From the NCBI GenBank assembly GCA_945861535.1, contig CAMAUZ010000071.1:1-40917 (forward strand): DNA of 40,917 bases, read 5' to 3'. The notes below the pieces were generated by a model. The model was not told the DNA's origin. It made no database searches and saw nothing but the letters and a program-made list of their open reading frames with translations. This stretch comes from Akkermansia muciniphila. GTDB taxonomy: Bacteria > Verrucomicrobiota > Verrucomicrobiia > Limisphaerales > BJHT01. Within the stretch, counting starts at the first letter, position 1; the number at the start of each line of letters is the position of its first letter. Of this stretch, positions 1 to 40,917 are shown in pieces. A program made the position numbers and the translations under genes.

Positions 1-66
1 CAGCACGGCTCCTGGGTGCCAGCCCTGATCGCCGCCGCCACCAAAACCGCACCCGCCACGCAGTGA
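1..66 (+). CDS. C-terminal end of an unidentified protein (cut by window start)
   Basis: Frame 1 is open from the first base and ends at a TGA at 64-66. The 21 visible residues are Ala/Thr-rich, beginning QHGSWVPAL and ending APATQ. GC-rich third positions suit a real gene end and no other frame explains this stretch. There is too little sequence to name a family. It points toward the sialidase-like gene but is separated from it by about 490 bp of repeats, so an operon is unlikely. Confidence 0.4.
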   Translation, partial: QHGSWVPALIAAATKTAPATQ

Positions 67-190
67 ATAACTCCCATGAAAAAGCCCTTTTCAGCACAGA
101 GAACATCTCTCCCCGTTCGTGCCTCACGGGGCGAGGGAGACGGACGCGCAACTTGTTATGGCGATTCCGGCACGAACTTTTGCAGCGGTG

Positions 191-270
191 GGTGGGGCGC
201 GTCTGTCCTCAGCGCGCCGGTGGGGCGTTCGTATGGTGCGGCGGCGCGCTGGGGACAGACGCGCCCTACC
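191..270. repeat. 80-bp inverted repeat, copy 1
   Basis: The left arm GGTGGGGCGCGTCTGTCC pairs with the right arm GGACAGACGCGCCCTACC, with a GC-rich centre that also folds (GCGCGCCGG against CGGCGCGC). A second copy of the same length and layout lies at 18255-18334. Both lie in intergenic DNA. It is probably a dispersed REP/MITE-like element; no gene is inside. Confidence 0.8.
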
Positions 271-371
271 TTCAGGCTTCAGCTTTTCTTCGGGTCTCGC
301 ATCGCTTGTTCCGCGCGTCGAGCGGATGGAAAGAAGATGCGGCACTACTAACCCAAATGCTTCACACACAA

Positions 372-497
372 TTTGTAGCGCAGGCTTCCCAGCCTGCTGT
401 ATCGCGGGTTTCTAAACCCGCCGATCGTCCGGCGAGGGCGACATCCTGCCGACTTGGAAGCCGGCGACGCAGCAGGTTTGGAAACCTGCGCTACAAA
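372..497. repeat. multi-hairpin palindromic element, copy 1
   Basis: Perfect 13-bp ends (TTTGTAGCGCAGG and its reverse complement) enclose four small hairpins: CAGGCTTCCCAGCCTG, GCGGGTTTCTAAACCCGC, GCCGACTTGGAAGCCGGC and GCAGGTTTGGAAACCTGC. A second copy lies at 13106-13261. Several stem positions differ between the copies in a paired, compensatory way. Confidence 0.85.
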
Positions 498-554
498 GGC
501 GCGCGGCCCGCAGTTGCAACAGGGCTGTGAAATACCCAAGCTGAACACCACCCC

Positions 555-1781
555 ATGAAAACACTCTTCCTTCCCTTGCTCTGCTCATTGCCACTGCTGC
601 TCCCCGCGCCCGCCGCCGAGCCGCCACCGCCGGTCGAGTTCACGGTGAAACTCGAGACGGCGGTGAAGCACGACGACGCGAAATTCCACTGGTTCCACCC
701 GCGTGCGGCGGCTATTCCGGCGCGCGGGCAGGCCGGGCCGTCGGTGGTGATGACCCTGCAGAAGCATCTCAATGTTTCGGATTATTACTCGGGGCTTCAT
801 GTCATGACGCGACCGCTGCCGGATGGGCCGTGGACCGGACCGGTGCTGCCGCCGGAGCTGGACTGGCGGCCGCAGGCGGACGGCGTGACCATCAGTGTCG
901 CCGACGTGACGCCCGGCTGGCACGCGCCGATGGGCCGCCTGCTCGCCATCGGCTGTCAGGTGCGCTACAGCCCGAAAGGAAAGCAGCTCGACGACCTGAA
1001 GCGCGCGCACCAGACGGTCTATGCCGTGCTCGAACCGCAGTCGGGCAAATGGTCGCCGTGGCAGGTGCTCGAGATGCCGCCGGGCGACGAATTCAACTTT
1101 GCGCGCAACGCCTGCGCGCAATGGGTCGTGCGGCCCGATGGCACGCTGCTGGTGCCGCTCTACATCGGCAAAAGCGCCAAGGACCGCTACAGCACCACGG
1201 TGGCGGAGTGCCGTTTCGACGGGACGAAACTGACCTACGCGCGGCACGGCACCGTGCTGCGACTGGCGGTGGCGCGCGGGTTGTACGAGCCGTCGCTGAT
1301 TGCCTTTCGCGGGCGTTATTTCCTCACGTTGCGCAACGACCTGCGCGGCTACGTGAGCGTGAGCGACGACGGCCTGACTTTCGCCGAGCCGCAGCCGTGG
1401 CGCTTCGATGACGGCACCGAGCTGGGCAGTTACAACACGCAGCAGCACTGGCTCGCGCACAGCGACGGACTCTTCCTGTGCTACACCCGCCGCGGCGCGA
1501 ACAACGACCACATCATGCGCCATCGCGCGCCGCTCTTCCTCGCGCAGGTGGACCCGGCGACCCTGCGCGTGCTGCGTCGCACGGAAAAAGTCGTCGTGCC
1601 CGAGCGCGGCGCGGAACTGGGAAACTTCGGCGCCGCGGCAATCAGCGAAACCGAGTCGTGGATCACGGTCTCCGAGGGGATGTTCATGAAAGACTCGCGC
1701 CAACGCGGCGCGGAAGGCGCGACCTTTGTCGCGCGCGTGGTGTGGGCGAAGCCGAACCTGCTCGTCCGTCCGGTGCCGTGA
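555..1781 (+). CDS. secreted sialidase-like (BNR/beta-propeller) protein
   Basis: The 408-residue product begins with a Sec signal peptide: MKTLF, a Leu-rich core, and likely cleavage after APAPAA near residue 21. The mature part looks like the sialidase/neuraminidase-type six-bladed propellers common in secreted proteins of Verrucomicrobiota and Planctomycetota. Visible pieces are regularly spaced Trp/Gly-rich blades, RPDGTLLVPLY, VSVSDDGLTFAEP and YNTQQHW. This type usually acts outside the cytoplasm, on glycans or as a sugar-binding fold. No substrate can be assigned from sequence. The ATG at 555 is chosen because the signal peptide starts there; there is no strong Shine-Dalgarno. It is flanked by repeats and a minus-strand gene, so it is probably monocistronic. 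Family call fairly sure, enzymatic activity unproven. Confidence 0.75.
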   Translation: MKTLFLPLLCSLPLLLPAPAAEPPPPVEFTVKLETAVKHDDAKFHWFHPRAAAIPARGQAGPSVVMTLQKHLNVSDYYSGLHVMTRPLPDGPWTGPVLPPELDWRPQADGVTISVADVTPGWHAPMGRLLAIGCQVRYSPKGKQLDDLKRAHQTVYAVLEPQSGKWSPWQVLEMPPGDEFNFARNACAQWVVRPDGTLLVPLYIGKSAKDRYSTTVAECRFDGTKLTYARHGTVLRLAVARGLYEPSLIAFRGRYFLTLRNDLRGYVSVSDDGLTFAEPQPWRFDDGTELGSYNTQQHWLAHSDGLFLCYTRRGANNDHIMRHRAPLFLAQVDPATLRVLRRTEKVVVPERGAELGNFGAAAISETESWITVSEGMFMKDSRQRGAEGATFVARVVWAKPNLLVRPVP

Positions 1782-1854
1782 TCTTTCCTTGCAGGAGACG
1801 ACGTGCGGAGACTCTCACCGCTTTTTCCCAGCCACGCTGATTGCGCGGAAAGGG

Positions 1855-2058
1855 TCAGAGTCTGCCAACGTACCCCCTTCCATCTTCGGTTACGATGCGC
1901 TCGGCCTCCACGAGGAGGCGGATCGCTGCGGCGAGATCTTGCAGGCAGTCCTCGCGGCTCTCGCCCTGGCCGTTGGCACCCGGGACTTCGAGGCATGTCG
2001 CCCAATACCCGTCTTCGCCGGGTTCTCCGCGATGAATGATGGCGGTGAAGTGTTTCAT
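1855..2058 (-). CDS. HicB-like antitoxin, apparently without a partner toxin
   Basis: The 67-residue product starts MKHFTAIIHRGEPGEDGYWA and continues with TCLEVPGANGQGESREDCLQ and an Ala/Ile helix. This is the HicB fold: a partially degraded RNase H-like domain with a D-G-Y-W-A strand and a CLEVPG motif. HicB normally neutralises the HicA mRNA interferase and represses its own operon. I chose the ATG at 2058; the frame extends 18 codons upstream, but that part is Arg/Pro-rich and atypical. No HicA-like frame lies upstream or downstream, and upstream there is only a palindromic repeat (2112-2190). It may be an orphan antitoxin or a HicB-like regulator. No DNA-binding C-terminal domain is visible. 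Confidence 0.7.
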   Translation of the reverse strand: MKHFTAIIHRGEPGEDGYWATCLEVPGANGQGESREDCLQDLAAAIRLLVEAERIVTEDGRGYVGRL

Positions 2059-2111
2059 GGGAGTGAGCCTAGCCAGCCGGCGTGGCGCGTCAACGGGCCG
2101 GCGGAGCGCCA

Positions 2112-2190
2112 TAGCCGCCGACGTGAGGGGGCGGATTCGGGGGAATGCCAGCGCCCTTGCAGCCGATCCGCCTCCTCACGTCGGCGGCTA
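2112..2190. repeat. 79-bp inverted repeat, copy 1
   Basis: Perfect 17-bp arms, TAGCCGCCGACGTGAGG (2112-2128) and its reverse complement (2174-2190), surround a 45-bp centre. Related copies are at 3668-3745 (both arms) and at 18468-18495 and 28420-28450 (single arms). Here it lies between the orphan hicB-like gene and the 3' end of the kinase gene. Confidence 0.8.
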
Positions 2191-2204
2191 CGGGGCTTGG
2201 CGGG

Positions 2205-3653
2205 CTACGGTTTCATGAAGTTGAAGATGCCCAACCGCCGGCCTTCTTCGAGGGAGAAGAGCACCTTTAAGCCCTGGGTGATCGGCTCCGCCGTGCCGTG
2301 CGGGAGGTAGCGCTGGGCGTCGGGCAGCCACATGTCGCCGCCGCTTTGGTTGACGAGGTACCAGCGGCGGTTGTGGAAGGTGAAGTAGCCCTGTGACGTG
2401 CGCTCGGCGTCGTGGGGCGAGACGTTCGCGAGGGTGTGCCACTTGTAGAGATGGAGGCCGTTCCACAGGGTCAGCGAGTGGTTTTCATCGGAGTAAGCGC
2501 CGGTGCTGGTCTCGCGATAAAAATCCACGTACGGCACGGGCTGCGTGAGGCGCTGGCCGCTGTGCGGGCAGACCAGCGGGAGGTTCCGGTCGAGCACGAA
2601 CCATTCGCCGCCCGCGGGTGACGGGTGCAGGAGGTCGAAGGTTTTGGACAACGCTTTTTCCCACTCGGTCGCGGTGGCGCGGCGGGCTGGGTGGTGGAGA
2701 CCTTCCGCGAACGTTTTGAGAAAAAGTTTTTCCAAGTATGGCCCGAGCCGGCGCACGGAAATCGCGGGCGGCGTCTTGGGATGATTCGAGCGGTCGGTGG
2801 GATGCTCGATGTAGAGGGCACGCGCGCCCATCATCAAAAGGTCGTCCTCTTCGGCGGAGCGGATCGTGTGGATTTTGGGGCCGTGGAGGGGATGGCGCTA
2901 GAGCAGCGTTTCGTAGAGCAGCACGGCGAGCGCGTGCTGGTCGGTCTCGATGGACGGCAGTTTTTTTCCGGCGACGACTTCCGGCGCGATGTAGCCGGGC
3001 GTGCCGAGCACGGTCGGCGGCGCGAGGCCGGGGACGACGAGCGAGTCGATGTCGATCACGCAGGCGTCGCCGCCCTTGGGGTCGATGAGCACGTTGTTGT
3101 GCGAGAGGTCGGCGTGCGCGAGGCCCGCGTAATGCAGCCGTCGCACCGCGCTGGCCATCACCGAGCAGACCTGTAAATAGCGGAGGAAATCGCCCTTTTC
3201 GGAATCGGGGAGAAGCTTGCGCGCCTTCACGCCGGTGAACCATTTGCCTTTCTTCTCGCGCAACTCGCCGGTGCGGTCGCGGAAGAAAAAGTTCGACCGA
3301 TAGACCGGCGCGACCACGCCGAGCACGGGCGCGTGGAGATTGTTCCGGCGCAGCCATTCGGCGGGGAATTTGTTTTCCGTGCCGTCCACGACGCCGACGG
3401 GCCAGCAGAAGTGCTTGAGCCAGTGGTCGGCCTGCGCGCCGCTGGTGGTGGGATTGTAGGAGCCGATGATTTTATCCAGCCGCCGCAGGCGTTCGGGGCG
3501 GTCGTCGAGCTGGCCGAAGAAAAAGCCGACGACGTGTTTTCCCTCCTTTGATTTGAACACGACCTTCTCGCCACCGGACGCGAGCGGTTCGCTGTGGAAG
3601 GCGATCTCGCCCCCGCCGTGCATCCGCGCCGTAATGAACGGGCCGTGGCTCAT
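2205..3653 (-). pseudogene. TerY-P-type protein kinase gene interrupted by one in-frame TAG
   Basis: Two open stretches share one frame: 251 codons (3653-2901), a TAG at 2900-2898, then an open frame to 2205. Read through the TAG it is 482 codons plus stop. The N-terminal part has a kinase fold: glycine-rich LASGGEKVVFK (24-34), catalytic HADLSHNNVLID (H180, D182, N187), a DFG-equivalent IDIDS (201-204) and GTPGYIAPEV (217-226). The part after the stop continues RHPLHGPKIHTIRSAEEDD, then IEHPTDRSN and a C-terminal region with CPHSGQR. Kinases of this type form the TerY-P triad with a vWA protein and a PP2C phosphatase, both directly upstream here. The stop directly follows the helix of YETLL, so a translated product would keep the catalytic motifs but lose the C-lobe end and C-terminal domain. 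A single-base change from a sense codon (for example TAC) or a sequencing error is the simplest explanation; suppression is possible. Confidence 0.75.
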
Positions 3654-3667
3654 GGGCAGAACGTCGC

Positions 3668-3745
3668 AGCCGCCGAGGTGAGGACGCGGATTCGTCCTTG
3701 CGCCATCGCCCGTGCCAGCCGATCCGCCTCCTCACGTCGGCGGCT
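3668..3745. repeat. 78-bp inverted repeat, copy 2, inside the TerY-P operon
   Basis: The arms AGCCGCCGAGGTGAGG and CCTCACGTCGGCGGCT pair with one mismatch. It is related to the copy at 2112-2190 and fills most of the 122-bp gap between the PP2C gene and the kinase gene. It could form a hairpin in the operon transcript. Confidence 0.75.
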
Positions 3746-3775
3746 ACGCATCGGTTTCTCCAGCGCCTTCATCAC

Positions 3776-5413
3776 TCAGAACGTCACCGTCGGCGGGCGG
3801 CGGTGCAATAGGAGCACGGTGCGGTCGTCGTTCTCGCCGCGCTTCTCAAACTCGAGCCACTGCCCGAGCGCGCCCGCCGCGCTTTCCTGCGGCAGGATGG
3901 GCGGTTGCGTCGGCTGCGTTTTGAAATCCTTCAGCGGCTCGCTCACGCCGGTGTAGAGCTGGCGGAACAAATCCCCGGCCATTTTCGCAATGGGAAAGAA
4001 CGGATCCTCGATGCCATCCGTGCAGAGCAGCACGCACTCGACCGCGTCGGCGGGCGCGATGAAATCAATCCGCTTCGCCTTGTCGCGCGCGTTGTCGTCG
4101 GGGACGAAGCAGCTCACCTCGCCGGAGAATTGTCCCGAGTCCGCCTCGCCGATGCGGCGCGTGGATTTGTCCTTGTTCAGCACGAGGATTGCGCCGTCGC
4201 CGATCTGGTTGGCGAGCAGCAGTTCGTGTTTCTCGCCGCGCCAGTGCAGCAGCGTGAGCAGCGTGCAGCGGTAATCTTTCGCGCTGGTTTTCGTTTTCGC
4301 GGCCAGCTCGACGAGCGCCTGGCACGCGGCCACGAGCGCGGCGGTGAGCTGCGCGCTCAGTTCGGTTTTCAATTTGTCCGCGTCGTCGGTGACGGCTTTT
4401 TCCAGTTTCGGCAATTGCTCCATCAGCCGTGCCGTGACCGTGCGCGCCGCGACGTGCGAGCCGAGACGGCTGAGCGGGCAGCTCCCCGCGCCGTCGGACA
4501 CACAGAGCAGCGTGAATTGCGCGCCGGCGTTGAACGCGAGGGCGTCCTCGCGATGCGTGGCCTTGTGCGCGTGCTGGCGGCCTCGCTTGGTCGCGCCGAC
4601 AACGCGCCAACCGGCGGGCAGCACGCGCTCAGTGGCGGCGTTGTCCTCGTAAATGTGCGCGCGCAATTCGGGGAAATGCTCGGCGATGGCCGGCGGGCAC
4701 CACGCATCGGTGGCGGGAAGGTTTTGAAACTGGGCGGCTTTGGGTGCAGGTGGCTCGGCGGGTTTGGAGGCGGGAGCGATGGCCGGTGGGTCCGGTTTTT
4801 TCGGCGCGGTGAGCAAGGCGACGGGCGCGGCGGGAGCGGGCAGCGGGCTTGGTTTTGCGGCGTCTTTCGCAGGTGCGGCATCGGTTTTCCCGGGCGCGAG
4901 CGGAACCGGTGGACGTGCGGCGGGGATCGGTTCGAGCGGCGAGACGCCGCCCGAACTCGCAGGCGGGGACGCCTGCGGTACCGGGGCCGGGGCCGGGCGC
5001 GGCTGTGTGTCGGCGGGCGCGGCGGCCGGCGGCGGTTTCGGTGCGGAATCGGCGGGTGATTTGACGACCTCGCGCGCGGTCTCGGGCACTGCGGAACTGT
5101 CCACCATCTTCGGTTTTTCCCGCGGCAGGCTCCGGTCGATCTTCAGCGTCTTCACGTCCGGGATGGTGTGATCCGGCGCTTTGGACTCGGGCTTTTCCTC
5201 GACCTTGGCTGGCGCGGGGGAAGCAGCGGCGGATGGGCTGGAGGGGGGTGCCGGAGCAGGCGGAGGCTTCGCGGCTTCGGGAACCGGCGGCGGCGCCGCA
5301 GGCGAGACGGCTTCGGTTTTCGGCGAGTCCGCAGCGGGGGTGGCGGCGGGGCCGGCGACGGTTTTCTTGTCCGGTTTGCCGCCGGGCGTGCGGTTGAAAA
5401 ACTTGTCGAACAT
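3776..5413 (-). CDS. PP2C-family Ser/Thr phosphatase with long Pro/Ala-rich N-terminus (TerY-P triad)
   Basis: The product has 545 residues. Residues 1-235 are low-complexity Pro/Ala/Lys and probably disordered. Residues 240-545 form a PP2C (PPM) domain with the metal-binding motifs HRED (287-290), VSDGAGS (305-311), QIGDGAI (403-409), CTDGIED (464-470) and NDDR (528-531). PPM enzymes remove phosphate from Ser/Thr using Mn/Mg ions. The gene lies between the TerY-like vWA gene (93 bp upstream) and the kinase (122 bp downstream) on the same strand, which matches the TerY-P triad in which kinase and phosphatase act on a vWA-linked target. Residues 145-159 (VPQASPPASSGGVSP) are encoded by a dispersed palindromic repeat (4938-4981). 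The start ATG at 5413 is supported by the short charged MFDKFF segment before the linker. The phosphatase assignment is strong; the target is unknown. Confidence 0.9.
   Translation of the reverse strand: MFDKFFNRTPGGKPDKKTVAGPAATPAADSPKTEAVSPAAPPPVPEAAKPPPAPAPPSSPSAAASPAPAKVEEKPESKAPDHTIPDVKTLKIDRSLPREKPKMVDSSAVPETAREVVKSPADSAPKPPPAAAPADTQPRPAPAPVPQASPPASSGGVSPLEPIPAARPPVPLAPGKTDAAPAKDAAKPSPLPAPAAPVALLTAPKKPDPPAIAPASKPAEPPAPKAAQFQNLPATDAWCPPAIAEHFPELRAHIYEDNAATERVLPAGWRVVGATKRGRQHAHKATHREDALAFNAGAQFTLLCVSDGAGSCPLSRLGSHVAARTVTARLMEQLPKLEKAVTDDADKLKTELSAQLTAALVAACQALVELAAKTKTSAKDYRCTLLTLLHWRGEKHELLLANQIGDGAILVLNKDKSTRRIGEADSGQFSGEVSCFVPDDNARDKAKRIDFIAPADAVECVLLCTDGIEDPFFPIAKMAGDLFRQLYTGVSEPLKDFKTQPTQPPILPQESAAGALGQWLEFEKRGENDDRTVLLLHRRPPTVTF
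4938..4981. repeat. 44-nt palindromic repeat translated within the PP2C gene
   Basis: It matches 28328-28371 at 42 of 44 positions and 18401-18444 at about 40 of 44, and contains the hairpin GCAGGCGGGGACGCCTGC. The other copies are intergenic; this one lies in frame inside the phosphatase linker. Similarity with the 28321 copy extends a few bases further on both sides. Confidence 0.85.
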
Positions 5414-5505
5414 GCTGGAGGATCAGCGAACCCCACGCCGGGCTGACATCCCGCGATCTCCCGCGTGGACGGCTGGCTTATCGCGCCGCACCGCCGGGCG
5501 ATGCT

Positions 5506-6150
5506 TCACGGATGGATGACGATCTGCGGCGGCGGCGGCGGGAGCGCGATGCCCTCGGTGGGCGCGGCGGCCGCGGCGCCGATCTTCGCGCTGGTCTGCT
5601 TGATCGAGGCGCTGACCCATTTGAAAAACTGCTTGAACGCGTCGGGCGACATTTCCTTCATGATGAGCACGGTGCCGGTGACGCGCTTGAGCACCTCGGG
5701 ATCGGCGGCGTCACCGCACGCCACGGCGATGATGTTGCCGGGGCGCTTGGCTTTGAGTTCATCGGCGAAGGTGTCCCAACGGTCGGTCGGCGAGCCGTCG
5801 GTGAAGATGAAGACGAGCGGTTTCCAGTCGCCCTTTTGCTCGGCGGTGGTCTTTTGCACTTCGCGCTCGATGCACTCCGCGAGAAGCTTGAGCGCCGCGC
5901 CAAACGCCGTCGTGCCCGCCGCTTTCAGGTCGGGCGGCGTGAACAGCGACAGCTCGGTGAGCGGCACGAGCTGCTGCGCGTTGGCGTCGAAGGTGATGAC
6001 CGAGAGGTAGGCGCACTCGACGGCGGAGGGGTCGCCCATCAGCTCGCTGTGCAGGGCGCGGATGCCCGATTTCACGGACTCGATGGGGTTGCCCGACATG
6101 GAACCGGAGCAATCGGCCAAAATGTAAACCGGCAATCTTCTCACTGACAT
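5506..6150 (-). CDS. terY: TerY-like vWA-domain protein
   Basis: The 214-residue product is essentially one von Willebrand A domain. A complete MIDAS metal site is visible: D13-C-S15-G-S17, T80/T81 in AAGTTAFG, and D118 in FIFTDGSPTD. The sequence begins MSVRRLPVYILADCSGSM, typical of TerY proteins from tellurite/stress-response loci, and ends in an Ala/Pro-rich tail (191-214). The start ATG at 6150 is preceded by AAAGGA six bases upstream, a good ribosome-binding site; the longer frame beyond it is not protein-like. It is the first gene of the three-gene set with PP2C and kinase, which fits a phosphorylation-controlled vWA scaffold. No TerB, TerC, TerD or TerZ gene lies in the window. Cytoplasmic; no signal peptide. 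Confidence 0.88.
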   Translation of the reverse strand: MSVRRLPVYILADCSGSMSGNPIESVKSGIRALHSELMGDPSAVECAYLSVITFDANAQQLVPLTELSLFTPPDLKAAGTTAFGAALKLLAECIEREVQKTTAEQKGDWKPLVFIFTDGSPTDRWDTFADELKAKRPGNIIAVACGDAADPEVLKRVTGTVLIMKEMSPDAFKQFFKWVSASIKQTSAKIGAAAAAPTEGIALPPPPPQIVIHP

Positions 6151-6509
6151 GGCGAATCCTTTGTGCGGGGTGTTGGTGGTTGTGTTGTTGCCGCGGAGAA
6201 TTGTCGAAGCCTCCGGTGGAGCAAAGATAATTTTGGGTGCATCTAACTTTTGGGCGCAGCGCATTTTTTCCCAAAGATCGGGGCGCGTCGCCGCAATCCC
6301 GCAAGGGCTGGCACGAGTGCGGATGTCTCGGTTTTGTGGGGCAGGCTTCCGGCCTGCCCCACTCGCGCGGCGCGGGAGTCGGACCGCGTGCAAAAACGGT
6401 GCGGTGCGATCTCGTTCCGCGGGATATGCCCTTGAGTCCGTCGGTGCCTTCTGTTTCGGTTGCCGCCCGCTGGCGGCGGGATGGATTCGCCGGGCGGACA
6501 CAGGTGTTC
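6151..6509. promoter_or_regulatory. divergent intergenic region between terY and the epimerase gene
   Basis: No gene is visible. The region must carry promoters for both directions, because terY starts leftward at 6150 and the epimerase rightward at 6510. It contains a GC-rich hairpin at 6341-6363 (GGGGCAGG, short loop, CCTGCCCC) related to the one at 40196-40215. No clear -35/-10 pair could be chosen. Confidence 0.45.
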
Positions 6510-7538
6510 ATGACTGCTTACGAAAAACTACAGATCGCCCTCCGTGCCGAACCGAAGAAGTGGCTGGTGACCGGAGCGGCCGGCTTCATTGGTTCCAACC
6601 TCGTCGAGGCATTGCTCAAGCTCGACCAGAACGTGGTGGGTCTCGACAATTTCGCGACTGGCAAGCGCGGGAATCTGGCCGAGGTGCGGCGGTTGGTGAC
6701 CGCGGAGCAGTGGCGGCGGTTCAAGTTTATCACGGGTGACATCCGCACCGGTGCCGCCTGTCAGAAGGCGTGTCAGGGCGTGGATTATGTGCTGCACCAG
6801 GGCGCGCTAGGGTCGGTGCCGCGGTCGATCGCGGAGCCGCTGAACAGCCACGAAAGCAACGTGAACGGCACGCTGAACATGCTGCTTGCGGCGCGGGATC
6901 AGAAAGTGCGGACGTTTGTGTACGCCTCGAGCAGCGCGGTGTATGGCGATCATCCGGGGCTGCCGAAAGTGGAGGACCGCGTCGGGCGGCCGTTGTCGCC
7001 GTATGCGACGACGAAGGCGGTGAACGAGTTGTATGCCGATGTGTTCGGGCGGGTGTATGGACTGCCGACCGTGGGGCTGCGTTATTTCAACGTGTTCGGT
7101 CCGCGGCAGGATCCCGAGGGCGCGTATGCGGCGGTGATCCCGAAGTGGCTGGCGGCGTTACTGAAAGGCGAGCCGGTGCGGATCAACGGCGATGGCAAGA
7201 CGAGCCGGGATTTTTGCTACGTGGCGAATGTGGTGCAGGCCAACCTGCTGGCGGCGACGACGACGCAGCCCAAGGCGCTGAACCAAGTTTACAACATTGC
7301 TGTCGGCGCGCGCACGACGTTGAACGAGTTGTTCGGGCTGCTGGTGGACGGGTTGAATCCGGAGCTGCCCGCGGCGAAACGGCCGCAACCGGTGTACGCG
7401 GATTTCCGCGCCGGGGACGTGCAGCATTCGCACGCGGACATCAGCAAGGCCAAGCGGTTGCTGGGCTACCGGCCGACGCATCGCATCGACCAGGGGCTGC
7501 GTGAGGCGATGGTGTGGTATCGGGCGAACGTGGGGTGA
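6510..7538 (+). CDS. wbpP: UDP-N-acetylhexosamine(uronate) 4-epimerase, WbpP/TviC type
   Basis: The 342-residue extended short-chain dehydrogenase has the NAD-binding TGAAGFIGS (21-29), a Ser-rich site (140-142), and catalytic Y165 and K169 in SPYATTKA. Long colinear stretches recall WbpP of Pseudomonas and TviC/Vip[52 protein letters not shown] and [12 protein letters not shown]. These enzymes interconvert UDP-GlcNAc/GalNAc or their uronates for capsule or O-antigen. The ATG at 6510 aligns with the family start; the frame upstream is repeat-derived. Family assignment is strong, exact sugar uncertain. No other polysaccharide genes adjoin it. Confidence 0.9.
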
Positions 7539-7622
7539 GGGCGGCGGACGGGCGGGCGGTGCGCACGTGGAAAAAGCCATTGGAACGGAGAAACCACGGC
7601 TAGACACCGACGCCGCGCAACT

Positions 7623-8729
7623 TCAACGCGGAGCCAGCGTGGGGGTCGGGAACCATTGGCCGGGCGAATTGGCGCTGGCGCGAAACCGATCAAGGAGGCT
7701 GGCCGTCAGCAGGCTGCGCGGCGCTGGCCACGGGGCGGTACCGGTGCGGAAAAAATTTTCCAGCGCGGCGACGAGCGGGGTGAAGTGTTCCTGCGCGGGA
7801 ACGGGGGCGCGGAAGAGTTGGGCGGAGATTTCGCGGCCGTTCTGCAGACGGATGGCGAAGTTGTAATCGGCCACCACGCCATCCAACACGAGCAACGCGG
7901 AGCGCACACCGTCGGTGTGTTCCAGCAGCCAGCCGCGCGGGTCGCGCGCCAGTCCGGGCACGACGCCACGGCCGACCAAATCTTGCGTGCGGCCATCGAG
8001 GAGGGTGTTGCCTTGGGGTGAGTCCGAGCGCGAGAGGGCGGAGGAGAGGAGCGGCCACGACCAGTCGCCGTGGTTGGCGGCGCGCCACATCTCGGGACCG
8101 GCGAGGAACTTCACTCGCCGCACGCCGCGCTCGCCGCCGGCGCGGCGTTCGAGCAATGGAAGCAGGCCGTCGAGCGCGTGCAATTCGGCGAGCGGCGACG
8201 GGCCTTGCACGACGATGAGAGCCTCGGCCACGCGGGCGTGCGCGGGCAAATCCACCGGCGGGAGACGCCACGTCAGCGGCAGCGCGGTGCCCGCGGCGAG
8301 CGGGATCTGGCGCAATTCGGCGCGGCGGAGGGCGGTTTGCGCGGCGGCGGGATTGGCGGCCAGCGCGCCGTGAATGAAACACGCGGCGCCGCGCGGGGCA
8401 TGTTCGAGCACGGCGGTGACAAGCGCCTCCGCGGGCGCGATGGCGGTGCTGCGTGGCACCAGCACGATGGCGTCCGCGGTGCGCAGGGCGTCGGCGACGG
8501 TGGATGCGAGTTTCAGGCCGTGGTCAGCGACGCGACGGGACAGTTCTGAATTTTCACCCGTGGTGCTGGCGGCGTCCGCAGCGAGATGGGCGACGACTTT
8601 TATGCCCGCGACGCGGTGGAATTGCCCGTCGCGCCGGTAGCCGAGGAGGAAGCGGTCGAGGAGCTGTTGAGCCGGCGTTTGCAGCGCGAACTCATCGAGC
8701 ACGAAGGTGATTTGGCGGAGAGGAGGCAT
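7623..8729 (-). CDS. unrecognised protein, soluble paralogue of the Tat-exported protein at 9295-10659
   Basis: The 368-residue product has no signal peptide and begins MPPLRQITFVLDEF. It shares blocks with the neighbouring 454-residue protein: PLAAGTALPLTWRLPPVDLP against PLLAGSSLPVTWRIPEVEIP, and ERRAGGERGVRRV against ERRAGGETGVKSV. The paralogue's GEHGDYP segment is here VPRSTAI, so a possible functional site is lost or changed. I do not recognise a named family; the alternating strand/helix pattern of the N-terminal half suggests a Rossmann-like fold. The gene pair is divided by a repeat-filled 565-bp gap. Clearly coding by codon bias and homology to its neighbour; function unknown. Confidence 0.65.
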   Translation of the reverse strand: MPPLRQITFVLDEFALQTPAQQLLDRFLLGYRRDGQFHRVAGIKVVAHLAADAASTTGENSELSRRVADHGLKLASTVADALRTADAIVLVPRSTAIAPAEALVTAVLEHAPRGAACFIHGALAANPAAAQTALRRAELRQIPLAAGTALPLTWRLPPVDLPAHARVAEALIVVQGPSPLAELHALDGLLPLLERRAGGERGVRRVKFLAGPEMWRAANHGDWSWPLLSSALSRSDSPQGNTLLDGRTQDLVGRGVVPGLARDPRGWLLEHTDGVRSALLVLDGVVADYNFAIRLQNGREISAQLFRAPVPAQEHFTPLVAALENFFRTGTAPWPAPRSLLTASLLDRFRASANSPGQWFPTPTLAPR

Positions 8730-8782
8730 GGCGGGGCAAAGCTCAGAGCTTAAAGATCAAAGTTCAAAGGCGACCCCGAAAT

Positions 8783-8936
8783 GCGACGGGGAGCGCACGC
8801 GGCCCGCGTGCTGGTTTGGGCGGCCCGCCCAAACCATCGTTCCCCAGTCTGCTTTTTCTGCCGGGGGAAAGGTGTGTGGAACGAGGTTTTCGGCGGGCCG
8901 CCGAAAACGGCACGCCAGCGGCGTGCGCTCCCCAGG
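8783..8936. repeat. 154-bp palindromic element, copy 1
   Basis: The 13-bp arms GGGGAGCGCACGC and GCGTGCGCTCCCC enclose two internal palindromes, TTTGGGCGGCCCGCCCAAA and TTTTCGGCGGGCCGCCGAAA. The copy at 23689-23842 has the same length and orientation. Both lie just upstream of a leftward gene start. Confidence 0.85.
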
Positions 8937-9028
8937 GCCGCTTCGGAGCGCGGCTGTGTGCGGAGCACCAGCCGCAGCGCTTCGGGCCGGGCGAGCGGTC
9001 GCAGATTTGCACAGCACCTTCCCGCCGT

Positions 9029-9145
9029 CCCCTTCCCTCTGCGTTCCTTCCCAACGCTGCGGTGTTCTGATTGGCAGCCGCTCTCGACGGAGGTGCGGGG
9101 GAACAGAACACCGCAGAGAAGGGAAGGAACGCAGAGGGGGAAGGG
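9029..9145. repeat. 117-bp long imperfect hairpin
   Basis: The left arm holds CCTCTGCGTTCCTTCCC and GCGGTGTTCTG; the right arm holds CAGAACACCGC and GGGAAGGAACGCAGAGG in mirror order. This makes a two-part stem with small bulges around a loop of about 35 nt. No second copy was seen in the window. Confidence 0.7.
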
Positions 9146-9219
9146 AGGGATAGGTGACAAGCTGTCGCCGCCCCGAGGCGTCGCGCGCTCCGCTGCGGGG
9201 CGGTGTCTTGCTTCATTGG

Positions 9220-9253
9220 GCGTTGAATGTTGAACGTTGGACGTTGAGCGTTC
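9220..9253. repeat. GTTGAACGTT-type short iterated repeat, left copy
   Basis: Units of about 8-10 bp around GTTGAACGTT are iterated. The reverse complement resembles 10773-10811, so the two tracts form an inverted pair bracketing the gene at 9295-10659. Confidence 0.6.
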
Positions 9254-9294
9254 CCACCCTTGATTTCATTGCCTCTTTTCATTCGCGCCGGTTG

Positions 9295-10659
9295 CTATGC
9301 GTTCCAGAAATGCGGCCCCGGCGTGGGTTGGTAAGCGATGCGCAGGTCGGGCGTGGCGAGCGTCGCGCCGCCGCCGAGGAGCGAGTCCACGGCGTGGAGC
9401 GTCATGCCGGTGGTGAGGTAGTTGCGCTCGATGGGCCACGCGGTTTTGCCGGTGAGCACCATGTTCTCGATGTGGTGGACGAGCGGGCTGAAGAAGCTGG
9501 CGAGGGTACACATGGTCGGCGGCATCGGCAGGAACATCAGCGTGGAGATGATGTCGCCGCGCTGCGTGAGGCCGGCGTAGGTGAAGTCGTTCAGCGAGGC
9601 GGTGTCGCGATGGAACGGCTCGACGGTGCCGTTGAAATGGAAGGTCGTCGTGCGGAAGCCGTCGTGGTGCTCGAAAATGTAGGCGACCGCGAACGGGCTG
9701 ACGCGCCGCAGATGCGCGATCGACGGCTCGGCGAAGGTGTAGCCCGGCGCGGGCGCGAGGGTCTGGCTGCGGTTCAGCGCGGCCAAGCACAGGCGGCGGG
9801 TGGTCTCGCGTTCGCCGAGCAATTGCCAGACGGCTTCGTTTTTCAGGGCCTGCACGGATTTCACGCCGGTCTCGCCGCCCGCGCGGCGTTCCGACATGCA
9901 CTGCGCGGTCTCGATGGTGTGGATGTCGTAGTAGCCGTGATGCCCGTAGCCGACGCCCACGCTCTCGACCAGCGGCGTGCCGAGCGGGATCTCGACCTCC
10001 GGAATGCGCCAGGTGACCGGTAGCGACGAGCCGGCCAGCAGCGGGAAGCCGAGGCGCTGCGCGTCGCGGTAGGTCTCCTGCGCTTCGCGCCAGTCCATCG
10101 CGAAATGTTTGTCCTGAAACACCGGCACCGCGCGGCCCATGCGCTCGAAGGTGCGGACGGTGTCCTTGAAAAAACGGAAGCGCGGGTACAGCGGCTGGCC
10201 CTTGGCATCGCGCGGATAATCGCCGTGTTCGCCGATGATGAGCACGCCGTCCACCGCGAGCTGCGACCCGCCGAGCGTGAGCGCCTCGGCGATGGTGGGG
10301 AACAGTTTCACGCCGTGTCGCCGGGCGCGCTCGCGGCTCACGTCGGTCTCGGGAAATTGCTCGACGTAGAGCGACACCAAATCCAGCGGCGAGGTGTGGT
10401 GTTGTCCCTGCCAGCCGTAGCCCTCGAGCAGGCGGTCAACGAAATGCTGCCCGTGCGAGAACTTGCGGACGATGGTGGTGATCAGCGCGACGCGCCTGCG
10501 TTTGGGCGTGCCTTTCGCTCCGGGTGCGCCTGTGCTCGCGCTCATACCCGTGCTCGCGCGCGGCGCGGAACAGGACGTGAGCCACGGCAGCGCCGCCGCA
10601 CCCGCCATCACGCCCGCGAATTGGCGACGGGACAACGGAGGAATGGGGCGCGCAGGCAT
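9295..10659 (-). CDS. Tat-exported protein of unknown function, likely lipoprotein
   Basis: The 454-residue product begins with a twin-arginine signal, LSRRQFAGVMAGAAALPW (RR at 11-12), followed by LTSC with Cys30, which could be a lipobox. A charged KRRR segment precedes VALITTIVRKF and VDGVLIIGEHGDYP, which look like successive strands of a Rossmann-type fold. Other notable motifs are FQDKHFAMDW, PLLAGSSLPVTWR and IETAQCMSERRAGGETGV. I recall similar exported proteins in Planctomycetota/Verrucomicrobiota without a known role; no enzyme name is justified. It is paralogous to the 368-residue protein at 7623-8729. Tat export suggests folding, perhaps with a cofactor, in the cytoplasm first. 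Confidence 0.75.
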   Translation of the reverse strand: MPARPIPPLSRRQFAGVMAGAAALPWLTSCSAPRASTGMSASTGAPGAKGTPKRRRVALITTIVRKFSHGQHFVDRLLEGYGWQGQHHTSPLDLVSLYVEQFPETDVSRERARRHGVKLFPTIAEALTLGGSQLAVDGVLIIGEHGDYPRDAKGQPLYPRFRFFKDTVRTFERMGRAVPVFQDKHFAMDWREAQETYRDAQRLGFPLLAGSSLPVTWRIPEVEIPLGTPLVESVGVGYGHHGYYDIHTIETAQCMSERRAGGETGVKSVQALKNEAVWQLLGERETTRRLCLAALNRSQTLAPAPGYTFAEPSIAHLRRVSPFAVAYIFEHHDGFRTTTFHFNGTVEPFHRDTASLNDFTYAGLTQRGDIISTLMFLPMPPTMCTLASFFSPLVHHIENMVLTGKTAWPIERNYLTTGMTLHAVDSLLGGGATLATPDLRIAYQPTPGPHFWNA

Positions 10660-10772
10660 GGGAGGTAACTACCGGAGGGGGCCGGGGCTGCCAATGGGAA
10701 AGGGGTTTTGCGTGGGGAATAGCGGCTGGGGTGACGAGGCGGCACGCGGGCGTGGGGCAACGAGTGGGGAGA

Positions 10773-10811
10773 GAACGTTCAACGTTCAACGCTCAACTTT
10801 GAACGTTCAAA
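10773..10811. repeat. GTTGAACGTT-type short iterated repeat, right copy (inverted)
   Basis: GAACGTTCAACGTTCAACGC and following bases iterate the same unit as 9220-9253 in opposite orientation. The surrounding gap 10660-10897 shows no gene. Confidence 0.6.
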
Positions 10812-10897
10812 GCTGGAAATTGAGCGCCGCATGTTTCCCGGCTTGCTCCTCGTCTCCCGACTTCTCACCGGCCCGATCGCGAGAGCGCAGGCAAGCC

Positions 10898-11134
10898 TCA
10901 CGCCGGGATCGCCTCGCGCATCGGGCGGGTGCTGGCGGGCGGGAGTTCCTCGCCCGCGCGCTGCAGGTCCTCGATCACCTCGGCTACCAGCGCGCAAAGC
11001 TGGTGGTAAGCCTTCGCCTCTTTCTTATCGTGGCAAACTCCACCGTAGGGAAAGAGGTCCGGGCAATAGCCCACATATAACCCGTCCTCCTCTTCCCAGC
11101 GGACATACTTGAGATACTGGTCGTGTGCTTTCAT
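10898..11134 (-). CDS. hicB: HicB-type antitoxin of a HicAB pair
   Basis: The 78-residue product begins MKAHDQYLKYVRWEEEDGLY and continues VGYCPDLFPYGG, the HicB pattern of strand-E-D-G-x-Y-x-G-x-C-P-D. Its ATG overlaps the stop of the upstream hicA-like gene by four bases (ATGA, 11131-11134), a typical translationally coupled toxin-antitoxin layout. It should bind and silence HicA and may repress the operon. The C-terminus (PPASTRPMREAIPA) has no helix-turn-helix or ribbon-helix-helix, so DNA binding is uncertain. Confidence 0.8.
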   Translation of the reverse strand: MKAHDQYLKYVRWEEEDGLYVGYCPDLFPYGGVCHDKKEAKAYHQLCALVAEVIEDLQRAGEELPPASTRPMREAIPA

Positions 11135-11340
11135 TGGCTGATTTTGTAAATCGCACTGCGAATGTCGCGTTCCTGATAGTGCTGTGCGTCGTCGCTGCTC
11201 TGGCCGCGGAGAATCAGTGCGCCGGGGAAATTCGGATACCGAAATTTGCGGTGCGACCCATTGCCACCGGACGCGAGTGCGACGCCGGCGCGCTCAAGGT
11301 CGGCGACGAGCTGGCGAATCTTGCGTGGCTCGCGGCACAC
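11131..11340 (-). CDS. hicA: HicA-type mRNA interferase toxin
   Basis: The 69-residue frame contains KIRQLVADLERAGVALASGG, then NGSHRKFRYPNFPGALILRG and a C-terminal helix. This is the dsRBD-like HicA (YcfA) fold, with the catalytic His in GSHRK. HicA toxins cleave mRNA independently of ribosomes. I chose the GTG at 11340 because it gives the usual size and sits just before the first helix; the frame stays open far upstream but overlaps the divergent DUF4160 gene antisense. It forms an ATGA overlap with hicB. Toxin first, antitoxin second is the classical order. Confidence 0.72.
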   Translation of the reverse strand: MCREPRKIRQLVADLERAGVALASGGNGSHRKFRYPNFPGALILRGQSSDDAQHYQERDIRSAIYKISQ

Positions 11341-11424
11341 GTTGCCATGCGGGCTTGGGTGTTTCCAACATTCGATTCCCACCTCCAAGTTTGACACCGC
11401 TCGCGCGCCGGGCAGCCTCCCGGT

Positions 11425-11664
11425 GTGCCCACCGTGCTGCGCATCGGCCCTTATCGCTTCCACTTCTACAGCCGCGAAGGCAATGAGCCGCCGCACATTC
11501 ATGTGGCGCGCGACGATTCGGAAGCCAAGTTCTGGCTCGAACCGGTGGCGGTCGCCGCCAACTACGGATTTGGTGCCGCCGAACTGCGGGATCTCACGCG
11601 CCTCGTGGAAGAGCATTGCGAGGCACTGCTCGCTGCCTATATTCGCATTCATGGTCGCCGTTGA
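11425..11664 (+). CDS. DUF4160 domain protein
   Basis: The 79-residue product begins (M)PTVLRIGPYRFHFYSREGNE and continues PPHIHVARDDSEAKFWLEPV, the signature of DUF4160 (Pro-Pro-His-Ile-His-Val). The start is GTG at 11425, chosen because the family begins just before the first strand. It overlaps the following DUF2442 gene by 14 bases. DUF4160-DUF2442 pairs recur as small two-gene modules resembling toxin-antitoxin operons, but the biochemical role is not established. It is divergent from hicAB with only 84 bp between starts. Confidence 0.85.
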   Translation: MPTVLRIGPYRFHFYSREGNEPPHIHVARDDSEAKFWLEPVAVAANYGFGAAELRDLTRLVEEHCEALLAAYIRIHGRR

Positions 11665-11920
11665 AACAATTGAGCCTGCCGCCGCCTTGCGCTGCTGGGT
11701 TGAAGGTCGCCGTGTCTGGCTCGAGCTGGGCGACCAGCGTTGGATCAGTTTTCCGGCCGCCAAATATCCACGGCTGGCCGACGCTCCACAGAACCTCCTC
11801 GAAGCCGTGCAGCTTCGCGTCCACGGTCGCGCCTTGCGCTGGGAGGAACTGGACGAAGACATCTGGGTGGACGACGCGGTGCAGGGCCGCTTTCCCCAAC
11901 CGTTCGCAGCGGCGGTTTAA
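11651..11920 (+). CDS. DUF2442 domain protein
   Basis: The 89-residue product begins MVAVETIEPAAALRCWVEGR and contains WLELGDQRWISFPAAKYPRL, typical of DUF2442 (a strand pair followed by W-x-x-F-P-A-x-x-x-P-R-L). The ATG at 11651 lies inside the end of the DUF4160 gene, implying coupled translation. The partner role is likely but untested: possibly antitoxin or regulator. Confidence 0.82.
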   Translation: MVAVETIEPAAALRCWVEGRRVWLELGDQRWISFPAAKYPRLADAPQNLLEAVQLRVHGRALRWEELDEDIWVDDAVQGRFPQPFAAAV

Positions 11921-11962
11921 GCCACCGTCCCACCAACCCGCGGCACCTTCTGCCGCCCGCTT

Positions 11963-12991
11963 TCACCCCACCTGCACGACCGCTTTGATCACGCCCGTCT
12001 CGGGTTTCAACCAAGTGGGGAACACAGCGATCAATTCGTCGAAGGTCGCGCGGTGCGTGATCCACGGGCGGGTGTCGATGCGGCCGTCTTCGATGAGCTG
12101 GATGATGCGGGTGAAGTCGGGAGGCAGGGCGTTGCGGCTGGCGAGCAGGGTGAGTTCGCGGCGGTGCATGACGGGCGCGTGCGGAAAGGAAACTTCCTGC
12201 TGCGTGATGCCGACGTACACGACGCGACCGGTGAAGCCCGCGAAGGTGAGGGCGTTCCCCATCGACTTGTTGCTGCCGGTGGCGTCGATGACGACTTGCG
12301 CAAGCGTGCCGCTGGTGAGCTGGCGGAGGGTTTCGAGTTCGGTGCCGTCACCCTTGGACAGGATGGTGTCGGCGACGCCCATTTTCTCGCGCACGAAGGC
12401 GAGGCGCTGTTCGTTGAGGTCCATGACGATCGTGCGCGCGCCGCTGAGCTTGGCGAATTCGATGACCGACAGGCCGATGGGGCCGGCGCCGATGACGAGG
12501 ACGGTTTCGCCGGGGACGGGCTGGCCGCGGTTCACGGCGTGGCAGCCAATGGCGAGGGTCTCGACGAGGGCGCACTGTTCCGTCGAGAGGCGGTTGGCGG
12601 GATGGAGTTTGCGCGCGGGCAGGACGATGCGTTCGCACATGCCGCCGTCCATCATCACGCCGAGGACTTTCAGGGTTTCGCAGCAATTGGTGTGGCCGTG
12701 GCGGCACGGGTGGCATTGCTGACAGTTCATGTACGGCTCGACGGAGCAGCGGTCGCCGGGGCGGACGTGGGGGACGCCGGGGCCGACGGCGATCACCTCG
12801 ACGCCGAGTTCGTGGCCGGGGATGCGCGGGTAGCTGAAGAACGGCATCTTGCCGAGGAAGCCGCTGTAATCGGTGCCGCAGATGCCGATGCGATGCACGC
12901 GCACGAGGGCCTCGCCGGCTTGCGGCGGCGCGGGTTCGGCGATGTCGAGGGCGCGGAAGGACTGGGGTTTTTCGAGTTGCAGGGCTTTCAT
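11963..12991 (-). CDS. zinc-dependent medium-chain alcohol/polyol dehydrogenase
   Basis: The 342-residue MDR-family protein has the catalytic zinc region GICGTDYSG and PGHELGVE, the structural-zinc Cys cluster NCQQCHPCRHGHTNCC, and the Rossmann glycine motif VLVIGAGPIGLSV. It should oxidise a secondary alcohol with NAD(P), as do sorbitol, threonine or galactitol dehydrogenases; the substrate cannot be fixed. Start ATG at 12991 (MKALQLEKPQSF); the frame runs further upstream only through a palindromic repeat. It is divergent from the exported Gfo/Idh/MocA protein, and a sugar or polyol pathway is plausible for both. Confidence 0.9.
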   Translation of the reverse strand: MKALQLEKPQSFRALDIAEPAPPQAGEALVRVHRIGICGTDYSGFLGKMPFFSYPRIPGHELGVEVIAVGPGVPHVRPGDRCSVEPYMNCQQCHPCRHGHTNCCETLKVLGVMMDGGMCERIVLPARKLHPANRLSTEQCALVETLAIGCHAVNRGQPVPGETVLVIGAGPIGLSVIEFAKLSGARTIVMDLNEQRLAFVREKMGVADTILSKGDGTELETLRQLTSGTLAQVVIDATGSNKSMGNALTFAGFTGRVVYVGITQQEVSFPHAPVMHRRELTLLASRNALPPDFTRIIQLIEDGRIDTRPWITHRATFDELIAVFPTWLKPETGVIKAVVQVG

Positions 12992-13381
12992 GTTGTGAGC
13001 AGGCGCGGCGTTGGCGCGCGGCGCATTCTTAACGGTGAGAAGGGAGGGAAGGGAATCAGGAATTTTGGGGTGACGGGTGCGGTCGTATCTGCGCACAGCC
13101 CGCGTGTAGCGCAGACTTCCAAGTCTGCTGTATCGCGGGTTTCCAAACCCGCGGATGGTCCAGCCACCCAAAGTGCCTCGGTGGGTCGCACGCGTCCGCG
13201 ATCCCGTGGCAGCCGCCGATTTGGAAATCGGCGATACAGCAGGTTTGGAAACCTGCGCTACGGGTGCCTCCATTCCTTTGCCATCAGTCCGGTATTGTTG
13301 CGGGCGGGCGGCGTACGAATTCACCGCCTGAATTAGCCCCACCTCGCCCCGTCTGACACCCGATTCGCCAACCCAAAAATT
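12992..13381. other. divergent gap with multi-hairpin repeat
   Basis: No gene is visible. It separates the leftward dehydrogenase and rightward oxidoreductase starts, so promoters for both are expected. The middle is filled by the element at 13106-13261; the flanks show no clear promoter consensus. Confidence 0.45.
13106..13261. repeat. multi-hairpin palindromic element, copy 2
   Basis: Ends GTAGCGCAG and CTGCGCTAC enclose hairpins CAGACTTCCAAGTCTG, GCGGGTTTCCAAACCCGC, GCCGATTTGGAAATCGGC and GCAGGTTTGGAAACCTGC. The order and spacing match 372-497, with a longer centre. Confidence 0.85.
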
Positions 13382-14356
13382 ATGAAATCACGTCCTTTTT
13401 TCCTCACCGTTCTCACCTTGGTCGCGCTCCTTGCCAACGCCGCCAGCGCCGCCGATTTGCGCATCGGCATGATCGGCCTGGACACGTCGCATGTGCCGGC
13501 GTTTACCGAGATTTTGAACAATCCCGCCGCCAAGGGCCATGTGCCCGGTGCGAAGGTGGTCGCGGCGTTCAAGGGCGGCAGTGCGGACATCGAGTCGAGC
13601 TTCAAGCGCATCGATGGCTTCACGAAAACGCTGACGGAAAAATACGGCGTGAAGCTCTACGACAGCATCGAGGAGATGTGCAAAAACGTGGACGCGGTGA
13701 TGATCGAGAGCGTCGATGGCCGCCCGCATCTGGCGCAGGCGCGGCCGGTGATCGCGGCGGGCAAGCCGCTCTTCTTGGACAAGCCGATGGGCGGTTCGCT
13801 GAAGGATGTGCTGGAGATTTTCCGGCTGGCAAAAGCGGCGAAGGTGCCGGTGTTCAGCTCGTCGTCGCTGCGGTTTGCCAAGGCGGCGCAGGCGGTGCGC
13901 GGCGGCTCGATTGGCACGGTGAAATATTGCGAGGCCACCAGTCCGGCGAGTCTCGAGAAGACGCATCCCGACCTGTTCTGGTATGCGGTTCACGGCTGCG
14001 AGACGCTCTACACGATCATGGGGCGCGGGTGTGAAACGGTGAAGCGTGGTACGACGGCGGACGGCAAGATCGAGGTCGTCGGGACGTGGGCGGGCGGGCG
14101 CACGGGCATTTTCCGCGAGAGCAAAACCTACACGGGCGTGGCGAAGGGCGAGAAGGGCGAGGCGGCGATCGGCGCGTACGACGGCTATGCGCCGCTGGTG
14201 GTCGAGGTGATCAAGTTTTTCCAGACGGGCGTCGCGCCGGTGTCGCCCGAAGAAACCATCGAACTGTTCACGTTCATGGAAGCGGCCGACGAGAGCAAAC
14301 GCCAGGGCGGCGCGGCGGTGAAGCTCAGTGACGTGCTGAAAAAGAACGGCGGGTGA
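13382..14356 (+). CDS. exported Gfo/Idh/MocA-family oxidoreductase
   Basis: The 324-residue product has a Sec signal peptide, MKSRPFFLTVLTLVALLANA, with probable cleavage after ASA near 23. The mature protein starts LRIGMIGLDTSHVPAF, a Rossmann NAD(P)-binding strand. The family's EKP-like motif appears as FLDKPMGG, preceded by VIAAGKPL. The second half has the mixed beta-sheet domain typical of the family. These enzymes oxidise or reduce sugars and inositols; exported members are common in Planctomycetota and Verrucomicrobiota. ATG at 13382. A strong intrinsic terminator (14420-14462) follows the stop. Family certain, substrate unknown. Confidence 0.88.
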   Translation: MKSRPFFLTVLTLVALLANAASAADLRIGMIGLDTSHVPAFTEILNNPAAKGHVPGAKVVAAFKGGSADIESSFKRIDGFTKTLTEKYGVKLYDSIEEMCKNVDAVMIESVDGRPHLAQARPVIAAGKPLFLDKPMGGSLKDVLEIFRLAKAAKVPVFSSSSLRFAKAAQAVRGGSIGTVKYCEATSPASLEKTHPDLFWYAVHGCETLYTIMGRGCETVKRGTTADGKIEVVGTWAGGRTGIFRESKTYTGVAKGEKGEAAIGAYDGYAPLVVEVIKFFQTGVAPVSPEETIELFTFMEAADESKRQGGAAVKLSDVLKKNGG

Positions 14357-14380
14357 GCGGGCGCCGGGCGCGGTGATTTG

Positions 14381-14498
14381 AAACCACTAACCGGCACTAA
14401 CTGGCACTAATAAAAACCAATCCCAGCCACGCCGAGGAGTGAAGGCGGGCTGGGATTTTTTTGTTTTATTAGTGCCAGTTAGTGCCGGTTAGTGGTTT
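14381..14498. repeat. 35-bp perfect inverted repeat built of three 10-bp units, copy 1
   Basis: Left arm 14381-14415 and right arm 14464-14498 are exact reverse complements over 35 bp. Each arm iterates the unit CACTAACCGG / CACTAACTGG / CACTAATAAA. The interior holds an intrinsic terminator. A related element lies at 16661-16759. AT content is unlike the surrounding DNA. Confidence 0.9.
14420..14462 (+). terminator. Rho-independent terminator nested in the inverted repeat
   Basis: The stem ATCCCAGCC (14420-14428) pairs with GGCTGGGAT (14448-14456), followed by seven T (14456-14462). It lies 64 bp after the stop of the exported oxidoreductase. The enclosing 35-bp inverted arms could add a second, longer hairpin and terminate the convergent DMT transporter gene as well. 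Confidence 0.75.
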
Positions 14499-14534
14499 TT
14501 GATCTCCGTGGTCCGGCCGCGGACGGCGTGTGGT

Positions 14535-15464
14535 TCACCGGCTTCCCAACTTCAGCAGCACCGCGCCGGCCACGGCGATGACGCCGCCGAGGAGCGAGCG
14601 TTTGCTGGGCCGCTCGCCCTCGAGCCAGGCGGTGAAGGGGACGACCACGAGCGGCGTGAGCGCGACAATCGGCAGGACCACGCCGGTCGCGGTCGTCTGC
14701 AAAGCCCATTGATAACAGCCCACGCCGAGGGTCGGGCCGGCGAGCGCGTTGAAGGGGAGCCACCAGCGGATGCGCCGCCATTTTTCCGGGGACGTGAGCA
14801 GTTCGTTTTGCGGACTCAACTCGGGTTCGCCGAGTTTCAGCAACGCCGCGCGTTTCACCACGAGCAGCGCGATTCCGGACACGATCACACCGCCGATGAT
14901 GCGCTGAAACGCCGCGCTGAGGCCGTCGATGGATTGTCCCTCTTCGTGCGCAAGACGGTACGCGACGCGGCTCAGCACCGCGCCGCCGGCCTGTCCTATC
15001 GCGGCGACGACGCCGGCGAGCAGACCGAGAAACAGGGTGCGGCGCGGGGTGGTGAGATGTTCGCCCGGTGCCAGCGCGACGGCCACGCCGGCGAGAATCA
15101 TGATGGCGGCGGCGATTTCAGTGGGGCTGAGTTTGGTGCCGAGCCAGAGCCATTCGGTGAAACTGGCAAATGGCGCGGCGAGACAATGCACGAGGAGAAT
15201 CGACAGCCGCGTGCCGAGCCGGGGATACGCCTGGAACAGCGCGACGTCGCCCAATCCGAAGCCGATGCAGCCGCTGAGAAAGAAAATGGGGAAGGCGTTG
15301 CCGAACTCGCGCGCGCCGAAGCACCAGGTCCATGTCGCGAGGAACACGGTCGCCAGCGAGAGCCGCCAGAAATTCGCCTCGGTGCCGCCCATGATCCGGC
15401 CCGTCCGCGTGGCGGACACGGCGGACAAGGAGAACATGATGGTGGCGAGCAGGGCCGGAAACAT
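14535..15464 (-). CDS. EamA/DMT-family transporter
   Basis: The 309-residue inner-membrane protein has about ten hydrophobic helices, for example LATIMFSLSAVSA, LSGCIGFGLGDVALF, AAIMILAGVAVAL and SLLGGVIAVAGAVLLKL near the C-terminus. Two EamA halves of about 140 residues are apparent. It probably exports or imports a small metabolite; substrate unknown. I prefer the ATG at 15464 (MFPALLATIM); a GTG start nine codons upstream is possible. It converges on the Gfo/Idh/MocA gene, with the inverted repeat and terminator between them. Confidence 0.85.
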   Translation of the reverse strand: MFPALLATIMFSLSAVSATRTGRIMGGTEANFWRLSLATVFLATWTWCFGAREFGNAFPIFFLSGCIGFGLGDVALFQAYPRLGTRLSILLVHCLAAPFASFTEWLWLGTKLSPTEIAAAIMILAGVAVALAPGEHLTTPRRTLFLGLLAGVVAAIGQAGGAVLSRVAYRLAHEEGQSIDGLSAAFQRIIGGVIVSGIALLVVKRAALLKLGEPELSPQNELLTSPEKWRRIRWWLPFNALAGPTLGVGCYQWALQTTATGVVLPIVALTPLVVVPFTAWLEGERPSKRSLLGGVIAVAGAVLLKLGSR

Positions 15465-15517
15465 TTGCGCCGTGGTAGGTATGCGGCGCACTGCGTGATG
15501 TCACGCCTTCAATACTT

Positions 15518-15651
15518 GGTAGGGACGCGCTGGGCGCGTCCGTGACCTTTTTCCCCGCACCGCCGTGCCCGCGTGCAAACCAACGCCCGCGCAAATCCTC
15601 ACGCGCCCGAATGGGGGACCGGTCACGGCCGCGCAGCAGCGCGGCCCTACC
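15518..15651. repeat. 134-bp palindromic element with two internal hairpins
   Basis: Outer pairs GGTAGGG/CCCTACC and CGTGACC/GGTCACG enclose hairpins GACGCGCTGGGCGCGTC and GGCCGCGCAGCAGCGCGGCC. It lies between divergent genes (transporter and TPR protein). Its end sequence GGTAGGG-CGCG recalls the 80-bp repeats at 191 and 18255. Confidence 0.7.
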
Positions 15652-15701
15652 GGAGAGAGAATGATTGAGCCGCCGGGGACGCCTCGTTAGCGTCCCGCGC
15701 C

Positions 15702-16610
15702 ATGAACACCTGTTGCCGCTCCGTCCGTTCCTGTTTTCCGATCTTGTTTTCGCGCCCGCCGCTTTTCGCGGTCCTCGCTGCGCTCCTTCTGCTCGGCGGC
15801 GGCGCGGCGCGGGCGGCGGAGGCGAGCGCGGATGATTTGCTGAAGCAGGCGCGCGAGGCGTTTCGCAAGGGCAAGGGCGCGGACGCGGTCGCGCTGGCGA
15901 CGAAGGCCATCACGGCGGAGCCGAAGAATCCGGGGCCGCGGCACATTCGCGCGCAGATTCATGTGGCGCTGCGACAGCACGCGCAGGCCATCGCGGATTA
16001 CACCGAGGCGCTGAAGCTCGATCCGAGCGCGGTGGGTGTTTACCAGGCGCGGGGCGCCGAGCATTTCCGGCTCGGGCACATCGCGGAGTCAATTGCGGAC
16101 TGGGACAAATTCATCGCGGCGCATCCCGAGCAGGCGGCGCATCACTGGCAGCGCGGGATCGCCTATTATTACGCCGGGCGTTTCACCGATGGCCGCAAGG
16201 CGTTCGAGCTGCACCAGACGGTGAACAGTCACGATGTCGAAAACGCCGTGTGGCATTTCCTGTGCATGGCACGCGAGCAGGGCGTCGAGAAGGCGCGGGC
16301 GGCCTTGATCCCCATCGACGGCGATTCGCGCGTGCCGATGGCGCAGGTGCATCAGTTGTTCGCGGGCAAACTCAAGCCGGCCGATGTGCTGGCGGCGGCG
16401 ACGGCGGGCAATGTTTCGGGCGAGCGAAAGGAACGGCAGGTTTTCTACGCCCACCTTTACCTCGGTTTGTACTACGAGGCGATTGGCGACGCGAAGCTGG
16501 CGCGCGACCACATCGAGAAGTCGGCGGCGGAGTACCAGAAGCACGATTACATGGGCGATGTGGCGCATGTGCATGCGGAGATTCTGCGCAAGCCGGCAGG
16601 GAAAAAGTGA
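15702..16610 (+). CDS. exported TPR-repeat protein
   Basis: The 302-residue product has a signal peptide or N-terminal anchor up to GGGAARAAEA near residue 40. Tandem TPR units of about 34 residues follow: ADDLLKQAREAFRKGKGADA, HIRAQIHVALRQHAQAIADY, ARGAEHFRLGHIAESIADW and HHWQRGIAYYYAGRFTDG. A last unit, LYLGLYYEAIGDAKLARDH, lies near 260. TPRs mediate protein-protein contacts; the layout resembles NlpI-like envelope TPR proteins, but a specific role cannot be given. The start ATG at 15702 gives a longish n-region with two Cys; a later start is possible. Probably monocistronic. Confidence 0.75.
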   Translation: MNTCCRSVRSCFPILFSRPPLFAVLAALLLLGGGAARAAEASADDLLKQAREAFRKGKGADAVALATKAITAEPKNPGPRHIRAQIHVALRQHAQAIADYTEALKLDPSAVGVYQARGAEHFRLGHIAESIADWDKFIAAHPEQAAHHWQRGIAYYYAGRFTDGRKAFELHQTVNSHDVENAVWHFLCMAREQGVEKARAALIPIDGDSRVPMAQVHQLFAGKLKPADVLAAATAGNVSGERKERQVFYAHLYLGLYYEAIGDAKLARDHIEKSAAEYQKHDYMGDVAHVHAEILRKPAGKK

Positions 16611-16660
16611 GCGAAACGACGAAGAACTAATTCCGGCGATTGCCTCAAAACCAGAATGGA

Positions 16661-16759
16661 AAACCACTAACCGGCACTAACTGGCACTAATGAGAACCGG
16701 GCCAATCCGCAGTCCGCGCTCCCGTTTTATTAGTGCCGGTTAGTGCCGGTTAGTGGTTT
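16661..16759. repeat. 31-bp inverted repeat built of 10-bp units, copy 2
   Basis: Arms 16661-16691 and 16729-16759 are reverse complements with one mismatch and use the same CACTAACYGG units as 14381-14498. The centre differs and lacks the terminator. It lies between the TPR gene and the enolase-superfamily gene, 45 bp before the latter's start. Confidence 0.88.
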
Positions 16760-16804
16760 ATGATTCGGTCTCAATTGCGTAACCGCCGGTTCGGGAGATT
16801 TCTC

Positions 16805-18211
16805 ATGAGCAAAAACACAGATGTCCGGTGCGTCGGGGTGAGCCTGCATTTCCTGCCGGTTCACACGCGGATGCCGCTGAAGTTCGGCGGCGAGACGGTG
16901 AGCTACGTGACGTGTGCGCGGGCGCGGATGCGCGTGGCGGACGCGCACGGGCACATGGCCGAGGGCTGGGGCGAGACGCCGTTGAGCGTGACGTGGGTGT
17001 GGCCGAGCGCGCTGTCGTATGAGGCGCGGCACGCGGTGATGAAGCAGTTTTGCGAGACGCTCGCGTGGGCGTGGGCGGAGTTTGCCGGACAAGGGCACGC
17101 GGTCGAAGTCGGGCATGATTTTCAAACCGAAGTGCTGCCGCGCCTGGTGCAGGAGCTGAACGCCGCGCGCGGTCCGGACGCGGAGCCGATGCCGTGGCTG
17201 GCGGCGCTGGTGTGCTGCTCGGTGTTCGATCAGGCGCTGCACGACGCGTATGGGCGGCTCGTCAAGCGGCCGGTGTATCAGACTTACGGACCGGAGTTCA
17301 TGAGCCGGACGTTGGCGGATTTTCTCACGCCGGCGGCGGGGACGGCGGTGTCATTCGCGGGGCTTTACCCGCAGGATTTTCTGGTGGCGAATCCGCCGTC
17401 GCAGTTGCGCGCGTGGCATCTGGTCGGCGGCGTTGACCCGCTCGACGCGGCGGAACTGACGGGGCGCGAGCCGGACGACGGCTACCCGGTGCTGCTCGCC
17501 GACTGGATCGCGCGCGACGGCTTGAAATGTCTGAAGATCAAACTGCGCGGCACGGACGCGGCGTGGGACTACGCCCGCACGGTGAAGATCGGCGGGATCG
17601 CCATCGCGGGCGGGGTCGAGTGGCTGACGGCGGACTTCAATTGCACGGTCCGCGAGCCGGCGTACGTGAACGAGTTTCTCGACCGGCTGCGCGACGAGCA
17701 TCCTCGGATTTACGGGATGTTGCTGTATGTCGAGCAGCCGTTTCCTTACGAGCTGGAGCAGCATCGGATCGCTGTCCACAGCGTGGCGGCGCGCAAGCCG
17801 CTGTTCCTCGATGAAAGCGCGCACGACTGGCGGCATGTGCAGCTCGGGCGCGAGCTGGGCTGGACGGGCGTGGCGCTGAAGACGTGCAAGACGCAGACGG
17901 GCGCGCTGCTTTCGCTGTGCTGGGCGAAGGCGCACGGGATGACCTTGATGGTGCAGGATCTCACGAACCCCATGCTGGCGCAGGTGCCGCACGTCCTGCT
18001 CGCGGCGCACGCGGGCACGATCATGGGCGTCGAGACGAACGCGATGCAGTTTTATCCCGCCGCGTCCGCCGCCGAGGCGCGGGTGCATCCGGGGCTTTAC
18101 CAGCGCCGCAACGGCGTCCTGGAACTGGGGACCATTCACGGCAATGGCTTCGGGTATTGCGTGGCGGAAATGCAGCGCGAACTGCCGGCGGGCGTGGAGT
18201 TTGGGCGGTGA
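16805..18211 (+). CDS. enolase-superfamily protein (mandelate racemase/muconate lactonizing type)
   Basis: The 468-residue protein has a C-terminal barrel with the superfamily residues in order: lysines in LKCLKIKLRG, metal ligands in TADFN, VEQPFPYE and FLDES, and the late-barrel VALKTCKTQTG. Such enzymes remove the proton alpha to a carboxylate, often as sugar-acid dehydratases or epimerases. The protein is longer than typical members because of an extended N-terminal capping region. The ATG at 16805 is chosen because GGGAG lies 7-8 bases upstream; the frame reaches back into the repeat at 16760, which is not a credible start. With the dehydrogenase and Gfo/Idh/MocA protein nearby, a sugar-acid pathway is plausible. 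Exact reaction unknown. Confidence 0.82.
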   Translation: MSKNTDVRCVGVSLHFLPVHTRMPLKFGGETVSYVTCARARMRVADAHGHMAEGWGETPLSVTWVWPSALSYEARHAVMKQFCETLAWAWAEFAGQGHAVEVGHDFQTEVLPRLVQELNAARGPDAEPMPWLAALVCCSVFDQALHDAYGRLVKRPVYQTYGPEFMSRTLADFLTPAAGTAVSFAGLYPQDFLVANPPSQLRAWHLVGGVDPLDAAELTGREPDDGYPVLLADWIARDGLKCLKIKLRGTDAAWDYARTVKIGGIAIAGGVEWLTADFNCTVREPAYVNEFLDRLRDEHPRIYGMLLYVEQPFPYELEQHRIAVHSVAARKPLFLDESAHDWRHVQLGRELGWTGVALKTCKTQTGALLSLCWAKAHGMTLMVQDLTNPMLAQVPHVLLAAHAGTIMGVETNAMQFYPAASAAEARVHPGLYQRRNGVLELGTIHGNGFGYCVAEMQRELPAGVEFGR

Positions 18212-18254
18212 GGGGGCCGGGGATTGGACAACCGCAGGTGGACTGGCCGCGGTG

Positions 18255-18334
18255 GGTAGGGCGCGTCTGTCCTCAGCGCGCCGGTGGGGCGTTCTCACGG
18301 TTCGGCGGCGCGCTGAGGACAGACGCGCCCTACC
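18255..18334. repeat. 80-bp inverted repeat, copy 2
   Basis: Arms GGTAGGGCGCGTCTGTCC and its exact reverse complement. It has the same length and plan as 191-270, with which it shares most bases. Confidence 0.85.
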
Positions 18335-18340
18335 TTGCTG

Positions 18341-18444
18341 GTACCGCAGGCGTCCTCGCCCGCGAATTCGGGCGGCGTCTCGCCGCCAGTACCGACTCAG
18401 GGCGAGACGCCCCGAGAACTCGCAGGCGAGGACGCCTGCGGTAC
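18341..18444. repeat. 104-bp inverted repeat, full-length relative of the PP2C-embedded repeat
   Basis: Left arm beginning GTACCGCAGGCGTCCTCGCC and right arm ending GGCGAGGACGCCTGCGGTAC are reverse complements, with a GGCGTCTCGCC / GGCGAGACGCC inner pair. The right half (18401-18444) matches 4938-4981 in the phosphatase gene and 28328-28371. A third element, the single arm GATCCGCCTCCTCACGTCGG onward (18468-18495), follows at once. Confidence 0.85.
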
Positions 18445-18502
18445 GAAGCTCACGGACGAGCTTCGCCCGATCCGCCTCCTCACGTCGGCGGCTACACCGC
18501 GC

Positions 18503-19933
18503 TCACGCCAGGATCTCGCGGATGACCTGGCCATGCACGTCGGTGAGGCGGAAGTCGCGACCACCGAAGCGGTAGGTGAGGCGTTCGTGATCGAGGCCGA
18601 GCAGATGCAGGAGGGTCGCGTAGAGGTCGTAGATTTCGCACTTGTTCTCGACCGCGTAGTAGCCGAGTTCGTCGGTCGCCCCGTAGGCCGTGCCGCCCTT
18701 GATGCCGCCGCCGGCGAGCCAGAGGCTGAAGCCGAACGGATTGTGATCGCGCCCGTCACCGCCCTGCGAGAAGGGCGTGCGGCCGAACTCGCCGCTGAAG
18801 AGGATCAGCGTTTCCTCGAACAATCCGCGCGCTTTCAAATCCTGGATCAGCGCGGCCAGCGGCTGGTCCACCTGCCGCGCCATCGCGCCGTGGCCTTCCT
18901 TGATTTTTCCATGTTGATCCCATGGGTTTCCCGCGCCGCCCGCGCCGATGCCCTGGTTTAGGCAGCTCAGCTCGACAAACCGCACGCCGCGCTCGATCAG
19001 GCGGCGCGCGGTGAGGCATTGCCGCCCGTAGCCGGCCATCTGCTTGTTGGTCGAATCGAGGCCGTAGAGCTGCTTGGTCGCCTCGGTCTCGCCGCTAATG
19101 TCGCACAGTTCCGGCACCGCCGACTGCATGCGATAAGCCGTCTCGTAATTCTTGATCGCCGCCTCGACCGCCGTCTCGCCGGTCGTGCGCGCGAAGTCGC
19201 CGTCCATGTCGCGGAGAAAGCCGAGACGCTGCCGCTGGAGCACGTCGGTCTCGCGCGGCTTGATGTTCGCTAGGGCCGGCTCGCCATCGGCCTTGATGAT
19301 CGAAGCCTGATGTTGCGCGGGCAGATAGCCGTTGCTGTACAGGCCCACGCCGCCGTGCGGCACCGCTGCGCCGCCCGCCTGCAACACGACGAATCCGGGG
19401 AGATTCTGGTTCTCGGTGCCCAAGCCGTAATTCACCCACGCGCCCGCGCCCGGATGTCCCATGAACGGAAAGCCCGTGTGCAGCGCATAATTTCCCTGCG
19501 CGTGCTCGTTGACCTTGGTGGTCATCGAGCGGATCACCGCGAGGTCATCCGCGAGCGCGGCGAGATTCGGGAACAGGTCGGTCATCACGAGACCGCTGCG
19601 GCCCCACGGCTTCGCGTCCCACGGGCTGGCCATGAGGTTCCCATTGTTGTTGAACATCGTGGGCCGCACCGGCACGGGCATCGGCGCGCCGTGACGCTGC
19701 TTCAACGCCGGCTTCGGATCCCACGAATCCACATGCGACACCCCGCCGCTCATGAACGCGAAGATGACGTGCTTGGCGCGCGGCCGAAAATGCGGCCCCG
19801 CCGCCCGCCCGCCGCCGGCCACCGCACCAAAACTTTTGTCCGCCAGCAGCCCCGACAGCGCGAGCGAACCGAAGCCGAACGAGCAACGCCGGAGCATTTC
19901 GCGGCGGGTAAGGGGAGGAGGGTGGGGAATCAT
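18503..19933 (-). CDS. Tat-exported DUF1501 protein
   Basis: The 476-residue product begins with a twin-arginine signal, [20 protein letters not shown]. The mature part has DUF1501 (sulfatase/alkaline-phosphatase-like) features: [20 protein letters not shown], a [12 protein letters not shown] segment, [18 protein letters not shown] and [12 protein letters not shown]1501 proteins are abundant in Planctomycetota/Verrucomicrobiota and usually sit next to a cytochrome c-DUF1549-DUF1553 gene. Here that partner is about 4 kb upstream on the same strand, with three small genes and a WD40/MBL gene between. Function unknown; exported metal-dependent hydrolase plausible. ATG at 19933. Confidence 0.9.
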
Positions 19934-20066
19934 AAAGCGAGTTTAGTGAGCATGGCTAACAAGCAGGGAAAAGTGTGAAGGGCGCAGCGCAAATTGGGGG
20001 GCCGCATCGGACGGAGAAGCGAAGTTACGATTCACAAGAGCGAACTGGTTAGGTGACGTTCGTTGG

Positions 20067-20402
20067 CTACAGAGTCTCTGCTGCATATCTGCTCTCTTGG
20101 AAGATGGTGGCCAGTTCGTAGTATCGGTCGAGTGTGTCGTCTGTGAAGATGTCCAGTTCACCTTTGGTCGCTGCTCCACTGACGTTGTGCATCATAGGCT
20201 TGAGGTCGTCGAGTATGGCTGCGGCAGTCTCGCGAGAGTGAGCGTGGACGACAGCCCTCTCGAACCCAGCTACGAGGGGGCGGAGCTGAGTCGCCATGTC
20301 GGTGCTGTAGCTGGCTCCATGTGGATGGCGAAAGCTCTCCAACGCGCGGATGACGCGCCAGAATACGGCTACGAGTTGGTTTGCATCGGCTTGGAGAGAC
20401 AT
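20067..20402 (-). CDS. small protein of unknown function downstream of the HNH gene
   Basis: The 111-residue protein is mostly helical by composition, for example NQLVAVFWRVIRALESFRH and LDRYYELATIFQESRYA. Base composition is noticeably less GC-rich than neighbours. It starts 18 bp after the HNH gene ends on the same strand and may be the third gene of that cassette. No motif or family recognised; no strong ribosome-binding site. Moderate confidence that it is coding. Confidence 0.45.
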   Translation of the reverse strand: MSLQADANQLVAVFWRVIRALESFRHPHGASYSTDMATQLRPLVAGFERAVVHAHSRETAAAILDDLKPMMHNVSGAATKGELDIFTDDTLDRYYELATIFQESRYAAETL

Positions 20403-20420
20403 AAGACGCGTGCCAGTCGC

Positions 20421-20849
20421 CTAACATGCCCTTGGGAATCGAATCATCCCCGCAGTCAGCAGAAATTCGCGATGTCCCAACTGGAACGAACTGTTCAGTT
20501 GCAATACGCGCTCGGTAGCGCGGCCGACGGCAGTCCGCGGTTCAATCCGATTTCCCAGGAGGGCGAAATGGCTTGTCCACTTTTGTTGACGGGGATGGAA
20601 CAAACCAGTGCGACGCCCGCTGGCAGGATCAAATCCAGTGAGGTCTGCGCCTTTGTTGCGATTACAAGTGACGCAGGCCAACGCTAGGTTTTGCGCCTCA
20701 GTGAGACCGCCGTGTTTCCTGGGGATGATATGGTCGATCTGATGGAATTCGAGCATGGCGGGTTCAGGTGTCAGGCAGTACTCACAACAGTTGTTCGCCC
20801 GCTCCCGCACCAGCGCCCGCAATAAGGGTGAAACCGGCCTCTGACTCAT
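20421..20849 (-). CDS. HNH endonuclease
   Basis: The 142-residue HNH/McrA-type nuclease has zinc-binding pairs CEYC (22-25) and CVTC, the catalytic HQIDHIIPRKHGG with DH, and NLALACVTCNRNKG completing the H-N-H fold. These single-domain nucleases cut or nick DNA and occur in mobile, defence and housekeeping settings. Its ATG overlaps the upstream small gene's stop (ATGA, 20846-20849), so the two are translationally coupled. Lower GC than the flanks suggests acquisition. Nuclease family sure, role unknown. Confidence 0.88.
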   Translation of the reverse strand: MSQRPVSPLLRALVRERANNCCEYCLTPEPAMLEFHQIDHIIPRKHGGLTEAQNLALACVTCNRNKGADLTGFDPASGRRTGLFHPRQQKWTSHFALLGNRIEPRTAVGRATERVLQLNSSFQLGHREFLLTAGMIRFPRAC

Positions 20850-21211
20850 GCCTTGGGCGGCGGTCCATTCAACTTCGCGAGTGCGCGGGCTTTGGCGAGG
20901 CTGACCGCGTGTTCAACGGCGAGCAGGGCGTCCATTTCCGCCTCCTCGGACGGGTTCAGACCGGCGTCCTGGTTTTTGGCGAGCAACGTTTGGATACGTT
21001 TGGTCCGGGCGGGATCGGAGCGCAGTGCCACGATCTGTTCGGGCGTGGGATTGGTGGCAAAAAAATCCACGACGTCACGCCAATCGGAGACCTCGTTTCG
21101 CTGCCGGCGTCGCTGCTGCGTCAAGCCATTCACAACGGCAGCGTTCCTCGCCCGTCCGTTCTTTGGCAGACTGGCGACCAGTTCATCCGGCAATTCCAAG
21201 GTAACTTTCAT
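20846..21211 (-). CDS. small antitoxin-like protein coupled to the HNH gene
   Basis: The 121-residue product begins MKVTLELPDELVASLPKNGR, like the first strand and helix of ribbon-helix-helix antitoxins. A charged helical segment follows, with NPSEEAEMDALLAVEHAVSL and AKARALAKL at the end, a pattern I associate with small partners of HNH nucleases. It is first in the cassette and overlaps the HNH start by four bases. DNA binding or neutralisation of the nuclease is an inference. Confidence 0.65.
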   Translation of the reverse strand: MKVTLELPDELVASLPKNGRARNAAVVNGLTQQRRRQRNEVSDWRDVVDFFATNPTPEQIVALRSDPARTKRIQTLLAKNQDAGLNPSEEAEMDALLAVEHAVSLAKARALAKLNGPPPKA

Positions 21212-21281
21212 GGTTCAGTTTTAGCGGGGGTTTGCTGTTGTCACAAGCGGAACGTCGCACGGCGAGCCTAGTGGTTCGGCC

Positions 21282-23615
21282 TCATGGCTTACGTTCCGCT
21301 GCGCCTGCTTTCGCCAGCGATTCTTCGCTGCGGCGCAGGAGATCCTCGACCCAGGCGGTGCCGTTGGGGCGGACGCCGTGGCCGGTGAAGACGATGTCGG
21401 GCTGCCAGGCGAGGAGTTTCTCGCGGATGGCCGCGATGACGGGGCGGGCTTTGGCGCCATCGGTCCAGCAGCGGTGGAGGATGTCGCTTTCGCGCTCGAA
21501 GCCGAGGTCGCCGGTGAAGGCGATGCGTTTGCCGGCCAGTTCGGTTTTGTAAACGGTGAGGTCGAAGCTGTGGCCGGGTACAAACAGCGCGCGGAACTTT
21601 TGGCCGGAAACTTCGAAGTCGGTTTCGTCGCCGACGCGCGCGAGCGGCAGCGGCAGGTCGAGCGGGCGCGGGGGGAAGATGCCGTAGTCGGTGAGCATCG
21701 GCATGAGCCAGGTGAGCGGGAGCGCGCCGGATTTGGGGCCGACGATCTTCGCGCCGGCCGCGCGCCACAGGTACGCGCCGCCCGAGTGGTCGCCGTGCGA
21801 GTGCGTGTGCAGGACGTGCGTGGCGCGTTCGATGCCGAGCGCGCGCAGCCGCGCCTGCGAGAGCGCGAAACCCGACGTGCCGCCGGCATCCACAATCACC
21901 GCCTCGCGGCCGGTTTTGAGAATCCAGATGTCGCCGACGTAGGCGTGCTCGCTGCGCGGGATGCGGCCGCCTTGGAAAATCGGCACGCCCGTGACGACCT
22001 CGGCGGGCGGCGTGGTGATGACGGGCGGCTCGGCGGGGAGCAGGCGTTGTTGCCGCGCGAACACGCCATCGCGGGCGAGGCGCAGGAGTATTCCCTCCGC
22101 CGTGCCCGCGATGGCGAAGGCACCGTCGCCGCTCCACGCGAGTCGTGCGGCGGCGGCGACGTCGTGATTGGCGGTGATTTTGCCCTCGGCGTTGACGAGG
22201 TAAAGGTGGCCGTCCCAGCACGACACGAGAGCTTGTGGATGGGCGGGGTTGGGGGCGCACTGCGCGATGGCGTCGGGGAAAACCAGCGCGGCGGCGGCGC
22301 GGGTTTTCAGCGCGATTTGATAAACGGTGCGCGCCGTGGCGGTGGTGGGAAGCCACGGTTCGCCAGCCATGCCGCGGGCGAACCACGCGGCCGGCCAGCA
22401 CCACACGCGGTCGGGGTCGGCGGTGAAACCCAGCTCGAACAGGCCGGCTTCGGGCAGCGTTTCGCGCAGCAGTTCACGGCCCTCGGCGTTGAAGACGCGG
22501 AGGCGTCCGCGTTGTTGCGGCACGAAGTTCAGCGCGTGAATGGGCGGGTCCCACTTGCCGATGGCGGGGCCGGAGCGCACCCAGATTTTTACGGCGTATT
22601 CGAGAATGGCCACGCGCGAGCCGTCGGCGTTGATCGCGACGGCGACGGTGACGGTGCCGGGCGCGATCGTGTCGGCGCGGAGGCGGAAGCCGACCTTCAG
22701 CAGCTCGGGAAAATCGGCGGCGGGATCGGGCAGATCGGGCGCGACGAGGTCGTCGGAGGCAGGCGCGGTCCAGAGCGGGCGGTTGGGGTTCACGCCCCAG
22801 ACGCTCACGGCGTCGCGCTGCGGGCGGAAGCCGGGGGTGGGTTGGTTGAAGGTGAGCCAGGCGAACGCGGCGCGTTTGCCGTCGCCGCTGGCGGCCATGC
22901 GCGTGGCGCGGTTCGTGGGCAGTTGGTTTTTGTCTTCGTAGCGCAGGTGCTGGCGGCGGCCATCGTCGTGGAGGAAGGAGCCGGGCGGTTTGAAAATCCA
23001 GTCGGGGCCGCGCAGGAAGAGTTCGCCGAGATGGCTTGCCAGCCAGCCGGTGCGCCAGTCGCCGGTGCCGGGACGGAGGCGCGCGAGTTCGCTGTCGCGC
23101 GTGTCGGCTTCGGCGAGATCGTCTTTCAGCGACGCGCCGAAGAAGGCGTTGGTCGGGCCGAGCCAGGTGGTCGGCTCGGGCGAGGTGACGCGGGAATAAG
23201 CGAGGCCGACGGCCATGGCGCGACCGCCTGTGAGGGTCGCGACTTGCATCGGCGCCCACGGCGGGAAATGGCGGCTGGCGCGGATCGTGCCGTCGGGAGC
23301 GAGGAGCCAGACGTTCGCGTCGTGACTGAAGGCCATGGTGCCGACGGTGATTTGGCGACCGTCGGCGCTGATGTCCACGGCTGAGATAGCTTGCGGCGCG
23401 AGCGTGCGGCCTTGCGCGGTCGTGGCGGGGACGCGGGTGGGGGCGGTGGGTGGGGCGATCGTGGTGGTGCGCAGGGAGAGTTCGGCGAGGGCGGGGTTGG
23501 TGAGGAGGAAGAGGGAGAGAAGGAGAGATGGGGAGAAGGAGTAAAGGAAAGCACGCGCCGGAGCGCGGCCTTCAGGCCGCAGAGGCGGCGAGTGCGAGAG
23601 GGGCGTGGGATTCAT
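21282..23615 (-). CDS. exported beta-propeller (WD40-like) plus metallo-beta-lactamase protein
   Basis: The 777-residue product has a Sec signal (SLLLSLFLLTNPALA, about 28-42). About 480 residues of WD40/quinoprotein-like blades follow, for example ISAVDISADGRQITVGTMAF, VAINADGSRVAILEYAVKIW and LAWSGDGAFAIAGTAEGILL. A metallo-beta-lactamase domain runs from about 560, with the zinc motif HTHSHGDHSGG near 605, VPGHSFD, FTGDLGF and a final FTGHGV. MBL-fold hydrolases act on esters, thioesters or phosphoesters; a quinoprotein-like relay protein of this architecture is plausible. The start ATG at 23615 and the first ~18 residues (NPTPLSHSPPLRPEGRA) lie within a dispersed repeat (23563-23664). No later ATG/GTG precedes the signal core. 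Substrate unknown. Confidence 0.85.
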   Translation of the reverse strand: MNPTPLSHSPPLRPEGRAPARAFLYSFSPSLLLSLFLLTNPALAELSLRTTTIAPPTAPTRVPATTAQGRTLAPQAISAVDISADGRQITVGTMAFSHDANVWLLAPDGTIRASRHFPPWAPMQVATLTGGRAMAVGLAYSRVTSPEPTTWLGPTNAFFGASLKDDLAEADTRDSELARLRPGTGDWRTGWLASHLGELFLRGPDWIFKPPGSFLHDDGRRQHLRYEDKNQLPTNRATRMAASGDGKRAAFAWLTFNQPTPGFRPQRDAVSVWGVNPNRPLWTAPASDDLVAPDLPDPAADFPELLKVGFRLRADTIAPGTVTVAVAINADGSRVAILEYAVKIWVRSGPAIGKWDPPIHALNFVPQQRGRLRVFNAEGRELLRETLPEAGLFELGFTADPDRVWCWPAAWFARGMAGEPWLPTTATARTVYQIALKTRAAAALVFPDAIAQCAPNPAHPQALVSCWDGHLYLVNAEGKITANHDVAAAARLAWSGDGAFAIAGTAEGILLRLARDGVFARQQRLLPAEPPVITTPPAEVVTGVPIFQGGRIPRSEHAYVGDIWILKTGREAVIVDAGGTSGFALSQARLRALGIERATHVLHTHSHGDHSGGAYLWRAAGAKIVGPKSGALPLTWLMPMLTDYGIFPPRPLDLPLPLARVGDETDFEVSGQKFRALFVPGHSFDLTVYKTELAGKRIAFTGDLGFERESDILHRCWTDGAKARPVIAAIREKLLAWQPDIVFTGHGVRPNGTAWVEDLLRRSEESLAKAGAAERKP

Positions 23616-23664
23616 TGGGAGCGGCGGTTGCAGGCGTACGTTTCTGCGGCGTGAACGCCGCGCC
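23563..23664. repeat. 102-bp palindrome-ended repeat (element A), copy 1
   Basis: It starts GCGCGGCCTTCAGGCCGC and ends GCGGCGTGAACGCCGCGC, with CGTACG inside. The direct copy at 23871-23962 has the same ends and similar interior. It overlaps the 5' end of the MBL gene. Confidence 0.8.
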
Positions 23665-23688
23665 CCGACCGCGAGCAGCGGGCGTGAC

Positions 23689-23842
23689 GCGACGGGGAGC
23701 GCACGCGGCTCGCGTGCAGATTTGGGCGGCCCGCCCAAATCCTCGTGCCCCGGTCTGACATTCGTGGCGAAGGGAAAGGTTTGTGGAACGAGGTTTTCGG
23801 CGGGCCGCCGAAAACGGCACGCCAGCGGCGTGCGCTCCCCGG
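23689..23842. repeat. 154-bp palindromic element, copy 2
   Basis: Same length, orientation and internal palindromes as 8783-8936, including TTTGGGCGGCCCGCCCAAA-like and TTTTCGGCGGGCCGCCGAAA stems. It lies between two copies of element A, making a repeat cluster in the gap 23616-23972; no gene is there. Confidence 0.85.
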
Positions 23843-23870
23843 GGCGTCGGGCTTCGCCCGATGCACAGGG

Positions 23871-23962
23871 GCGCGGCCTTCAGGCCGCTTCGGCGTGCGA
23901 GTGCAACGGGGTGTTCGGATGTTCTGTTTCGTTCGTACGCTGAAGCGGCGTGAACGCCGCGC
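23871..23962. repeat. 92-bp palindrome-ended repeat (element A), copy 2
   Basis: Begins GCGCGGCCTTCAGGCCGC and ends GCGGCGTGAACGCCGCGC. It stands about 10 bp beyond the stop codon of the cytochrome c/DUF1553 gene and could act as a 3' hairpin. Confidence 0.8.
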
Positions 23963-23972
23963 TCCTGCCGCG

Positions 23973-26900
23973 TTATCGCACATAGATGAACTCTTTGAGG
24001 TTGAAGAGCGATTGGGCGAAGTCCTGCCAGACGCGTTCGCTGGCGGCGAGTTGGTCGGCGGGGACGCTGGCGTCGCGGGCGAGGTCGGCGAGGTAGGCGC
24101 GGGATTTGGCGAGTTCGGCGGCGGACGGCGGGCGAGAGAACGCGGTGGCGAACATGGTTTTCACGCGCGCATCGGTGTCGGGGGCGGCGGTGGCATTCTG
24201 GCGGATGAGTTCGCGCGCCCAGGCGCGGGCGAGGTCGATGACGAACGGATCGTTCAGCAGCGCGAGGGACTGGCCGGGGACGTTGGTCGCGTCGCGGCGG
24301 CCGAGCGTGGTGAAGGGCTTGGGGGCGTCGAAGGTTTCGAGGAAGGGGTTCAAATTGTTGCGGCGCACGGCGAGATAAACGCTGCGGCGCGGGGCGTTGT
24401 TGCCGGCGAGCGGCGGGCCGAACGGCGTGGGGTCGAGCGAGCCGGCGACGACGAGCAGGGCGTCGCGGATGGCCTCGGCCTCGAGGCGGCGCACGGGGAA
24501 GCGCGCGAGCCAGTGGTTGGCGGCGTCAAGTTCGCGGGCGGCGGGCGGGGCTTCGCTGCTGAGCTGCCACGCGCGGGTGAGGACGATTTCGCGGATGAGT
24601 TTTTTGAACGACCAGCCCTCGGCGACAAAACGCGCGGCGAGAAAATCCAGCAGCTCGGGATGCGTCGGGCGCTCACCAAGGCGGCCGAAGTTGTCCACCG
24701 TGGCGACGAGGCCGCGGCTGAAGAGGTGCTGCCAGACGCGGTTGACGAGCACACGTGCGGTGAAGGGATTTCGCGGACTGGCGATGGCCTCAGCGAGTTC
24801 GAGGCGGCCGCTGCGGAGGGCGACGGAGTCTTTGGCGTCGGCGAAAGAGATGGGGCTGAGGGCTTCGAGATAACGGCGCGGGACGGCGTCGCCAGGCTTC
24901 AGATGATCGCCGCGAATCATCAGCGCGGCATCGTAGGGCGTGCCCTCAATGACACCGGGGACGCGGCGCGGATTGGGGATTTCGGATTCGAGCTGGCGAT
25001 ACTCGACGACGAGCGGCGCGACGGCAGGCAGGGCTTTGAGCGAGGCCGGCAGCAGGCTGCGGCGCACGAAGAAATCGAGGAAGGCTCGCTGGGGTTCGGT
25101 GAGACGGCCAGCGCGCCAGGAGTCCACGGAGTCGCGGAGGACGCGTTCGTAACGGGCGGCGAGTTCGGAGGGGGACGCGGGAGGCGCGCCGGCGAAGAGG
25201 AGTTCGGGCGCGAGCGGTTCGTCGCGCGGCGCTTCCTTGTCGTGGAAGACGACCTGCCCGGCGGCGAACCACGAGCGGCCCGCGGCATCGGGGCCGCGGC
25301 CGAGGCGGCGCGTGAGATCGTCCGCGGTGCCAAACTCGACATAGGCCCATGTGCCTTTGCGATAGGCGGTGTCGAGGCGTACCCAGCCGGGTTCGTCGGA
25401 TTTCAATTCGGCCTTCGGAAAGATCGGATTCGAGGGGAGCGGATAGTTGTCCACGATCACGCGCACGGCCGCGCCTTTGTTGCCCGCGGCGCGGACGTTG
25501 ATGCTGTCGGTGGTGATTTTGAAACGGGGCGAAGTGAAAAGGCCGTTGTGCTTTTGCGAGAGGAGATGGGTGGCGACGCCGGCGGGCAGGAGGCCGGTGA
25601 GGAGGCGGTCGCCCTCGGGTTCGAGGCTGAATTCGCCGGGCGCGTCGGACGCGACCGAACGCTCGCGATTCGCGCCGCGCGCGAGGCCGATGCCGTCGCG
25701 GAACCATTTTTTGGAATCGCTGCCGGTGAGATTCCAGCCGCCTTGGAATTGCGCGTTGTGTGCGCGCGCGGTGGCGACGGACTCGCGATGTTGCGTGGTG
25801 ATTTCAGTCCACACTTTGGCGAAGGCCGCGCCGTCGAGCTGGCTGAGGCGCGTCCAGGCGTGCAGCGGATTGGCGGGGTTGGTGCGGGCGTCGGTGAGCG
25901 CGGTGGCGAGCGGACTGGCGGCGCCGGGTTTGGAATCGGGGGAGCGCGCGGCGAGTTCGGCGGTGGCCTTGGTGAGTTGGGTCGCGAGTGCGGCGCGTTG
26001 GTTGCGCTGCTCGGGGGTGAGCGCGGCGGCGAGTTCTTTCGCGGTGAGGCCGACGGGGCCGGCTTGAAAGGAGGCGGCGATTTCCGCGGTGGTGAGCGCG
26101 CGGTCGTAGAGGCGGGCTTCGTCGAGTTCGCCGCTGAGAAAGGATTTGCCGCCGCCGGTGTGACGGCGGCCGAAGAGGAGGCGCGCGGTTTTCGGAAACG
26201 TCACGGGGCCGTCGGCGGGCGTGTAGGCGGGGCCGTAGGGCTGGCCGTTGCGGAAGAGCGCGATGCTGCCGTCGGCGCGGTAGGCGATGGCGATGTGGAT
26301 GAGTTCGCCGGGTTTGGCGGTCTCGGCGGGGCCGGCGACGGCCCGGCTGCGGCGATGGTTGTTGCTGCCCGCGAGCCAGCGGCCCGCGTCCATTTCGGCG
26401 AAGACGATGGAGTCGAAAATGACGCCGCTGTCGGTTTCGATGGTGATGACGCCGCCGCCGCGTTGGGTGAGGTCGGCGAGGGCGACCCAGGCTTCGAGGG
26501 TTTTTGCGCGCAGCTCGCGGCCGAGGGGAGCGGAGCGGAGGTGGGCGTCTTTGCCATCGAGAATGAGGCGGCCGTTGCGGAGCGTGGCGGTGCCGACGAG
26601 TTCGCCGTGGAGCGCGCCGATCTGGTCGCGTGTGTTGGTGTCGAAGGACCAGCGGGCGAAGGGTTGCGGCAGGAGCGCGGGCGGCTCGCCCGCGGGTTTC
26701 TTCGCGGGGTTCGTGGGTTCTTGCGGGCGGGCCGCGCGCGCGCTGAGCGCTTTCGCCCGCGCGGTGGCGTCGATTTCCGCGATTTGTTTTTCCAAGTCGG
26801 TGACGCGCTGGTGGAGCCGGGCGAGGTCGGGATCGGCGGCGGAGCCTTTGGTGAGGCGCGCGGTGAGTTCGGGCGCGGCGGCGGTCCAGGCGGTGGCAAG

Positions 26901-28217
26901 TTCGTCGCGGATGCGGGTTTTCAACGCGGTGAGTTCGGGGCGGTTGCGCGCGAGAAACTCGGGCGTGTCGATGGTGACTTGCGCGGGGCGGCTGCTGGCG
27001 AGGACGCCGTAGAGTGCGTAGTAATCGCGCTGGCTGATGGCATCGAACTTGTGATCGTGACAGCGGGCGCAGGCGAGCGTGAGGCCCTGGAAGGCTTTGC
27101 CGAGGACGTCGATCTGGTTTTCCACGGCCTTCACCTGGTCGTCGAGGGTATCGACGGGCTGGAAGCCGTGTTCGACGAGGCGCAGGTGGGCGAGGCCGAG
27201 GATGGATTCGTTGATGTTGTCGGCATCGTTGCGGCGCGGGTGCGCGAGGAGATCGCCGGCGAGGTGTTCGCGGATGAACTGGTCGGCGGGCACGTCGGCG
27301 TTGAAGGCGCGGATGAGATAATCGCGGTAGCGCCAGATGTCGCGAATCTCGGGGTCGCCTTCGCTGCCGTGGGATTCGGCGTAGCGCATGAGGTCCATCC
27401 AGTGGCGCGCCCAGTGTTCGCCGAAGGAGGGGGAGGAGAGGAGGCGGTCAGCGAGGGCGGAAAATTTCGAATGGCGATTGGCAAGCGACGAATTGGGGGC
27501 GGACGCGGCGGCGAAGGCTTCGACGTCGTCGGGTTTGGGCGGGAGGCCGGTGAGGGCGAAGGAGAGGCGGCGGGCGAGGGTCCGTGGGTCGGCGTCGGGA
27601 GCGGGAGTGAGGCCGTGTTTTTCCATTTCGGCGAGGAGGAAACGGTCGATGGCGTTGGTGCTCCAAGTCGTGTTTTTCGGGGTGGGGACGGTGGGTTGGA
27701 TGACGGGTTGGAAGCTCCACCATTGGCGGCGGAGGGCGAGAATGTCGGACCACGCGGCGGCGGTGGCGGGCGCGGCGACGGGCGGCAGTTCGCGGGGATC
27801 GGGCGCGCCGGCTGTTATCCACGCGGCGAAATCAGCGAGGATGCGGGCGTCGAGCTTCGCGCCGTTCTTCGGCATCTTCAGTTCGGGATCGGCGTGCGAA
27901 AGCGCGCGGAGGAGAAGGCTCTGGTCGGGATGGCCGGGAACGATGGCGGGGCCGGTGTCGCCGCCCTTGCGGAGGGCTTCGCGGTGATCAAGGCGCAGGC
28001 CGCCCTTTTGTTTCGCGCCCGCATGGCATTCGTAGCATTCGGCGACAAGGACGGGGCGGATGCGTTTCTCAAAAAACTCGAGCGACGAGGCGGCGTCCGC
28101 GGCGGCGACGACGGCGGATGAGACGGCACCGAGGAACAGGGCCAAGCACAGGCCGGGAGGACTGAAGCGGCGGTGGGTGGACGCAAAGCGGGCGGGGCGG
28201 GTGCGGGTGCGTTGCAT
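23973..28217 (-). CDS. exported cytochrome c-DUF1549-LamG-DUF1553 protein
   Basis: The 1414-residue product has a signal peptide to about residue 42 (LCLALFLGAVSSAVVAAADA). A planctomycete-type cytochrome c domain follows, with heme motif C61-Y-E-C64-H65 and the distal Met region LKMPKNGAK. DUF1549 spans about 185-400 (NAIDRFLLAEMEKHGL, RRLSFALTGLPP) and a short coiled coil about 465-500 (LHQRVTDLEKQIAEID). A LamG/concanavalin-like domain spans about 515-690 (FARWSFDTNTRDQIGALHG) and DUF1553 about 1130-1400 (LVNRVWQHLFSRGLVATVDN). These proteins are typical of Planctomycetota/Verrucomicrobiota and are thought to handle extracellular polysaccharide with a DUF1501 partner; the mechanism is unknown. 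ATG at 28217; the 59-codon upstream extension is repeat-rich and not signal-like. Confidence 0.92.
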   Translation of the reverse strand: MQRTRTRPARFASTHRRFSPPGLCLALFLGAVSSAVVAAADAASSLEFFEKRIRPVLVAECYECHAGAKQKGGLRLDHREALRKGGDTGPAIVPGHPDQSLLLRALSHADPELKMPKNGAKLDARILADFAAWITAGAPDPRELPPVAAPATAAAWSDILALRRQWWSFQPVIQPTVPTPKNTTWSTNAIDRFLLAEMEKHGLTPAPDADPRTLARRLSFALTGLPPKPDDVEAFAAASAPNSSLANRHSKFSALADRLLSSPSFGEHWARHWMDLMRYAESHGSEGDPEIRDIWRYRDYLIRAFNADVPADQFIREHLAGDLLAHPRRNDADNINESILGLAHLRLVEHGFQPVDTLDDQVKAVENQIDVLGKAFQGLTLACARCHDHKFDAISQRDYYALYGVLASSRPAQVTIDTPEFLARNRPELTALKTRIRDELATAWTAAAPELTARLTKGSAADPDLARLHQRVTDLEKQIAEIDATARAKALSARAARPQEPTNPAKKPAGEPPALLPQPFARWSFDTNTRDQIGALHGELVGTATLRNGRLILDGKDAHLRSAPLGRELRAKTLEAWVALADLTQRGGGVITIETDSGVIFDSIVFAEMDAGRWLAGSNNHRRSRAVAGPAETAKPGELIHIAIAYRADGSIALFRNGQPYGPAYTPADGPVTFPKTARLLFGRRHTGGGKSFLSGELDEARLYDRALTTAEIAASFQAGPVGLTAKELAAALTPEQRNQRAALATQLTKATAELAARSPDSKPGAASPLATALTDARTNPANPLHAWTRLSQLDGAAFAKVWTEITTQHRESVATARAHNAQFQGGWNLTGSDSKKWFRDGIGLARGANRERSVASDAPGEFSLEPEGDRLLTGLLPAGVATHLLSQKHNGLFTSPRFKITTDSINVRAAGNKGAAVRVIVDNYPLPSNPIFPKAELKSDEPGWVRLDTAYRKGTWAYVEFGTADDLTRRLGRGPDAAGRSWFAAGQVVFHDKEAPRDEPLAPELLFAGAPPASPSELAARYERVLRDSVDSWRAGRLTEPQRAFLDFFVRRSLLPASLKALPAVAPLVVEYRQLESEIPNPRRVPGVIEGTPYDAALMIRGDHLKPGDAVPRRYLEALSPISFADAKDSVALRSGRLELAEAIASPRNPFTARVLVNRVWQHLFSRGLVATVDNFGRLGERPTHPELLDFLAARFVAEGWSFKKLIREIVLTRAWQLSSEAPPAARELDAANHWLARFPVRRLEAEAIRDALLVVAGSLDPTPFGPPLAGNNAPRRSVYLAVRRNNLNPFLETFDAPKPFTTLGRRDATNVPGQSLALLNDPFVIDLARAWARELIRQNATAAPDTDARVKTMFATAFSRPPSAAELAKSRAYLADLARDASVPADQLAASERVWQDFAQSLFNLKEFIYVR

Positions 28218-28597
28218 AAGCTGGACCGGGTGCGGCGTGAAACTGCGGGCTGGTGCGCGGGAGTCAAGCGCGAGGGGCCGGGGCGAATCAACGACGGGCG
28301 GGCCACGCCCGGTGCTTTGGTTCGTGCGGCGAGACGCTGCGCGAACTCGCAGGCGGGGACGCCTGCGGTACCCGGGGGCGGACGGCTCCGCCATTCCGAA
28401 GCCGTCGCGGGTTTGGAGCTTTCCGCCTCGTCACCTCGGCGGCTACCGGGGGGCGGCGCGCAAGCCTGCGCCGCCGCAATAACCCGTTGACGCTCGTTCC
28501 GCGTTGCCAGCACTATCCGCCGCCTGCGAACGCCCGGGCGGTCTCGCACGGTCCGCGGATTTTCCCTGACGTTGGCACTGAACACGAAACTGTACCC
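28218..28597. other. divergent gap with repeats
   Basis: No gene is visible. It contains the 44-nt palindromic repeat (28328-28371) and a GCCTCGTCACCTCGGCGGCT arm (28420-28450) of another family. Promoters for the cytochrome c/DUF1553 gene (leftward) and apgM (rightward) should lie at the two ends. Confidence 0.5.
28328..28371. repeat. 44-nt palindromic repeat, intergenic copy
   Basis: It differs at two positions from 4938-4981 inside the PP2C gene. Hairpin GCAGGCGGGGACGCCTGC is intact. Confidence 0.85.
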
Positions 28598-29824
28598 ATG
28601 AAACTCGACGCTCTTTATTCCGAACTGACGCTCAAGACGAACGCCAAGCTCGCCCTCGTGGTGCTGGATGGCCTGGGCGACATCGCCACGCTCGGCCAGG
28701 GCGAGATGACGCCGCTCGAGGCCGCGCACACCCCGAATCTCGACGCACTCGTCGCGGGCGGCGCGGCGCAGGGGCGCATGATCCCGGTGGCGCCGGGCAT
28801 CACGCCGGGCAGCGGGCCGGGGCATCTGGCGCTGTTTGGTTATGATCCGCTGGAGTTTCAGGTCGGCCGCGGTGTGATCGAGGCGCTCGGACTTGGGCTG
28901 GAGTTGAAGGCGGGCGACGTGGCGGCGCGTGCGAATTTCTGCACGCTCGACGCCGCCGGGTTGGTCACAGATCGCCGCGCGGGGCGCATTGCGACGGAGG
29001 TTTGTGAGGAGCTGTGCGCGCTGCTGGCTAAGAAGATCAAGAAGGTCGGCGACGTCGAGGTCATCATCGAGGCGGGCAAGGAACATCGCTTCGTGGTGAT
29101 TTTCCGCGGCAAGGGTTTGGAAGGGCCGCTGACGTCGAGCGACCCGAATCGCGAGGGTCTCCCGATTGCGACGGCGAAGCCCGAGGATCCGAAGTCGGTC
29201 GGGCAAAAGAAGACGGCCAAGGCGGTCGCAGATTTTTACAAGGTGGCGCTGCCGCTGCTCGCGAAGCATCCGAAGGCGAACGGTTTCCTGCTGCGCGGCA
29301 TTGCGCATCAGCCGGAGATTCCGTCGTTCGAGGAGCGCTACAAACTCCGGCCCGCGTGCCTCGCCGTGTATCCGATGTACAAGGGCCTGGCGCAGCTCGT
29401 CGGCATGACGAAGATCGAGGGGCCGCAGACGATCGCCGAGCAGTTCCAGCGGTATCTGGCGGAATACGACAACTACGATTTCTTCTTCATCCATTTCAAA
29501 TACACGGACAAGGCCGGCGAGGACGGAAACTTCGAGGCCAAGAAACGCGCGATCGAGGACTTCGACGCCGCGCTGCCGATCCTGCTGGAGAAGCGGCCGG
29601 ACGTGCTCGCGATCACGGGCGATCACTCGACGCCGTGCTCGCTCATGGGGCATTCGTGGCATCCGCAGCCGGTGATGCTCACGTCGGCGTACTCGGGTTC
29701 GGACAAGCTGGATCGCTTCACGGAGACGGGCGCGAATCTCGGCTCGCTCGGCGTGTTCGAGGCGAAGTTTCTCCTGCGCTACATGCAGGCGAACGCGAAG
29801 ATGTTCGACAAGTTCGGCGCGTAA
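28598..29824 (+). CDS. apgM: cofactor-independent phosphoglycerate mutase, archaeal type (ApgM)
   Basis: The 408-residue alkaline-phosphatase-superfamily enzyme begins MKLDALYSELTLKTNAKLAL and has metal/Ser site VVLDGLGDI, HTPNLDALVAGG and GITPGSGPGHLALFGYDP. Later metal ligands are FIHFKYTDKAGEDG and ITGDHSTPCSLMGHSWHP. ApgM interconverts 3- and 2-phosphoglycerate in glycolysis without 2,3-BPG; this subtype occurs in archaea and several bacterial phyla. ATG at 28598 aligns with the family start. It is followed after 103 bp by a sugar nucleotidyltransferase on the same strand. Confidence 0.93.
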   Translation: MKLDALYSELTLKTNAKLALVVLDGLGDIATLGQGEMTPLEAAHTPNLDALVAGGAAQGRMIPVAPGITPGSGPGHLALFGYDPLEFQVGRGVIEALGLGLELKAGDVAARANFCTLDAAGLVTDRRAGRIATEVCEELCALLAKKIKKVGDVEVIIEAGKEHRFVVIFRGKGLEGPLTSSDPNREGLPIATAKPEDPKSVGQKKTAKAVADFYKVALPLLAKHPKANGFLLRGIAHQPEIPSFEERYKLRPACLAVYPMYKGLAQLVGMTKIEGPQTIAEQFQRYLAEYDNYDFFFIHFKYTDKAGEDGNFEAKKRAIEDFDAALPILLEKRPDVLAITGDHSTPCSLMGHSWHPQPVMLTSAYSGSDKLDRFTETGANLGSLGVFEAKFLLRYMQANAKMFDKFGA

Positions 29825-29927
29825 TTTTTCTCCACCCGGCCGTCCGTCGGCCCCGGCGTGCGGATGCCTTCGGGTGTTCGCCCGCGGGTGCCGGACGGTG
29901 CCTCGCAAACAGCCTCCCCTCCTCACG

Positions 29928-30680
29928 ATGAAAGCAGTCATTCTCGCCGCCGGCAAAGGTACGCGCATGCGCGACCTCACGAACGAACTTCCCAAGCCGA
30001 TGCTGCGCGTGCAGGGCAAACCCATTTTGCAGCACATCATCGAGGGCGTGATGACCACGGGCATCCGCGAATTTTGCATCATCACCGGTTGGAAGGCCGA
30101 GGTGGTGGAGGAGTATTTCGGCGATGGATCGAAGTTCGGCGCGCGGATCAGCTACGTGCGGCAGGCCGTGCAGGACGGCACCGGCAAGGCGCCCGAGCTG
30201 GCCAAAGCGTTCGTCGGGAACGACCCGTTCCTCCTCACCTACGGCGACATTTTGGTGAAGCCCGAGACCTATGTGCGGATGTGCGAGCGGTTCGCGGGCG
30301 GGGATTTCGCCGGGGTCATCACCGTGACCGGCAGCGAAGACGTGACCAAGGGCGGGTTGGTGTTTTTCGACGGCGACTTCTGCCTCAGCCATCTCGTCGA
30401 GAAGCCCAGTCCCGCGCAGATCGCGGAACTCATGCGCGACGGCTGGCTGAAGGTCGGCGACACCGCGTGGTACAATGCGGGCATCTATATTTTCCGTCCC
30501 GGCGTGTTCGAGTTCACCGCCCGCCTGCAAAAATCCCCGCGCGGCGAATACGAGCTGACCGATGCGCTCACCGCGATGATCACGGCCGGCCAGCGGATCG
30601 CGGGTTTGCAGATCGAAGGTCGCTGGGTCGATGTCCGCGATCCGGAGGTGCTGGCGAGTTTGGAGAACGAGAAGGCGTGA
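29928..30680 (+). CDS. NDP-sugar (nucleotidyl) transferase
   Basis: The 250-residue protein begins MKAVILAAGKGTRMRDLTNE, the signature GxGTRM...K loop of sugar-phosphate nucleotidyltransferases. LPKPMLRVQGKPIL, LLTYGDILV (metal-binding D) and HLVEKPSP follow, and the C-terminus contains GRWVDVRDPEVL. It makes an NDP-sugar from NTP and sugar 1-phosphate for envelope polysaccharide; base and sugar are not determinable. There is no left-handed beta-helix acetyltransferase domain, so it is the short RmlA/RfbF-like form. ATG at 29928. Could be co-transcribed with apgM. Confidence 0.88.
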   Translation: MKAVILAAGKGTRMRDLTNELPKPMLRVQGKPILQHIIEGVMTTGIREFCIITGWKAEVVEEYFGDGSKFGARISYVRQAVQDGTGKAPELAKAFVGNDPFLLTYGDILVKPETYVRMCERFAGGDFAGVITVTGSEDVTKGGLVFFDGDFCLSHLVEKPSPAQIAELMRDGWLKVGDTAWYNAGIYIFRPGVFEFTARLQKSPRGEYELTDALTAMITAGQRIAGLQIEGRWVDVRDPEVLASLENEKA

Positions 30681-30717
30681 GAAGGAACTGCGCCGGGGGC
30701 GGTCCGCGCTTCCGGCC

Positions 30718-30890
30718 CTTGTAGGAGTCGAGGCGACGAGACCCTAACCTCCCGCCTTGCAACACCGCGGGCCGCGTCTGGCAATCAAGTTCCGGTCCCA
30801 CGCGCCCCGCCCCGCCGAGGTCAGCCCCCGAAACTCAGTCCGCCGCTCGCGCAGAAAAGGTCAGAGTCTTGTTACCTCGATTCCTACAAG
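30718..30890. repeat. 173-bp MITE-like element with 32-bp inverted ends
   Basis: Left end 30718-30749 (starting CTTGTAGGAGTCGAGG) and right end 30859-30890 (ending CGATTCCTACAAG) are inverted, matching at about 26 of 32 positions, with several G-U-compatible mismatches. No ORF is inside. It fills the gap between the nucleotidyltransferase and ruvB, which converge. Confidence 0.75.
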
Positions 30891-30899
30891 CCAGCGACC

Positions 30900-31919
30900 T
30901 CACAGCAGCTTCGTCTGTGCGCCGCCGAGGGGTTTCAGGCCGAGGCGCTGATAGCTCAGTTCCGTGGCGATGCGGCCTTGGGACGTGCGGTTCAGGTAGC
31001 CTTCCATGATTAGATACGGCTCATAGACTTCCTCGATGGTGTCGGGTTCTTCGCCCACGGCGACGGCCAGGGAGTTCACGCCGACGGGGCCGCCGGCGAA
31101 TTTCACGATGATCGTTTCGAGGATGCGCTTGTCCATTTCATCCAGGCCGTGCTGGTCGATCTCGAGCATCGCGAGGGCGAGGTCGGCGATGGGGGCGGTG
31201 ATGCGGCCGTCGCCGCGGACCTGCGCGTAGTCGCGGACGCGGCGGAGGAGATTGTTCGAGATGCGCGGGGTGCCGCGGCTGCGGCGGGCGATTTCGTGCG
31301 CGCCCGCAGGTTCGATCTCGATGTTGAGCAGGTGGGCGGAGCGGGTGACGATTTTTTCGAGCTGCTCGGTTTGATAATAGTCGAGGCGCTCGCGGATGCC
31401 GAAGCGGGTGAGCAAGGGCGCGGTGAGCAGACCGCTGCGAGTGGTCGCGCCGATGAGCGTGAAGCGCGGCAAACTCAGGCGCACGCTCCGGGCGTTGGGT
31501 CCCTGGTCGATGATGATGTCGAGTTTGAAGTCCTCCATCGCGGGGTAGAGATACTCCTCGATGGTTTTCTGGAGGCGGTGGATTTCGTCGATGAAGAGCA
31601 CGTCGCCGGCCTCGAGGTTGGTGAGCAGGCCCGCGAGGTCGCCGGCTTTCTCGATGGTCGGGCCGCTGGTGGCCTTGAGACTGCCGCCCATGGCCTTGGC
31701 GATGATGTTGGCGATGGTGGTTTTGCCGAGGCCGGGCGGGCCGCTGAGGAGGATGTGGTCGAGGCATTCCTTGCGTTGCTGCGCGGCCTGGACGGCGATT
31801 TCGAGGCGTTCCTTGACCTTGGCCTGGCCGGTGAAGTCGGAAAAAAGCGACGGCCGCAGCGTCATTTCGAGCGCCACGTCCGGCTTGGTCAACACATCGG
31901 TCACGATCCGCTCAGGCAT
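30900..31919 (-). CDS. ruvB: Holliday junction branch-migration helicase RuvB
   Basis: The 339-residue AAA+ protein has Walker A GPPGLGKT (60-67), Walker B FIDEIHRL (109-116), sensor/Arg region [13 protein letters not shown] and a winged-helix end [20 protein letters not shown]. RuvB hexamers drive branch migration with RuvA. The ATG at 31919 ([10 protein letters not shown]) is the family start; an upstream ATG 12 codons earlier adds a nonconserved tail. RuvA and RuvC are not in the window. Confidence 0.97.
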
Positions 31920-32276
31920 GGGGGCGAGGATGTGGAGAAGGGGGGGGAGGGACAAGGGAAAAGGCTGGAGCGCGGGGGAAAGCTCAAAGGATAAAGCTCA
32001 AAGCGCAAGGGAAGGGCCAAACGGGGGCATCGCGACGTGGTGGGGCGGTGGGAAGTGTGGTGTTTCGTTCACCGAACCGTGTGTTGAATCTCGCGGTCGC
32101 GGCGAAAAGCCCGGCGCGACTTGAGTTCCTCAGGAACGCACCTTGGAATCATCCGTGGGTGATCAGTGCCAATGGCTGAGGCCGCGGGAAAGGACCCGCG
32201 GCGGGCCGGCAAGGACGATGGCGGTGATAGCAAACCCGGACCGGACTTTTTCGGCGCGGCGGGCGCGTCCGGTCCC
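31920..32276. other. intergenic region, no gene seen
   Basis: No coding frame fits. Near 31975-32020 there is an AAGCTCAAAG/AAAGCTCAAAG short iteration resembling 8739-8770. It also holds a CCGCGGGAAAGGACCCGCGG hairpin near 32182-32201 and a stem just after the acetyltransferase stop. It must carry the ruvB promoter. Confidence 0.5.
32238..32275 (-). terminator. possible hairpin terminator of the acetyltransferase gene
   Basis: GGACCGGAC (32238-32246) and GTCCGGTCC (32267-32275) form a perfect 9-bp stem starting one base after the stop codon. There is no T-run, so termination may be weak or the hairpin may stabilise the 3' end. Confidence 0.4.
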
Positions 32277-32810
32277 TCAGGCCGCGACGCTGATCTGCTG
32301 GTCGGCTTCCTGCACGACCTGCGCGGGGTTGCCCATCGCGGCGGCGCCGGCGGGGATGTCGGTGATGACCACGCTGGAGACCCCGATGATCGCACCGTCG
32401 CCGAGCGTGGTCCGGCCGATGATTTTGGAACCATCCCCGATGAAGACGTCATCGCCCACGGTCGGGCCTTGTTTGAAGCGCTGTCCCATGATGATCTGCA
32501 CGCCCGCGCCGAGATGACAACGCGCGCCGATGGTGACGTGCGGCGCGATGACGATCCCCCACGGGCTGGGCAGGTGCAGGCCGGGTCCGATCTCGGCGCG
32601 CTTGGAGATTTCGATCCCGAACCAATGGGACAGGAGCTTGGCGGCCGGATAGGTCGGTAGTCCGTGCTTGAAACACCATGCCTGGCAGCGGATCAGCCCC
32701 AAGGCGCGCATGCTCGGCGAGGCGAGGCACTGCCGGAGGGTCTTCCACCACCCGCGCTTTTGGAGGGTCGGAATGTTCTCTTCGAGGTCGGCTTGTAAGT
32801 TGGTAAACAT
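32277..32810 (-). CDS. serine acetyltransferase-like (hexapeptide-repeat) protein
   Basis: The 177-residue CysE-like protein has a helical N-terminal part. Left-handed beta-helix repeats follow: IEISKRAEIGPGLHLP, GIVIAPHVTIGARCHLGAGV and GDDVFIGDGSKIIG. The final GAIIGVSSVVITDIPAGAAA is the GASSVVxxDxP pattern of serine O-acetyltransferases. It probably transfers acetyl from acetyl-CoA to serine or, given envelope genes nearby, to a sugar. It is shorter than full CysE (about 270), close to the short serine-acetyltransferase group. ATG at 32810. Confidence 0.82.
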   Translation of the reverse strand: MFTNLQADLEENIPTLQKRGWWKTLRQCLASPSMRALGLIRCQAWCFKHGLPTYPAAKLLSHWFGIEISKRAEIGPGLHLPSPWGIVIAPHVTIGARCHLGAGVQIIMGQRFKQGPTVGDDVFIGDGSKIIGRTTLGDGAIIGVSSVVITDIPAGAAAMGNPAQVVQEADQQISVAA

Positions 32811-33092
32811 GGGCGGTCGTGGCCGCCGGAGTCGCGTCGCCATTCGCCGTCGCCTGCGTTCAGGCGGTCGGCGGGAACTGCCGTCCGTTTCCGGCCACTC
32901 TCCGTGTTATCGGCGAAATGGGCGGTGAGTTTAGCGCCGTGTGGAAATTTTCTTGGTGGCGAAGCCGACGCGGAGTTTGGCACTGGTGGGAAAATGCCGC
33001 CGCCAATGCGTCGGGCGCTCCCCCGGGTTGCTAGCGCGGTCCAGAGTGCGAACGGCGTGGCGGTGTTGCCGCCGCCGCCGGCCTTTCGCTCC

Positions 33093-34922
33093 TTACGCCG
33101 CCCCCGCCACCCCCGGCGTGGCATTCAAATGCAGCAGCTTGGCAAACGCTCCGTTGCGCGCGCTCAACTCCTCCCACGTCCCCTGCTCGACGATCTTCCC
33201 ATTGTCGAGCACCACAATGTGACTGGCGTTGCGAATGGTCGAAAGCCGGTGCGCGATGACCAGCACGGTGCGCCCATGTACGGCCTGTTCGAGCGCCACC
33301 TGCACATGTCGTTCGCTCACGGTGTCCAGCGCCGCGGTGGCTTCGTCGAGGATGAGAATCTGCGGGTTCCGCACCAGCGCGCGCGCGATGGCCAGCCGCT
33401 GGCGCTGACCGCCGGAGAGCATCGTGCCGCGTTCGCCGACCGGTGTGTTCAGCCCGGCCGGCAGGGTGTTCACGAGGTCCTCGAGATGCGCCTCTTTCAC
33501 CGCGCGGCGGATGGCTTCCTCGGTCGCCTCGGGATAGCCGTAGGCGATGTTGTTCGCCATCGTGTCGTGAAACAGAAACGCCTCCTGCTCGACCACCGCG
33601 ACGGCGCGATGCCACGACGCCGCGGTGAACCGCCAGTAATCCCCGCCATCCACCAGCACGCGCCCGCCGCCGGGTTGCCGGAAGCGCAGCAGCAGATTCG
33701 CCACCGTAGATTTCCCCGAGCCGGACGATCCGACCACCGCGACCGTGCCGCCCGCCGGAATGGTGAAACTCACATCGTCCAGTCCTGTGCGCCCGCTCGG
33801 ATACGTGAAGCTGACGTGCTCGAAACGAATGCCCTCCTTGAGTCCGCCGAACGTCTCCGACCCGAACGGCTGGTTCGGATGCACCGGCGCGCCGAGCCAT
33901 TTCAAGACCTCCGACACGCCGCGCGCCAGAAAGATGAGGTGCCCCTGCAACCCATAGAGCTGGTTCAACAACGGCAGCGTGCGCAGCAGGATGAATCCAA
34001 ACCCCAGCAGGTAGCTGCTCAACATCGCCCCCGGCCGCACGAAGAAATAATACGCACACCCCACGATCACCATCGCGCCGGCCACCGCGATGGTCTCCGT
34101 GATCGGCACCAACAGAAAACCTGTGCGCGACGCGCTCTCCTCCGCGCGCGCCTGCGCGTCGTTGAGCCGCGCGAAGTTGCCGATCTCATGCGCCTGCGCG
34201 TGCGTCGTGCGCACCACGCGGATGCCCGCGAACGATTGCAGCACGCACGACGACAACTGCTGATTCAACTGCGTGATCTCCTCGCCCGACCGCGACAACC
34301 GCCGATACATGAAGCCCACCACCCCGCCGATCAACGCCGCCAGCCCGAGCGTGATCAGCGTCAGCGGCCACGAAATGAAGAACAGCATCCCGAGGTAAAA
34401 CAGCCCCATGCTCGCGCGCTGCACGAAGAGCAGCAGATAATCCACCAGCGCAAACGTCCGGTGCGTCTCGGTGAAAAAGACGTTGGAGATTTCCCCCGCC
34501 GGACTTTGCTCGAAGAGATGCAGGTCCGCGTTGTGCAGGCGCTCGAACAAGGCGTTGCGCAGGTTGGTCGAGATGCGCCGCCGCAGCACGGTCGCCAGCA
34601 CCTGGCTGGCGTACCACGTCACGTTCTTCAGCAGCACCGCTACGAACACCAGCACCGCAAACGCGAGCACATAAAACGCCGAGTCATGCCCCGGCACCGC
34701 CTCCTTCAACCATCGAATCGGCCGCATCGGCACCGCCCCCTCGCCCCCGAGCAACAGCGACAATAACGGCACCAGCAGGCTCACCCCCACGCCCTCGAGC
34801 AACGCCGCCAGGATCGACGTGAGCATCACCGCCGCGATCAGATACCGCCCGCCGCGCAGATGCGGCCGCAATCGCCAGATCGTGGCGAACACATGGCTGA
34901 TCTCGTGGAAGCTGGAGGTCAT
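33093..34922 (-). CDS. ABC exporter, fused permease and ATPase
   Basis: The 609-residue protein has an N-terminal transmembrane domain of about six helices (LIAAVMLTSILAALLEGVGV, AFAVLVFVAVLLKNV, LFFISWPLTLITLGLAALIG and others, to about 330). The nucleotide-binding domain follows from about 370: Walker A GSSGSGKST, Q-loop VEQEAFLFHDTMA, signature LSGGQRQRLAIARAL, Walker B ILILDEATAALD and H-loop IAHRLST. This is the MsbA/lipid or polysaccharide exporter class acting in the inner membrane as a dimer. Substrate unknown; envelope lipid or peptide plausible. ATG at 34922, 100 bp downstream of hisS on the same strand, possibly co-transcribed. Confidence 0.93.
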   Translation of the reverse strand: MTSSFHEISHVFATIWRLRPHLRGGRYLIAAVMLTSILAALLEGVGVSLLVPLLSLLLGGEGAVPMRPIRWLKEAVPGHDSAFYVLAFAVLVFVAVLLKNVTWYASQVLATVLRRRISTNLRNALFERLHNADLHLFEQSPAGEISNVFFTETHRTFALVDYLLLFVQRASMGLFYLGMLFFISWPLTLITLGLAALIGGVVGFMYRRLSRSGEEITQLNQQLSSCVLQSFAGIRVVRTTHAQAHEIGNFARLNDAQARAEESASRTGFLLVPITETIAVAGAMVIVGCAYYFFVRPGAMLSSYLLGFGFILLRTLPLLNQLYGLQGHLIFLARGVSEVLKWLGAPVHPNQPFGSETFGGLKEGIRFEHVSFTYPSGRTGLDDVSFTIPAGGTVAVVGSSGSGKSTVANLLLRFRQPGGGRVLVDGGDYWRFTAASWHRAVAVVEQEAFLFHDTMANNIAYGYPEATEEAIRRAVKEAHLEDLVNTLPAGLNTPVGERGTMLSGGQRQRLAIARALVRNPQILILDEATAALDTVSERHVQVALEQAVHGRTVLVIAHRLSTIRNASHIVVLDNGKIVEQGTWEELSARNGAFAKLLHLNATPGVAGAA

Positions 34923-35022
34923 TGCGCCGGCCCGCCCCGTGTCCGCCGCCGCCGAAACCCGCACAAAGCAGCCGCACGGTGGGGACCATCGGTGCTGGCG
35001 TCGATGAGCGGGCGCACGGGGG

Positions 35023-36462
35023 TTATCCCACCCCAAGCTGCTCTCGGACGGTAGCGACCAGATCGGCGCGCCGGGCCGTGAGCTGCCCCGCGCGGGCCTG
35101 TTTCTTATACTCGGCCTGGTCCGTCACACCGGCCCGCGTCACTTTGCCAATGACGAGGTTCTTGATGGAAACCGTGCCCGCCTTGATTTCATCCTCACCG
35201 ATGATCACGGCGATCGGGATGCCCCGGGCATTGGCGAACGCAAGCTGGTCTTTCATCGAGCTGCCTTTCGCCCCGAGATAGACTTCCGTTCGGATACCTG
35301 ACCCGCGCAATTCCGCCGCCAGGCGCAGCAATTCAATGGCGGGCACCCCCTTCATCCCGATGATGAGCGCCTGGGTGATGGTGGTGGCGACCTTGAGTTT
35401 GCCCAGGTGCGTGAGCGCATCAATGAAGCGATCCAGGCCGATGGACACGCCACAGGCGGGCACGCTGGTCTTGCTGAACCGATCCACCAAGCCATCGTAA
35501 CGGCCGCCGCCGAGCACCGAACCGAACTGCCGGGCCTGGGGCAGGAAGGCCTCGAAGACCATCGCCGTGTAGTAGTCCAGACCGCGCATGAGCGAGCAGT
35601 CAAAGACGGCCTCCTGTTCCGTCACGCCCAGAGCATCCAGGAAATCCGCCAGTTCGGCGAATTCGGCCAGTCCCCGGTCGGCTCGCTCGGACGGCGTGAG
35701 CAGGGCTTTTAATTCTCTCGTGAACGCCCGGCGGTCCAGCCCCCGAATGGCGACATAGCGGGTGATCTCATCGATCTGCTGCGGCGTGAGTTTGACCCCG
35801 GGAATGGGATCGCCCGAGGCATCGATGCGCCCGGCACCGAGTTCTTTGCGCACTTCCTCGAGGCCGACCTTGGCGAGCTTGTCGATCACACGCATCACCC
35901 GCTTGGCCTGCTCCAGCTCGGGAATGCCGATCTGCGTGAGAAAGGCGTGCGTCGCGCCGAGGTTGTTGATCTGGATGACAAACTCGCCCGGCCCCATAGC
36001 GAACTCTTTCATCACATCAGCCATGGTGGCGACTACCTCCGCCTCTACCATGAGCGAGTCCGACCCTGCGGCATCAATATCGAACTGGGTAAACTGCCGG
36101 TAGCGTCCCACCTTCGGGTCGTCCCCGCGGAACACCGGGCCGATGTGATAGCGGCGGAAGGGCAGTTTTACCTGGTCGGGATACTGGGCGAGCAGCCGGG
36201 CAAAGGGAACGGTGAGATCGAACCGCAAGCCGGCGGTTTCCTCCTCCGGTGTCTGCAGGCGGAAGATCAGCTTGTTGGTCTCGTCGCCGCCGGTACCCAC
36301 CAGCGTGCGGAGGTGCTCCAGCACCGGGGTATCAATGGGCGCGAATCCGTAGCGCTCATAGATTCGCCGGATCCGCTCGACCGCTTCGTTGCGGGCGATC
36401 ATGGAGTCGGGCAGCAGGTCGCGAAAGCCCTTCAGGGTTTCAGGTGGGACGAGATCGCTCAT
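35023..36462 (-). CDS. hisS: histidyl-tRNA synthetase, divergent type
   Basis: The 479-residue class II synthetase has KGFRDLLPDS (motif 1 region), motif 2 RYHIGPVFRGDDPKVGRYRQ then FTQFDID (104-130), histidine-binding RGLDYYTAMVFEA (293-305) and motif 3 region VSIGLDRF (339-346), then an anticodon-binding domain. Typical bacterial HisRS motif 2 reads FRxERPQxGRxRQF; here the ERPQ part is GDDPK and FTQFDID follows, closer to the form known from alpha-proteobacteria and eukaryotes. A tRNA-His lacking G-1 ends 16 nt upstream on the same strand, so synthetase and cognate tRNA are probably co-transcribed. The ATG at 36462 has no clear Shine-Dalgarno, and tRNA 3' processing would leave a very short leader. 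Identity as HisRS is certain; the subtype is an inference. Confidence 0.95.
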   Translation of the reverse strand: MSDLVPPETLKGFRDLLPDSMIARNEAVERIRRIYERYGFAPIDTPVLEHLRTLVGTGGDETNKLIFRLQTPEEETAGLRFDLTVPFARLLAQYPDQVKLPFRRYHIGPVFRGDDPKVGRYRQFTQFDIDAAGSDSLMVEAEVVATMADVMKEFAMGPGEFVIQINNLGATHAFLTQIGIPELEQAKRVMRVIDKLAKVGLEEVRKELGAGRIDASGDPIPGVKLTPQQIDEITRYVAIRGLDRRAFTRELKALLTPSERADRGLAEFAELADFLDALGVTEQEAVFDCSLMRGLDYYTAMVFEAFLPQARQFGSVLGGGRYDGLVDRFSKTSVPACGVSIGLDRFIDALTHLGKLKVATTITQALIIGMKGVPAIELLRLAAELRGSGIRTEVYLGAKGSSMKDQLAFANARGIPIAVIIGEDEIKAGTVSIKNLVIGKVTRAGVTDQAEYKKQARAGQLTARRADLVATVREQLGVG

Positions 36463-36478
36463 GGTGCAAAAGGAAACT

Positions 36479-36555
36479 TGGTACCGAGAACGGGGGTCGA
36501 ACCCGTAACCTCCAGATTCACAATCTGGCGCTCTAACCAATTGAGCTATCTCGGC
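36479..36555 (-). tRNA. tRNA-His (anticodon GUG), encoded CCA, no G-1
   Basis: The minus strand folds into a 77-nt cloverleaf. The acceptor is GCCGAGA with UCUCGGU, giving a G1-U72 pair. The D arm is GCUC/GAGC, the anticodon stem CCAGA/UCUGG with loop containing GUG, and the T arm ACGGG/CCCGU with loop UUCGACC. A73 is followed by encoded CCA. The base 5' of G1 is U, so the usual G-1:C73 pair of tRNA-His is absent. Histidine identity comes from the GUG anticodon and the adjacent hisS. Confidence 0.95.
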
Positions 36556-37133
36556 ATGGCTCGCCGTTTGAAAGCGAATCAGAGGCGATTCAAACAGAGG
36601 TGTGCCCCATGTCAAGGCGCATGGCCTTGCATTTGGCTGCACGGCATTGCACGGCTGCACCGTTTCAGGCCCGCACCGTTCCAGATCAGGAGCGGCAGCC
36701 GTAGTCGCCAAGTATCCTGGCCCGAGCCGAACTTGAAGCGCGCTGTTTCTCCGGCGTTCGGTCGGAAGAATGACCGACGCCTCGGGAAGCGGGTGCGGAA
36801 TGGAGTCACCTACGAGATCCATCCTTGGATCCGGCAATCCGCCGGCGGCGAGTTGTTCGAGCAGGGCGGCGCATCCGGGAAATGCCGTCGTGCCGCTTCT
36901 TGCGGCCCCGTGTGGCACCTGCCACGCTCCGGCCCGTGACCGCGACTGTATCGCCTGCCGCCCCTGAAAAATCTGTCACCTGCTCGTACTCGCTGAATGG
37001 CGACCCCCAGCGCGAGCAGCCACTGGCCTCCAACCTTCGCCGACCGAGTTTCTGTCCGCTCGAAGACCGTCGCCCTCGCCCGGCGCTGCATTTTTGAACG
37101 TCTCAAGTTCCCGGTTTTGAACCTGCCCCTACC
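36556..37133. other. intergenic region between tRNA-His and the restriction-modification gene
   Basis: No convincing gene is present: the open frames on either strand lack protein-like composition. A small inverted repeat, GTTTGAA/TTCAAAC, lies at 36566-36595. Promoters for tRNA-His/hisS (leftward) and the restriction-modification gene (rightward) should be here. The middle may be a remnant of a dispersed sequence; I cannot confirm this. Confidence 0.4.
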
Positions 37134-40055
37134 ATGCCACCCGCCACCCCCGATTTCGCCGCCGCTCACTCCCAAGTCATCGCCCTCTGCGACCACTTCG
37201 ATGCCCGCTGCGCCGAGATCATGGCACCCGGCTATAAGGAGGACACCACGCGCAACGAGTTCATCACCCCGTTCTTCGAGGCCCTTGGCTGGGATGTGCG
37301 CAACACGGCGCACCGCTCCGTTTATGAAAAAGATGTCGTCACCGAAAAACGCGAGAACATCGACGGCACCGCGCGCAGCGCCGATTACGCCTTCCGCCGT
37401 CCCGGCACGCACCTGACCGCCTTTTTCGTCGAGGCGAAAAAGCCGAAGGTCGATATCCGCAACCACGACTCCTGCCACCAGGCGGTCCTCTACGGCTGGA
37501 ACGCCTCCACGCCCCTCGTGTTCCTCACCGACTTCGAGCAGTTGCTGGTCCTGGACGCTCGCTCGTGCCCCGACAAAACCGACGCCACCCGCCACATCCT
37601 GCCCGAGCACGGTTCCTACACCTACGCCGACTACCGCGACCCGGAGAAGTTTGCCGAACTCTGGGGTCTTCTTGCCCGCGCCCATGTGGCCACCGGTTCG
37701 CTCGATCAGGCCGCCGCCGCACTGCCCAAACTCTCCGGGCGCATCAAGAAAGGCGCGCTCTTTTCCCGGGGCACCCGGCCCGTCGATGAAGAGTTCCTCG
37801 CCCAAATGGAATTGTGGCGCGAGCAACTCGCCAAGTCCCTCAAACGCACCAACCACCACCTTGACGGCGACCGCCTCACGTCCCTCACGCAGCGCATCCT
37901 GGACCGCCTGGTCTTCCTCCGCTTTCTCGAGGATCGTGGCATCGAGCGCGATGTCACCTTTGCCGACCTCGGCCAAGCGGGCGGCACCTGGCAGGACTTC
38001 CTCAAAGTCTCCCGCCGCCTCGATGCCCGCTACAACGGCATTATTTTCAAAAGGGATGACGCCGGCTGCGAAGACAAAACCATCAGCATCGACGACACCG
38101 TGTTCGCCGCCGTCGTCGAGAGTCTCCGCCCCGGCAAGTCTGACTATCTCTTCGCGCAAATCTCCGTCACCATCCTCGGCAGCATCTACGAGCGCTTCCT
38201 CGGCAATGTCATCGTCGCCCGCGACAAGACCGCCATCGTCGAACCCAAGCCAGAAGTCCGCAAAGCCGGTGGCGTTTATTACACCCCCGACTACATCGTC
38301 CGCTACATCGTCGAGCAGACTGTCGGGCGTTGCATCGCCGGGAAAAAGCCCGGCGAGATTGAGAAACTCCGCTTCGCCGACATTGCCTGCGGCTCTGGCA
38401 GTTTCCTAGTCGAAGTCTTCGCCTCACTTATCCGTTACCATCTCGCATGGTATCTCGCCGACGGCCCGGAAAAGTGGGCGAAGAAAGGCCTTCTCCGCCA
38501 GCGCGACATCGACGGCGACTATGTCCTCACTCTGGCGGAAAAGCGTCGCATCCTATTGGCCTGTGTCTATGGCGTCGATCTCGACCCCTCCGCCGTCGAA
38601 GTGACTCAACTCTCCCTCTACCTCCGGCTGATGGAGGACGAAAGCTTCCCGTCCACGCAAGCCCTCTTCGATTTTGAGAAGCACGCCCTATTGCCGGATT
38701 TGCGGGACAACATCTTGTTCGGAAATTCCCTGATTGAGACCGACATCGCCGACATGTTTGGACTTTCTGCGGAGGCGCACGGGCAGATACTTCCCCTCAA
38801 TTTACGGTGGCAATTTCCCCAGGCATTTCCACGCGGAAAAGGTGGGTTTGACGCAATCGTCGGTAATCCACCTTACGGGGCATCGCTGTCTCGCGATTTA
38901 GAAACCTATGTGCGGCAACGCTACACGACGGTCGCAAACTCCCTCGATACGTTCCTGCTTTTCTGCGAACGAGCGATTAGTTTGCTGAAACCGAGTGGGC
39001 GCTTTGGATACCTGATACCATCTGGGTGGGCTTCCACCCCGTCCGCTGCCAAACTCCGCGTTCACTTCTCGGAAACGTGTGAGCCGACGTCGTTGGTCAT
39101 GCTGCCGTACGATGTGTTCGAGGGTGCGTATGTTGATACGATGATCGTCGCCGCCCGCAGGATGGCGGCGTCAGAATCATGGGAGACATTGCCAAAGACC
39201 TCCATAGACTTGATCGTCTTCCCTGTCCGCTATCACATTAATGAAGTCACCGAGTTTGAGACATTCGCCAAGCACGGTGACTTCCAACCATGGAAGCGAC
39301 TGGCTCATCGTGGATTTCTTGTGACTGCTTCAAAGGCGGAACAGACCTTGATTCTAAAGCTTCTCGACATGCCTTCGACCTTCGATGATGTCGTTGAGGT
39401 CATGCGTGGAATCGAGACCTTCAACCCAGCAGAGAAGCGCGGTATGAAGAACCCGGTCGTCGCGCTAACCGGTGACTTGCTTCGCTACGAGATTACTCAT
39501 GGTGAGATGCTCTATGTGGATTATCCGCCTGAGATAGAACGGCAGAAGCGCAAACAGTTCTTCTCCGGCCCGCGCATCCTGCTTCGGCAACTTCTAAGTC
39601 GTCGATTCCGGCTGCAAGCGTCGTTCGCGACAGACTTCTTTCTCACCAACCAATCCATCCAGAGCCTAGTCGCTCGGAGCGGGGCCGGTTCGGCTGCGCC
39701 AGATATTCGAGCAACGCTCGGGATATTAAATAGCCGGCTGTTGTCTTGGCTGTTTTGCCAGACAAACCTTGTTTCCCGTCGGGACGACTTTCCCAAGACG
39801 ATCATCAAGCAGACGAGGGAATTTCCGTTCCCTCCAGAACTCTCCGCTGCCGCCCGCCACGGCGAACTGGTAAAGCTTGTTGGCCAAATTTTGGCCGCGA
39901 AAAAGCTCGAAACCCAGGCGACGGATGGGGGGAAGCGGGAGCATGCCGCAAAACAATGCGCAGCACTTGACCGGCAGATCGACGCCGTGGTCTATGAACT
40001 CTACGGCCTGACCGACGCGGAAATTGCCCTCGTGGAAAGTGCCGCAGGTCACTGA
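37134..40055 (+). CDS. type IIG (Eco57I-like) restriction-modification enzyme
   Basis: The 973-residue single-chain enzyme has an N-terminal PD-(D/E)xK nuclease with D84 in SADYAFRRPG and E100-A-K102 in FFVEAKKP. A helical linker follows (about 200-300), then an N6-adenine methyltransferase with SAM motif I ADIACGSGSFLVE (about 415-427) and motif IV VGNPPYGA (NPPY at 578-581). A C-terminal target-recognition region ends in a conserved helical tail. It both cuts and methylates DNA at a site set by the recognition domain. The stretch of about 38690-39840 is visibly less GC-rich than both ends, suggesting exchange of the recognition part. ATG at 37134. It stands alone, as usual for type IIG. Confidence 0.9.
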   Translation: MPPATPDFAAAHSQVIALCDHFDARCAEIMAPGYKEDTTRNEFITPFFEALGWDVRNTAHRSVYEKDVVTEKRENIDGTARSADYAFRRPGTHLTAFFVEAKKPKVDIRNHDSCHQAVLYGWNASTPLVFLTDFEQLLVLDARSCPDKTDATRHILPEHGSYTYADYRDPEKFAELWGLLARAHVATGSLDQAAAALPKLSGRIKKGALFSRGTRPVDEEFLAQMELWREQLAKSLKRTNHHLDGDRLTSLTQRILDRLVFLRFLEDRGIERDVTFADLGQAGGTWQDFLKVSRRLDARYNGIIFKRDDAGCEDKTISIDDTVFAAVVESLRPGKSDYLFAQISVTILGSIYERFLGNVIVARDKTAIVEPKPEVRKAGGVYYTPDYIVRYIVEQTVGRCIAGKKPGEIEKLRFADIACGSGSFLVEVFASLIRYHLAWYLADGPEKWAKKGLLRQRDIDGDYVLTLAEKRRILLACVYGVDLDPSAVEVTQLSLYLRLMEDESFPSTQALFDFEKHALLPDLRDNILFGNSLIETDIADMFGLSAEAHGQILPLNLRWQFPQAFPRGKGGFDAIVGNPPYGASLSRDLETYVRQRYTTVANSLDTFLLFCERAISLLKPSGRFGYLIPSGWASTPSAAKLRVHFSETCEPTSLVMLPYDVFEGAYVDTMIVAARRMAASESWETLPKTSIDLIVFPVRYHINEVTEFETFAKHGDFQPWKRLAHRGFLVTASKAEQTLILKLLDMPSTFDDVVEVMRGIETFNPAEKRGMKNPVVALTGDLLRYEITHGEMLYVDYPPEIERQKRKQFFSGPRILLRQLLSRRFRLQASFATDFFLTNQSIQSLVARSGAGSAAPDIRATLGILNSRLLSWLFCQTNLVSRRDDFPKTIIKQTREFPFPPELSAAARHGELVKLVGQILAAKKLETQATDGGKREHAAKQCAALDRQIDAVVYELYGLTDAEIALVESAAGH

Positions 40056-40263
40056 CTCGAAGGCGTTGTGCAAATCGCCGAGGACTGTTTCCACTCACGG
40101 AAGCAGTCAGGTCCCGGGCCGGGAGGCGGAGATACAAGCACTCGGGCGCAACTCAGATTCTTGCACGCGGTCTGGTGACCGCGCCGCGGGTGTGGGGCAG
40201 GCATCCCTGCCCCGTCTTCCCAGTGCCGCTGTGGGTTGTCGGCCATGACAACGGGCGGCAGGG
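40056..40263. repeat. short gap with two GC-rich hairpins
   Basis: No gene is visible. It contains GGGGCAGGCATCCCTGCCCC (near 40196-40215) and GGGCGGCAGGGATGCCGCCC (near 40253-40272). The second overlaps the first codons of the following frame. Related to the hairpin at 6341-6363. Confidence 0.6.
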
Positions 40264-40917
40264 ATGCCGCCCGAACTGGCCCGGCCGCTCGGCCAGCCCT
40301 ACTACTGGACGGCCAGCCAGACCGAGTTCGCCACCGACCTGCTCTTCGCCGATCCCGCCCGCCTGGCGGCGCTGTATGCGCAGTTTGTGCAGCACGGCAT
40401 CAAAACCTTCGGCTGCCGCGACGTGCTGCGCTTTCTGGGCCACGGCGCGCCCGACCGCTTCACCGGCGAACTGGCCAGCACGCTCAAACAACGGCCCGAG
40501 GGCGTGTGCCTGCGCCACCGCGTCAACGGCAACTCGCCCAAGATGTATGACAAACAGGGGCGCGTGCTGCGGATCGAGACCACCATCGACCACCCCGAAC
40601 ACTTCAAGAGCTTCCGGCCCAAGGCCAGCGACCCGACCGCCCCGCTGGCGTGGCAGCGAGTGCGCAAGAGCGTGGCCGATGTCCATCGCCGGGCGGAGAT
40701 CAGCCGGGCGGCCAACGGCCGGTATCTCGAAGCGCTGGCCAGCACCCATGACCGGACGCCGCTGCACCAGGAAGCCGCCACGGTGTGCCGGCCGGTGACC
40801 GTCGCCGGACAACGCCACCGGGCGCTCAACCCGTGGAGCAAGGAGGACGGACGGCTGCTGGAGATTGTGAGCCGTGCCGAGTATGCGGTGGCGGGCTTTC
40901 GCAACCGCGACGTGCGC
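40264..40917 (+). pseudogene. unidentified protein, apparently 5'-truncated, running off the window end
   Basis: The frame is open for 218 codons from an ATG at 40264 to the last base; an in-frame TGA lies at 40246-40248. Strong coding character: LGQPYYWTASQTEFATDLLF, IKTFGCRDVLRFLGHGAP, RVLRIETTIDHPEHFKSFRP, VADVHRRAEISRAANGRYLE, ALNPWSKEDGRLLEIV and GFRNRDVR. I recall similar sequence in hypothetical proteins of Planctomycetota/Verrucomicrobiota but cannot name a function. The protein seems to begin mid-domain, and its only ATG lies inside the palindrome GGGCGGCAGGGATGCCGCCC, so the original 5' part was probably lost by a repeat-associated rearrangement. It may be intact if the short start is real. 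Confidence 0.6.

Follow-up and report, generated by a model that had tools for sequence, protein, structure and literature searches.

A linked A73-type tRNA-His/histidyl-tRNA synthetase pair, probably acquired horizontally, in place of the native pair within one verrucomicrobial genus

The identity rules of tRNAs are thought to be resistant to horizontal change; the enzyme and its tRNA must match. How, then, did a tRNA-His gene lacking G-1 come to lie in what looks like a verrucomicrobial chromosome? An earlier note, made from the sequence alone, had drawn attention to this gene and had named two possible sources, transfer of a tRNA–synthetase pair or independent origin. The window that we analyzed is the whole stretch of 40,917 nucleotides, contig C71 of the draft genome G000, which comprises 7.94 Mb in 169 contigs, with 96.6% completeness and 1.9% estimated contamination. 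The verrucomicrobial assignment of the window, based on a DUF1501 protein, is plausible.

The tRNA-His(GUG) gene occupies positions 36479..36555 on the minus strand. Direct reading of the sequence and ARAGORN placed G1 at 36555, A73 at 36482, the encoded CCA at 36481-36479 and U-1 at 36556, and the acceptor stem GCCGAGA/TCTCGGT sets G1 opposite U72; the U before G1, U72, A73 and encoded CCA described in the earlier note were all present. The gene scored 74.7 bits against RF00005, ranking second of 54 matches in the genome, a score high enough to rule out a chance match. It was also the sole tRNA-His found among these 54 matches. We read the anticodons of the remaining matches, including an array on contig C9, and observed no other GTG anticodon in a tRNA context, so that a second, canonical tRNA-His was sought across the 7.94-Mb genome and not found. 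A search of the genome for a Thg1-like G-1 addition enzyme (PF04446) also returned nothing. We infer that the mature tRNA-His lacks G-1. In the fold, U-1 could pair with A73 and lengthen the acceptor stem. The C9 array lies outside the window (C9:109194-112601; L002 1600-5200). Its roughly twenty tRNA-like genes are aberrant: the D arms are short, the T loops have the form GGTGCRA where GTTCRA would be usual, CCA is encoded, and the anticodons are of many kinds, none of them for histidine. The array is perhaps carried on a mobile element.

Just downstream of the tRNA-His gene on the same strand lies a hisS gene that the earlier note had not mentioned (35023..36462, minus strand; ATG at 36462, stop at 35023). 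It encodes P0001, a histidyl-tRNA synthetase (HisRS) of 479 amino acids with the motif-2 loop FRGDDPKVGRYRQF, and is separated from the tRNA 3′ end by a spacer of 16 nucleotides (36463..36478), which suggests that tRNA-His and hisS share one transcript. We found no sigma-70-like promoter or flanking repeats around the pair. PF13393 detected one HisRS in the genome, at 35428-36429 of the window. P0001 is a class II HisRS by both sequence and fold: it scored 361.5 bits against TIGR00442 (cut-off 286.75), and its AlphaFold2 model (pLDDT 92) matched HisRS structures, with Z scores of 36-40 and 36% identity for human HisRS and Z scores of 32-33 for Escherichia coli HisRS. P0001 has also kept residues that are invariant in HisRS, among them RGLDYY and the arginines of motif 2.

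The motif-2 loop sets this enzyme apart from the canonical type. We built a maximum-likelihood tree of 53 HisRS sequences, none of them eukaryotic, in which P0001 and the alphaproteobacterial enzymes fell into one A73-type clade with support of 100/99. The canonical motif-2 Gln (xPQ[KR]GR or QQKGR) was missing from P0001 and from the entire clade; the loop reads DPKVGR in P0001 and KPGPGR or KPAPGR in most clade members. One sequence labelled Sphaerobacter (L204) had a canonical-like Gln loop and fell outside the clade. In the alphaproteobacterial subgroup, the motif IIb loop carries a derived Gly123 in place of the ancestral Gln123 (PMC3937112). P0001 has Lys at the column that, by an inferred column mapping, aligns with this derived Gly, and its recognition may therefore differ in detail from that of the alphaproteobacterial type.

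Enzyme type and tRNA type went together. All 13 distinct tRNA-His sequences from genomes with an A73-type HisRS, the window included, lacked G-1 and had G1:U72 and A73; the count covers genomes in which a tRNA-His was found and leaves out L159, L162, L163 and L204, for which the search pattern gave none. The base at position -1 in these genes was U in 11, A in one and C in one, so that U-1 is not fully conserved. The tRNA-His gene lay directly upstream of hisS at six loci: G000, G297 (L260), L158 (Acidobacteria), L160 (Planctomycetota), L185 and the alphaproteobacterial L193. Some A73-type genomes of other phyla had the tRNA-His on a different contig from hisS. At L193, from an uncultured alphaproteobacterium, the tRNA-His (2190-2266) is directly upstream of hisS (2501-3916), indicating that the linkage survives in at least one alphaproteobacterial lineage.

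These features match a known identity system. In Caulobacter crescentus, the anticodon, U72 and A73 serve as the histidine identity elements (PMC9976931); the HisRS of Consotaella depends critically on G1:U72 and A73 and hardly at all on the anticodon (PMC7590224). The window pair resembles the Caulobacter or "RRCH" alphaproteobacterial system in its lack of G-1, its G1:U72 and A73 and its HisRS clade, and P0001 matches the insertion-domain stretch and C-terminal extension of those enzymes. It differs from them in that P0001 is not nested among the alphaproteobacterial sequences (36-41% identity, with Lys rather than the derived Gly), and in its adjacent tRNA and hisS genes, the replacement within a genus and the relic of the old gene described below. 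By tRNA features and HisRS clade, the sequences thus identify the window pair as a Caulobacter-type system outside the alphaproteobacterial subgroup. With the canonical systems of E. coli, Thermus and the congeneric genome G001 it shares the GUG anticodon, the class II HisRS fold and intact HisRS motifs, whereas their G-1:C73 and motif-2 Gln are both missing. The eukaryotic type, as in human, shares the A73 discriminator, and human HisRS was among the best structural matches of the P0001 model. Based on homology and on the co-occurrence of tRNA and enzyme type, P0001 would recognize its tRNA as the alphaproteobacterial type does, and the window tRNA would be charged by P0001 through A73 and U72.

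To place P0001 among its kin, we scanned 84,980 species genomes with a profile; the taxon labels of metagenome-assembled genomes (MAGs) are given as they stand in the records, unchecked. Among the matches listed, the closest were MAGs labelled Nitrospiraceae (L154, 53% identity) and Hydrogenedentota (L155, 52%), followed by an uncultured MAG (45%), Acidobacteria L157 and L158 (42% and 41%), Vicinamibacteria L159 (42%) and Planctomycetota L160 (40%); others, and many alphaproteobacterial enzymes at 35-40%, came after these. The pairs of L154, L155, L157, L158 and L160 shared the tRNA features and HisRS clade of the window pair at 40-53% identity. Only two of 388 genomes of the window's phylum carried an A73-type HisRS: G000 itself and G297 (L260; 53% identity), which belongs to another class. 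In the tree, P0001 grouped with G297, L154 and L155 at 100/99, and the alphaproteobacterial sequences formed their own 100/99 clade inside the A73-type group, without P0001. A scan with P0001 alone returned no relative, which means no more than that its 8-residue peptides are not shared by any close relative.

Of the two origins considered in the earlier note, these data favored transfer of the pair and spoke against independent origin: the adjacent HisRS belongs to the A73-type clade, and since P0001 sits inside one clade with the alphaproteobacterial enzymes, the A73 type did not arise independently in the window genome. Convergence was considered and is unlikely. An alphaproteobacterial donor was unsupported, with the alphaproteobacterial enzymes at 36-41% identity and the nearest kin among the matches listed, L154, L155 and G297, at 52-53%. 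Plasmid records gave alphaproteobacterial HisRS as the best matches to P0001, at about 36-40%. No close donor has been sampled, the best match listed being at 53%.

The canonical tRNA-His state was found in all relatives checked. The comparison of tRNA-His genes recommended in the earlier note revealed G-1, C72 and C73 in all 29 order-level genomes checked, G001 included (25 distinct sequences), unlike the window gene. When we compared P0001 with 58 related genomes, again including G001, we obtained only distant HisRS, with 26-33% identity in the best segments. G001, the only other genome of the same genus compared, has a canonical G-1/C73 tRNA-His (L126) and a canonical hisS beside a gyrA-like gene (L079 4636-5907, minus strand). 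Because G001 and the order-level relatives are canonical, the tRNA-His state of the window is derived, and the change lies within the genus.

Traces of the native pair could be followed in G000. The gyrA-like/hisS neighborhood of G001 is 91% conserved on contig C79 of G000, where 99 bp of the 1,272-bp hisS are left at the native site (L122 5339-5437, corresponding to C79:30838-30936). The relic aligns to about the first 40 nucleotides of the gene, with the ATG changed to CTG, to a 26-nucleotide interior piece (24/26 matches) and to the end with the TAA stop codon. The tRNA-His gene of G001 lies near a tRNA-Thr gene in an 8-kb neighborhood that is 89% identical on contig C5 of G000, and there the segment holding the tRNA-His is unrelated sequence. 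The hisS relic and the replaced tRNA-His segment together indicate that the native pair is gone, rather than merely unassembled.

The surroundings of the window pair are those of the host. Window positions 21273-34962 matched G001 at 86-94% DNA identity: a flank that includes ruvB (21273..32921) matched several G001 contigs at 86-93%, and the ABC transporter gene downstream of hisS (33093..34962, minus strand) matched at 94%, with homology fading upstream of the gene start. hisS had no counterpart at that G001 locus. Beyond the tRNA, a dispersed repeat at 40144..40280 recurs on G000 contig C79, so that host DNA lies on both sides of the pair, and by this sequence evidence the contig carrying it is genuine. 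Between the tRNA and this repeat lies a divergent Eco57I-like restriction-modification gene (37134..40055, plus strand), with a GC content of 58.7% against 65.4% for the window and partial similarity of 69-79% to contig C393 of G001; it may mark an acquired island beside the tRNA–hisS pair. The flank also contains an imperfect palindrome (23686-23848) with 64-nucleotide arms, 84% complementary, and a 35-nucleotide spacer, which belongs to a family with dozens of copies in G001. Although their genes are 86-94% identical, G000 and G001 have a heavily shuffled order of genes relative to each other, and adjoining window segments hit different G001 contigs.

Taken together, it is highly probable that the window holds a horizontally acquired, linked tRNA-His/HisRS pair and that the native pair was replaced. 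The swap appears to have been recent and to have taken place as a unit. The linkage of the genes and the similarity of the acceptor stem to that of G297 suggest that tRNA and enzyme were transferred in one event.

One rival account holds that a foreign hisS alone was acquired, and that the native tRNA-His adapted to it by losing G-1 and gaining U72 and A73, and was moved or converted beside hisS. Such a course would agree with Ardell and Andersson (2006), who reportedly proposed enzyme transfer followed by tRNA adaptation for the alphaproteobacteria. The tRNA body is about equally close to host-genus and foreign tRNAs (54/74 aligned matches to G001 and 59/76 to G297), and the acceptor stem is the only part that separates the two candidate donors: it has 10/14 bases in common with G297 but only 5/14 with G001. 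This difference, the recurrence of tRNA/hisS adjacency at the G297, Acidobacteria and Planctomycetota loci, and the old tRNA-His neighborhood now without its gene make the transfer of hisS alone unlikely.

Two further accounts were weighed. The pair might be a contaminant joined to the host contig by binning or assembly, as could happen in a draft genome with the estimated level of contamination given above. However, host DNA flanks the pair on both sides of a single contig; moreover, with only a relic left of the native gene, the cell would have no HisRS at all but for this pair, although hisS is essential. An artefact of this kind is very improbable. Alternatively, G-1 might be added after transcription and the tRNA charged in the canonical way; eukaryotes use Thg1 for G-1 addition (PMC9976931). 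We give this almost no credence, because the window genome, unlike eukaryotes, has no Thg1 match, P0001 falls outside the canonical HisRS type, and A73 with U72 would not give a G-1:C73 pair.

Under the preferred reading of horizontal acquisition and replacement, a linked foreign tRNA-His/hisS pair would have entered the genome, bringing a HisRS that reads G1:U72 and A73 (for some clade members also the anticodon), not G-1:C73. The joint arrival of tRNA and enzyme would have made the foreign system self-sufficient and largely orthogonal to the native pair, so that both could coexist. Indeed, the Caulobacter and E. coli tRNA-His/HisRS pairs are orthogonal (PMC3875453). A non-cross-reacting pair would work at once and render the native pair dispensable; the native hisS did decay, as the visible 99-bp relic shows, and the native tRNA-His gene was lost.

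Loss of G-1 in bacteria has been assigned a probable single origin in alphaproteobacteria, and the transfer of a eukaryotic-derived HisRS has been described for the alphaproteobacterial system (PMC3937112), although that eukaryotic source is disputed (PMC5370408). A broader proposal, which we regard as evenly balanced between right and wrong, is that a linked orthogonal histidine cassette circulates between phyla and displaces native pairs, and that the alphaproteobacteria would owe their version to one successful import from such a pool outside their own group, not to a eukaryote-derived enzyme to which the native tRNA adapted. The identity system is known; its spread over several phyla and the swap within a genus appear to be unreported in the literature searched, most subscription papers being outside the search. 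Within the same literature, and with the same restriction, neither Acidobacteria (searched as tRNA-His/HisRS) nor Planctomycetes (searched as tRNA-His/G-1) were reported to have the trait.

The locus captures an identity switch within one genus, with the states before and after, a decaying native gene and the enzyme beside its tRNA. Because within-genus states, a relic and linked genes are all available, co-transfer and in-place adaptation become testable against each other. The phylogenetic spread of A73-type pairs bears on the source of the alphaproteobacterial system, and these pairs are candidates for orthogonal tRNA–synthetase tools.
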